Of a stretch of 64,000 nucleotides of DNA, positions 1-64,000 are shown piece by piece. Each line of letters opens with the position of its first letter. Position 1 is the stretch's first letter. The DNA comes from Cladochytrium replicatum (lineage: Eukaryota > Chytridiomycota > Chytridiomycetes > Cladochytriales > Cladochytriaceae), in the NCBI GenBank assembly GCA_025526935.1, contig JAHLKD010000011.1, forward strand, positions 1 through 64,000. The letters are read 5' to 3'. The notes below the pieces were generated by a model. The model was not told the origin of the DNA and did not search any database. It was given only the letters and a program-made list of their open reading frames with translations. A program made the position numbers and the translations under genes.

Positions 1-95
1 TAACTAACCCTAACTAACCCTAACTAACCCTAACTAACCCTAACTAACCCTAACTAACCCTAACTAACCCTAACTAACCCTAACTAACCCTAACC
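1..95. repeat. Telomere tract, 10-nt unit TAACTAACCC
   Basis: Nine perfect copies of TAACTAACCC fill bases 1-90, followed by a partial copy (TAACC) before unrelated AT-rich DNA. The C-rich strand reads 5' to 3' from the first base, as expected for the left end of a chromosome, so the window starts at a true chromosome end. The G strand is TTAGTTAGGG, which differs from the usual fungal TTAGGG. No degenerate or TTAGGG-only copies are interspersed. Confidence 0.95.
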
Positions 96-780
96 ATTTT
101 TCATCCAATATCTTTCATTTCGTAACCTGTCTATCGTATACTCGTTAATGTTCTTTCACAATTGCCAATCATTATTTTGTACGATTGCAAATTTCTATTG
201 TAATCTATGAATTGTTCACCTTCCTATGTTAATGGTTGATTGTTTATCATTAACTATTGATTTCCATTTTTCATCCATTATCTTTCATTTCGTAAACAGT
301 CTATCGTTTACTCTTTAGTGTTCTTTCACAATTGCCAATCATTATTTTGTGCTATTTCAATTGTCTATTGTAATCTATGAATTTTGCACCTTCCTATGTA
401 ATGGTTCATTTTTCATCATTAACTATTGATTTCTATTTTTCCTCTGTTTTCGTTAGTCTTGGGAACTATCGGTTATTTGTTTGTTTATGTTGTTTTGTGG
501 TTACTATGCATTATTTTGTGCCTTTTCAGCTGCCAATTCTAATCTATTAATTGTTCAGTCTTCTTTGTTAATTGTTCATTGTTCCTCATTAACTGTTAAT
601 TTTTTCCATTATTTAGCTTCACTACGTTAACTATCCGTTATTAATTCTATGGTTTTCCATTATTTGCTTTTGCTTCTTTCACTCTCTATAATGAATCCTT
701 GAAAGTTCCTGATTGATTGTTACCGTGCAGGTGTTGAAATTCCTTACCCCTTTAGAAGTACATAATCTCCTAGCTTAATT
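95..780. repeat. AT-rich subtelomeric satellite, period about 170 bp
   Basis: A block starting CATTTTTCATCCAATATC at base 95 recurs at about 265 with very few changes, and again in increasingly diverged form at about 434 and 603. Internal markers such as AATTGCCAATCATTATTTTG (near 158 and 328) keep the same spacing. The copies decay with distance from the telomere. No coding potential is seen. Confidence 0.8.
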
Positions 781-3483
781 ATTATTGACAAGTGTCTACC
801 ACAACCCCGTCTATTAATGTACCACTTTAGTTTATGGATTGTTCCTTGTCAAATTTTAACTGTTCACAGTTAATGGTCCATTGTGTGCACTTACGAGTGG
901 TAGCTCACAGTTGTTTCTCTTACAGGTTTGTCAATAGACTCAATACCACCATAGTTGTACCTGTCCTTTACAACCAGTGATGCCATTAACTGGTAGTTGC
1001 ACTTAGTTGTGTTCAGGTACCTGTCCAAGCACCTCAAGTTGTTCCCATTGGCCAGTATAGCAATACCACCGTAGCAGTACTTTAAGACCATCAATTCCTG
1101 ATACGGGTGTGTTAACACTTTGGTAACTGTACTGATCTGCTGCCACAATTTTTTCCAGTAAGTGGTATGGCAACACTGCTGTAGTGGTACTGGTCCTTTA
1201 TCATAATTGATTCTACTTACCTGTATTCACCCATTTCTGTGTCATTGTACGGGTCCTACCACCCAGTCGGGTCCCTTTACTAGTACATTACCACCGTCTT
1301 GTCAATACTGGTCCCTCACTGTTGATTGATGTGACTTACCTGTAGTGCCCTACGGAGGTGTCTGCATGACAGTGCTTCAACCCTGTCATTACGTTTCACT
1401 GGTAGGTTCCCACAGCTGTGTTTGTACCATTCTGCACATACTGTAGCCCTACTTACTGGTAGTTGCCCACAGACATGTGTAAGTTCAGGTCAATGCCCAC
1501 CAGTTCCTCTACACCGCCACTTCCATAGTCCCATTGCGCCTTTCATTGCTGCAACTTCACATTAACCACTTTAGCACACTGTAACTGATCCTTGATAATG
1601 CTAACCACTTAAGTTGGATTACCTGCGTTATTTAGGTATATTGCAACACACTTGTGAAGAAGTACTGGTACTTGACCCACTCTAGGGTAGTACTGAAAGA
1701 GTTCTTTCTTCACGTGTCAACTGGAACATTATCGTTTGCTAAGCTGGAATGGTGTGAAAGAATTGAGATTGATTTGTTTAAGATTTGAGATAACAGAAAC
1801 TGAAGAAACAAGAGGGAAAAAAAGGTTAAAAGAAGTCAATTGATAAAATTTGTAAAACTTTGGCGTTTTCCAGAAATGTTTCAAGAATAGGAAATGTAAA
1901 GAATAAACAATTGTAAGTGGTAAAGTAATCAATTCCAAAACATTCTTGAAGAATATTTTTCCAAAACTAACAACAAGAAGAGTTTCAGGTGGTATTTAGT
2001 CCAAAAGGAGAAGCAATTCTAGATGAAGTGTAACAGGTGTAAGGAGAATCCTTACATCATTGCTTCCTTGGTGGTGAAGTTATACTTCAAGAAGAAAGAA
2101 GCTTGGGGGTGTTTGAAGTAGGGGCACCGGGATGCAGAACATGGTAAGTTTCCAGAAGAGAGTCGAGATGGAGATTGAAGAGGCAAGTTCCTAGGAGTTT
2201 GCTGAATCAGGTTTATCTTTCCATTTGATCAATTAGCGAGGTGGAAAATGAGGAAGACAGGAGATGGTGATGAGCTATTTGGGTTCAGCAACGTCGAGAA
2301 CAACATCGGTCGGATCAAATGTAGAAGATGGTTAGACCAATTTGGTGCAAATTTCCCACGTTTCAAAAACCTCGAGAAGACTGACTTACATGGAAGACTG
2401 GGTGGGTTGCATTTGATCAGTGAAGTCGAGTTTGTAGGCGAGATCGTCGATTTTTCAGAGAGCTGGGCCGGGCCCTAATTTCTTGTCCGCTAGCTTCTTG
2501 TTTGATTTGGTTTTGACATTAGTTGCAATGAGCGAAACTTTTGTTACCTATTTTGTATTTAGGAGCGGGACGGCGATGATGATCGGCATATTCCTTCTGA
2601 GACTGTTGAGCGAGTCAAATTTGTGCGAGGAGTTCGTCGTGGATTGCTTTGATCTGTTCTACTAGAGGCTATCTATATAGGCACAATGGAGAACTTGAGC
2701 CGGAAAGCTGAAAATCTACTGCTGGCCAATTTTGCTAGAGACTGGGGTTGTTGGAGAAGTGAACTCCCTTGCGTCTCTGGGGAAACGTTAGAAACATTTC
2801 CATTTTTCATATATTTTCGTTTTTTTACGTTTGGAGATTAGGACAGCAGCGAGATGAGCAGGACAGAGCGATTTTTAACACAAAAATTGATCTCCTAGCG
2901 ATTTCTAGCATTTATCTTTGGGTGCCACACTTTACTACAAATAGTTAGTGAGGATGAGGCATTGAAGGTGGATTGATGGATGGATTGAGGATTTCTGGAA
3001 GCGTGTCCGGTCCCCTGTCATTACCAAGCCACTTGAAGCTGGGGCTGGTGAACTATAGGCTTGAAAAATAACGACATTGAAGTGCAGATGTCTATAACGT
3101 GCAACCATCGTATGTTACTAGCAGACTCTCCCGCATGTTAGATGTTAGAAGACACATTTTTCCATATTTAAGATGCTGCTCCATAGAGCGAAGCTTCCGG
3201 TAGCAAAGTGATTTTCAGCATCGGATTGCTACCAACAGTCTATTTCCACGTGCAATCATATCTCACCTCTCAACACTGTTGGATCTGATTTCGCCCCCTG
3301 AAGCAATCCCTATTGTACTGTGATCTACCTATGCTCTATTTTCACGTGGAAACTTTTCACACACTCCTACTCTGTGATATGTTTTCACACGCTCCAAATC
3401 ACCGCCAACTCTTTATTAACTAGCGCTCTGCCCCTGTCCAACTTTCTCCAGCAGAAGCATTTGTGTATTCGTCAAGAACAACA
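781..3483. other. Gene-poor subtelomeric stretch
   Basis: Between about 880 and 1720 the sequence contains loosely repeated short phrases (variants of ACTGGTAGTTGC and TACCACCGTAG), which look like a strongly decayed repeat. From 1730 to 3480 only short open frames occur (for example 2248-2478 and 2483-2665). They have no recognisable domain and no convincing splice partners. I see no supportable gene here. Confidence 0.5.
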
Positions 3484-6400
3484 ATGGGAGACGCAAGACA
3501 ACAGCCTAGGATCGATACTGGATCCATTGAGACACGGACCGGTGATCAGCCGCCCATGACAGATCTGTTACCTACCCCGCTGTCTGGCCAACCTGCACAC
3601 CAGCAAGACATTGACATGGACGGACGCGAGCGTGATCTTCCCGGTAATATAATCTATGCTGAGTCTTTCCATGTCCGAGTTTGCTGACATCGCATCCAAT
3701 TCTATCATCTGCCGAGCCAGTGCGGCCCGTTCATGAGCATAGTCCACGCACGTCACAGGATGTAGAGTCCCGGCCAAAAGGCATGTTGAGTGTGAACTGC
3801 TATGGTTGATCTGGATTTCCTGACACCATTTCCAATTTCATCGTTTGCAGAGCCAGAGCAGCTAAAAGGGGGGGACGTTGCAAGTCTGTCACCCAGTCTA
3901 ATAATGACAGCTGCAGGCATGATGAGGGTGAACCTCTATGACTGATCTGGATACCCTAACACCTTGTCAAATTTCATCGTTTGCAGAGCCAGAGCAGCTA
4001 AGTCAGGAGGAAGTTGCAAACCCGTCATCCAATTTAAGAATGAGCAACGAAGGCAAGACAAGTACACTTAACGTTTATTGCACTGATTTATATGCAGATC
4101 AGCAAAATCAGCCGCCCTCTCGGAAAAATGAGCCTCCTTCTGAGCAAACTGTTCAACATCGGAGAAGGTAAGATGAACATGCTTACCAGGTATACCTCCG
4201 CTGAACGGAGTTTACCTGTATGTCTAGATTGCCAACCAATCACTTTGCCTCAAAAGTGGCCATTCAATATCGAGTGGACGTGGAGAAACACCAGATTCCA
4301 AGCACCATTTACAATGCTTTCCTGGAAATAAACAATGGCTTGAAAGATCCGGCTAGATTTGGTAATTTTGCTTCCACCTACTTGTTGAGATCAAGTAGCA
4401 CTCAGAAACCACTGCTTTCAGGCTACTGCGTCAGCGGCATCGTAAGAGCCTTGAGACGTTTTGTTCGGAAGGTGGAAATACTTCCCACTCGGGCCCCTTC
4501 TGGGTCATCAACAGAAGTCCCTGTCGAGGTTCACCCGCAAGTGATCTTCGACCTACCTCACCATGTTCTGGACTTCACCCCAGCGGGACCCAGCAAAAAA
4601 CATGGACGGGATGACGATGCTGGTCAGGCAGGACCACCTTCCTCATCAAAGCGGACCAAACCTACACTTGACCAAAAAGGTGCCTCTGTTAGGACGGAAA
4701 CCCTAGCCAAGAAAAGCTCCGCTGCTCTTTCTGCTCGGACTGCTTTACCTGCTCCACCTGCTGGGGCTTCTCAATCTGCTCCACCTACTCAGCCTGGTCT
4801 TGAGAGTCCTTCTGAGAATGAAAAATGGTCTGATGAGGAAGAAGATCTGCCACCTCCAACGCCGGCTTGGCGTAAGTCAATACAAGGACAGGATACAGGT
4901 AGCCCGGGCGAGCGAGTTGTTTACTTGGAATGATACTGATCATTTGGTATTGGAATAGGTGCTACTAGCCAGGAGGACAGTCGGGTTCCGTACACCTTCT
5001 TGATCGCCAAAGTCATGAACCCCCTCTTACCTTCCTCTTCCATTGTGCGTCCATCAACAGCCATCTTGATTAGACTGGCCAATCAATATCTTCTGACGCC
5101 AGAGAGGGTCCGCCTAGAGAACCAGATTGCCGGCCTTGACAAAGTGGTCCTTGCTCCTGACCCCCGCCTGGTCTCCATGTCGCGACCCAAAGGACCTTTC
5201 GCTCCCTACGAGATCAGGAAGTGGGCTTTGGAACATGGCCCTGTATTGTGGGCCATAGATCTCCTCTCCACCCTGCGGGAAGCAAATCCTGCAACATGGG
5301 ATCCACCGGACTCAATTGGCACCACGTCGAACAGGAGTAACGTAGAACTTCGGGCGGAGACAAGACTTGGATTCCACAAAGAAATGGTGGACCTGTTGAC
5401 AAGGAATCAATTCATGGTTCCACCATATCTCCCACCAGGTTATTCTGTTGATAGTATCCATATGGAGCTGGACGAGGCAATGGTGAGGCGCTCTGCCTAT
5501 TTGACTTCTCAGTACCCCCGGATCATCCAAGGAGTAAGGGCATACAGGTTTGCAGAGGTAAGGCGGTGTTAGCCTACCCTCTACATATCCTCCTTTGACT
5601 AAAAATCCCCTCTTCGACACAGAGGCTTCTGATGGTCGATTCGTTCATAACATACTTTCGCCTATCCAAACGCCTGTGCGCGGACAAGGGTGTCAGCATC
5701 GAAAACCCTCCCTCCCAACGACTGACTAATCCTCGATACACTGAGCGTCTACACGCCGGAGAATTTTCGTTCCCTGGCGTTTTACATGATGCGGGGTTCT
5801 TCAAATCAGTCTTTTGCAACGTTCGTGCGAGTGGCGGAGGCCGTGTAAACGGACTTGTGTCTGTTTTCCGCAAATCACTGTTACAACGAATTGCCCATGT
5901 AAAAGGGAGGAGAGCCAGGCGTGGCGAGATGAAGGTATTTCCCCTAACTAACACGGTTCACAGTCGTCATGGCTTGCTTATCAAACCTTCGTTGAACAAG
6001 GAGTACCTGATTGCGGGAAGGCGGTTGACGGCGTTGCTTCGCATTTTGGGGCCGGGGGTTTTGGCGATGGACCTCAGCAGTGTTAGCATCTCTGATAGTG
6101 TGATCTACAAAAGTGATGACTCCTTGGAGCGGATGCTGCAGGCCTTGGAGACAATCACCAGGGATAGCCAGTTATCAATGGCGGACCTCTATCCAGCACT
6201 GTCACCGGAGATAGTCCTTCGGCACCTATTCACATACACATATTCCGTTCTGGACTTTGTGTTCCATGTAGGTCCTGACGATTACCCCGCTGTGGGTACC
6301 ACTGATTTCCAAGTAGATGGGATGGCGGGTCTTGATCAAGTCATTCCAGTAGAGCTGCTCAACATTCTCACCCAAGGTGTTCTAACGGACCGCGACATGA

Positions 6401-6576
6401 GCATGTGCTTGCTCAGATCTGATGGAACAGAGGAGATTGACACTTCCACACCATTCACGAAGAGCATTGACCGGCTTGATCTACACGATGTTATAGACCT
6501 TGTATCAACCTTTCCACTACCCCAAACACCCCGTGGAGAATCTCCGCCATCCCTTGAGCAATCCCCGTCACTGTAG
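3484..6576 (+). CDS. Unrecognised 872-aa subtelomeric protein
   Basis: Eight exons can be chained with consistent phase: 3484-3643, 3721-3780, 3851-3916, 3987-4052, 4098-4167, 4228-4871, 4959-5557 and 5623-6576. They total 2619 nt, exactly 873 codons. I do not recognise a family. The N terminus is polar and low in complexity. A Pro/Ser/Lys-rich linker (about residues 220-355, including GPSKKHGRDDD and SSSKRTKPT) separates a small globular segment from a larger C-terminal part with mixed helix-like content. The introns after exons 2, 3 and 4 use GC rather than GT donors, and exons 3 and 4 with their upstream introns are near duplicates (both begin EPEQL). It is in the same orientation as the dioxygenase gene downstream, across the 171-bp array. 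Location suggests it belongs to the same subtelomeric unit; function is unknown. Confidence 0.6.
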
Positions 6577-6859
6577 CCACGGCCCCTGTTTGGTTTTGTG
6601 ATTGACATTTTCTTTGAGTGATGGTTTAATAAACCAAAGTAGTTGATTCCATACCAGGGCCCCTGTCGTTGCGATCCCTAGCTATTTCTTCTAAACATGT
6701 TACTTGGCCCTAGGCTAAAGCACATCTTGTGAGTGAGAGTGCTAGTCCCGAGCCCTGACACCCAGATTCGCCAGGTACATACCTGGTAAAAAATAACCTG
6801 ACCTCTGGTTGGTTTGGAGCAGGAAGATATTTGTACCATGTTTGCTGATTCATTGCGCC
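6577..6859. other. 3' flank of the 872-aa gene
   Basis: A short spacer after the TAG stop that leads into the repeat array. It contains AATAAA-like A/T-rich words near 6628-6650 that could serve as a polyadenylation region. No gene is seen. Confidence 0.4.
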
Positions 6860-9200
6860 GAGCTCTCTACTTCTTCTATCTGTATGAAGTGCAATTCGCG
6901 CGCCTATCTGTATGAAGTGCAACTCGCGCGCCCGTGCGTGGTTGACCGGGAAACCGACCCCCAAGTTTTGCTCGGCAGTAAGTAGGTGGTTGGGAAATTC
7001 GTGAACCTTCAAGATCGAGGTTCCGATCTGAACCTCCAAGAGCTAGAATCGTGCGACCCCGGGGAGTTGGAGAAGGAACTGACCTTGCCCGCTGGCCAGA
7101 CTCAGTGTACCAACAGCGGGGTACGTCTTCACTCGAGCTTGTATGAGGTGCTACTCGCGCTCGGGTGGCTGAGCGGGAATCCAACTCCAAAGTTTGCAGT
7201 TTGCTAGGAACGTACCTCAAAAAATTACGTGACCCCAGCGGTAGGATCGGTTACGCATCTGTACACGCTCGCCAGACTCGGGATACCAACATCGATGTAC
7301 TTCTTGTGGGTATGGTATCACGTGACCTTGGATCGAGGTACAGATCTGGACCTCGAATAGCTAAAATCATGTGACCCCGGGGCAAGAGAGGTCCAAACCA
7401 CAAGACGTTTTTAGCTTGGTTATTAAACCCAGCGGTGTACTTCTTCTGTTCGGCTTGTATGGGGTGCCAGTCGCGCGCGAGCTCGCTTGAGCCGGAAACC
7501 AACTCCAAAGTTTGCGAGGTACGGACCTCGAAAAATCACGTGACCCCCGGAGTGGGATCCAGTACGGATTCTTACCTGCTCGCCAGACTCGGTATACCAA
7601 AAGTGGCCTTCTTCATCTATTTGGCTTGTATGGGGTGCCAGTCGCGCGCGAGCGCGGTTGAGCCGGAAACCAACTCCAAAGTTTGCGAGGTACGGACCTC
7701 GAAAAATCACGTGACCCCCGGAGTGGGATCCAGTACGGATTCTTACCTTCTCGCCAGACTCGGTATACCAAAAGTGGCCTTCTTCATCTATTCGGCTTGT
7801 ATGGGGTGCCAGGCGCGCGCGGGCGTGGTTGAGCCGGAAACCAACTCCAAAGTTTGCGAGGTACGGACCTCGAAAAATCACGTGACCGTCGGGTATACCA
7901 ACATCGATGTACTTCTATTCCGCTTGTATGAGGCGCTACTCGCATGCGGGTATGGTATCACGTAACCCTTGGGATCGAGGTACAGATCTGGACCTCGAGT
8001 AGCTAAACTCACGGCCCCTGGGGTGGGATCGGGTACGGATTCTTACCTGCTCGCCAGACTCGGTATACCAACATCGATGTACTTCTATTCCGCTTGTATG
8101 AGGCGCTACTCGCATGCGGGTGTGGTATCACGTAACCCTTGGGATCGAGGTACAGATCTGGACCTCGAGTAGCTAAACTCACGCGACCCCTGGGGTAGGA
8201 TCGGGTACGGATTCTTACCTGCTCGCCAGACTCGGTATGCCCCCATCGATGTACTTCTATTCCGCTTGTATGAGGCGCTACTCGCATGCGGGTATGGTAT
8301 CACGTAACCCTTGGGATCGAGGTACAGATCTGGACCTCGAATAGCTAAAATCACGCGACCCCTGGGGTAATCGGGTACGGATTCTTACTTGCTCGCCAGA
8401 CTCGGTATGCCCCCATCGATGTACTTCTATTCCGCTTTTATGAGGCGCTACTAGCATGCGGGTATGGTATCACGTAACCCTTGGGATCGAGGTACAGATC
8501 TGGACCTCGAGTAGCTAAACTCACGCGACCCCTGGGGTAGGATCGGGTACGGATTCTTACCTGCTCGCCAGACTCGGTATACCAACATCGATGTGCTTCT
8601 ATTCCGCTTGTATGACGCGCTACTCGCCTGCGGGTGTGGTATCACGTAACCCTTGGGATCGAGGTACAGATCTGGACCTCGAATAGCTAAAATCACGCGA
8701 CCCCTGGGGTAATCGGGTACGGATTCTTACCTGCTCGCCAGACTCGGTATGCCCCCATCGATGTACTTCTATTCCGCTTGTATGAGGCGCTACTCGCATG
8801 CGGGTATGGTATCACGTTAACTTTTGGGATCGAGGTACAGATCTGGACCTCGAGTAGCTAAACTCACGCGACCCCTGGGGTAGGATCGGGTACGGATTCT
8901 TACCTGCTCGCCAGACTCGGTATACCAACATCGATGTGCTTCTATTCCGCTTGTATGACGCGCTACTCGCCTGCGGGTGTGGTATCACGTAACCCTTGGG
9001 ATCGAGGTACAGATCTGGACCTCGAGTAGCTAAACTCACGCGACCCCTGGGGTAGGATCGGGTACGGATTCTTACCTGCTCGCCAGACTCGGTATACCAA
9101 AAGTGGCCTTCTTCATCTATTTGGCTTGTATGGGGTGCCAGTCGCGCGCGAGCGCGGTTGAGCCGGAAACCAACTCCAAAGTTTGCGAGGTACGGACCTC
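6860..9200. repeat. GC-rich tandem array, period about 171 bp
   Basis: The phrase CGGATTCTTACCTGCTCGCC or a close variant recurs at about 7566, 7737, 8037, 8209, 8379, 8551, 8721, 8894 and 9065. Spacings are 170-173 bp except for one interval of about 300 bp that holds a partial unit. Two unit types alternate. One carries GAGGTACGGACCTCG plus CACGTGACC. The other carries GAGGTACAGATCTGGACCTC, a hairpin-capable near-palindrome. More diverged copies extend left to about 6860. Several long open frames cross the array, but they follow the repeat and show no protein signature, so I do not call them genes. Confidence 0.85.
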
Positions 9201-9341
9201 ACGAAGTCGCGTGACTCATAGTACCCGGTTGGAACCACTTTCCCGCGTGCAAGAGCAGGACAGAAGAACAGCTACTCCACATTGAAACTGCCGTGTTTCC
9301 TCTACATTCACCCGAACCAAATTAACTTCTACACTGCGCAG

Positions 9342-12300
9342 ATGCAATCGATGTCAGACCCTATCCATCTTCCGCGGACATTGCGCCGTTCTGAGTTGTC
9401 TGAGTCGGAATTGGTTCGCGGTTCAGTCTGAATCTGTCCGTCCTTTAACTGACCCTATCGTACAGGAGGGAAATTCCGTGCCTTTACTTGAAAAAGATTG
9501 CCTACTTCGTGCCATATCCACCCATTGTCGTGCAGCGTACGCGATGAAGTCCGTTCTCTCCCTTTATCTACAAAATACGGAAAAGTTTACAGAGCTTTCT
9601 CGAATTTGCCGTGGTCTTGTTCAGCTTCAAGAAGATGTTACTCTCCTGTCCGAAACTTTTCCTCAGATCATGGACGCCGCTTTCTGGACTTCGCTGTTTG
9701 GAGATACGCTTGAGACATTGAAAATGACGTGTAATTTACTGGGGCCCCTTGAGCAGGTCCCTCGCATTCCGGACAGGACTGTCGCAGATGCAATAAGAGT
9801 TCTTGAGGATATTGAAAGACAACACGGTGATATCTACCCCGAACCACAACCCTGCATACTGTATTCTAACTATGCTTATTTTTTATCTTGGTTCAGCGCG
9901 CCGTCAGTATCATTGTCAGGATGCCGCGGCCTGTTCACTCTCATCTCCAGAGCCCTCCACCTTTGATTCTCCCGAGTCAGCTGTCTCTGACCACATGGCT
10001 CATACTTCTGACCTCTCTACATTCTCTCTACCAGTTCCACATGTTTCTGGGCATCCTGGAGGAAAGGAGGGTGGCAGCGACGACACTAGTGAATTTATAA
10101 TGCAGGCTGACAACGAAGTGGAAATGGGTTACACCAGCGACGACGCAAGTGAACCAATCATGATGTCAGACAATGAAGTGGAAATGTCTAACCCACCCAG
10201 CGCAGCCGCCGTGCCTAAGAAAAGGAGGATGAACGCCAGACGCACCTCTCGTAGACTGAAGAAAAAGAAGGTTGTGTCAATCCCAGACCCTGATCATGAT
10301 TCACTGCTTTCTAACTGGCAAAACCGGGGGCAAGAAAAACCGCAATGGAATGAGGACCTGTCACTGTGGAGACGTCAGGCCAAAACTGCAGACCGGGTTA
10401 GTTCTAAGGCATGGAAGTATGCCCTGGACCTAGAGAGGATCAAGCTGGCTTTGGAGACTTTAGCAGAGGTATCAGTTAGTGACATTGAGTCTGATGCTGC
10501 CTTGACAGAAATTTCCGCTATGATGTCTCCGGATGGTCAGCAGGTATCTCAGCGTACCTTGATCTTGATTTTGAAGTTCGACCTTGATACTCTCGGCAGG
10601 TTTTGTTCCCAGGAGCAAGTAACCAACAGTTGCTGTTATCCAGCGTGTTGTGGGAGCGTCGATATGCAAAAATGTCAGATGAACTCCACTGCCTATCCCT
10701 GGTTCATTGCATAAGGTGTTACCTCGAATTCGCCAGGTCCGGAGTGGATACCCTGGAATACGCATTCAATGGAGAAGGTGGAGCCTTTCCGAATCCCTAT
10801 GACGCCTCTCAGTGGAGAGAATTTCGCCGTAACAGCCCGATCGTCTCCACGCTGGAAGAAATTTCAACCAAAGTGGTGTCCCACGGTCATGAGGCTGCCG
10901 GTGTTGCCCTGGAAGATGTGAAGGTCTTTCGCAATCCAAAGACACTTTTGAAAACGTTCCTGGACATTGTCAAACGTGGCTACTACACAGCCACTGTTGT
11001 TTCTGGGGTGGGATGGAATGGGTTGCATCATCTCAACAAACCCCTTCTGCGCAGTCTCGTCACCCTGCCGGGATATGGCACAGAGTTTGTGAATGAGCTC
11101 AAACAGCGTTATCGTACTTCCACCCGTTGGTTGGATGCAGGGTTTCTGAACGTCCGCATGGAGCAATCCAGTGAAAGGGTTAATATGATTTTTCCTTTCG
11201 TATGGGACCATTACCAACACTGTTTTTCAGACACAAGCGATTGATATGGAGGGGGTTACTGTCTTGGAACACTTGGGTTCGGAAATTGGTGCTTCCTGTG
11301 CTGCTGATTCTCCTACCTATCAGCATGCGTCTGGGTCACCGGCAGAGATGGGACACCAAGCAGTCCCAAGTTCCCTAGCGTTTCAAACACGAAAACCTTC
11401 GGTACCTTCGGTATGGGCTTTTTTCTAATCATTCTGTCATGAAACCCATCTCTATTTTTGACAAGCAGGAAAGTTTCAATTTTCAACGTGCCTGGGAGTT
11501 GGGAAACATAAAGTACTCAAAAAAGGTACCCCCGGCAGACTTAAGCCGTCCAAGGAGTGGTACTGACATGTTGACTTCATGAATATGCGCAGGCTTCCTG
11601 TCGATCCAAGTTTGAGCACCTTGCACATAAACTTGCAGCGGACAACGTCGTTCCAGCGATACCCCAGGCAGTGCTTGCAGCCCCGAGTACCTCTGTATGG
11701 AACATACTTTCAGTATGTCCCCCTATTAACTGTTTTTGCATTTACTCAGATTGATGTTGTTACCCCGGAACTGACCCCTGCACAACGACTCTTCTTCAGT
11801 ATCCCCTCGGCAACTGACCTATCTGTTGAGCGGCGAGATGCTCTTCTGAAGGATGTACGTGAGAGAACCCTGGAATTGCGCTTCCGGGTCAAGCTGCAGG
11901 ACCTCGCTTCTAGACCTACAGCCAGACAACCCAACACACACCTGAAACCACAACTCACAGCGGAAGAGGCGTATTTGCTCGACCTTAAGGAGGCAGAGGA
12001 CTACATTGATGTCACGTCGCGGATGGGGGATCACCGACCGCTTGCGCCTCTTCAGGGTGTCGACTGCACGGGCCGTAGATTGTTCTTTTGGGTTCCGAAC
12101 GCTGTTTCTGCTCTGGCACCGGGAATCACCAGCACCGTTGAAAAGTTCGTGGAAAAATATCCGCCTGTTAAGTCAGCAAAGGACAATCGGCATGTCAATT
12201 GGGATCTGCAACCCACTCACAACGGCGTTTACCACCTTGGTGTGTGGCAGCCAACGGGAGGTGCCCCTGGAGGTGACATCGGTACCTCCGCTGAAACATT

Positions 12301-12784
12301 CCCCGGCAGCAGCGGAAAAACAGATGCGGTTGTTGAGTTCTTACGCCACCAACATATTCTTGACCTCGCTGAGACTGTCCAGGCATTATTCAGGCGCCTT
12401 GACCCAGATATGGCGGGGCGGTACAGTGCGGCGATGGGGAGGCTGAACCCTAGCGGCAAATTACTCTGGGACAACCATACGAACAAGACTTTTGCAATGC
12501 TTGTGGTTGTTCTCAATCAATGGATAGTCCGACACCGGGATCTCAAGGACATTCCAGATGGTTGGTGTGCGATGGTGTGCTTTGGCAGATTCAAGGGTGG
12601 GAGGACCGTGCTTCCTGATCTCGGAGTTAAGATTCCTTTCAAGAGTGGTGACATTCTTTTCATCAGATCATGCGCCCTTGAACATATGCTGGAGAAGTGG
12701 GGAACTAGCCCACGCGAATTCCGGGTGTGCCTTGTATTCAAAATGCACAAAGGTGTCTTTTTAAACACAGAAGAAAACACTTAG
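9342..12784 (+). CDS. TET/JBP-like 2OG-Fe(II) dioxygenase, 1016 aa
   Basis: Eight exons chain in phase: 9342-9413, 9466-9826, 9897-10543, 10600-11178, 11231-11410, 11469-11525, 11593-11712 and 11750-12784. They total 3051 nt, giving 1016 residues. The last exon holds a double-stranded beta-helix oxygenase resembling fungal TET/JBP proteins. The iron ligands are H934 and D936 (motif RHRD) and H984 (in SCALEH). A GG-x5-LPDLG segment and GDILFIRS follow the first pair, and R997 is the expected 2-oxoglutarate-binding arginine. Known relatives oxidise 5-methylcytosine or thymine in DNA; which base this one uses cannot be told. The upstream 670 residues are unrecognised but include a basic bipartite-like nuclear signal (PKKRRMNARRTSRRLKKKK), so a nuclear role is likely. 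The seventh intron is only 37 bp. It converges on the helicase gene, with the 3' ends 160 bp apart. Confidence is high for the domain and moderate for the N-terminal exons. Confidence 0.8.
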
Positions 12785-12944
12785 TTGTGGAGGCAGTTAA
12801 ATATCGTGGACAATTTGCTTGGTCATTAAATACAGCTGTCTATATCTAACCTGATCCTCCTCTATTCTAAGCTTGTTATTGACATAGATCGCCACAGGGT
12901 AAATTACGATTTTGTTGAAATTCTACATTGCCACAGATAACAAT

Positions 12945-15900
12945 CTAACAGCCCTCCTCTGAAAGAAGTATATCGAACACCAGAACAAGTGCCCGACATA
13001 TATTCCCACCAGCTATGTTGCACTTGTTGCTAAAATCGTGAATACTGTAGGTCTGGATACCCCACTCAACCCAACTGTCTAACTGCCTCAAAGCATCTAC
13101 TACCTCTTGACTCCTATATCTCCGCTTCAGCCAGGACGAAACGTCATTACTCTTGGCGCTTTCGTAGTGGAGACGACAATAGCAGTGAAGAGCGGCTCGT
13201 TTATTGTCCGTGGTGCAGAACGGTTCGTTTGAGGAATGATGCTGTTGTGTCCGCCGCAGGAGACAGTAGATGCATAACTGGTTAGGTCGGAATTTTGCGA
13301 AGTTGTCTAACGCCTTCTTTGCAGCACAGTCAGACCGACGATGTCCCGGTTCTCCGCAGACCCAGCAACGATGGTCACGCCGTGTTGCTGAGGAACTTGC
13401 AACAGTCTGCACCGCATTCTGGCAACCACAGGGGAAACCTTGGAAAGTCTCACACACAATACACCTACTACGGTTGAAGATGCTATGGTATAGAGCTGTG
13501 AAGTCTCTCTTAAGGTGTGGGATGACTGAAGCTGTGGAGACAGCAGGTAATGGGTTTGCAGATGGCCGAAAGACCTTAGGGTGTGGATTTTGCTGTGACA
13601 GTGACAAACCCATATCTACCTGGAAATCATTAGGTTTGTGTTCTGTAGTAAAGGTCCTCCACTTTGACTGGGTGCTCCCAACATCCGCTGGAAGCCACTG
13701 AACTGAACCATCCTCCGGGTGTGACCAAGACCAATCTGACTTAACAGAGGAGTGCTGAAGCAACTACTTGAAAGATGATCAGGCGAAGTATAACATACAT
13801 GTCAAAACGGGGATCCAAACCTTTGGCCTTTTCAGAGACAGACCAGATGGATTCTCTTCATAATCCATCTGGTTCTTCATGGTGTATGAGCTAGAAGATG
13901 GACTCTCTTCATAATCCTTCTGGTTCTTCAAGGTGTATGAGCTGGAAGATGACCGTTGTTTGCCAAAATGATGGCCCGAGAATGAGTCTGAGTGCAAATT
14001 TTGCCAATAACCCTTAGTGGTTAACTTATTGTCTTTTCAACTAACACTTACCTGGAGATATGTGCCCCCTATTAGGTATGGGTTTGATCAGGAAGGGTCT
14101 TTCGTGATAAGTCCCTAAAGGCTGCGTTGCACCAGGAGGCCCATATAGTGGAGTAGGTGAGTCCCAGTAGTTTGGAGTTTGTGTCCTGATGATCCTCGGA
14201 GTTTCTGGAACGCGCGATACGTCCGATTGCGTAGAGGTGGTTGTGGAGGATGTGCTGCTAAAGAGGGTACCGCTGTATTGCTGACCAGGTGGAGTCTCCT
14301 GTTGCTGCCCCAATTTTAGGTAAAGGTTGGACTGTCCGCCACAGTTTCCGCACAGCTTCGCACAGGAATTGCGACACTCGGGTGCATTGGGGTTTCCGTC
14401 CAAGAATGTGATCTTTGCTCTGCGCAAGCATGAACTGGTTTGCATGTACTCCAGTAGTGCAGCTCGGTCGGGAGATAGTTCTTCTTCGGTGCGTACATGC
14501 ATAAACCCCTCATTCCGAATGAGGATCTCAATGCCAACTGAACCGTTTCTTGCAGCCCTCCCCCCCATCTGACTGAGCTCCATCATCCCAGAGCAACTGA
14601 CAATAACTACAAGGCCAACGTCGTCCACATTCAGAGCTGCACCCAAACCACTGGTTGCTATCATCACCCTTGACATGTCCGCCATTGCAGCAATAGGGTC
14701 GCGCCCCTGATCTAGGCCTTCCCAGCCTAGCCATCGACACAGATCCACATTTCTGTCCAGTTCTGACATTTTCGATCCATGATGACAGCACGGGTGCATG
14801 TTTGTCGGAACTGCTTCTTTGGCGCTGGGTCCTCCCAGAAGCAAACTCTTGATCTGAGCCTGTTGTTCTTCGTTGGCAATATATATGATGGTGCGCTGGC
14901 ATGTGGCCCGTACATACTCGCACACTTCCGCTAATGGCCAACTCTTAACAAAATATGCCAACTCGGGACGGTCGGTCGGAGACCTGCAAACGCTCAGCTC
15001 TCCACGGCCCAGGCCAACCTGTTGCTCGAATGCGGACTGGAGAACTACAGGCATGGTGGCTGTCATATACAAAAAGCGACAACTTCCGAGTGGTCGACTA
15101 GCATACTTTGACTTGTGTACAAATTCCCTGACGTTGGTCATGGCCTCACGGAAGTGACGTTGGGTGAGGAGAATATGACATTCGTCCAGTATCACTGTCC
15201 CCAGCCTCCCGTTCTCCCATATTTGGACCAATTCTGTGGAAAGCAGGCCGGGATTGTCAAGTTGCTCTACTTGACATAGCAGTAGCCCCGGATGACCAGC
15301 TATTGCGTTCAGCTTGTTCTTGTGGGCTTTCACTTCACTCCACAGGTAACAAGGAATCCGCAGCTCTTCCAGTCGCTTTCTGATCTCCGCTGCAACAGCT
15401 CGTAGGGGAGATATCAGCACATGCAGAACTGCTGTGTTCAACGCTGCCAGGATGGCCGGTACCACGGTCTTTCCAGACCCAGTTGGTGACACCAGTAGAG
15501 TATGTTTTTCACTCTTGCAGATGGCCTCTCTGATGGAATCTGATCTGAAGTGTGCATATCGGTTTCCAGTAAAAGTACGAAGTAGCTCCGTGGCTTGCAG
15601 AACAGTATTTGCCCTTGCTGCATCCTCCCCACTCGCTAGGAAATCTTCACGGAATGTGGCATGGACATTCACCGTCTCCAACACCTCCGACACAGTCAGG
15701 GTCCCCAACACAGTCTCCGTCTCTGATACCTTTGCCGTATCTCTTACTGTCTCAGATACATTGGACCTGTCCCCTGATCGGAGAACTGCCTCTGGAGATG
15801 TCACTGCTGGGACCAGTTGCTCGTGTTCCTGATCTGCTATCCCGCAACGTTGGAACCAGTGCTCACATATCCTCAGCCGCTCCGCTGCAACTACATCCAG

Positions 15901-18900
15901 AAGCTGAGGGATGCTTGAACCTGTTCGGTTGTAGATTGCCTCTGCTGTGTGTGACGAATGGCCCTCTCCAAGGTTCGCCATGTCCCCTTTCCTTAGCAAC
16001 GTGCTTACTTGTGCAGGCATTAGTCGGGAGTCAATCTGGGAAAAGTTGCTCGCAAATCTACGGTACTCGGCATATGTCACGCGCACCCCAAGAATGCTCT
16101 GGAAAGTCTCTGTGAGGGTAGTAGACAAATCTGAACATTCCAATGTCCCGTTCTTTCCCAGGAACAAGGATCGCCTACATTCTTCGGGGAATGTCTTTTT
16201 CTGCACCCACTTGAATGTACTGAACAGCAACCTCCGCACTATAAAGAGGTGGAAGATGAGCAGCCTCTCCAGTGACCTTGGAACAAAGCGCGGAACCACT
16301 GTCCGCTCCTCCTTTATCTGTTCTGTCTTGCACCGGTAGCTCACCAGCACCAGACGATCATTCTTATGATAAACAGAGCGAGGAACTGCAGAAGAATTGA
16401 CTGCATTCTGAGCAACTAGGTCCGTGAGACGAGGCGGGGCTCCACATCCAAGCAGAACCGCTGCTGCAATCTTCTTGTTCCATTCCAGCAGCTGTCCATG
16501 CTGCTGCCAGAGATCATGGTGATCCGTCACTGGCCCAATATTTCTAACCCAGGATGCCAATATGCCTCCCAAAGCTGGCTGCAGGTGCGTACTGGAGAGA
16601 GTTGTGTGTTGCGCCCACTCATAGTCTGACGCTGTCTCACATGTAACATCGGGAGCATTTTCTATGAGCCACGATAGAGTTAACCATGTCTCTTGATCTG
16701 GCTGGAGAGGATAAGCGATCTTCTTCATGAGTAGACTGAGGTCCCTGATTAAGGTACTGTAAGCATGCCCTATGGTGGTCATATTGAAGTATGTATCCTT
16801 CGCCAGCAGGTACGCACATGCCTGGGAGTCAAACTGCATGCGATTGGTGGCAATTGTCTGGCTGGCAACCTTTTTGATCCAAGCTAACGTTACCCCGATC
16901 CTCCCTGACATTGTGTGCCTATTGAAGCGAGAGGTAAAGTGTCCAATCTGCATTAAACGTTCTGGCTCCACACTTCCAGTTACTTTGCAATCCTGCCAAA
17001 ACCGGTGCAGACCTGTGACATACGCCCATCTGAGTAATGCAGCTCCGGTTCTGGACACGCTGTTGGCAGGTCTCCAGGCCCCCAGCACATCTCTCGAATC
17101 AATCACCCACCAGGTGAAAAGGGGATTGTTGAACACCTTTTCGGGGATGGTTGATATGACAGTTTCTGCTTGGAAGAGAGACTCTGTAACAGCAAGCAGA
17201 GCTGCAAAAAGTTCTTCTCCTGTCTCTGCCGCAGATCCAACAGGGAGAAGATGTGTTGGCCCCACCGGACTTTCCTGATCCTCGTCGCCTGACTCACTGG
17301 AGCTTTCTTCAGAGTCCACCTCGTCCTCATGATTGGTGTCGCCAGACAGCAGCTGTGCCACGTCTAGCCCCTGATCCCCTACTGGATCAAACAGTGGTAT
17401 TCCTGTTGGTTCTTCAGGTCCAGAGTTTCCAACCTTCTGCTTCAACATTCTTGCAAACTGCTCCAAAGATGCTCCCAATGAGCTGCTGATCTGCACAAAG
17501 GGTGTCTCTATAATGCGCTTCCACACCAAGATCGTCAGCCACAGAACACAGGTCCATGTCTGTGCATAGCGTGACAGTGTTGCGTCCCGAAGCTGTCGGA
17601 ATTTCTGCTTCTCGTTGACTTGCTGCTCCTGATCAAACCTGGGCTTCATGATTTCCTGCCTGACCATGAAGGGCATTCGCATGATCCGTGATTGCAGTGC
17701 CTTGTGGTAGGCAACCATAGTCTTCCCCAGCTCCTTGCGGTTGAACCCCAGGCCAATGTCCTGGTTTTGTTCCCCGACAACATCTTTCCACGTGATGCGC
17801 TCGTTGATCTTTTGGCCGCTCCTGTGCCTAGGATCCACATGGTGAAAGTCGCAACCAAGAATCCAGGGAGGAAGCTCTTCAGATAGCTTCAAGGCAGGGA
17901 CAGAGGTGAATGCGTCAGCAAGCAGCAACTGCAGGCTTGCCTTCTGCATTTCAGTGAGCTGCAAGGATGGATCAGGGGAATAGGGTGCCAGAGGAGCCAT
18001 TTGCACGACCCAGTAACCGTGAAGTCCATAGTACGGCATGACAATACTCTGGACTTTGACCTGCTTTGGAGAGGTACCTCTTGCTGCTGGATTGGACTTG
18101 CAACAATGCTTTTGAAAGGTAGATAAGGTGCCACACACATAGCCGCAGCCTCGGCACTGAAAACCATCCTGTACACAGACTCCTGGGATTGGGGTAAATG
18201 AGGCAAGCTTGTTGTTGTCTCTGTCTATACGCTCCAGAATGACCTTGTTGTTCCACAGCGGTGTAAGCTGGTTAACCACGTTTAGATTCAAAAGTGCTCT
18301 TGAAGCAATCAGGCGGGTGCTCCTGTCGACCTGACTGTGGTACTTTTGGACATGGGCCCCGCATGAAGACGCGTCCACGAGAATGCCACAGCTGATACAA
18401 ACCAGCACACCAAACTCTTCTGCTATGAAGAAATCCAAGGCTATGCCTGGAGGATAGGAAATGATAGAGGTGAGATGCTTTCAGCAGTCCTGATGAAGGA
18501 AGCTTACGCCTAAGGTTTCCTGTAGCTATGGCGCTCTGAATCAGAGGGTTGTTCACAGGGTTCTCATTGTGAAGGGGTGCTACACGTACGTTGGCGAGGT
18601 CCTCTTCGTAACTGTCATTGTTGAGGCTGTTCTTATCTCTCTTGACAGTGCCTTGCAGAATGCGAAGAACCATGTCAACCCCTTCTTGGCCAGCAGCCGG
18701 GAGGCCCGCAACCTCGAACGCGTCGCGTAGGAACTCCTCTGTATGAACTCTAGGATTGGTGCCCAACCCTTCCTTGGCGGGATGGGAAGCTCGACAATGC
18801 TTCCTCAAAGCATCTCTCTCCTTGTATTCCCTGTGGTCCTTGCCAGTGCAAAGCGTGCACACGAGCATGCCATCTTCCCTGGTGATCCACTCCATCCTGG

Positions 18901-18940
18901 GTTCCTTGATGCGGTTGCTCAGCTGGTCTAACATGGACAT
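12945..18940 (-). CDS. Telomere-linked RecQ-like helicase with zinc fingers, 1935 aa
   Basis: Four exons chain exactly: 18940-18508, 18446-14052, 13987-13799 and 13735-12945. The introns are 61, 64 and 63 bp, and 5808 nt gives 1935 residues. The N terminus has C2H2-like fingers (CTLC near residue 28, CISC near 161, CRGC near 241) as in fungal subtelomeric helicases. The SF2 core lies at about 1125-1480: motif I SPTGSGKT, motif II DECH (RecQ usually has DEAH), SAT-type TAT, and motif VI QMGGRAAR. The C terminus carries a CCHC zinc knuckle (CWVCGEPGHRRSDC, about residue 1795) followed by more Cys/His pairs. A further 5' exon, 19121-19031, joined across a 70-bp intron (18961-19030, acceptor GAG), would add 37 residues and keeps frame. 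It is transcribed toward the telomere. The reading frame is intact, so the gene may be active. Such helicases are typical of subtelomeric duplications, where they probably act in recombination or telomere maintenance. Confidence 0.88.
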
Positions 18941-19030
18941 GATCGAGATTGGCCCGGCTACTCAAAAAACATGAGCCCTTTAGTGAGAAAGGTCGAGATT
19001 GGGTATGTTCACATGTAGTGAGAAGCTCAC

Positions 19031-19121
19031 CAGGGGCAGATTTAGGAGTGGTTTCAGTGATACCTGGTTGAACAAACTCATTGCAGTCCATTGCAGAAAC
19101 ATCACTGCTGCTAGATTGCAT
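19031..19121 (-). CDS. Possible first exon of the helicase
   Basis: ATG at 19121 opens a 91-nt Ser/Thr-rich frame ending at CCTG|GTGAGC. Splicing to GAG|TAGCC at 18960 enters the helicase frame ahead of the internal ATG at 18940 and adds 37 residues. The acceptor is GAG rather than CAG or TAG, though it follows a T tract. The truncated copy at 21.6 kb preserves the same donor and acceptor. Confidence 0.45.
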
Positions 19122-19289
19122 CTAACGGTAGGACCATGAGCACCTAGTATATACTGTACCGTGTGAGAGCATACTTCAGATTGTTGACTAGCTTTGACGA
19201 GAGTGGAAGTTGCACTAATAGCAGCGGTAGAAGCTGTGGTATGGCCGGAGAGGAAGTTGAGATCCACTATCTATAGCAGGAAGACCCTG

Positions 19290-20265
19290 TGGCCAGGTCT
19301 TGCCCTGATAACCCCCGGGGTGGCAGAGAAGCTTGTTATCAAGGTGTATGGTTGGTGGAGATTTTGGACAAACAAATACAAAGAATCAGTTCTCTACACC
19401 AGTAGCATGCTCTAGCCCACGAAATCAAAGGAGTCTCTCCCAACAGCATCATCGCCTAACCCATGAAATGAAAAGACTTAGTGAAAAATCCACCTACAAG
19501 AGAGATTGAGATAGCATGAATTACAGTTGAAGCAGAATAAATTGCATCTGGAAGGTCCGTCCATGGTTAATAAAAATGGGTTGGACGGTCCATCCGCGCC
19601 TAATAAAAACGCGTTGGACGGTCCGTCCGCGCCTAATAAAAACGCGTTGGACGGTCCGTCCGTGGCTGATAAATTCGAGGTGGACGGTCCGTCCGCATTT
19701 AATAAATTTGCGTCGGACGGTCCGTCCGAATGTTATTAACATTCCGGCTTGGAATAACTGTTAGGTCTTGCCCTGATAACCCCCGGCGTGGCAGAGAAGC
19801 TTGTTATCAAGGTGTATGGTTGGTGGAGATTTTGGACAAACAAATACAAAGAATCAGTTCTCTATACCAGTAGCATGCTCTAGCCCACGAAATCAAAGGA
19901 GTCTCTCCCAACAGCATCATCGCCTAACCCATGAAATGAAAAGACTTAGTGAAAAACCCACCTACAAGAGAGATTGAGATAGCATGAATTACAGTTGAAG
20001 TAGAATAAATTGCATCTGGAAGGTCCGTCCATGGTTAATAAAAATGGGTTGGACGGTCCATCCGCGCCTAATAAAAACGCGTTGGACGGTCCATCCGCGC
20101 CTAATAAAAACGCGTTGGACGGTCCGTCCGTGACTAATAAAAACGCGTTGGACGGTCCGTCTGTGGCTAATAAATTCGAGGTGGACGGTCCGTCCGCATT
20201 TAATAAATTCGCGTCGGACGGTCCGTCCGAATGTTATTAACATTCCAGCTTGGAACAACTGTTAG
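19290..20265. repeat. Two tandem subtelomeric blocks with palindromic minisatellite
   Basis: Two copies of a block of about 480-500 bp lie head to tail (about 19290-19765 and 19766-20265). Each starts near GTCTTGCCCTGATAACCCC and ends in AACTGTTAG. Each ends with a 33-bp minisatellite whose core GGACGGTCCGTCC is an imperfect palindrome, with an AATAAAAACGCGTT spacer. The first array (about 19549-19733) has about six units and the second (about 20028-20228) about seven. Outside the minisatellite the copies differ by only a few bases, so the duplication is recent. Confidence 0.85.
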
Positions 20266-21845
20266 GCAACCATAGTCTTCCCCAGCTCCTTGCGGTCGAA
20301 CCCTAGGCCAATGTCCAGGTTTTGTTCCCCAACAATATCTTTCCACGTGATGCGCTCGTTGATCTTTTGGCCGCTCCTGTGCCTAGGATCCACATGGTGA
20401 AAGTCGCAACCAAGAATCCATGGAGGAAGCTCCTCAGATAGGCTCAAGGCAGGGACAGAGGTGAATGCATCAGCAAGCAGCATCTGCAGGCTTGCCTTCT
20501 GCATTTCAGTGAGCTGCAAGGATGGATCAGGGGAGTAGGGTGCCAGAGGAGCCATTTGCACGACCCAGTAACCGTGAAATCCATAGTACGGCATGACAAT
20601 ACTCTGGACTTTGACCTGCTTTGGAGAGGTACTTCTTGCTGCCGGATTGGACTTGCAACAATGCTTTTGAAAGGTAGATAAAGTGCGACACACATAGCTG
20701 CAGCGTCGGCACTGAAAACCATCCTGTACACAGACTCCTGGGATTGGGGTAAATGAGGCAAGCTTGTCGTTGTCTCTGTCTATATGCTCCAGAATGACCT
20801 TGTTGTTCCACAGCGGTGTAAGCTGGTTAACCACGTTTAGATTCAAAAGTGCTCTTGAAGCAACCAGGCGGGTGCTCCTGTCGACCTGACTGTGGTACTT
20901 TTGGACATGGGCCCCCCTGATGACGCGTCCACGAGAATGCCACAGCCGATTCAAACGAGCACACCAAACTCTTCTGCTACGAAGAAATCCAAGGCTATGC
21001 CTGGAGGATAGGAAATGATAGAGGTGAGATGCTTTCAGCAGTCCTGATGAAGGAAGCTTACGCCTAAGGTTTCCTGTAGCTATGGCGCTGTGAATCAGAG
21101 GGTTGTTCACAGGGTCCTCATTGTGAAGGGGTGCTACACGTACGTTGGCGAGGTCCTCTTCGTAACTGTCATTGTTGAGGCTATTCTTATCTCTCTTGAC
21201 AGTGCCTTGCAGAATGCGAAGAACCATGTCAACCCCTTCTTGGCCAGTAGCGGGGGGGCCCGCAACCTCAAACGCTTCACGTAGGAACTGCTCGGTATGA
21301 ACTCTAGGATTGGTGCCCAACCCTTCCTTGGCGGGATGGGAAGCTCGACAATGCTTCCTCAACGCATCTCTCTCCTTGTATTCCCTGTGGTCCTTGCCAG
21401 TGCAAAGCGTGCACACGAGCATGCCATCTTCCCTGGTGATTCACTCCATCCTGGGTTCCTTGATGCGGTTGCTTAGCTGGTCTAACATGGACATGATTGA
21501 GATTGGCCCAGCTACTCAGAAAACATGAGCCCTTTAGTTGAGAAAGGTCGAGATTGGGTATGTTCACATGTAGGGAGAAGCTCACCAGGGGCAGATTTAG
21601 GAGTGGTGGCAGTGATACCTGGTTGAACAAACTCATTGCAGTCCATTGCAGAAACATCACTGCTGCTAGATTGCATCTAACGGTAGGACCATGAGCACCT
21701 AGTGTATACTGTACCGTGTGAGAACATACTTCAGATTGTTGACTAGCTTTGACGAGATGGAAGTTGGACTAATAGCAGCGGTGGAAGCTGTGGTATGGAC
21801 GGAGAGGGAGTTGGGATCCACTATCTATAGCAGGAAGACCCTGTG
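20266..21845 (-). pseudogene. Truncated duplicate of the helicase 5' end
   Basis: This stretch matches about 17711-19290 at high identity, covering the helicase promoter side, first exon, first intron and the N-terminal zinc-finger part of exon 2. It stops abruptly within the ORF, at the word GCAACCATAG next to AACTGTTAG. A small indel near 20915-20925 puts the unspliced first intron in frame with what follows, so an apparent 386-codon ORF (20262-21422) reads through the intron. It lacks every helicase motif. It cannot encode an active helicase but could express a zinc-finger fragment. Confidence 0.85.
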
Positions 21846-22238
21846 GCCAACCCTCTAGTTTCCTAAAAAGGATATCCCCCGGCGTGGCAGAGAAGCTTGT
21901 TATCAAGATGTATGGTTGGTGGAGATTTTGGACAAACAAATACCAAGAATCAGTTCTCTACTCCAGTAGCATGCTCTAGCCCACGAAATCAAGGAGTCTC
22001 TCCCAACAGCATCACCGCTAGGCCCATGAAATGAAAAGACTTAGTGAAAAATCCACCTACAAGAGAGATTGAGGTAGCATGAATTACAGTTGAAGCAGAA
22101 TAAATTGCATCTGGAAGGTCCGTCCATGGTTAATAAAAATGGGTTGGACGGTCCGTCCACGCCAAACGTTGGACAGTCCGTCTGTGGCTAATAAATTCGC
22201 GTCGGATGGTCCGTCCGAATGTTGGAATAACTGTTAGG
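21846..22238. repeat. Third, degenerate minisatellite block
   Basis: A third copy of the flanking block, with its first bases replaced by CCTCTAGTTTCCTAAAAAGG. Its minisatellite is reduced to about three units (22118-22222). It again ends in GGAATAACTGTTAG, after which the sequence becomes unique. This marks the centromere-proximal edge of the subtelomeric repeat domain. Confidence 0.8.
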
Positions 22239-22598
22239 CGTATTTGGATTGCGGCGAGACTAGGATTGCATCACGCTCGTGCTGATATTGAGAGACATTC
22301 CGGATAACTGCTTCAAACCGTTTTGATTTTGCATTGTGTGCATGCTCGCGAACTTTTTACATTTGGCACACATCGCAAGGAAGATTAAAGTGATACTCCG
22401 GAAGCACGACCTCTTGCACAATCGATAATTACACCGGCAAACAACTCACCATGATTTGAAAAAGCAATGTCCCATTGTCCAAAGCTGCTCTCTCGTCAAT
22501 ACAAGCAACCACAAACATCCGCATCCCCCAATTTTACACAGTTTCTCCCTTTAATGGTGGTCGGTACGTAGATGCTTTCTCGGCAACGTTGACCGGAC
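22239..22598. other. Transition to unique DNA
   Basis: A 360-bp spacer between the last repeat block and the 3' end of the Caprin-like gene. I see no repeat and no coding signature in it. Confidence 0.5.
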
Positions 22599-24401
22599 TT
22601 ATTGGTTCCTAACTGTCTGTGGTTGAGGAGACCCACGGAACCCAGTCCCGTTCCCCTTCTGAAATCCGCCGCGGTTGTTGTACGTATGGCCGCGGGGTTG
22701 CTGCACTCTTAGCTGCTGCTGGGGAGAATGGTGTTGGAATTGCTGGTTGTTCTCATAATGACGCTGTTGCTGTGCCTGCCAGCTCCCACCGCGTCCGCGA
22801 TAACCACCCCTGCTCCCACGACCCCCACGGAAGGATGGAGTGCGATGAACTCCGTTAGCTTGAGGCTCTGGTGTATGAGCACTCGCCGACTCGTGTGCAG
22901 CGGCAATCTCAGGCTGGACATCCGTCACTTCAACTCCATTAGGCAGGGGCTCTTCGCTGACCGGTTCGAACGACTCAGATGTGTGGGGTACATCCAAGAC
23001 AGGCTCGGCTTGGACGTCATTCAACTTTGGCTCGTCAGCTGCATAGACGAAAGCAGGTGTTAGAGAACATCACACGGATGAGAACAAATACAAAATGAAG
23101 CAAGGATTGATCGCTCAGAAATAAGGCATGATATAACCAGATAGTTGTCTTAAAGACTAATCGATATTTTGAGTCTCGTCATTGCAGAAAACCAGGGTAG
23201 CCAAGGAAATGAAAAAGAGTGGTTGTACTCACTGATGATTTCGCTGGGATTAAAGAAGCTAATAAACGCTGAACCCCCTGTTTGCTGTTGAGCAACGTCC
23301 ACATGCTGTGCTGATTCTGCGACATCACCACCGGCCACCTCTCGCGTTGCTTCGGCTACATCTTGCGCGGGAGAAACCTCTTCGGCCACGAAGACGGGGG
23401 CTTGGGCCGGCTCAAGCAACCGATCTACTAAGTCGTGAAGATTGGCGTAGGTGAGGCGATTGACAAACTCCTCAACCTCGCGGTCGAGATATTTGTTCAA
23501 ATACACCTCGGCAATGTCAATGTACTTCTCAGCGCTAAAGAATGAAGTATGAGAAGTTTGTAGCGCTGGGGAGATGATAAACGATGCTTACGCTTCCGCA
23601 TCCAAACCAGCTCCCATGACATACGCACGCAAACTGCTTAGAGCAGTGTACTCTTCATCAGTGAGCGTAACAGTGAGAGTGGCCAAGTTACTAAGTGTGT
23701 TCTGAAGAGCATACAGAAGCCGAATGGTTTGCTTCTGCTTCTTTGCGTTCGCATCCTGAACTAACCATTTAGCTCCAAACGAACATACAGACACACAGAA
23801 CGACTTACATTCACTTCGCTGACTGCGGCAGCAACTTTGGCCGCAGTCTCCGATTCCTGCACTTTTTGACGGCGCTTCGCGAGTTCTGCTTCCTTAGAAG
23901 ATTGTCAGGATGGTCAAGCTTTTATAGTATTGCGCAAAGTAAATACCTCAGCATCGACATGAGTTAACACTTTGATTATGTCCTCGGCCTCTTTAAGCTG
24001 AAGGAGCAACTCTGGCTTCTTTTCCAGAGAGAGCAGCTGGTCAGCGTTGAGGTCTTTCCTGTCCATCTGATCGTATTTCTCCAGCTTTTGCTATCGTTGG
24101 GGAAAATCGTTGTAAGTAAATGAACCTCTCAACATTTCAGTGCAGGGGCGTCACTCACAGCCTTCTTCCTAAGGGCGCGCAACTTTTTGTAAACGACCTC
24201 GATGTAAGGGTTTGCGTGCTTCTTATCCTCGTCATGCTCGTGGACACTTCCGTTTGGCTCGGGGGTAGACACAACTGGAGTAGAAGCAGCTGCAGCTGCC
24301 GCCTTCTTCTTAGCACGCTTGCTGGTTGCGGACAGCGATGAGTCTGAGTTCATCTTGGTAAGGTTGTGCTCGATTGGATAATCTGCAGCGTTACGGAGCA
24401 T
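22599..24401 (-). CDS. Caprin-like RGG-rich RNA-binding protein, 458 aa
   Basis: Six exons chain in phase: 24401-24159, 24090-23947, 23892-23809, 23755-23592, 23534-23233 and 23038-22599, giving 1377 nt. After an Ala/Lys-rich N terminus comes NPYIEVVYKKLRALRKK and then LNADQLLSLEKKPEL, a helical region resembling the conserved N-terminal dimerisation region of Caprin proteins. A short SAFISFFNPSEI motif follows. The C terminus is an RGG/Gln-rich tail (GGRGSRGGYRGRGG). Caprins bind mRNA and help assemble stress granules; that role is inferred here. An alternative start is the ATG at 24353. The assignment rests on pattern similarity, so family confidence is moderate, while the gene model is good. 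Confidence 0.7.
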
Positions 24402-24605
24402 CACTTCTGTTAGAGCTGAGTTTTAGTCTGGGTTTGAGAGTCTGAGTTTGTTCGCAGGATGGACACCAGGCTGAAAACGGAAATAAATGCGACTATAAAT
24501 GGCTGAGTCAGCGCAAAAGGTCACATGGTCCTAATATTGATATATTAGGATAACTGTTAGAAAAATCACATTTTACCATTGTACCGTGGTACCGCATCAC
24601 GATCA

Positions 24606-26083
24606 TCAAATTGCAGTACGAAAAATACGGCACAGCTCGGTAAGTCCAACATATCCAAGCGGTTCGCGATCACGGTCGACGATCCATACTCGGGATACTG
24701 CCAACGGACCTGTCATCATCTCCAAAATCTCACCAAGTGGGGTAAAGAGCGAGCATGTGACGGGTCGTAGGGAAGATGGCGAAAACCTCCGCAGATACGA
24801 GGCGACCGGATCAAGTAACGATGGAATCGTGTCACGGAATAGACCCTTTTAAAGAATAAGATCAGTGAGTTTGGATGTAAAGGTACTTCCATCAGATATC
24901 TCACTTGGATATCCGAAGTGCTAAAGTTTCCAACGAGAACCTCGTGTGCACGGGATCCAAGGTTATGATCTACAATTGCCAATGCATCGACCCCAGTTTC
25001 GTTGAGCTTTACCAATGCTTCCATAACCGTTCTATCTGAGTCGATTGAGACGAATCCCTTTCTTCGAGGGCTGCTCGGTGGTGACCTAGATTCTTCTTTA
25101 GATTCTTCTTCATTCAAGTTCGACCGCTGAGCATGTTGCTCGTCCAGGATGATCCACTCCCAAAATGCTGCTATAGGTCTCGTCAACCACCCAGATTCAG
25201 CGAGAGCATCGGAGTGGCACTGAATAATGTGCGCAACAACCTCGCTCTGTGAGACGATAGCGACAGGTGTCTCAGACTGCCAATAGTCCGCGATTATAGG
25301 AACACGATGAACATTCCGTGAGAAGACGTCCAATAGCTTCACTACCGAGTGATTTGATTGAATAGGAATATACGGATCCCGACCTGATGCATCTTATTGA
25401 CAGAAGGGTCATGGTTCTGGGCTGATAGGTAAGGACTTTGCAAACTACAATATACCTACTACGGTTCCCACTAGTTCTCTGGCCATTTTCTCTGAAAAAG
25501 CTTGCAGATCATCCAAGATCTGGCCAACATCGTCCATCAATTGGTCAAGTGCCGGTTCGGGATCGTGGGATTGCCGAAATTGCTCTCCGCCGTAAACAAC
25601 AATCTCCCTGCGTCGCTTTCGAACATCTTCCTTGCGTGCCTCAACATGTTTGCACGATTGCGGGGCGATTCGAACAAGGAACGCAATAATGTCCCCAGCG
25701 TCAATCAGACCGACGCATTTGGCATTTCCCTCCCCAAGCTCAACCACCAACGAATGCACGGAAAAGACGACTAGTTTTCGCACTGCTTCCGCGATTGGTT
25801 CATCTGCTCTGACAGACAATACTGGACGTGTTTGTGATCCTGCGTTGAGTTTGGCTGCGCGGCCAGGCGAAAGTGGTAGTGACAAATAGACAGGTTCTTC
25901 ATCATCAAGAAATGCAGAGGGGGTGGAAGGTGGACTTCCTCCTCGACGAAACTCAATGAGATCTGCGACGGAAATGCTAGCAAGACGTGAGATTAGAGGA
26001 GACGGCTCTGAGTGGTAAGCTGCAGCCCTAGCGCCAGGCGGCGGCGAAACTGAAGGTGGGGGCGGCAGGTGGACGTTCTTCAT
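24606..26083 (-). CDS. CBS-domain protein, 448 aa
   Basis: Three exons (26083-25456, 25383-24905 and 24845-24606) total 1347 nt in phase. After a Pro/Ser-rich N terminus the protein shows repeated CBS-type signatures: KLVVFSVHSLVVE...CVGLIDAGDIIAF, NVHRVPII...PVAIVSQSEVV, ETGVDALAIVD...VGNFSTSDIQ, and AVSRVWIVDRDREPLGYVGLTEL at the C terminus. Four CBS motifs make two Bateman modules, which usually bind adenosine nucleotides, as in AMPK gamma or Sds23-like regulators. Which partner it regulates cannot be told. The start was set at the first ATG of the frame (26083); a GTG further upstream is not credible in a eukaryote. Confidence 0.8.
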
Positions 26084-26207
26084 CGATGTGCTGATGGGAA
26101 AGTGCAAGTCTGAGTCAGGTGTCACGTGTATTCGTGTTTATGAGGGTCCAAAACCTGTTTTGCTTTTTTTGTGGTATGAGAAAACAGTCCAAAAAACAAA
26201 AGAAAAT

Positions 26208-28128
26208 CTACTGGCCCTGGGCCTTGGAGAATCCAGGGGTATCGCCGAGGTAGAGAAGCATTTCAAGCGAACAAACACGAACTGCTTCGCCAATCTCAGC
26301 TACAACTTGAAGGAGATCGCTCTCCTTCTTGGAACCCTTTTCCTCAAGCTCAAACCGGCAGCGGTAGTGGTTCACAAGTTCGGTGTAAACGGAGCCAGTC
26401 GGCCACACCTGAGCATTTATATCAATAAAAGCCTAAGTTGTGTACAGGATCCTCTCTCACCTGTGTACCACGGTTGCTGATCATAGTTAATTTGAGACCG
26501 TTCGTCGCATATTTCTGAAGGACTTGTGCGAGATCTCCAGGAAGCAACTCAGAGTCCACAAAGATATCAAAACCACCAGAGAACTCGTTGGCGCGATTCC
26601 GGCCGGGAGTAACTTGCATAATGTTCTCCTTCAACTCTACAACTTCCGGAAGTGCATGTGCCCTGGGAGGCAGCTCGGTGACCTCCCTGCGAGCAATCGG
26701 AGGAATGTGATCGCTAAAACAAAGTGGTGAGTACTTAGAACACATTGTTGCCCTTTCGGAGCATACAGGACAGCATCGGCAAAGTCGGTGGTGGACAGGT
26801 ACTTGATGCCTGGGCGGCAAAGGTCGCGGGTGCGGTATCCCTTCAACCGTACGTATTAATTATACAACATCTTTGAAGGCAAGTCGCGCCCAAATACCTT
26901 CTCCAAAGTGGTACGGAGCGCAGAGTGGACGTAGTCGGCTTTGTTCTGGAATCCAAGGTGGCGCAACATCATCAAACCAGACAACAGAAGTGCGGTCGGG
27001 TTCGCCATGTTTTTTCCAGCAATGTCAGGTGCAGTGCCGTGAACTGCCTCGAAGATGGAAATGCGCTCACCGATGTTCGCAGAAGGAGCAAGACCCAATC
27101 CGCCGACAAGACCAGCGCACAAATCGGAGACGATGTCACCCTGCAAGTTGGGGAGGACAATGCAGTCGAACTTGTCAGGGGTCATGACGAGCTTCATGCA
27201 CATGTCGTCGACTATCTAAATTACCAACAAAAATAAGAAAAAGAAAAAAGGCCCATGAGATAATTTTCTACCATGTCGTCCGCAACGAGTTCAGGGTATT
27301 CCTTCGCCATCTCGTAAAAGCTGTTCAAGAATGCACCATCGGTGATTTTCATGATGTTTGCTTTGTGGACACATGTAATTCTCTTCGCTTTGTTCTTGCG
27401 AGCAGTCTCGAATGCAAATCGATGAACCTGGCTGGATCCAGGTCGAGTAATCAATCGCCGACATTGGGCAACATCGTTGGTTTGCATGTGCTCGATACCT
27501 CCGCTGATTTTAATCGCATGTCAGAATCCGGGAGCAGCCTTAGTAAATCCCCAGCTTACTAAGTGTCTTCTATGTTTTCACGAAAGATGGTCAAACCAAC
27601 CGGAATGCCAGCGCGAGCGAAAACTGTGTCGACACCGGGGAAAGTTTCGAAGACTAGTGGGAAACCAGTTGGCTTAGAACACACAATCATAATTAATCTG
27701 GCCAGCAATCATACCTCTCTTGTTTGCAAAAGTAGACCAGACTTTACGAGCAGTTACATTGATACTCTTCATTCCAGTGCCTTTTGGTGTCTCCATGGGT
27801 CCCTTGAACAAAATTCCGGCCTTCTCCACCGTTGCTTGGGCTTCGGGCGTCATTCCGGTCGAGTATCCCTTCATGTACAGGTCTTTTCCCATCTAGCACA
27901 CTTATAAGGATCAACGCGTTACCGCCATTGTCTAGTTACAAACCTCAACAGGCTGGAATTCAATAGGTACGTTGATAGCGCTGAAGATCTTGAGGCATGC
28001 CTGCACAGAGAGGTCAAGCTGTGTTGCATGCACATCAAAGCACTGCATCCCACCCCCATAATTTCCTTGCCGATTCCATCGCCCTGGGCAACTGCCACAG
28101 GTATCACGTTCTTCGCAGCAGTGGCCAT
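26208..28128 (-). CDS. NAD-type isocitrate dehydrogenase, bacterial-like long form
   Basis: The gene starts at ATG 28128 ([20 protein letters not shown]) and is broken by several short introns, ending with TAG at 26208-26210. Signatures include GDGIGKEIM, the substrate-site region [29 protein letters not shown], and the coenzyme segment [11 protein letters not shown]. The Asp-Ile after AP favours NAD over NADP. A C-terminal extension ([16 protein letters not shown] ... [13 protein letters not shown]) is characteristic of the Thermus/Rickettsia-type enzyme rather than of the usual fungal mitochondrial IDH1/IDH2 or NADP-IDP proteins. It oxidises isocitrate to 2-oxoglutarate. No mitochondrial presequence is evident, so a cytosolic location is possible. 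The product is a cosubstrate for 2OG dioxygenases, but the link to the subtelomeric enzyme is only metabolic. Confidence 0.85.
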
Positions 28129-28575
28129 CTTGCACGGTCGAAACTTTCAATGTGAGAAGAAGATTGGATGGCCGAAAATGTGCAGATCAAATGTTCCAAA
28201 ACAGCGGAGCAGATCGAGCGGATTTATTTCCCAAGCAGACAATTTAACCCCTTTGGGACGCTTTTTTCGGGTTCTGATGTGCCGGCACAGATGCGAAACG
28301 AAAAAATTGGATGAAATTAGGTTTTTTCGCCGTTCGCATCAATCCACATGCAATGGCGCTTGGGGTTTACTGCGGGGATAAATGTGCAAATTTTCTTGGA
28401 ATGCTTATTGCTAACACTAACAACCCGAGTTCTTGGGTTCATGGTCCGTGCGTTCAAATAGTTTACTTAATTTGGATATCAATTTGTACCAAACCACTTC
28501 TTATATTGTTATTTAACGGCAACAGCAACCAACGTTTTTTTAAGATATAACAAGCGCTTCAGCAACCAACGTTTT
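28129..28575. other. Intergenic spacer with duplicated IMPDH 3' end
   Basis: A/T-rich spacer between the isocitrate dehydrogenase promoter and the IMP dehydrogenase stop. A sequence of about 35 bp (AGCAACCAACGTTTT ... AACAAGCGCTTC) at about 28520 is repeated at about 28561, where the second copy includes the last IMPDH codons. No gene is seen. Confidence 0.6.
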
Positions 28576-30437
<1,862 letters not shown>

Positions 30438-31931
30438 GGCAATAAAGACTAAGTGCTGGATATAAGTAACTGACGAGCAATGAAGGTCCTAAGAGATTTT
30501 CTGAACTTACCCCCAGAACGAGGTTGGGCAGAGCCCGGCTTTTATGGCTGGCCCATTTTTTCTTTTCTTGGAAAAAAAGTCACCAAAAAACAAATCAGAT
30601 GCAATCTTACCCTTTTTGGTAATATTGTGTGGGAATAACAACCGTTTCCATTGCTTGCTCAAGTCGGCATCGCCGGGAGAGCTCAAAACTTCTAAACTGT
30701 CGAATCAGAAAGACGTAGCCACGGAATGGACCAATAAAAACCACACCACGAATTCTGGTGTTCACCTCCATCCAAACGAGGCCAGATCTCTTGCTAAGCG
30801 GATGATTTCCCTGACAGTAGTACGCTGCAATTTATTGAAACACTGCATTCCAAAAGTTCATCGCATTTGTTTCAAGTACTCATCTCAAATTTAGCATCAT
30901 CTCCTAATTGCTTTACAGGACCCTGGACATTTTGGGTGACAATCAATTAAAAGTGAGAGCGGACCAGCTATCCTCTTCCACCTCCGCAAAGATGCTAGCA
31001 GCCATCCTAGCTACACTGTTGGCCACCTAGACAGCGGCCACACCCGTAGGATGAAAGAATGCAATCAATCAATACTCCTCACTAACTTAAGTTTAACGAA
31101 GGTCCTGTTGCTGGAGGTCCTGTGACCTTTTCAATCGATCCCTTCATACCAGTTACTGGAGTTTCATGGGTGGGAACCAGCCTGGCTTGGCTAGGTGTCT
31201 AAACTGGCGACTATTCTGACGAAGTGCGATCAAATTTCGTTGATCTGCTTTGGCCCAACTGGTCTCGATCTCAACATTGTGCTACAGTGTTGGAGGTGGA
31301 AATGCGCCGACCGGCGAAGATTGCCTAGGGTCCTGGTGGTGCGTGCCTGGTGGTGGAAGGCTGACAAAGTGTACGTTTGAAGCTGATACGTGATGGGCGG
31401 GTTGCTACAGCTGAACAGATTCGGGTGACAAAGATTAGCGAATTCGCCACCTACATGGTGAAAGTGGTTGATCACCTAGCAAACCAGGGTTTGTATAAAT
31501 GACTACCACCACTGCGGTAACCACACCGACAATGATGATCACCTCCGTTCCTACAACTTTGTCCCGTAACGTTGATACAAGCGTTAGTACCCGTGCATTA
31601 CGACCCCCACCACATCCCCAACCCCGCCCACGTTCACAGCAGCTCCCCTGAAATGTCGTTCGAGGTAATTGTGTTTTCTTCCAACCGCAATCCACCCCAA
31701 CCTTCTGGATGCAAGCCGAACCAGCAAAGCAAGATGCTAGATATTAAGATGCAACTATGTTTGTTTCAAGGAATAAACACATTTGTAGCGCCAACAATGC
31801 AATGGAAAAGGCACAGAGCCTGCGATTCAACATTCCGTCTTTAAAAAATATGCGGTAGATTTACAGTTAACATATGGAGGAGTAACAAGAGTCCTACACT
31901 AGTATTTCAGCAAACCGATCCCAAAAATTAA
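30438..31931. other. 1.5-kb intergenic stretch, possible gene remnant
   Basis: Holds the IMP dehydrogenase promoter and the RING gene 3' side. On the plus strand a signal-peptide-like start (ATG at about 30991, MLAAILATLLAT) is immediately stopped by TAG. A GTAGGA...CTTAAG pair and frames such as GPVTFSIDPFIPVTGVSW follow, interrupted by further stops. This may be a dead secreted-protein gene, but no family is recognisable. The rest shows nothing I can support. Confidence 0.3.
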
Positions 31932-34169
31932 TCACCTCCTTCCATCCCTTCCTCCCGAAAACCGGCGAAACAGGTCCCTCACGCTACTCATGAAATCCGG
32001 CAATATCCCCCCGCCGTTCTGCGGCCCAAACCTCACACTCCCACGACTCGATCTCCTCCGTCCACCACCACCACCGTCCGTTGCACCTGAACCAGTCGTA
32101 TCACCCGCCGTTGCCTCGTTACCCACGGCATCCTCTCCTCCATTCTGCCCGTCAGCCGGGTTCTCGCTCTCGATGTTGATATGAACCTCAATGTTCCATT
32201 CGTTGGGCGATTGCCCCGTGGGCATAGTTCGCCTCTGACGTCTGGACCGAAGAAATCCAAGCGGGGGGGTCGGTGGCCTCGGAATCGCATTGAGCCACGC
32301 GGGCATCTCTGGGGACTCATGCGTGAACGATATCGGTATAGCTCCTACCCCATTCCCAGCGTTGAGCCAAGGCGGCAAGATGGGCCGATCCTGAGCATGG
32401 CCACCTGCTTCCACATTCTCAGCATTGCTGTTGTTGTTGGTCACTTCAACGCACGGTTTCCGGCAGATCGGGCACGAATTGACGTAGCTCGTTACCCACT
32501 GATCTAAACACGCTTTATGGAATCCATGCGCGCACCTGAGAATCCGAAGCTCGTCACCATCTTCATACTCCATCAAGCAAACAGTACACCGCTCATGCGT
32601 ACCACCAAGCAAATCCGCCACCCTCAAGCTCCCCCCACTCGTCGCATCGTTCGAGACATCCACCATCTCCTCGTCACTATACGCTTCCTCCTCTCCACCA
32701 TCCACCTCCATCTCTTCCGTCCCAGCATCCTCCTTTCCCTTCCCCTTCCCTTCCACCCTACTCCTCTTCCCCTCCCCTCCACCCCCCTCCGTCCTCCTCC
32801 TCCTCTTCTTCCCCCTCATCTGCTGCGCATCACCAGAAACCTCCGCCCGACAATAAATCACCGTCGGAATCTCCCTCTCCACATCCGCACTGCTCGCGTT
32901 CCGCGCCCGTCCCGGCCCAAGCAGCTCCGCAAGCCTCAACAAGTCTTCGTATCCGTTTCCAGTAGTTCCCTCTCCACCTGGCGCACCTCCCGACACAATG
33001 ATCCCGAGGATAACTTGGAGCAGCATAGCGAGGATCGGGTCTGCACCGTCAGGTCCAGCTTGTTCAGTTCCAGGCTCGTTTCTTTCCTCAGAACCGGTTG
33101 TTGGGGCCTCGGCGCCTTCAGGTGCAGCTTCACCGGCAGGTGGCGGCCTAGGTGCGAATATGGATGCCAGGTTCGGTAGTTGGGGGTTGGTATTGGCGCC
33201 AGCTGCATCGGTGGGACCAGCGGAAGCCGACCCGACGACGGTAGGCTGGTCGGTAAGCGCAACAACAAAGAGCCGCCACTGCTCCGGATCACGAGCATTC
33301 TCGGGTGACTCATTCGTCGAGGCGGGATTGCGCAAACTTGCACGATTCGCCCGCTGTCTGCCTAATCCCGAAAACATTTCTGTAATCGAGTTCAGAATGC
33401 CGTGATGAGTGTTGTTACGGGGAGTCGGAGCGGGCTCGGACTGTCCGGCAGGAGGGGAAGACACGTTGGGACCAGGTTGTGATGCAGACTCGGCACCCGT
33501 CGCAGATGAGGCATAGGCATGTGTCGAAACGGATGTCGGTGAAGAGGCATTTGGTCCGGCAGAATTTCGCTGTGGAGGGCCAGTTCTTACGCCAAAAATG
33601 ACAACAGGGACCTGGCGACCACCGCCACCAGATGAGGATGCTGCACCACTCCCCTGTGCTTCCGGTTGTCCAGTGGTAGGTTCATTCTGATTCTGCTGAA
33701 GTTGCGTAAGGGCCTGGAGCATACCTGGGAACATGACTCCCTCGGGCGGTTGATACGGAGTGCCATCGGCCGGAAGCGGAACAGTAGTAACACCGCCAGG
33801 AGAGTTGTTATTGGATTCAGGTGTGAGGTGGACCTGTCGAGCAGACGGGCCAACCAACCCGCTCATGAGCGCATCCAGAAGCAGGTTTCGGCCAAATCGC
33901 TCCGGGTTGAAAGGTAACTGTGGAGGAGAGGGCAAACTTGGAAGTAATGGAGCTTGCACATTGGCTGGCGAAGTAGCTGCAGATGAGTCGACCGTCGAAG
34001 TGCCTTGAGTGAGCTGCAGTGGCGGCTCTTCCACGACCATGGGGTCTTCAGATGGTTCTGAATTGGAAAATAGTGTTGTGCTTGGCATGGGGGGAGGCAT
34101 TCTTTGTGAAGTGTTATCGTTGCTTGACCTCAGACCAGAATCATCGATGGTAGGAACTGGATGTTGCAT
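31932..34169 (-). CDS. RING-H2 E3 ubiquitin ligase, 745 aa
   Basis: One continuous frame from ATG 34169. The RING-H2 finger lies at about residues 526-567: CTVC ... RCAHGFHKAC ... CPIC, with the Cys/His ligands in C-x2-C ... C-x-H-x2-H-x2-C ... C-x2-C order. It is preceded by a Lys/Arg and Glu-rich segment (KKRRRRTEGGGGEGK). The rest is long Pro/Ser/Ala/Gly-rich disorder. RING-H2 proteins recruit E2 enzymes to transfer ubiquitin; substrates are unknown. The Arg/Ser-rich C terminus has no transmembrane segment. A further acidic ORF upstream (about 34211-34473) could be an additional 5' exon if a 158-bp intron is assumed (34157-34314, phase compatible). I kept the intronless start. Confidence 0.85.
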   Translation of the reverse strand: MQHPVPTIDDSGLRSSNDNTSQRMPPPMPSTTLFSNSEPSEDPMVVEEPPLQLTQGTSTVDSSAATSPANVQAPLLPSLPSPPQLPFNPERFGRNLLLDALMSGLVGPSARQVHLTPESNNNSPGGVTTVPLPADGTPYQPPEGVMFPGMLQALTQLQQNQNEPTTGQPEAQGSGAASSSGGGGRQVPVVIFGVRTGPPQRNSAGPNASSPTSVSTHAYASSATGAESASQPGPNVSSPPAGQSEPAPTPRNNTHHGILNSITEMFSGLGRQRANRASLRNPASTNESPENARDPEQWRLFVVALTDQPTVVGSASAGPTDAAGANTNPQLPNLASIFAPRPPPAGEAAPEGAEAPTTGSEERNEPGTEQAGPDGADPILAMLLQVILGIIVSGGAPGGEGTTGNGYEDLLRLAELLGPGRARNASSADVEREIPTVIYCRAEVSGDAQQMRGKKRRRRTEGGGGEGKRSRVEGKGKGKEDAGTEEMEVDGGEEEAYSDEEMVDVSNDATSGGSLRVADLLGGTHERCTVCLMEYEDGDELRILRCAHGFHKACLDQWVTSYVNSCPICRKPCVEVTNNNSNAENVEAGGHAQDRPILPPWLNAGNGVGAIPISFTHESPEMPAWLNAIPRPPTPPLGFLRSRRQRRTMPTGQSPNEWNIEVHINIESENPADGQNGGEDAVGNEATAGDTTGSGATDGGGGGRRRSSRGSVRFGPQNGGGILPDFMSSVRDLFRRFSGGRDGRR

Positions 34170-34986
34170 CGATTACATCCGCGAGCAGCACGCAATAATA
34201 AAGAGGCAGTTCAAAATGCTGAAACAAAAGAAAGGAACCCCTGTATGCCAGTGACCGATGTCTGCAATTGCTCGCGAGACCGGTGTGCACTAGGAGAAAG
34301 CATCATATTCGTACCAGTGAGGCTCTGCGATACAGGCTGGAGCAGCGGCATAACACCAAAGGACACGGCGTCATTTCTATGAGTAAATGGCGAAGCAGCA
34401 GCAAGGTCGAGGGGTTCAGCTAGCGAATGTTGGTCGTCATCATCCTCGTTCTGTACGTATTCTGGAGGCATTACACGCGAGAGGAGCGAAAGCGGAGGCC
34501 GGGGTAAGCTCTCGGTATAGCTATTGTTGGTATTGGAACTAGTAATGACAGTCCGGAAAGCTCGGTTCGGAAGGGTTCGGCTTTGGCTTTGGGGTGGAAA
34601 GATTCTAAGTACTCGCACTTCTGGTACCGATGATGATGATAGTTGGCAATAATTTGTAATCAATAACAACAAAATAATACTTCTGATGATGTGGTGATTT
34701 AGTAGCTCGCTACTCGCTCCCGTAACACAATAATAATGGTATTATCAATAATATCAATATCAGCATGACTTTGTTACCCTGTTTTTCGTATTGGCCGAGT
34801 CAAATGAGAAACTCAATTTTCAAACTGGTAAAACGTAAAAACATCTGCTATGCTGCCGCAAAACATCCTTAACAATTGGGCAAGGAATATCTGCTGCTGC
34901 AAATCATCATAGAGTTACAAATCCAACCAGAAAAGCGGAAACGAAAAGAATCATGGTGCAGACCCTAACCAATTCGCTCACATTTA
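34170..34986. other. RING gene upstream region and spacer
   Basis: Contains a minus-strand frame (about 34211-34473, starting MPPEYVQNEDDDD) that could be a 5' exon or leader ORF of the RING gene. Next to it lies A/T-rich spacer up to the 3' end of the hexose transporter. No independent gene is supported. Confidence 0.4.
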
Positions 34987-36637
34987 CTACTTCGCCTTGA
35001 CCTGCACATCCGCCTCAAGGTCGTCGTGGGTGTGGTGCTCAGTCATGAGCTCACGGCGCACCTTGTCAGAGTTGACGGGGGTAGTGCGAATGTACAGCTC
35101 GTCAACCTGCTCGAGCGAAAGACCCTTCGTCTCAGCAACCATAAAGTAAGCGTACACGAAGCAAAGTGCGCAGGTGGTTCCCCAGATGAAGAACACCTTG
35201 ACTCCAAGGTTGGCTGCGGGTGCAACGGGCGTGGGAGCGTCCACCATGTACGGGGTGATGAAACCAATGATGAAGTTCCAGAGCCAGTTGGAAGCAGTGC
35301 TCATCGACATAGCCTTGGCTCGCACGTTCAAGGGGTAAATCTCGCCAGTTACGATCCATGCAATCGGACCCCAGCTCGCAGCGAAGAAGAAGATGTACAA
35401 GCACACGAAGACGATCAGGACGACCTGGCCTGCGCCGGGTTCGGTGCCGATCACAGTTCCGACAATGGCGACGATGAATTCGCAGATGCACATTCCAGCA
35501 GCACCGATCAAGAGGAGCTGGCGACGACCGAACACATCCACACCGTACATACCGGGGATGGTCGAAAGGACATTGACGACGTTGGTGATGACACCGACTG
35601 ATATATAGAATCAGTTAATTTTGTCACAAATGTATACACGGGCAAATACTCACCCAGGAAGGGGTCGCTGATTCCAGCGCTCTTGAAGAAGGTGGTTCCA
35701 AAGTAGAAGATAAAGTTGATACCAGTAAGCTGCTGGAAAGCCTGGAGCCAGATACCGGTGTGAGTTCGGAGACCGATCTTCGATTTGGAATCGTTCTTGA
35801 AGCAGTCGAGGTACGAAACAGATCCGAACGACTTCTCCTGCTCAAAGTTCTCTATGATTTCCCTGAGCGCTTCCTTGACAGCAATGTCGTTGACGTCCGT
35901 GTTGTTCAAGATGGCAAGCGATTTCAACGCGGCGTCGGCGTCTCCCTTCTTGATCAAGAATCGGGGCGACTCGGGAAGGAAAAGCATACCGACCCCGAGG
36001 ATGGCACCGAAAGCGAGCTGGATACCGACGGGAAGCCTCCAGGTCAAGTCACCTTCGTTGTACTGTCCAAATTTGTTCGCAACCGAAGCCAAGAGAAGTC
36101 CGATGGTGATGAACCACTGGTACGCAGCGACGATACCACCACGAATCCATTTTGGCGCACACTCTGATTGGTAGAGAGGAACAAGGCACGAAATCAAACC
36201 GACCCCAAGACCAGCAATGACGCGACCGACGACGAAAACAGCGAGGTTGGTGCCGGCAGTCTGCATCGCAACACCGACGGCGAACACAATGCACGCAACC
36301 GAGATACCGTACTTGCGGCCGAGAGAGTCGGACACCGGGGCACCAGCAAGGGCACCGACGAATTCACCGAGTGCGAGAATGGAAACGACCAAACTCTTGT
36401 CGGTCGAAGGGAGGAAGTATGTGCCATCACTTGCCTTGACTCCGAACTTGCGGAGCCAGGGATCCATGGCAATGATACCAGAGATTGTTCCAGTGTCATA
36501 ACCGAACAAGAAACCACCGAACGCGGCGAAGAAACCCTAGACAGCGAATCAGTTGAACATCACGATGACAATCTAACTGTGGGTTAACCGATACGTACCA
36601 CGGCAATGGCGGGACCGGCCTTTGCAAGCTGCGACAT
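34987..36637 (-). CDS. Hexose transporter, MFS sugar porter family, 510 aa
   Basis: Three exons (about 36637-36599, 36536-35654 and 35597-34987) give about 511 codons. Sugar-porter signatures are all present: GGFLFGYDTGTISG in helix 1, DSLGRKYG between helices 2 and 3, PESPRFL at the end of helix 6, QQLTGINF in helix 7, FGRRQLLLIG between helices 8 and 9, and VAETKGLSLEQVDELY at the C terminus. Twelve hydrophobic helices are evident. It is a plasma-membrane carrier, probably for glucose or a related hexose by proton symport. The very short first exon (13 codons) is supported by clean GTACGT...CTAG borders. Confidence 0.93.
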
Positions 36638-37358
36638 GTTATTTTCAAAGGACGTTAGGAGTATACAGGAGAGGAAGTGCAGTCGATCATTGAAGGGGTT
36701 CGCCCCCTTTTAAAGCTCCGCCTTGCTCACTGACCAAGCTCACAAGTGTCACATGAGTCAGGTGTGCCGACGGGATGGTAATTGGTCGGCAGTTCGTCAG
36801 AGCTAATCATGCAACCTCCGCTTTTCTTGCCATATATTTTCCCAGTCATCATCCATTCGCGGTCGCGGGGTTCCCAAATTAGGCAATGCGCGGAAGCTCG
36901 GAACATTCCGAGACACATGCCTCTACTGACTGCCACATTTGTAACGGTGCGGCTGGATGTTTCAAAAAAGGAGTTTGGGGGCCAGGGGATCGTATGCCGC
37001 ATTTTAACGCACATTGTCTACGGGAGAGCAGCGCTGGTTTCGGCCGAGAAGTTGTGGTTCAAAGACGCGGCCCTATGGGCTGAGCCGGATATTACGAAAA
37101 GTCCCGCATTGTTCCGTGGTCACCTGCCGGCCACCTGTCCGACAAAAATTCTCCCAGATTCGATGAATCACTGATCAAGAAAGTGGGTCACTAGTGGGAC
37201 TTTTGAGAGTCACCGTTCAGACTCAGAGTGCCACGGTGACTCTCAAAATTTGTTTCGTTTGCTTTCTTTCTTTCATGGTTGCGCAATTTTTGCCATTATT
37301 CGATCTGGTATTCAAATAATGATTCGAAGCCTGCGTTGATTTCGCTCTCTGTCCCAAC
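36638..37358. other. Spacer upstream of the hexose transporter
   Basis: Promoter side of the transporter, with a TATA-like TTTAAAAG about 70 bp upstream of its ATG, and then the 3' flank of the oxidase gene. No coding signature is seen. Confidence 0.4.
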
Positions 37359-40300
37359 TTAAGTTGATGGCACCTTCCACTTTTCAATCAGACTCCAGTC
37401 ACCCAGAGCCTTCAGTACGTCCTCCAAAACAGCCTTCACTCCAACCCACCAAGCTGCAGCAGTTGCCTCTCCAACAGTATCGACCCACTTTGGCAATGGT
37501 ACAAGCTGGTCATCGTCTGTAAGCACATATGCCGCACTAACGGCGAGCGGGTATGAAATCTTGTGGGTCATCGATCCCCTCGTAATGACCAGATTGAGTC
37601 CGTCCAATCTTCCTGGGCTCACTGTGATCTGCACAATAGAGTCACCGTTCTGCGCAAGCGTCGAAGTTTTGACAATGGGTGTCCGATTGAGATCGTCAGC
37701 ACCATTCCCGTCCGTATCGATGATCTTTGCAACAGACAGGGTCACAGGTGTCGTTCCTTTCCCATAAACCACGATCGTGGCTTCCTTGGCGAAACCCAAC
37801 GACGGTTCCGGCAACACCGTGCTATTATCGCCAAAGAAGAACTGGAAGTATCCATTCGAGAACCGCTCCATGCAATCCGCAAACGTGAACCCTCGACCAG
37901 CAGCAAAGGTTTCGATCGTCGACTTGAACTCCCCAATCTCGTTGCTGTATAGAGTCTTCAAATACTGCTCGACGGGTACAGATACTCCTCCCGTAGCTTT
38001 GTTGCTAACTTTAAGCCCCATCCACTCCTTCGCCCAGTGGGGCCGGATCGGAACACCATATTGATCTCCAATCTTCATCCAAGCATCGAGCACTTTCTGC
38101 CTGTACGCGTCCCAATGCACCTTCGGAACCGTCGGGATCGTCAAAAACTCGACCGAGCAAGTTCCCAGTGTGTTCCCACGTTGCGGCGCAAGCAGGATGT
38201 TGGAATCCCGCGTGATGCGCATCTCGATCGCGAGACGCATGGGCGTGTCGATGGAATTTTCCGCTGCATCGATGGTTGCCCACCATGCAGCTGAACAGAT
38301 TGAGAAATCGGGTTTGGTGGGATCTGATGCGAGCGGTGGGATTCTGAACTCGTACTCCATGTTGCTAACTCGAGCGTTGTTGATCCCACGTTGGAAGTGC
38401 AGAGCGTTCGGAAGGAGGGTAGTGATGTTTTTGTTGGGAAGCGCTGCCATTCCCGCAAACGAGACTAATTTCGCTTGCACCTTCCCGGGGAGGACTTGAG
38501 AAAATTGGTTGTAAGATTTTAGCACGAAAACCAAAAAAACCAGACTTACGTTTGAAGAAAGAGCGGGTGCTTAGATTAAGAACGTAGAGGAAAAAGTTTT
38601 GAATTCCAGTTCCCCACTCTCCTGGGAAGTCCGAGATTGTTTTCGGATCGACTTCGCTCAAGAGCTTCTTATTCCAACAGTTGATCCAGCAGTTCTCGTT
38701 CTCGGCAAACCTAAGCAGCAGGAAAACGGTTAAGACATGCACAAAGCGAGCCTTCTTTCATGAAATGGCGTACCAAAACCACTCGCTGTAATACTTGTTG
38801 GCATCCTGTTTCGTTTCACATTTCAGTCTCCGCATAGAAGCGTAACTCGCTCAATACCCCATACCTCAACGAACCTGTCCCATTTGGGTCCCTGCGTGAC
38901 CCGTGGAATAGCATCCGCCTTTGGTGCAACTCGCGGCTGCAAGAAAGCAACACCCATCGGATCAAGCTTCAGCACCAAGTTCACCACCGGCCCAAGAACA
39001 CCAAAAGCACCTGCAGCCGCCTTCAAAACGGCAGGGTCATCAATGACGATCACGTCTCCGTTAACATTCACAATCTCCAGCGCGACAACCAAGTCGCTGA
39101 GCGTCTTGCTGTTGATTCCGGATCCGTGGCATATGGGCGCATTACTGCCTCCGAGCGTGATCTCAGTCATGATGACGTTGATCGGAATCGTGTAGTCCTT
39201 CCGCTCCAGAACGTATGTGAGCAACATCTCGTTGGTCACCGCAGCTCCGAATCTGAAGCATCCCGCTCCGTATTTCTCAAACTGAGGCTCGATGAGGTGG
39301 AGCTGGTTCTCCGGGTAGTTTCGCTTCGCGTGAACTGTCGGCGGTCCGAGATTGCCGGGGAAAACAAAGGAAATCAAAACCTGGTCGTTGTCGCCAAAGA
39401 AGTCGGACCAGGTGTGTCGATATCCTGAGCACCGCACACGCAAACTGTTTGCTTTGCTCCATTTGACAATCTCCTGCACCGACTAGATTCATCGGGATAT
39501 GGATAGACCTTCAATAAAATAGTTATGCCTGCTCACCTTGACAGTTCGGGGGAAGAATGCAACTTGGAAAGTATTCTTCACAGTTGCTCCCCAATTAAAG
39601 AACTTGTACTGCGTGATGGACAGTACTCCGTTCGCATCCACGCCGTCGCCTTTCACTTCAGGATGCGGACGCAAGTCCAGATTCTGGCTCAGCTGGGACT
39701 CTGGGAAATCGGAACTGTCCTTGTACTGAGTGGGGAGGATCTCTGTGAACCACAAGCGCAGAGAATCGTCCTTCACCACCATTTCCGATAGCAGCTTTTC
39801 CGAAGCGCTGAACTTTTCCTCGTCTGTTTTTGCACTGGAGATGGGACTCGACGGGTCAACCAGCGCTGGCACACCAGAAATCGCCCACTGATCGATCAGC
39901 TGCGAGCCGGGGTTGGAGCTATTGAATGCGGGTGAGGCAGTCGCTACCGGCGAGACGGTAGCGGTTTTTGTAATTGTGCTAGTGGTGGTGGACGTAGGAG
40001 GCTTCAAGCATCCTTGTGTAATTGAACATGGTTAACACACATCCTCTTGCAGGTAAAAGCTTCTCTCACCATTGAAGCCAGTGTTTTGAAACTCGGCAGC
40101 ACCAACGAATGATTTACCATACATGTTTCCATTGATCAGACTAGAGTTTGCCACTACAAGTCGAAACAAAAGAACATTAGCTAATCAAGCAACACCAAAG
40201 GTTCGGATACATACACACAGATGAGTACGGCATCAGCGCCATTCCTTCGAGCGTTGTGCTCTCCAGCTTGACCGTGCTCACACTTGAGCCGAAATTCCAA

Positions 40301-41152
40301 ATAACTTTGGTTTGATACTTTGCGAGAGCGGACATGTTGAAACCGAGGATCTGAACGTCAGGGCTCAATATCCCGTTCACATTGATAACTATCGCCTGAA
40401 TTCCAGAGCTCGGCGTTCCAGAGAGAGAAACTGCGCTGAGGCTCGAGAGCTGCGTCGAAGACAGAGCGAAAACTTCGATCGAGGTCGACCCCGAGAATTT
40501 GAAAACTGCATCCTTTCCAGATGTTGTGACTGAACCAGTGCCAGGTAGAGCAGTCAATCCGCTCGACACATCCTTCAGATTCCTAAACTCGGACGCAAAA
40601 TCGAATATCGTGGTGGAAGCGTCAGAGCGGCACAGATCGGTTTTGAATTGCTTGGTGATTGCATCGTTGAGCGTGACATTAGTTCCATAAGCTATTCCTC
40701 TAAGCCGAAACAGTAAGTTACACAGAAATGTTAAAACGCAGGTGGGAACATTACCCGTTCTTGATACTCCCAGCGACTCCGCCAAATGACATCGAGCCTC
40801 CAGAGATCACCGCATATTTTTCGATTCCAGATCTGAATGCCATAATAAGGCTGCACACGATCCCCGGTTTGTAGATGTCATCGCCAATCGATGACGCTCC
40901 GAATATGTCAATCTTCCCACCCGCACCTAATCGGCCCTTGACATCGCTCTTCGCAGTGCTCATGAAAGAGCCCTCGAAGAGTCCATTGAAATTAGGTGGA
41001 CTCGAAGCGCTTCCGAAGCAGTTTTCTGGGACAAAAGTTAGTTGGGGTAAAAAGTGGTCAGATGAGTAACAACCTGACGTTCCACCAGCCAAAACAATGG
41101 TGGACAGGCACATCGCACAAGCGACCACCACAATAATCAGTCTTCCGAGCAT
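37359..41152 (-). CDS. Secreted choice-of-anchor-A / FAD-linked oxidase fusion
   Basis: About nine exons with consistent phases run from ATG 41152 to 37359, for about 1,150 aa. Order: signal peptide (MLGRLIIVVVACAMCLSTIV), then a choice-of-anchor-A domain (FNGLFEGSFMSTAKSDVKGRLGAGG ... IVINVNG ... VIWNFGSS ... GMALMPYSSVL), a Ser/Thr-rich linker, a PCMH-type FAD-binding domain (GYRHTWSDFF, ICHGSGINSKTLSDL, AAAGAFGVLG), and an ALO-type C-terminal domain (PMRLAIEMRI, RPHWAKEWMGL). Relatives of the oxidase half act on aldonolactones or related sugar acids. The usual GSGH flavinylation motif is replaced by CSGYRH. The product is probably extracellular or wall-attached and produces H2O2; the substrate is unknown. 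The joint between the two halves crosses an intron with matching phase, so the fusion looks genuine rather than two neighbours. Confidence 0.8.
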
Positions 41153-41414
41153 GGCGACCCCAAGGTGATGAGTTTTCTGCTTCTGTATATCAATATCATT
41201 GAAAGAGGACCCTTCGGCAAATTTGGGAACCACAAATTTTTCGCGGTGCTGGGGACATCTGGACTTGCACCTTCGCCGCCTCTCAGAAATGGGTGGTAAG
41301 GATGGAATAGCTCAGGACCAAAATATGTATTTTCAAATCATAGCGCTGCATTTAGGCATCAAAAAAGGGTACATTTTGTTGGGCGATTTTCTTTTCGCTA
41401 CATGTCGTTGTCAT

Positions 41415-42200
41415 TTAGGCAGGAAGACGAATAGCACCATCGCTCTCAGCGTCCTGGTCACCGTTGAGCTGGGTGTAGTCGAAGTGACTGTACAATTTGT
41501 AGATGCCGGCGGAGAGCAATGCACCAAGGATCGGACCAGCCCAGAAGACGTAGTGGTCGGGGAACTCCGCCGAGACGAGGGAACCTGCGAGGGAGCGAGC
41601 GGGGTTTAGCGAGGTGCCGGTGTAGGGCGAGAGCACAAGGTGGGCAGTGGCGACGTAGAGACCAATGAAGAAGGGTGCCAGGAAAGTGACACGAGCCTTG
41701 TCAACGGCCAGGAAGTAAACGAGGAGGCCGAGAGGGGCAGTCAAGAGAGCCTCAGCGACGATCGCCTGGATGGGGCCAATACCGTTGAGCTTGTTCGCAA
41801 GGGAGTACGTGACACCCTCTCCAGCTGAGAACAATCCCTTGACGGCAAGAGCGGCAACCTCAGCACCAGCGAGCTGCGACACGATGTAAGCACCAGCCTT
41901 GACCAACGAGAAGTGGCCAGTGGCGAAGAGTGCGACGGAAAGAGCGGGGTTGAACACACCACCGGAAATGCGGTAGAAGATAAAGACCGAGATGGCGAGA
42001 CCCAGACCAAAGGCCAAGGAGATGGTGATGAAGGATGCGGCCGGGTGGTCATACTTCGCGGCCGCAGGGACGGAGCCGAGACCGATGAACAAGAAGAAGA
42101 AGGTTCCGAGGAACTCTCCAAGCGACTGAAGAGCAAGGGCCTGGAAGTTCCCGAGACGCCGAGTTGTGGCAATCGGAGTGTATGAAGAAGACTCGGGCAT
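41415..42200 (-). CDS. Aquaporin / major intrinsic protein, 261 aa
   Basis: Intronless frame from ATG 42200. Two half-helix pore motifs are seen, GGVFNPALS and GTSLNPARS (both NPA), with about six transmembrane segments starting at LGEFLGTFFFLFIGLGSV. The length is typical of MIPs. It conducts water or small solutes such as glycerol; selectivity cannot be settled by eye. A small acidic C-terminal tail (NGDQDAESDGAIRLPA) may be regulatory. Confidence 0.93.
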   Translation of the reverse strand: MPESSSYTPIATTRRLGNFQALALQSLGEFLGTFFFLFIGLGSVPAAAKYDHPAASFITISLAFGLGLAISVFIFYRISGGVFNPALSVALFATGHFSLVKAGAYIVSQLAGAEVAALAVKGLFSAGEGVTYSLANKLNGIGPIQAIVAEALLTAPLGLLVYFLAVDKARVTFLAPFFIGLYVATAHLVLSPYTGTSLNPARSLAGSLVSAEFPDHYVFWAGPILGALLSAGIYKLYSHFDYTQLNGDQDAESDGAIRLPA

Positions 42201-42746
42201 TCTAATTCAGCAATTAGAGCCAGCGCAGATCGTCCAATCTATCTATGGCCCACCTTTAGATCCGCTGGTTTGACTGATTTGGGTTCGGGCAACGAACCAC
42301 ACATTTTAAATGTCAGGCGGAGGTAGCAGCAGCACGTGGGGAGCGTTGTGGATTGGGGCGTGACGAAGGTATCAATCAATGGCGGTAAGACATCAAGACA
42401 TCGCTGTGAGTGAAATTTGCAGAATCAGAATCAGAATCACACCATATCGATGTAGTGTTGCCGAGTGTATGTGCTATGCTAGCGCTACGGTGGTGCAACG
42501 AGCGAGCGTTCAGTTCAAATTTTAGCTTGTATTACTAATGCTGAGGGTTGCGCAAGCGCTGGATCTGTGCTGCTACTATTGCCAAACAAACGAACGGAAT
42601 GGCATCATCATCTCTTGGGACCAGCAAACCGAAATTCAGAGTGCTGGCTCTAGCATGTACCTTATATATTTGGCATTGATTTGTCACATTTGTAAACGCA
42701 ATCGGTACACACGTTTAGTCATGGGCTCGTCTATGTATTGTCACAC
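42201..42746. other. Spacer between aquaporin and methyltransferase
   Basis: Holds the aquaporin promoter and the methyltransferase 3' end. Nothing else can be supported. Confidence 0.4.
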
Positions 42747-43598
42747 TTACATCTTGACCCCGTACAGATGCGATGGAAACCCTTTCTGTTTATCTTCCTT
42801 TATTACTCGGAGGCCCGCTCGTTCCCATAGAGACTTCAGCAACTCATCCGACCGCGTCACACTGCTGTCCTCTTCGTCGACCTCTATTCCCGCCGCAGTC
42901 ACATTCTCTTTCACTCCAATGAGTCCACCAGGTTTAAGAGCAAGCATGCACCTTTCGAAGAATGCAACAAAGTCATCTGGAATCCAAGGAATTCAGCACG
43001 TAGTTCCTAGCACGCGAATCGTTTCTTACTGTCTGTGAGATGCCCGAGAACCCATTGAGTCCAGATCAAGTCGTAGCGGTTGCGTTCTGGGTTAAACAAT
43101 TGTAGCCCGAGGTTGATAAACTCTCCAACGCGCGGGAGCAGCTCTGGCCCGAGATAGGTATCCCTCGCCTGAGCGAGGAATGCTGGATCTTGCTCTACGA
43201 GATCCACACGCTCAAACACTTTCAGCAAGAAGTGCTTTGAAACTCTTCCAATTCCGGCACCACAGTCTTGTGCAGAATCAGTGAATCGCTGATGTTGTGT
43301 AAAGTTGTCAACCACTCACCACATGCGTATGTGGAAGCGATTCTCGGCGGGCGAGGAGGATTTCTCCCGAGCCCACGTCTTCCCTTGACGAATTCCTCAA
43401 TGAATCGCAAGGAAGAGGCGACGTCCCTCTCAGTGAGTGCTTCGTATCCACCCAGCATTCCATTGTCGGTCGCTGTAGTGCAGTCATCAATTCAGTACAG
43501 CTGAATAGTCTGCTTCCTCAGTCGCCCCCACCTTCCACGCTCGCCCAGTACGCTGCCGCGTCCTGGTACCACCCGTTCCCTCCCGTCCGTTGGGCCAT
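42747..43598 (-). CDS. N-terminal protein alpha-N-methyltransferase, NTM1/Tae1 family
   Basis: Four exons start at ATG 43598 (MAQRTGGNGWYQDAAAYW). Family signatures: NGMLGGY, DCGAGIGRVSKH (SAM-binding, spanning an intron), VDLVEQD, GLQLFNP, YDLIWTQWVLGHLTD, KPGGLIGVKEN, and DSSVTRSDELL near the C terminus. It methylates the free alpha-amino group of proteins starting with X-Pro-Lys after Met removal, such as ribosomal proteins. The end is taken at the TAA after VKM. A GTAAGT overlaps this stop, so a short extra exon is possible. Its ATG lies only 24 bp from the ATG of the divergent gene on the plus strand. Confidence 0.9.
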
Positions 43599-43622
43599 GT
43601 CGAAGAAGGCCTCGCCACACGA

Positions 43623-45071
43623 ATGGCATATCTTTCAACGGAAATCATCGAAGGGATTCTCATCCACCTGGGCGAACGGGAAGACTGTCCGGAACTCGCT
43701 TTCAGAGTCGCTACGCTTCTGCGCTCAAGGCATGTCCAATCGCACCTAATCCATCTCGTCATATCCATGGACAAGGCCAGCGCTCGTGGACTGACCGCCC
43801 CTCTGGACCTCTATCGCGAATGCTCGAATTGCTTTTTCTCCCACTTTGCAATGGATTGGGCTAGCGAAATCGGCCATGTGAACGTGCTTGACTGGTGGCT
43901 CACAAGCGGCTTACAACTCAAATGGTCCACCTACGCAATCGACAACGCCAGTTTGAACGGCCACATTGATGTTCTGGAATGGTGGAAGCAGAGCGGTCTG
44001 CAACTGAGATATTCGGCAGATGCCATAAGCAAAGCAAAAAACGTTGATGTTCTCTCCTGGTGGAAGGCTAGTGGTTGCAGCCAGCGTTATTTCCATCTTT
44101 CCATGTGTGATGCTAGCAAAAGAGGAAGCATTGAGCTTCTGGACTGGTGGAAGGAGAGTGAACCGTCGCTGGATTGGGATGCTTACTGGGCCCCTATGGA
44201 TATGGCGAGCGAAGGTGGACACGTTGCGGTTCTCGACTGGTGGATTAACAGCGGAATGCCTACAGTTTGGACTAAAAGTGCGATGGACCTTGCGAGCCGA
44301 GATGGGCACATCGATGTTCTCGATTGGTGGATGAAAAGCGGTCTGAAAATGTTATGGAGTGAGGAGGCGGTGGACCTTGCCAGCATAAACGGGCACGTCA
44401 ATGTTCTCGATTGGTGGAAGTGCAGCGGACTGAAACTAAAATGGTCTGAACGTGCGATGGATCGCGCTTTAGAAACCAGTGCCCTCGGTTGGTGGAAGCA
44501 CAGTGGCCTGCAGTTGAGTTGGTCCGAAAGTGCCCTGACTTATGCGAGCGAGACCGGGAATATTGACGTCCTGAACTGGTGGAAATCAAGCGGTTTGGAA
44601 CTCCGCTATTCTGAAAAAGCAATGTACGTTGCGAGCGATATCGGACACATTGCTGTTCTCGATTGGTGGAAGTCCAGTGGTCTGGAACTTCGATGGTCTG
44701 AAGATGCAATGGATGGCGCCAGCGAGAGCGGTCATGTCGCCGTTCTCGAGTGGTGGAAGTCCAGCGGGCTGGAACTACGCTGGTCGGACTCTGCGATGGA
44801 TATGGCAAGTGAATATGGTCGTGTCGACGTGTTGGAGTGGTGGAAATCGAGCGGACTGGAATTGAGATGGTCCGAGGATGCTATGGATATGGCAAGTGAT
44901 GTTGGTGACACACTTGTTCTTGACTGGTGGGTTAGAAGTGGTCTCGAATTGCGATGGGAGGCTGGTCCGGATAATGCAAGGAATAACGGAGACCAGAGAA
45001 CAATTCGGTGGTGGAAAGAATTTCTTGGCGATTCAAATGATGCTAGTTCGGAGACTTCGGAAGAATGTTGA
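43623..45071 (+). CDS. WW-rich solenoid repeat protein, 482 aa
   Basis: Single frame from ATG 43623. After an F-box-like N terminus (LSTEIIEGILIHLGE), about 13 tandem repeats of 30-33 residues fill the protein. The consensus is HVxVLDWWKSSGLELRWSEDAMDMASExG. The AMDxAS...GHVxVL spacing resembles ankyrin-like repeats, modified by an invariant WW pair and a W/Y in the second helix. The four repeats before the last are nearly identical, which suggests recent expansion. Two related broken fragments lie at 48.2-49.3 kb. An F-box plus repeats would suggest a substrate adaptor for ubiquitin ligases, but that is inference. Confidence 0.8.
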   Translation: MAYLSTEIIEGILIHLGEREDCPELAFRVATLLRSRHVQSHLIHLVISMDKASARGLTAPLDLYRECSNCFFSHFAMDWASEIGHVNVLDWWLTSGLQLKWSTYAIDNASLNGHIDVLEWWKQSGLQLRYSADAISKAKNVDVLSWWKASGCSQRYFHLSMCDASKRGSIELLDWWKESEPSLDWDAYWAPMDMASEGGHVAVLDWWINSGMPTVWTKSAMDLASRDGHIDVLDWWMKSGLKMLWSEEAVDLASINGHVNVLDWWKCSGLKLKWSERAMDRALETSALGWWKHSGLQLSWSESALTYASETGNIDVLNWWKSSGLELRYSEKAMYVASDIGHIAVLDWWKSSGLELRWSEDAMDGASESGHVAVLEWWKSSGLELRWSDSAMDMASEYGRVDVLEWWKSSGLELRWSEDAMDMASDVGDTLVLDWWVRSGLELRWEAGPDNARNNGDQRTIRWWKEFLGDSNDASSETSEEC

Positions 45072-45512
45072 ATATCTTGGGTAACGTAATGGGTAAAGTT
45101 AGCTCGATTCATGCTCACTTATTCGTTGATGAACTATCCTGAATCATGGCGATGGCATGCGCCCGCCGTGGTATTGATATGGATACATGGTACCAGTATC
45201 CCGCTCGGATCCACAAAACACCCAGAGTTATATGTGTCTTCTTTGTTGGCTTCCGTTGACTTCTTGGGGTTGGCGAGCTTAATCATAGAATGTGCCCTTT
45301 GTGCGGTTCTTTCAATGAAACAGCATTTCCCGAATCAACAAGAATCTAGTGAAGCTCAACATGCTCAAGAACAGGTCTGCAACCCCTCCCGAGTTTAGAA
45401 CGTTCTGAGCTCCTCCGCAGGTGCTGTATTCCGAATCAGCAGTCGCAGAGTTAACAACGAATCCCAACTGTGGATTGACTAAAGAAGACGCTAGCGAGCG
45501 GTTGGAGGAAGT
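45072..45512. other. Spacer with a small hydrophobic ORF
   Basis: A plus-strand frame at 45111-45398 (95 aa) has two hydrophobic stretches (APAVVLIWIHG and LASVDFLGLASLIIECALCAVL). It could be the first exon of a small membrane protein continuing at 45513, since CAG|GTCTGC is a possible donor. It has no family match that I can see. Confidence 0.3.
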
Positions 45513-45961
45513 ATGGACCTAAAGAACTTTTTGGGGTTTCCGGAGTCCCAGGGTGGAAGATCCGATTCAAACAACTTTGGCAATGAAATGAACGCCGTTC
45601 TCCTCGCTGCTATTGTTTTACACGCGATTATAGGACTTTGTGCTCAGCTTCTCCTCTTTGCTCGTCTTGCTCATAGCTCTTGGTGGGAGTTCGGCATTAT
45701 TGTGCCTTTCGCGAAATGGAACGGTGACATGAAGGGGTACCCGGCGTCGACGAGTTGGAAGGGCCCTGGAGCGTTTTGACGCTCTCCCACTTTGGAGTTA
45801 CTATCGTTCTCGCGATTATTGTCGCCATGCGGCGAACAACGAAAGCCATAATCACTGACACAACAGCAGGAAGTCATTCTAGAAGAATTGCACCAGCGAC
45901 GGCAATAGAGTACAGAAGTATGAACGTGCAGACTTCCGAATTCCCAAAGTCGAAACGGTAG
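45513..45961 (+). CDS. Small putative membrane protein
   Basis: The frame 45513-45779 (88 aa, start MDLKNFLGFPES) holds one clear transmembrane helix (VLLAAIVLHAIIGLCAQLLLF). A second frame (45755-45961) overlaps its end and holds another hydrophobic helix (HFGVTIVLAIIVAM). They may be one product joined by a short intron or broken by a frameshift. I do not recognise a family. Presented as a hypothetical gene. Confidence 0.35.
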
Positions 45962-46329
45962 ACAGAATACTATTCAGAAGGCAGTTGTTCCACGTCTCAC
46001 CACTTCGGAGAACAAGTGACAAACATCTGTGAGAATATTGCGTCCGTGAGAACTTTCTGAGGTATCTCACTCTTTCTTTCTCCTTCCGATAAAACTGGGA
46101 CACCTACCGAGGGTAACATGGTCGTCACTAGTTGCTAATGACGCGATTGAATCGATTCTCACCGTGTGTTCTCATAACATTGACAATAAGGGAGCCACCC
46201 AGCAGTTCACTGTACAGGGGAACTTGTTATTCTTGGTGTTGTTGGAATGTGCGATCCTCTAAGGAATGCCAGGAATGGGTAAAACACTCCAAAAATGCTT
46301 AATCGTATTCAAACAGACGTGAATCTGTT

Positions 46330-47070
46330 CCGAGTGTGTCCCTCTCCGCAAGGTTGCCGGAATTGATGTCCACATGTCGACCGGCGACCACCCAAAGACT
46401 GCGGCAGCGATCGCGCGAGAAATTGGTATTCTCCCACCGCTCGTAGAGGATCACGACTACGTCGACGAATTCGGGAAGGGAAAGGACGCACAAACCACAG
46501 GTCGAGCAGCAAACAAGCAACGTAGCGGTTCGAAGAGGGTGATGACAGCCGCCGAGTTTGATAACTTGACTGAGGAGGAGATCGACAAAATGGAGGAACT
46601 GCCAGTAGTTTTGGCTCGTCGCCTCCCCCAAACGAAAGCACAACTGATCAAAGCTCTTCACCGGCGCGGAAAGTTTGTCGCCATGACTGGTGATAGTAAA
46701 TGCGATCTCATCCTCCGTGTTGAAGGAAAATCATGCACTGGTTTGGACACTTATTTCTGCCACTGTTGCGATTGCAATTGCCGTCGTTGTGCCTGGATTG
46801 AATGATGTCGTCTTTGGTCACATTCTTTCAGTTTCGGTTTGGATATTTTCTGTAAATGGCTTGATTCGCTTTACTTTGGCAGCTGGGAATGGGGTGCGAT
46901 CGCCATTTGCTATGTTGTGTTCTACATTATATAACGAAGTAGGAAGGATCCTCATGAATAAAAGATCAAAAATAATAACACGGGAGTCGACCAATCACAG
47001 ACCTCTATTTCAGCACCTGATGAAAAGATTTTTGATCTGCAAATTTTGTTGGGAAACCTTGGAAGTTTGA
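46330..47070 (+). pseudogene. ENA-type Na+/K+ P-type ATPase, internally deleted
   Basis: The frame around 46345-46700 reads VRKVAGIDVHMSTGDHPKTAA ... VMTAAEFDNLTEEEIDKM ... LPQTKAQLIKALHRRG ... AMTGD, the end of the P domain of type IID (ENA) sodium pumps. Where the hinge GDGVND should follow, the sequence is broken. After a shift it resumes with ALVWTLISATVAIAIAVVV, resembling the last transmembrane helices. The phosphorylation loop, most of the membrane domain and the N-terminal half are absent, so no working pump can be made. It lies directly upstream of the NLP gene. Confidence 0.75.
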
Positions 47071-47073
47071 ACA

Positions 47074-47912
47074 ATGAAGATCCTCAGCATTGTGCTGGCA
47101 GCGGCAACTGCACTTCTCAGCGCGACGACGGCTTACTCGGCCGTGCTTGGTCATGACCAGATCGTCGGGTTCCAGGAGCAGACCCCCGTAACTGGCGAAG
47201 AGAAGTCAGCCCTCAAGTTCAAGGCATACCTTCACGTTCTGAACGGTTGCGCCGCGTTTCCAGCAGTAGACGCTGCCGGTAACGTCGGTGGAGGATTGAA
47301 AATTGGCGGCTCAATGAACGGCCAGTGCTCGAGCAGTGTTGGCCAGGTATGGGGCAAAAAAACGAAACACCAAACTGAAGCATTAATGCCACATCTTCCC
47401 TGGTCAGGTCTACGTGCGATCAGGATGGTACAACGGTCGCTGGGCAATCATGGTATGAGAAACAGAAATTGTCTGACTTTGGTTCTCAAGCACATCGCAT
47501 GTTCCAGTACGCCTGGTACATGCCAAAAGACCAAGGCTCCATTTCAGGCGTCGGCCACCGCCATGACTGGGAGTGTGCCGTGGTCTGGATCAACAACCCC
47601 GACGCAAGCGTTCAGAACATCATCGCTGTCTCTGCCTCCGCCCACGGCGACTTCCGCAAATATAACCCCGCCCCATCAAGCATTATGGACGGAACCCACC
47701 CCAACATCAAGTACTGGGCCAACGGAGTGTTGACCCACGCAACGGATACCGATGACAGCAACAAGGGACAGAACCCCGTGCTTCCCATCATTCACTGGCA
47801 CCAGCTCACCCAAGCTGCTCGGGACACCTTGAATTCGTACGACTTTGGAAGCGCCAACGTGCCGTTCAAAGATCAGAACTTCTTGAACAACCTTGCAAGC
47901 GCATACATCTAA
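47074..47912 (+). CDS. NLP-family (necrosis-inducing-like) secreted protein
   Basis: The gene starts at ATG 47074 with a signal peptide (MKILSIVLAAATALLSATTA) and is interrupted by two short introns (about 47349-47406 and 47452-47507). The family heptapeptide GHRHDWE is intact at about 47560-47580, and two Cys lie in the N-terminal half. NPP1-domain proteins are secreted; some are cytolytic toward plant cells and others are not. Activity cannot be read from sequence. In a chytrid it may act in plant-material colonisation or have a non-toxic role. A decayed partial copy lies 0.6 kb downstream. Both introns have regular GT-AG borders. Confidence 0.88.
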
Positions 47913-48269
47913 AGCGATGGATGTTGACGGTGATTGTCCCACCACTCAAACCAGCTCCCCCCCTTGAACCTCATATCTTGTACTCATCAAAATGAAGGCT
48001 AGCTTTCCGACTATGACATTTTTGTCTGGCAATTTTTTGTCTGCTTGCGACTATCACTCTCTGAAATTTGAATGAATTCAAATGGAACCATCTGAAAGGA
48101 TCAAAACCAAAGCTCAAGGTCCGATATTAATTGCAGGATTTCATGAGCGTTGGTTTGGAGCAAAGCTCTTTCCGTCGGTGCATTGTGTGGTGCTCTCATT
48201 CTCGCAAAAAACAAATTCGCTGACACTATCGCTCAGTATCGTTGAGGAGTAGCCATAATTTTTACATCA
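47913..48269. other. 3' flank of the NLP gene
   Basis: A/T-rich spacer without recognisable genes, leading into a zone of gene fragments. Confidence 0.4.
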
Positions 48270-48345
48270 TCATTCGAGTTGAGTGCTCATCAGCTTGTGA
48301 CCGCTTGATTTCCACCATTCGCGGCTGGCGTTCTCCTCGAGCTCG
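48270..48345 (-). pseudogene. Fragment of the WW-rich repeat family
   Basis: On the minus strand the short frame ENASREWWKSSGHKL matches one repeat of the 43.6-kb solenoid protein (EWWKSSGLEL). It covers less than one unit and is stopped on both sides. Confidence 0.5.
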
Positions 48346-48473
48346 GGCTTTAGCCGACTGTTCCCTCGAGTCACTCAGTGCCATCACACATCCGAGTCAT
48401 AATTGATCGAATCAACTTACTGTTCTGGCACGCCCGCGACCTAACATAAGCAAGGGTCAATGAAAAGGCCGCA

Positions 48474-48645
48474 GAACATAATCACTGTCTCTACTTTCGG
48501 CGATTTCTGAAATTTCAACCCTGCCCTCATGGATCATGGACGGAACCTCAATACCACAAACTGATTACACCGGCGCGCGTGGTGACCAACGCAGCGGCTA
48601 GAGATCACGACGACAAGAGGGGGAACGCTTGTCACCACACATTGA
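48474..48645 (+). pseudogene. Decayed fragment of the NLP gene
   Basis: DNA here aligns with the middle of the NLP gene (compare about 47609-47775), sharing words such as CAGAACAT, ATGGACGGAACC and TGACCAACGCA/TGACCCACGCA. It has several indels and stops and lacks the heptapeptide region and signal peptide. It is a non-functional relic, described only as such. Confidence 0.6.
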
Positions 48646-48832
48646 AGTTGTACGATCTTTGGGAGTGGCAGCTTGGAGCAGATCTTTGGCTGATATGTAA
48701 ATAGGTCAATATTTGATGTTGTCGAAGTGAAACTTCCCCTCAATGGATCACGACGTTGAAGGTTGCACTTAGGTTTAACCTCTTTTCGAAATAAGAGCTC
48801 TCGAATGGTGGGTTTCAAATGAACTGGAGGCA

Positions 48833-48981
48833 AGTTCTCCAAAGGCAATACAGACGAAGCCAGTGCCAACGGCCACACCAAGGTTCTCGATTGGTGGAAG
48901 AACGGCGGCTTAGGGTTTTCGTGGACGCGCAGAGCGATGAACTATGCAAGCGGCAATGGGCACGTCGAGTTGCTCGAGTGA
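48833..48981 (+). pseudogene. Plus-strand fragment of the WW-rich repeat family
   Basis: The frame DEASANGHTKVLDWWKNGG ... AMNYASGNGHVELLE covers about one and a half repeats of the family, then stops at TGA. It faces a minus-strand N-terminal fragment of the same family, which implies an inversion. Confidence 0.65.
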
Positions 48982-49009
48982 TTGAAATCGAGCGGCCTTG
49001 ACTCAAGTA

Positions 49010-49243
49010 CAACCACTCCGGCAAAATACCTTGCTTGTGCGAACTTTCCAGGAACAGTTGGAGAAGCTCGACGTATCCTCGAGAGCTGGCCAATTCCATG
49101 GATGCGACTCTATGGACTAGTCGTAGCTGAACATGGCGTCTGCGAAGGTGAGTTGCGGCTTTGAAAGCTGTTTGGGGGTCATTGGCCCATTCGCCAAGCA
49201 GTATCAAGATGCTGTCGATCAATTCAATCGGGGTGCTGGTCAT
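49010..49243 (-). pseudogene. Minus-strand N-terminal fragment of the WW-rich repeat family
   Basis: From ATG 49243 the frame reads PIELIDSILILLGEWANDPQ ... ATHLRRRHVQLRLVHRV, closely matching the N terminus of the 43.6-kb protein (EIIEGILIHLGE ... LLRSRHVQSHLIHLV). The family match ends near 49010, before the repeats begin. The frame then runs on into antisense of the adjacent plus-strand fragment. Confidence 0.7.
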
Positions 49244-49490
49244 CGTACAGTTATCACAAGAAGGTTTGAATTTAAACTCCAACTGGAAAGAAAGCCGAGC
49301 TCAGCATCGCTGCTTGAGGCCCTTGTTTTGGATTACTCAAAAGAAAACACAAAATACTCCTAAAATACAGGAAAGAGACAACATTACCAGACAACGAGAA
49401 CCAAAAACTAGTCGAATTGATTATAACAATGGTTATAAACACAACGGGAGCATAAACCAACCTGACCCACTTCACTACATTCCCGTCGTC

Positions 49491-52260
<2,770 letters not shown>

Positions 52261-53096
52261 TTATAAGGATTGCAGACTTTGGTACGATGTGTCCACGTTG
52301 TTTTTCTGTCGGCACAAAGGAAATCGGATCCCCCGTGGCCAATCAGCGATGAAATTTACGTGCTGCGGAGAAGCGGCAAAGGATGAATCAGCCGGAGATC
52401 ATCTTTTTTTGTCGACTTAGAAACGCTCGTCTTTCTTGGGTTCAGTAGGTTTTGGTTTTCTGGTTCTCATTTTCAATCTTCTATCTTTGAAACATACACC
52501 CAAAAAGTACTCGTAAGAAAAGATTTCCCTAACTAAACCTTGCAAAAAACTACCAAACCCTTTCTGCAAAACTAAGACTCTTTATATTTTGCTTCCCACC
52601 CAAAAAAAACACCACCTAATTCAAAGGGACAACAGCCATTCTATGTTAGTGTGTGCACAGTAGTTTCCCGTTTCAAGAACAAAAAAAACCCTCTATCACT
52701 AGAAACAAAACCTCACTCCTCCTCAGCAAAAAAGACTACAAAAGGAAGGTTACCGCCCTGCGGAACAAGACACAAAGAAATGAAAGAATGCACCCGAGGC
52801 GAGTTTCACCAACCGCAAAAAAACCAAACAAGAAAAGAGAAACACATATAACCAAAAAAAAGAGAAGCACATCTTACCCTTTGCAAAAACCACCGCATCT
52901 TTGTCAGAGAAATGTTCTTGGGAGGCCAAACTCGGAAAAGACACAAAGGCAAGCCCACCACACAATTGAACAAAGTCAAATCAGAAATAGCAGCAGCCAA
53001 AAAGAAAGAGAACGCAACAAACAGATCCGAACGAGCCGCAAAAAAAAACTGAAAACGATTGCATTTTGTTCACCGCAAGAAACAATTTCCAGTTCT
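52261..53096. other. ARG5,6 promoter and A-rich spacer
   Basis: Upstream side of ARG5,6, followed by an A-rich stretch (about 52500-53060) with many AAAAAA runs downstream of the receptor-like gene. No gene is supported. Confidence 0.5.
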
Positions 53097-55621
53097 TTAC
53101 TCCTCGTCGCTCTCGTCAACGACGACAACGCTCCCCCTCACGCTCCCGCTCTCGCTGTCCGTCTCTGCAAAGTGCACCTGGCTCAACGGGTGCGGCTTCT
53201 TGCCGCTCTTACCCCCGACGCCGTTCAGCGCCGTCATGATCGTAGACCGTCCAGCCGCACCAGTTGTGTTGGTGCTCTCGCTCGAGAAGCTCGCAAACGA
53301 GTCCCGGAAGCTCGAGGAGTCGCTGTCGCGACGGGAGTCGTACGACGAGTCGCTCGCAAAGGTGTCGCGGCGAGAGTCTTCAGTCATGTACGTGTCGCGA
53401 CGGGAGCCCTCAGAAGAGTCGCTGAGGTCGGAGAAGTCGGTCATGTACGTGTCGCGGCGAGAGTCTTCGGTCATGTAGGTGTCCCGGCGAGAGTCTTCGG
53501 TCATGTACGTGTCACGGCGAGAGTCCTCGGTCATGTACGTGTCGCGGCGAGAGTCCTCGGAAGCGTCGGTAAAGTCGGTCATGTACGTGTCACGGCGAGA
53601 TCCCTCGGTGAGGTAAGTGTCGCGGCGAGAGTCGGCGTCGGTGAGGTAAGTGTCGCGGCGAGAGTCGGCGTCGGTGAGGTAAGTTTCGCGGCGAGAGTCG
53701 GCGTCGGTGAGGTAAGTGTCGCGGCGAGAGTCGGCGTCGGTGAGGTAAGTGTCACGACGAGAGTCCGCGTCAGTCAAGTACGTGTCGCGGCGCGATCCCT
53801 CTGTCAAGTAAGTGTCACGGCGAGAGTCTCCGTCGTCATCGCTGTCAGTCGAGTCCGAGCTGGCGACAGTGTACTCGGTCGCATAAGTCTCGCGACGCAG
53901 GTCGTACATGGTGTCGCGACCGCCGTCGTGGTCAGAGAAAGCATAGTCTGAGCTCGCGAAAGTGTCGCGGGTGTTGGTCTTGGAAGCCGGGACGCCAGCG
54001 GCAAGGGCTGCGGCGGCAGCGAGGGACTTGGTCTGGTCCGGAGGAGAGGTGGCAAGGGGAGCGGTGCGAGTGTTGTTGTTGACGGGCTCGTTGGCGACCG
54101 TAAACACACTCATGTGCGCCGGGAGAGCGCGGGGAGAGGTCACGTTGCTGGCAGAGGTGGTGTACACAGACTCGTGGGCGTTGATGCGGTCCTCGGGGAT
54201 GGCGGCGGGAGCAGTCATCGGGGCTGCAATGGGCATGGGCGGAGGTGGCGGGGGCAGCTCGGCGGAGTACATGATGCGGTCCCAGTTCGAGTTGAAGTCC
54301 ATGTTCAGTGACGCCTCCGACACAGCGGGGGTGTTGATGCGCGGCGGCTGGTTCGGCACGTTGACCTGTGAAAAAAATGTGTTAGCACGCTGAGATATGC
54401 CGAGAGCAATAAGAAAAGTAATTCGAGATCAAGAAAATTTCCTTGAGGACGGCTTCGCCAACCTTTTCTCTCTCCCGCCTTCTTGCTTTGTCACTGCGTC
54501 TCTTCTTTCTCCATTGTTCCCCGTCCTTCTTCCCTTTGTCCGTTTCCTTCTCTGTGTATCTCTCCACATACCTTTGACCTGTTCCAAGTAGATTCAGCCG
54601 CATTGGGCGACATTGGGTACTGCTGTTGCTGCTGCTGGTGGTCATAGTGTGAGGGCGGGGGTGGGGGAGTAGTTGACCTGACGGTGACGTTCATAAAGTT
54701 GACAGCGTTGGCCTCGGGATCGTAGGGGTAATCATCGCCACCCTTTGATTTTGAAGGAACAATTTGCTGGGAACGGCGACGAACGACGAGAAGCGCAGCA
54801 CCGATGGCGGCAGCGACGGCCACAGCCCCGGCGGAAGCAAGACCGGCGACGAGACCAGTGCTGGGACCGTTTCCGGTGGTACTACCAGTAGTGTTTTTGT
54901 TTGTGTCTCCACCGCCGTTGGGGAAGTTGACCGTGCCCGAGTCCGGAGAAGAACCGTCCTGGTTGCTGCCGTCACCGCCGTTAGAGTTGCCGCCGGTACC
55001 AAGACCGTTGGGGCTATTTCCGACGGAGATCTGAGTGACGACGGGGGAAGGAGAGGAACGGGGCGAAGCCGAGGAAGCGGGGTTGGCAGGCTCGGGAGAA
55101 TCGGAGGGGTCAGGAACGAAAACGACGGGGGGAGGGGCGGAAGTCCTGGGAGACTGTTGAGCTGCAGGGCGAGTGGTGGTGGTGACGACGGGAGGGGAGT
55201 TGTCGTTACCGTCGCCGTTATTGCCACCATTGGATGGCGGGGGAGGGGCCGGGCTGGACTCAGCAGGGGGAGGAACGACTACAACCGGCGAGGACTCGAC
55301 GGTGACAGGGGACGAAACATCGGCCGCCAGGGTCGTAGGGTCAATTGTTGTAGTCGTAGTTGTGGTAGTGGTAGTGGTGGTAGTCTCAGTGCTAGTAGTG
55401 GTGGTAGTCTCAGCAGCAGCAGCAGTGGAATCGCCGGCCAAGTTGTTCACAATTGAGGTGAGTTTGCCCGTGGCAGCGGTGGAGGGATCAGCAGCGGCAG
55501 AGGTGTCGACAGCAACTGCAGTAGTCGCAGACGAGGAAGCGCTTTCCGCCAAGTCGTTAGGCACCTGGGCAACGACAGCCGAGGCCAGCACGGCAACCAC
55601 CAGCAATAGAACACGACGCAT
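53097..55621 (-). CDS. Single-pass receptor-like protein with RRDTY-repeat tail, 772 aa
   Basis: Two exons (55621-54572 and 54365-53097; 206-bp intron) give 773 codons. A signal peptide (MRRVLLLVVAVLASAVVAQ) is followed by a long Ser/Thr/Pro-rich, probably O-glycosylated ectodomain with a poly-Thr run. Then come one transmembrane helix (GLASAGAVAVAAAIGAALLVV) and a stop-transfer RRR. The cytoplasmic part is Pro-rich and then carries about 16 copies of RR[D/E][T/S], most as SRRDTY[L/M]T[D/E], in an acidic setting. RRxT/S is the basophilic-kinase (PKA-like) consensus, so the tail looks like a multi-site phosphorylation platform. The architecture recalls fungal wall-stress sensors (Wsc/Mid2-like), but no WSC domain is present. 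Function is inferred. Confidence 0.8.
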
Positions 55622-56436
55622 TGTCTAGCAGGGATTGAGAGGGGGAAGATAGGTCTAAGGGAAAAGAATGGGTGGGGCGGGTGGCAACCAGCGCTGAACA
55701 GATAGATAGGGTTTGGTGGGTGGCAGGGGAGTGGCACTGGCTGGCACTATTTTAGGGTTTGTAGGGTATGGTAGGGCTGTTATGGTGTAGGTGTATTGCA
55801 ACTTCGTCGTTAAAAAAGATTGTTGGGATCAATTATTTACAACCATTCTGAAAAACACAAGAAAGCAGACAAGAATAGGTGACTGCTGCTTCCAATCAAG
55901 CAGCAGCGATCTCACTGTAAAAACAAAAATAAAAACTGTCATCTTTGGGTGATCTTCACAGTCTGTCGTGCCAAGTGCATTTTCTGTCTTCCGCATTTCC
56001 TGCTTGTTGGCACCGCCGTCCTTCGGGCGTGAGCCGTACGAGCCGTGATTCTGATATCCATAGATTAAACGGACGCTGAGAATTTGGAACGAAAAGTTTT
56101 ATGCCAGGCTGCAATGTTTTTGGTCAGGTCTGGAACGGAGGTAAATGGACGGACATGGAATCGGACTGTTCAAGAGTCTATATCTTTGATGCTCTGCTTT
56201 CACCCTTCTGTCCGGATCAGTAAACATATATTACCGGCAAATAAGCATTAATGGTGCTACATAGAAATTAGCTTCGATTCCATCGCGTCCCATCTCCAAG
56301 CTTGTGTGTATGTTCTCGATTTCGATGGGACCGAATTAATAAGAAACCATAGAAGAAGGTCGTAACTGTTGGATGTTTTCTTTGCAGTGTCGATGGAAAA
56401 CTAGTCTTTCCATGCTCAGCAGCAACAACTACCGCT
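55622..56436. other. Intergenic spacer
   Basis: Promoter side of the receptor-like gene and 3' flank of the first xylanase. Only short, unsupported frames are seen. Confidence 0.45.
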
Positions 56437-57976
56437 TCACAAGCATTGCGAGTACTGTAAACCAATTCGAGATCAGCACAAAGAGTCTATCTCGCTCGTC
56501 CAAAGAAAAACAACTCACGTAAGGGTTGCCGAAAGTGCAAGTGGTACCAGAGACACAGCAAGTAGGACCAGCCCATCCCATTCCACCGCACTGTCCCCAC
56601 TTTGCGGAGCAGTTTCCACCGCCACCGCCGTTGGTCGGGGCAGGGGTAGAAGAAGTGCGCGAGGTCGGGGGGGGCGCTACGGTCGTCGTAGTGGTCCTGG
56701 TGGTTGAAGGCGGGGGCTGAGTGGTCACTGCAGAGCCACCGAGTGCGTCAGTGATACCGTAGTACGCGGGTTTGGGTTGGTAGTTCGAGTCGAACGGAAG
56801 CGCGGCGCCCTGGCCCGAGAACGTCTGCGGGATCCACGAGTACTTGTCGGTGATTCCCCACGCCTCGATACCGACGCAGTTCGCGACGGCTAAGCACGCG
56901 CTGACGACGGTCTTGTAGTCCGTCCTCTGCTGGTTCAACGCGCTCTGCGACGCGGGGGTGGTGGTCCGGATGTCGAGCTCAGTGAGAGCAACGAGGACAC
57001 CGAGGTTGGCAAAGCTCTGGAGCACAGAGCCGAAGCTTGAGGAGATCTGGCCGACGACCAAGTGCGCCTGGGATCCAATACCGTCGATCGGGATGCCCTG
57101 TCCACGGAGCTTGCGGACAATGTTGATCACCGCGTTGGCCTTCGCGCCAGTGTAGTCGAGGTTGTAGTCGTTGATGAACAGCTTTGCGTTCGGGTCTGCG
57201 GCACGTGCAGCCTGGAATGCGATCGCCACAAAGGCTTCGCCGATGCTGCGCGAGAAGGGTGAGCTGCGGAGGGATCCGTCTTCGTTGAAGATCTCGTTCA
57301 CGACATCTATTCATTAAAAATTTTCAGGATGTGCTTTTATTTGGAGGCACTATGCAGACTCACCCCAGTGAACAAGCTGGCCCTTGAAGTGACCGGCGAC
57401 GTTGGCGATGTGGTTCTTCATCGCGGCGGTAAGAGTAGCGTTGTTCCAGTTGCCGTTGTTGACCCATCCTGGGAGCTGCGAGTGCCATACCTATTGGAAG
57501 ACATAAGTTACCTTTTACTACGTATTTCATCCGCACACTTACCAAAGTGTGACCGCGGACAAGCAGATTGTTCGCCTTGGCAAATGAAACAATCTGCTCA
57601 GCCGCCGAGTATGAGAAGACGTTCTGCTGGGGCTCCGTTGCGTCCCACTATTTCGCAAGAGGATCCATATCAGAAAAGCACCACACAAGAAACTGCTCGC
57701 TGGGCGTGTTTACCTTCATCTGGTTACCGGGAGTGATCAGACCAGAGTGTGTCTTGTGCAAGTTCGCAGTTCCCGAATCTTGGAGCTCGCCAACATCGGC
57801 CGCAAACCCGAACTTTATTTGAAACGAAATCGTAAGCCCAAACCAATACCCCTGAACTCATCACAGCCTACGTAACGACCCTTGGCTTTTGCCAAAGCGT
57901 TGAGGCCCTGCCCCGAAACGCTGCTGGCGGCGGCGAAGAGTGTAGCGGCGGCGTACAAAGCGCTGAATGCAACCAT
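56437..57976 (-). CDS. GH10 endo-1,4-beta-xylanase with C-terminal CBM1
   Basis: Starts at ATG 57976 with a signal peptide ([19 protein letters not shown]). Short introns divide the gene. The GH10 barrel shows [14 protein letters not shown], the acid/base Glu in [12 protein letters not shown] and the nucleophile Glu in LTELDIR. A Thr/Pro-rich linker leads to a fungal cellulose-binding module with the expected Cys pattern ([10 protein letters not shown] ... GPTCC ... SQCL), the last residues being in a separate tiny exon. It is secreted to cleave xylan in plant cell walls. It lies directly downstream of a close paralog. Confidence 0.94.
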
Positions 57977-58474
57977 GACTACAGGTGTTTTTTGGCTCTC
58001 GAGGTGGAGGCAGAAGTACCTTATATATGCGTGCCAACGCCAACAATCCATGCAGGATCAGAGTATGACCTTCAAAACATGAGCATGACACAACGCATAC
58101 TGCAGGAATGCTTAAGTGGGACAAATTGCACAATGCGGATATTTTCAGACTGATGCATGACGACGGAAAATTTATTGGAAAATTATAACTTTTCAAAAGT
58201 TAACCACTTTATCACATTAGATTTTAGTTCGTTGCATCTCCAACTTTGATTTTATAGCTTACTATGGCTTTATCTTCTAACGTTAGATCTCACGGCATAT
58301 CGTCGCTACCTAGGAGCACGTGCAGTGAGAGCACCAAATATGTTTATTACCATCACCAAACTGGGATGGATCAAAGGCGTATTACATAGAGATTAAAGCA
58401 TCCTTCGCTTCCGAAAGCGACAAAAACAAAAAAAGTCATAGATTTTCGAACCCCGTGTAGCAAGTTAAACCAGT
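57977..58474. other. Spacer between the two xylanase genes
   Basis: Holds the promoter of the downstream xylanase, with its TATA box, and the 3' flank of its paralog. Nothing else is seen. Confidence 0.5.
58021..58027 (-). promoter_or_regulatory. TATA box of the downstream GH10 gene
   Basis: TATATAA on the minus strand, 45 bp upstream of the ATG at 57976. The paralog has TATAAAT at the same distance, which supports function. Confidence 0.6.
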
Positions 58475-60020
58475 TCACAAGCACTGCGAGTACTATATTT
58501 TAAAAGACCAGGCCAGTCAGCAAAAAGAATCGAAAACGGGGGGGAATTGACTTACCCAAGCATTGTTGAACGTGCAAGTAGTGCCAGCAACACAGCATGT
58601 GGGCCCAGTCCATCCGTTGCCACCGCACTGTCCCCACTTCGCACTGCAGTTCCCGCCTCCGTTCGTAGGCGCCGGGCTAGCAGAGGTTTGCACGGTCGTG
58701 GTCACGGGAGGAATCACCGTGGTGGTAGTGGTGGTCCTGGTCGAGGTCGCGCCAGGAGCGGTTGTTACAGCCGATCCACCAAGAGCCTCCGTGATACCAT
58801 AGTAAGCGGGTTTGGGCTGGTAGTTCGAGTCAAAAGGAAGCGCCGCACCCTGGCCTGGGAAGGTCTGCGGGATCCACGAGTACTTATCCGTGATTCCCCA
58901 TACTTCGATACCAACGCAGTTCGCGACGGCCAAGCACGCGCTGACGACGGTTTTGTAATCGGTCTTTTGCTGGTTCAAGGTGCTGGTCGACGCAGGGGTG
59001 TTGGTCCTGATGTCGAGCTCGGTAAGGGCAACGAGAACACCGAGGTTTGCAAAGCTCTGGAGCACAGAGCCGAAGCTTGAGGAGATCTGGCCGACGACCA
59101 AGTGCGCCTGCGATCCGATTCCGTCAATGGGAACACCTTGGCCGCGAAGCTTGCGGACGATGTTGATCACTGCGTTGGCCTTTGCACCAGTGTAGTCCAA
59201 GTTGTAGTCGTTGATGAACAGTTTGGCATTGGGGTCCGCAGCCCTAGCGGCCTGGAATGCGATGGAGACGAAGGCTTCACCAATGTTTCGGGAGAAAGGG
59301 GAGTCGCGGAGCGAGCCGTCTTCGTTGAAGATCTCATTCACGACGTCTGGGGAGGAAAATTTAGTACTTCTATCCGAGAATGGGGTATTTTGCGCGCACC
59401 CCAGTGGACAAGCTGTCCCTTGAAGTGACCAGCGACGTTGGCAATGTGGTTCTTCATGGCGGCGGTCAGAGTAGCATTGTTCCAGTTGCCATTGCTGACC
59501 CATCCAGGGAGCTGGGAGTGCCAAACCTGTAATTGGGCAAGGTAAGATACTTATCCGTGATAGTGGCAAGTGTGGAGTTTGACTTACCAAAGTGTGACCA
59601 CGGACGAGCAAGTTGTTAGCCTTAGCGAAAGAGACAATCTTCTCTCCTTCAGAGTACGAGAATACGTTCTGCTGAGGCTCGGTCGCATCCCACTGGAACA
59701 AAAGATTACATTCTAGTTCAGATCAACAAACACATGAATCTGAAACACAGTCGTCACCTTCATCTGGTTGCCGGGAGTGATCAACCCTGAGTGCGTCTTG
59801 TGCAGATTCGCGGTTCCAGAGTCTTGGAGCTCACTCACATCAGCCGCAAAACCGAACTAGCAAACACAATCATATCAGCTCGATGTCCTATTGCTGTGAA
59901 CTCAATACGTACGTAGCGACCTTTTGCTTGAGCCATAGCATTGAGGCCCTGCCCCGATGCCCGGTTCGCAGAAGCAGCAACAAATGCAGCGATAACGTAG
60001 AACGAAGTGAGTGCAACCAT
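58475..60020 (-). CDS. GH10 endo-1,4-beta-xylanase with C-terminal CBM1 (paralog)
   Basis: Starts at ATG 60020 ([20 protein letters not shown], a signal peptide). It shares the intron layout and most residues with the downstream gene: RGHTLV region, [10 protein letters not shown] with the acid/base Glu, LTELDIR with the nucleophile Glu, a Thr-rich linker and CBM1 ([10 protein letters not shown] ... SQCL). Divergence concentrates in the signal peptide and linker, as expected after tandem duplication. It is secreted and degrades xylan. All catalytic residues are intact. Confidence 0.94.
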
Positions 60021-60702
60021 TGCCAATTTCCAATGGAGTAAGCGCTGATAGCTCCCCCTCCATTTATACATTTGAGGACGTCACTGATGACAATTTATTG
60101 ATGCAGATCAGCATGGAGCATTAAGCAGTATTAAAACATTCCGATGTGAGGGGATGAAAATTTCCAACCAAGGTGAAACAGACAGCGAAAGCAGGTGCAG
60201 CAAGTTAACACCAGATCGGGTTGTGCGACATCTTCGAAAGAACGTAGTGGAACCATCTGCAATATGAATGTTCTGGTGCAGTCATGATGGATATAGCCAA
60301 CAATCATCACATGAGTGTATTTTCTGGTAACGAAATTTCTTCGATGTTCATGCACCACAACAAAGGTGGTGTGACACATTGTGAAAACTGAGAACTTTCG
60401 GGGGAGCCCAGGATTTAATCTATAATTGAACACAGGCGAAACGGTAGAACCACAGCATAGTCGCTGAGAGGAGAAGAATCTTGCGAAGAAATTGCAGTAT
60501 CATAAGTCACACAGTAAAATCAAGAGAAACAGGCAAAAAAAAAGCAGAAGCAGAAACGAAAGCAAAAGAAAACTCTACAAATACACCCGTCCCACGAAAC
60601 CGCAGTTAGAACATGGAATAGTAGCAAGCAGTGTCCAAAATCGAGAACCCACATTCCCTGCAATGCTTTTAAGAAAAAAGAAAGATGTCCCGTCTGCCTT
60701 AT
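60021..60702. other. Spacer between xylanase and GPCR genes
   Basis: Xylanase promoter and GPCR 3' flank. An A-rich run lies near 60530-60560. No gene is seen. Confidence 0.45.
60062..60068 (-). promoter_or_regulatory. TATA box of the upstream GH10 gene
   Basis: TATAAAT on the minus strand, 42 bp upstream of the ATG at 60020, matching the position in the paralog. Confidence 0.55.
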
Positions 60703-63700
60703 TCAAAAGTGCGAATGATGATCCGAGCCAGACGACTGCATCGATTCTCTACCCGAACCACCTCCTCTAGATCCCGACCCTGTCCTCTCCTCCGGACTCT
60801 CATCTTCATCATAATCTTCGTCGTCATCATCATAGTATTGCTGCGGTATTTGCGCGCCGGGAGGCGACATGATGATCGCTGTTGGAGCAATAACTCCGCC
60901 TCCCACATGCACCGCAACAGCCGCAGGATGCGTCACCTCTTCCTCCGCTCTTCTCGCCAAAGTCTTCCGCTGCCGTAGCTGCACATTCCCGGCCGACGAC
61001 GACGACGTGACACCGCCTCGGTACCCGACCATATCAAAGATCGTCCGGTTATGTATCAGCGCGGTGCGTACCCGCTCGAGAATGACGTGCTCACTCGTCG
61101 TGCTACTTGGCCCGCTGCTTTCTTGTGAACCCACAATCTCCCGCAACTCATACGACCCGTGTGCCTTCCCCCGGTCGTCCGAACGGTGCGTTGGTGGCGG
61201 CTGGGTCAGCATCTGCGTCGGCATCGGCGGTGCATTCTTTATTTCCTCACTCTGCGCGTTCGAGTCCAGCGACCCCAGCGCCCATTCCGATTGCATCCCC
61301 CGAGACTGCGCCGCCCCATCGTCGTTCGTCATCTCCGGGTTTGTCGTCAAAAACGACGGCGTGGATGGCATCCGAATCATGTCCTCCTTCATCCCGGCAC
61401 GTCGTTGCACGAGCGTGTGGATCGTCATGAACTCGTGTGCGCGGGTATGCGAAGAGAATTCAATCAGATACGTTCCCTTGCCTCCACCACCGGATACCAG
61501 GCTCGACGGGTTGAATACCGCGCTAAGCAAATTCCACATTCCGCCGCTCTCGGTTTGCGACGAGTTTGATGGATTGGGGTTGCTGTTTGCGCGTACAAGC
61601 ACCATCCGTCCCTCACCAGCCATCCAACTCGCACGACCACTGTCCAGAGACAGACGCTTCAAGATGCTCGCTCCAGTGGTAGACCTTTGACCAGTGGATC
61701 GCCCAGATCGCCCAGATCGCTGACTCATGCTTCCGATGGATCTTACTGTTGAGCTACGCCGTAATGGTGTTGGCGTTGGTGGTAGCGACGCGTCTCCCAC
61801 TGTGGGCGTGGAATCCAGCGTGCAGGAGGCAGCAGACAGTTTCATTCCGGCTATGATTTTGAAGGATGTCAAGTTATCGACCAAAAGCATCATGTCGAGC
61901 TCGGGGATCACGAGTAGAGTCAAACTCTGCCACACGCTTCCGAATCGGATGGCTCGGACTCCAACTTCGTACAACACGGCTTGAATCGCAAGGTTACGGA
62001 TCGAGGTGAGTTGCTCGCCATCCGCTTCGGACGCTGCCGACTTTGCAGCTTCAAGGTTGTTATCAGAAGACTTTTGATGCTGGTGATGGTGATTCTGCCG
62101 ATCTGAAGGGCGTGCAAGATATTTCAAGCGTGCGTCTCGGAATGATTTCGGTGAATCTGGACGGTTGAATACGACTTCGAGCAAGCGAGGTCCATACAGA
62201 ATGATGGGTGTAACTGTAGAGCAGAGGAAGATGACTGCCATCGTGACAAAATTCGCTGCACCAAGGAACGATTCGACTTTTGGAAGTCCGTAACTACAAA
62301 AAAGAATTTTCTGTAAGTTCAACATACTAAAAATATTCTGCTATCGCTAACATGATTGCGACACCCAGCAACGAGGTCATTGCAACCGAATATACAGCCA
62401 CGCCGATACTCCTCGACTCTCTGAACCTCTCGAAAGCATGCCGCGTCCGAATAGCAAGATAGGTCGTCATAACGCCGAGTACGCCGTTGAACAAATAAAT
62501 GCCGATCTCGAACCCCATGTATATATTATCCTTCCCGGCAGCTGGCTTACACACCGGGCGGGTCTCACTCAACTGCACGTCGATCGTAGCACGTGGGAAG
62601 GTGATGATGAGCCACGGAATGCAATAAATGAACTCGAAAACCGCAATTGCCGACGTCAACGCAATGAGAGTGCTGTTGGTCATCGTTCGTTCCTCCAAAC
62701 TGACACGCTTGTACCCGAAGATGAGGAAAATTCTGTATGTCTTCATGAACAGCATGCCAAAAACGATCCCAAATGCCAGCGGCGGCAGAAATAGTCGCAT
62801 GGTGCAGATCGAGTCGGTGGGGATGAATGTTTGAAGAAGCTGGCCCAACAGGCCAACACAACAACCAAACATAATGACGTAGCAGCAGACAGGCGTAATG
62901 GATTTGATGAGCGGGTGATCTCGATAGAACCAAATCCCGAACCAAATCAAAAGGCAAGTGATCATTCCGACAATAAACAGTGCCAACGAAAGAATCGCTA
63001 GTCGATTTGTGTCGTCAATCAGAACGACGGTCGCATCTTCCTGACACCTGTTTCCATGCACGTTAATTCGAGGAGGCTTGCAAATGCAAACCGCCGACGC
63101 TGTTTGGAATGCATCCTGCGACCGACAAATAGAATCCGCTTCGCATCCGTTGGAAGACCCAGAGGGATAATCACATGGAGAAACTCCGTACAGAGTTGTG
63201 TTGGATTCGAGCTTGATACTCCTTAGGATGTTAATCGCTGAAGCTCTGACTGAATCAGTCAGGGGGACAAATCTGGCATCGATGGCCGCTTTCCGAGCTG
63301 TTCGATCCGACACAAGTGGAGCGGCGAGAGACGGGCGATATTCGATACCAGTTGTAGAATTGTACTGGGCAATGCTGTCTGTTGTCCCGCTTGTAATTGT
63401 CCAGTACAGATAACGTAATGTCCAGCGAATCTCAAGTAGTTTCTCAGAATTTTCATCCGTTGAGGTGAGATTAAAATTGCTCTTCCGGACGTAGTAATAC
63501 GTATAAGCGCATATTGGATATGCGTTCGGAGCATCACGGTCGTAGATTGCGGTATTGAATCCAAATGCCGAGTTTGCAACGGTAGTAGCTGTAGCAGCAA
63601 CCATAGCAGCCTTGAAAGCGACAACATAAGTGACTGATTTGCTTCAAGAGATAAAATTTCGTATAACTACCTGAACACTCTCAACGGTGGCGTCAACCTG

Positions 63701-64000
63701 CATTCCCCGCTTGTTGACCAGAGTTGCATACGAGGTCGTTCCAGCATCACGAAGATCCATGTATCCGAGCACATAGTTATCGTATTGCATGAACGAAGCA
63801 ACATCCGCCGATGTCTTAACAGTTACTTTGTTGGCGCTGTTAGGAAGCCACGGGAAATCGTCGGCGATATTTGTAGTCTCATTCGGTGCGTCAACAGGCC
63901 GAACCCACTCTGGTGGATATGACGGATCAAATGAATTGAGGGCCAGCCTCAAATTTGCGGTGGTGCCACTTCCGGGAGCTCTCAAAATAAGCTTGATACG
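60703..64000 (-). CDS. Class C GPCR with phosphate-binding-protein-like ectodomain (partial)
   Basis: The 5' end lies beyond the window. Exons visible: from the window edge to about 63680, then about 63613 to 62330, then about 62295 to 60703, joined with consistent phase. The extracellular part includes NKRGMQVDATVESVQ and NAYPICAYTYYYVRK, resembling the C-terminal lobe of PstS-type periplasmic phosphate-binding proteins. A Cys-rich EGF-like bit (CRSQDAF ... CICKPPRINVHGNRC) follows, then seven helices of the class C family with WLIITFP and FMKTYRIF segments. The cytoplasmic tail is about 470 residues, rich in Ser/Gly, with a possible PH-like stretch. Such receptors sense small molecules and signal through G proteins; the ligand is unknown. 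Confidence 0.85.

Follow-up and report, generated by a model that had tools for sequence, protein, structure and literature searches.

Near one end of contig JAHLKD010000011.1 of Cladochytrium replicatum (assembly GCA_025526935.1), a TET/JBP-like dioxygenase gene and a RecQ-like helicase gene face each other. The locus raises the question whether the two genes are chance neighbours or travel together as one element of chromosome ends. The first-pass annotation had proposed the latter, namely a selfish or telomere-maintenance element that couples base oxidation with helicase-driven recombination. All positions (w) refer to the window, i.e., the 64,000 nucleotides from position 1 of the contig that were analysed.

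Layout of the locus

The convergent arrangement at 9342–18940, with the TET/JBP gene on the plus strand and the helicase side on the minus strand, is real, and so are its position at a chromosome end, marked by the terminal repeat (TAACTAACCC)n, and the satellites on either side (Table 1; those on the inner side extend over 19549–20229). The 160 bp between the facing 3' ends separate the TET/JBP gene (12784) from a zinc-knuckle ORF (12945), not from the main helicase exon. The TET/JBP open frame covers 11567–12784 (+), with the dioxygenase domain at about 12353–12748; introns at 9827–9896 and 11410–11468 were placed from the sequence and the deposited models, which contain further introns. The main frame of the helicase comprises 1479 codons. 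The older unit at 20267–22217 can be aligned only as far as the position corresponding to w19662, and no inner end of its own could be recognised.

Table 1. Features of the chromosome-end locus in the window
Feature	Position	Strand	Remarks
Telomere, (TAACTAACCC)n	1–94		Same repeat at many contig ends
170-bp subtelomeric satellite	94–602		Orientation opposite to that of the copies listed for other contig ends, left and right
Outer part of unit	2764–9282	+	Common to C80L from w2764; partly to C193, C192, C70
Three outer-part ORFs	4205–4933, 4940–5572, 5599–6576	+	No Pfam match
171/172-bp satellites, outer part of unit	7440–9100		
TET/JBP dioxygenase gene with introns	9286–12784	+	Deposited models P0010, P0011 and sequence; start approximate
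CCHC zinc-knuckle ORF	12945–13763	-	Joined to helicase gene in deposited model P0001
OrsD and RecQ-like helicase main exon	14041–18480	-	
N-terminal exon of helicase gene	18272–18961	-	Start of model P0001
33-bp tandem repeats with palindrome GGACGGTCCGTCC	19549–19728	+	Just inside inner end
Precise inner end AACATTCCGGCTTGGAATAACTGTTAGG	19738–19765	+	185 genomic copies; junctions; predicted folds
Older unit, only last ~0.5 kb left	19766–20266	+	Begins at w19298 equivalent
Older unit, ~95% identical	20267–22217	+	Cut at w17712 equivalent; N-terminus of helicase only

Recurrence of the block across the genome

The pair is not a product of chance, as the same block occurs elsewhere in the genome in many copies. 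The convergent TET/JBP and OrsD-RecQ-like genes are found at many contig ends, with the TET gene outward; most copies are >99% identical, and fetched end copies range down to 98.4%. The helicase lies near contig ends at 31 of the 32 places found by the search (C53 is interior; C174 and C195 were placed by their small contig numbers), and 21 of the 32 retain the TET gene. Chromosome ends with the helicase but no dioxygenase would speak against a joint unit; of the 11 such places, nine could be assessed, and in each of these the outer side is gone before the TET gene would be reached. Dioxygenase genes at unrelated internal loci would do likewise, but the interior TET pieces are short relics, except for an old copy on C70. 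Within this genome, the proposal of one repeated unit of fixed orientation is borne out.

On the sequence evidence, the repeated unit is larger than this block, and its inner end is precise. Outer ends are variable: they are telomere-capped at 12 places, with 12 different truncation points from w2764 to w16644. Units are stacked head to tail in a single orientation, the older ones truncated, and local tandem amplification is seen at C86 and C53. Internally deleted derivatives, in which w9715 is joined to w19229 and the inner end is kept, occur on nine contigs.

The inner end and its junctions

Inward, the unit ends in ...AACTGTTAGG at w19765. The 28-base inner end has 185 genomic copies at ≤3 mismatches, as compared to none for a reversed-pattern control. 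A motif upstream of it was found 16 times in 20 loci plus the window, and all 16 copies continue to (A/G)ACT(G/A)TTAGG and then diverge, so that the fixed end was recovered without using its last bases. The 96 junctions read represent 90 distinct flanks, with five groups of shared junctions; only one fixed end and no two-ended insertion were seen. The notion of a selfish element, raised by the first-pass annotation, is supported and sharpened by this fixed end, the distinct junctions and the internally deleted copies.

The 80 fetched junctions were taken from the first 100 listed, and every one of them matches the end pattern exactly, so that shortened ends would be missed in this set. Their distance to the contig end expected from their orientation is ≤20 kb in 73 cases and ≤10 kb in 61. 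Of the seven more distant ones, three are at apparent end-to-end fusions, namely C1:74042 beside head-to-head telomere repeats and a back-to-back pair on C53, while the other four (C104, C115, C1:76335, C53:116290) have no explanation of their own.

The bases just outside the join usually match the last two or three of the unit. This can be judged if an older unit forms the flank and the pre-insertion sequence is known (41 of the 96 flanks, 35 distinct sites, several of them within satellites and thus of ambiguous placement); GG is present at 31 of the 35 sites, against a background of 6.2%, and AGG at 26 (background about 1.5%). GG is absent at four sites, in three of which the aligned copy is only 85–88% identical.

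Movement of the unit solely by homologous recombination or break-induced replication, in the manner of a Y'-like subtelomeric repeat, could account for the near identity of the copies, which suggests exchange, as well as for the shared-junction groups and the tandem amplification. We consider it very unlikely, because the distinct flanks all begin at the same last nucleotide of the unit, whereas recombination would carry flanks along, and because GG at the join exceeds the background about 14-fold.

Microhomology end joining, in which a linear extrachromosomal copy is ligated to broken chromosome ends by a right end that resembles a telomere (GTTAGG), would agree with the short terminal homology and with two junctions (L039, L073) that run on as telomere G-strand, TTAGG-GTTAGTT, as if extended by telomerase. 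Such a process should however lead to variable loss at the right end, and with all 16 of the upstream-motif junctions ending at the same base we regard it as rather unlikely. None of the 96 flanks starts with TAACCC repeats in its first 50 bases. The inner end is predicted to fold into a terminal hairpin that leaves the 3'-most one or two G unpaired (z of -3.9 as RNA and -3.5 as DNA).

Encoded proteins

The TET protein of the window matches Tet_JBP (Pfam PF12851) with an E value of 3.8e-8 and 33.2 bits, just below the cut-off of 34.9, which is reached by 15 of the 22 genomic Tet_JBP matches. Alignment by eye suggests H323-x-D325, H373 and an arginine near 386 as putative Fe-binding residues. 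Geranomyces relatives that include this region retain the HxD...H...R site; one of them has HHD for HRD, with both ligands still in place. Geranomyces variabilis was the only source of relatives outside Cladochytrium in a protein database search of limited sensitivity. A PDB search with the single protein gave no match, and the profile gave only weak ones, the best being glycine N-methyltransferase (E 0.19), followed by a Naegleria Tet-like dioxygenase (E 0.26). The AlphaFold model has a mean pLDDT of 32.

The helicase contains OrsD (4e-12) and DEAD (3.9e-14) domains according to Pfam. Its profile matches RECQ1 structures (E 0.002), and TIGR01389 partially, far below its cut-off; the single protein found no match in the PDB. 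With a RecQ-like motor and a position at chromosome ends, it has the features of a telomere-linked RecQ-type helicase. Relatives were confined to Cladochytrium in the protein database search, again of limited sensitivity.

Residues 667–836 of the helicase contain candidate motifs, R670 ... K704 ... RR793 ... H827-x8-Y836, whose order and spacing we take to be tyrosine-recombinase-like, presumably with about 10 extra residues before H827. A Crypton-like element, in which this block inserts the unit at AGG and the distal chromosome is lost later, would make use of these motifs. We nevertheless judge it improbable, since searches of Pfam, PHROGs, NCBIfam and the PDB gave no profile match to a tyrosine recombinase domain, the usual HxxR histidine is absent, the AlphaFold model of the middle region has a mean pLDDT of 30, and insertions with two ends were not seen.

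The unit ORFs run against Pfam gave no match to a reverse transcriptase (RT), a transposase or a Rep protein. A genome scan for RVT_1 (150 of 469 candidates scored) listed no match in C11 1–20 kb; its candidates include many interior ones and some near contig ends, e.g., on C57, C60 and C93, where they lie immediately inward of unit ends, and an RT carrier may be among them. An RT might also belong to a still longer master unit. A scan of window positions 1–23000 against Rfam revealed nothing up to E 1, and no hammerhead.

Methylation and selection

The CpG observed/expected ratio is 0.61 in the unit versus 1.01 in the window from 24 to 64 kb, and 49 of 81 singleton C>T/G>A changes are at CpG, where 15% would be expected. 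Such a concentration of C-to-T changes at CpG makes cytosine methylation of the unit probable, which would provide a purpose for the TET protein. Domains of cytosine and MT-A70 methyltransferases are present in the genome. In view of the CpG-biased decay, a role of the TET protein in protection from cytosine methylation fits better than one in recombination. The first-pass interpretation as a whole is partly supported, in that the pair forms one repeated unit of selfish character; telomere maintenance and a coupling of base oxidation to recombination by the helicase remain conjectural. The available text of a 2026 review groups the chytrid phylum with fungi of near-undetectable 5mC; the CpG-biased decay in the unit points to cytosine methylation in a member of this phylum.

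Young copies appear to be without purifying selection, both in the TET gene (11 synonymous, 19 nonsynonymous and 1 stop change, against 9, 20.8 and 1.3 expected) and in the helicase gene (18, 55 and 2, against 22.2, 49.4 and 3.4). Purifying selection was seen only in an older pair (17 synonymous, 23 nonsynonymous, 2 stop; pN/pS ~0.39).

Comparison with known systems

RecQ-type helicase genes at chromosome ends are also a feature of the Y' elements of yeast. These share flanks and lack a precise mobile end, in contrast to the 90 of 96 distinct junctions of the chytrid unit. The helicases S. pombe tlh, Ustilago UTASa/b (with an OrsD association) and Magnaporthe TLH are likewise RecQ-type proteins at chromosome ends; the chytrid helicase differs in its TET partner and in being part of a unit that has a precise and transposition-like end, of which the consulted portion of PMC10532341 makes no mention.

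According to the sections seen of PMC12730594, TET/JBP genes are carried by DNA transposons (Kyakuja, Zisupton, Plavaka, EnSpm, Helitron and others) of Pucciniomycetes, Agaricomycetes and Pezizomycetes and have been proposed to counter methylation; chytrids are not mentioned there. The chytrid unit shares the mobile-element-borne TET/JBP gene, but its ORFs run against Pfam show no sign of a transposase, and one fixed end only was seen, as against the transposase, two defined ends and target-site duplication that mark that class.

HeT-A/TART and MoTeR/FoTeR elements resemble the unit in their telomere-fixed orientation and in truncated copies outnumbering full ones, and FoTeRs co-occur with telomere-linked helicases (PMC12857005, PMC5537684, PMC8381367, as far as excerpted). 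However, all of these elements encode a non-LTR RT, and TAACCC repeats come next to the 3' end of FoTeRs, whereas the chytrid unit has neither a telomere-repeat nor a poly(A) 3' junction, and the helicase is a neighbour of FoTeRs but lies inside the chytrid unit.

The closest anatomy is that of Terminons, Athena-type Penelope-like elements of rotifers, described in the accessed parts of PMC6431247 as large multi-ORF chromosome-end units with 5'-truncation by telomeric repeats, head-to-tail arrays and a structured 3' end with telomere-like bases. The chytrid unit shares the chromosome-end place, the truncation, the arrays and the structured end, but differs in carrying TET and OrsD-RecQ genes. 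It could therefore be a disguised Terminon- or HeT-A-like retroelement, with telomerase or some other RT in trans using its unspliced plus-strand RNA as template for reverse transcription onto the 3' end of the chromosome; incomplete reverse transcription would naturally give variable outer ends. Penelope-like elements can carry introns, as was reportedly the subject of a 2003 paper, and these introns survive transposition. This origin is possible but doubtful, as the Penelope-type RT and the 3' hammerhead of Terminons were not found in the ORFs and regions searched, nor was any other RT, and the introns of the TET gene are kept. Moreover, the unit terminates in TTAGG of the G-strand and abuts non-telomeric DNA at GG, which is opposite in sense to the reverse-complement repeats by which Terminons adjoin the telomere (same source, in part).

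A model of attachment to chromosome ends

We favour, with a probability of roughly 0.7, the reading that the unit is a mobile element attaching to chromosome ends. Attachment to receding ends is suggested by the fixed inner end, the variable telomere-capped outer ends, the stacking, and the GG/AGG match at the join. A chromosome end that has lost its telomere would recede and expose a 3' strand ending in CC or CCT, which might pair with the GG-3' tip of the terminal hairpin and so prime outward copying of the element. Incomplete copying or later erosion would leave the outer end truncated, to be healed by telomerase. The OrsD-RecQ-like protein may be the factor by which the element itself is replicated or attached, and the TET/JBP enzyme may strip off cytosine methylation, which would otherwise lead to silencing and mutation of the element.

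Because no RT was found in the unit ORFs tested and the introns are kept, we slightly prefer a DNA template over unspliced RNA copied by an RT in trans. A more specific and tentative version is an RT-free class of elements, in which a protein combining the helicase with a tyrosine-recombinase-like domain would deliver one strand of DNA, the hairpinned GG-3' tip of which anneals to the receded 3' end, while the TET protein keeps the element unmethylated. If so, the telomere-linked helicases of other fungi would be relics or members of such elements.

The literature searched yielded no report of a TET/helicase chromosome-end element. Transposon-borne TET genes are known from three Dikarya lineages (Kojima 2025, in the part available), and a chytrid with a different type of carrier would extend this distribution. 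The element appears to attach to receding chromosome ends in the pattern of HeT-A or Terminons, although its tested ORFs gave no RT match. It has long been asked why RecQ-type helicases are present at so many telomeres of fungi. If our reading is true, the "telomere-linked helicase" would be part of a selfish element and not a host gene; with the helicase inside a unit that has a transposition-like end and a telomere-like tip, the alternative of selfish element or host tool becomes directly testable.

A recurring unit at chromosome ends

The coordinates, the convergent arrangement and the 160-bp gap reported for the TET/JBP and helicase genes by the first-pass annotation are correct (see table). 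The source assembly comprises 50.5 Mb in 198 contigs, of which C11 supplies the window with its first 64 kb; the analysis covers this one genome as assembled. Near-identical database proteins assign it to the chytrid Cladochytrium replicatum. A six-frame genome search with the TET protein returned 49 matching pieces, nine of them full-length with 99–100% identity, and the helicase search at least 36 pieces at at least 32 places, a lower bound since 32 of 168 candidates were scored. When the two match lists were paired by hand, TET lay on the outer, telomere-facing side in 21 of the 32 helicase places listed, bearing out the proposal that the pair recurs at contig ends as one subtelomeric unit; the two genes are spaced by about 6.5 kb on C47, as compared to 1.3 kb. 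Helicase copies without the dioxygenase had been named as the observation that would speak against such a unit; nine of the 11 TET-less places listed are cut short before TET, by the telomere (C61 at w13128, C50 at w15779; w, window coordinate), by the next unit in the case of older units (C46, C53, C43), or by the contig end (C126, C7, C147, right end of C66), while C174 and C195 fall outside this breakdown.

Features of the window and of the unit
Feature	Window coordinates	Strand	Remarks
Telomere repeats, (TAACTAACCC)n	1–94		start of window; 10-mer TTAGTTAGGG, not TTAGGG, also at many contig ends
170-bp satellite	94–602		telomere-adjacent; orientation opposite to copies listed at other ends
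Three neighbouring ORFs	4205–6576	+	outer part of unit; common to C80; no Pfam match
TET/JBP gene	within 9286–12784	+	
Helicase gene	18961 to 14041	-	deposited model P0001 extends to zinc-knuckle ORF ending at 12945
33-bp repeats on palindrome GGACGGTCCGTCC	19549–20229		adjoin inner end, upstream side of helicase
87-bp repeats	44229–44899		perhaps ankyrin-like coding repeats, judged by eye
Telomere joins in other copies	2764, 7549, 9083, 9188, 10311, 11324, 11608, 12285, 12355, 13128, 15779, 16644		

Among 20 fetched loci, the main pieces of the chromosome-end copies align to the window with 98.4–99.96% identity, mostly >99.5%; some copies (C8, C80, C66, C76, C168) carry internal deletions. 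C70 holds an older interior copy, 87–97% identical by pieces. In a short derivative found on C168, C47, C52, C58, C46, C9, C16, C53 and C183, w9715 is fused to w19229, that part being 84–90% identical to the window; both genes are gone and the inner end is retained, which is what a cis-acting end and trans-acting proteins would predict.

The three ORFs are possibly a single spliced gene of the element, and the palindromic 33-bp repeats look iteron- or operator-like. Other copies of the 170-bp satellite are at the left ends of C26, C6, C167, C87 and C100 and the right ends of C15, C12, C82 and C66; its inversion in the window would fit a fold-back of this end, or a fusion followed by breakage. 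P0007, on a 6557-base contig, is a diverged relative of the helicase (57% identity across the middle region), pointing to a second element subfamily. The middle of the helicase protein contains motifs which we take to resemble a tyrosine recombinase; no support for this came from any profile library searched.

Variable outer end and fixed inner end

In addition to the window, the unit meets telomere repeats at 12 different positions (see table). The joins are untidy: re-measurement by exact identity shifts some of them by tens of bases, and that of C8, lying in satellite, has no position by this measure. On three telomere-capped ends (C47, C9, C16), 0.1 to 1.1 kb of other sequence precedes unit-like sequence. 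Eight fetched ends (C52, C56, C58, C76, C192, C51, C102 and the right end of C11) start within the unit without telomere repeats and may be true ends or assembly breaks.

The inner end (w19765, ...GTTAGG) is fixed. In a search of 20 loci and the window with a motif upstream of the end (2 mismatches allowed), all 16 occurrences continue to ...TTAGG, whereupon the flanks differ between copies. Genome-wide, 185 sites match the 28-base end AACATTCCGGCTTGGAATAACTGTTAGG at ≤3 mismatches, and none match the reversed-pattern control. Statements on these 185 ends rest on 96 junctions, namely 80 fetched among 100 listed (all exact) and 16 from the earlier loci and the window; the fetched junctions, found by the end itself, would miss copies that stop short of it, whereas the 16 found by the motif are free of this bias. 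Flank clustering yielded 90 distinct junctions among the 96, with five groups shared. The contig end faced by the outer side is <20 kb away in 73 of the 80 fetched junctions and <10 kb in 61. The last base(s) of the unit are predicted to protrude from a terminal hairpin, and GTTAGG resembles the telomere G-strand; two junctions (L039 and L073, the inner of two listed on C1 and likewise on C46) run on as TTAGG-GTTAGTT. Unit ends at constant spacing on C86 (~223–228 kb) and C53 (~127–131 kb), 1061 and 1562 bases, respectively, indicate that truncated units are also locally amplified in tandem.

Seven of the fetched junctions lie far from the contig end that they should face: two on C1, three on C53, and one each on C104 and C115. 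C1:74042 adjoins a head-to-head telomere-repeat junction at ~73.7 kb (GGGTTAGTTA meeting CTAACCC), and C53 124403 (-) and 127702 (+) are back-to-back units (~124–128 kb); these sites are probably end-to-end chromosome fusions, or misassembly. C1:76335 and C53:116290 sit deeper in those contigs. The main pieces of the C104 and C115 copies match the window at ~88–91%, and these copies are therefore taken to be older.

Target sites and a model of end attachment

At 41 of the 96 junctions an older truncated unit forms the flank, and the bases originally present outside the cut could be deduced from the window copy, giving 35 distinct sites, several of them ambiguously placed because they fall within satellites. 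These deduced bases agree with the unit end over at least GG at 31 of 35 sites and over at least AGG at 26, against backgrounds of 6.2% and about 1.5% over all positions of w2764–19764 (binomial P about 1e-33 and 4e-40, respectively, if sites are independent). Three of the four sites failing GG are in copies 85–88% identical to the window, which is a poor reference there. No base preference was seen at flank positions +1 to +8.

The combination of a fixed end joined at GG to many receded sites, one orientation, a telomere-healed variable outer end and nested truncated units is as predicted for end attachment. The 3' strand of a receded chromosome, terminating in CC or CCT, would pair with the GG-3' tip of the element and prime its outward copying, the variable outer end being healed by telomere repeats. 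Long copies (C8, C93 and C183 align across) retain the TET introns 9827–9896 and 11410–11468, which rules out spliced mRNA as template; it may be unspliced RNA or DNA. A reverse transcriptase (RT) acting in trans may do the copying, since RVT_1 matches abound genome-wide (150 scored out of 469 candidates), some of them near unit ends. RT matches just inside inner ends on C57 (8475–9212), C60 (7093–7707) and C93 (202365–203075) may be older chromosome-end elements or ordinary retrotransposons. Rotifer Terminons have been described with such an anatomy (PMC6431247) but differ in having an RT and reverse-complement telomere repeats, neither of which was found in the unit. No prior report of the element was found in a search confined to open-licence literature, and absence from print is not claimed.

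Selection, probable methylation and a possible role for TET

Changes private to single young copies show a neutral N/S ratio, as for copies that die at their landing site. An older copy differs from the window unit by 17 S, 23 N and 2 stop changes; the pN/pS of about 0.39 is a mild indication that the source lineage has been under constraint.

CpG observed/expected is 0.61 in the unit (w9290–19520) versus 1.01 in window 24–64 kb, the sole sequence used for comparison. Substitutions private to one young copy comprise 81 C>T or G>A and 100 others; 49 of the 81 fall on CpG sites, which hold 15% of C/G. The corresponding fractions are 60 of 101 in the older copy on C70 and 8 of 21 in the older window copy. 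CpG-focused C>T and G>A change is the usual trace of 5-methylcytosine deamination, and the genome holds cytosine methyltransferase and MT-A70 domains (5 matching pieces each). Given the CpG-biased changes and the methyltransferase domains, a demethylating enzyme would be useful, and a TET protein with this putative activity would have a use to the unit.
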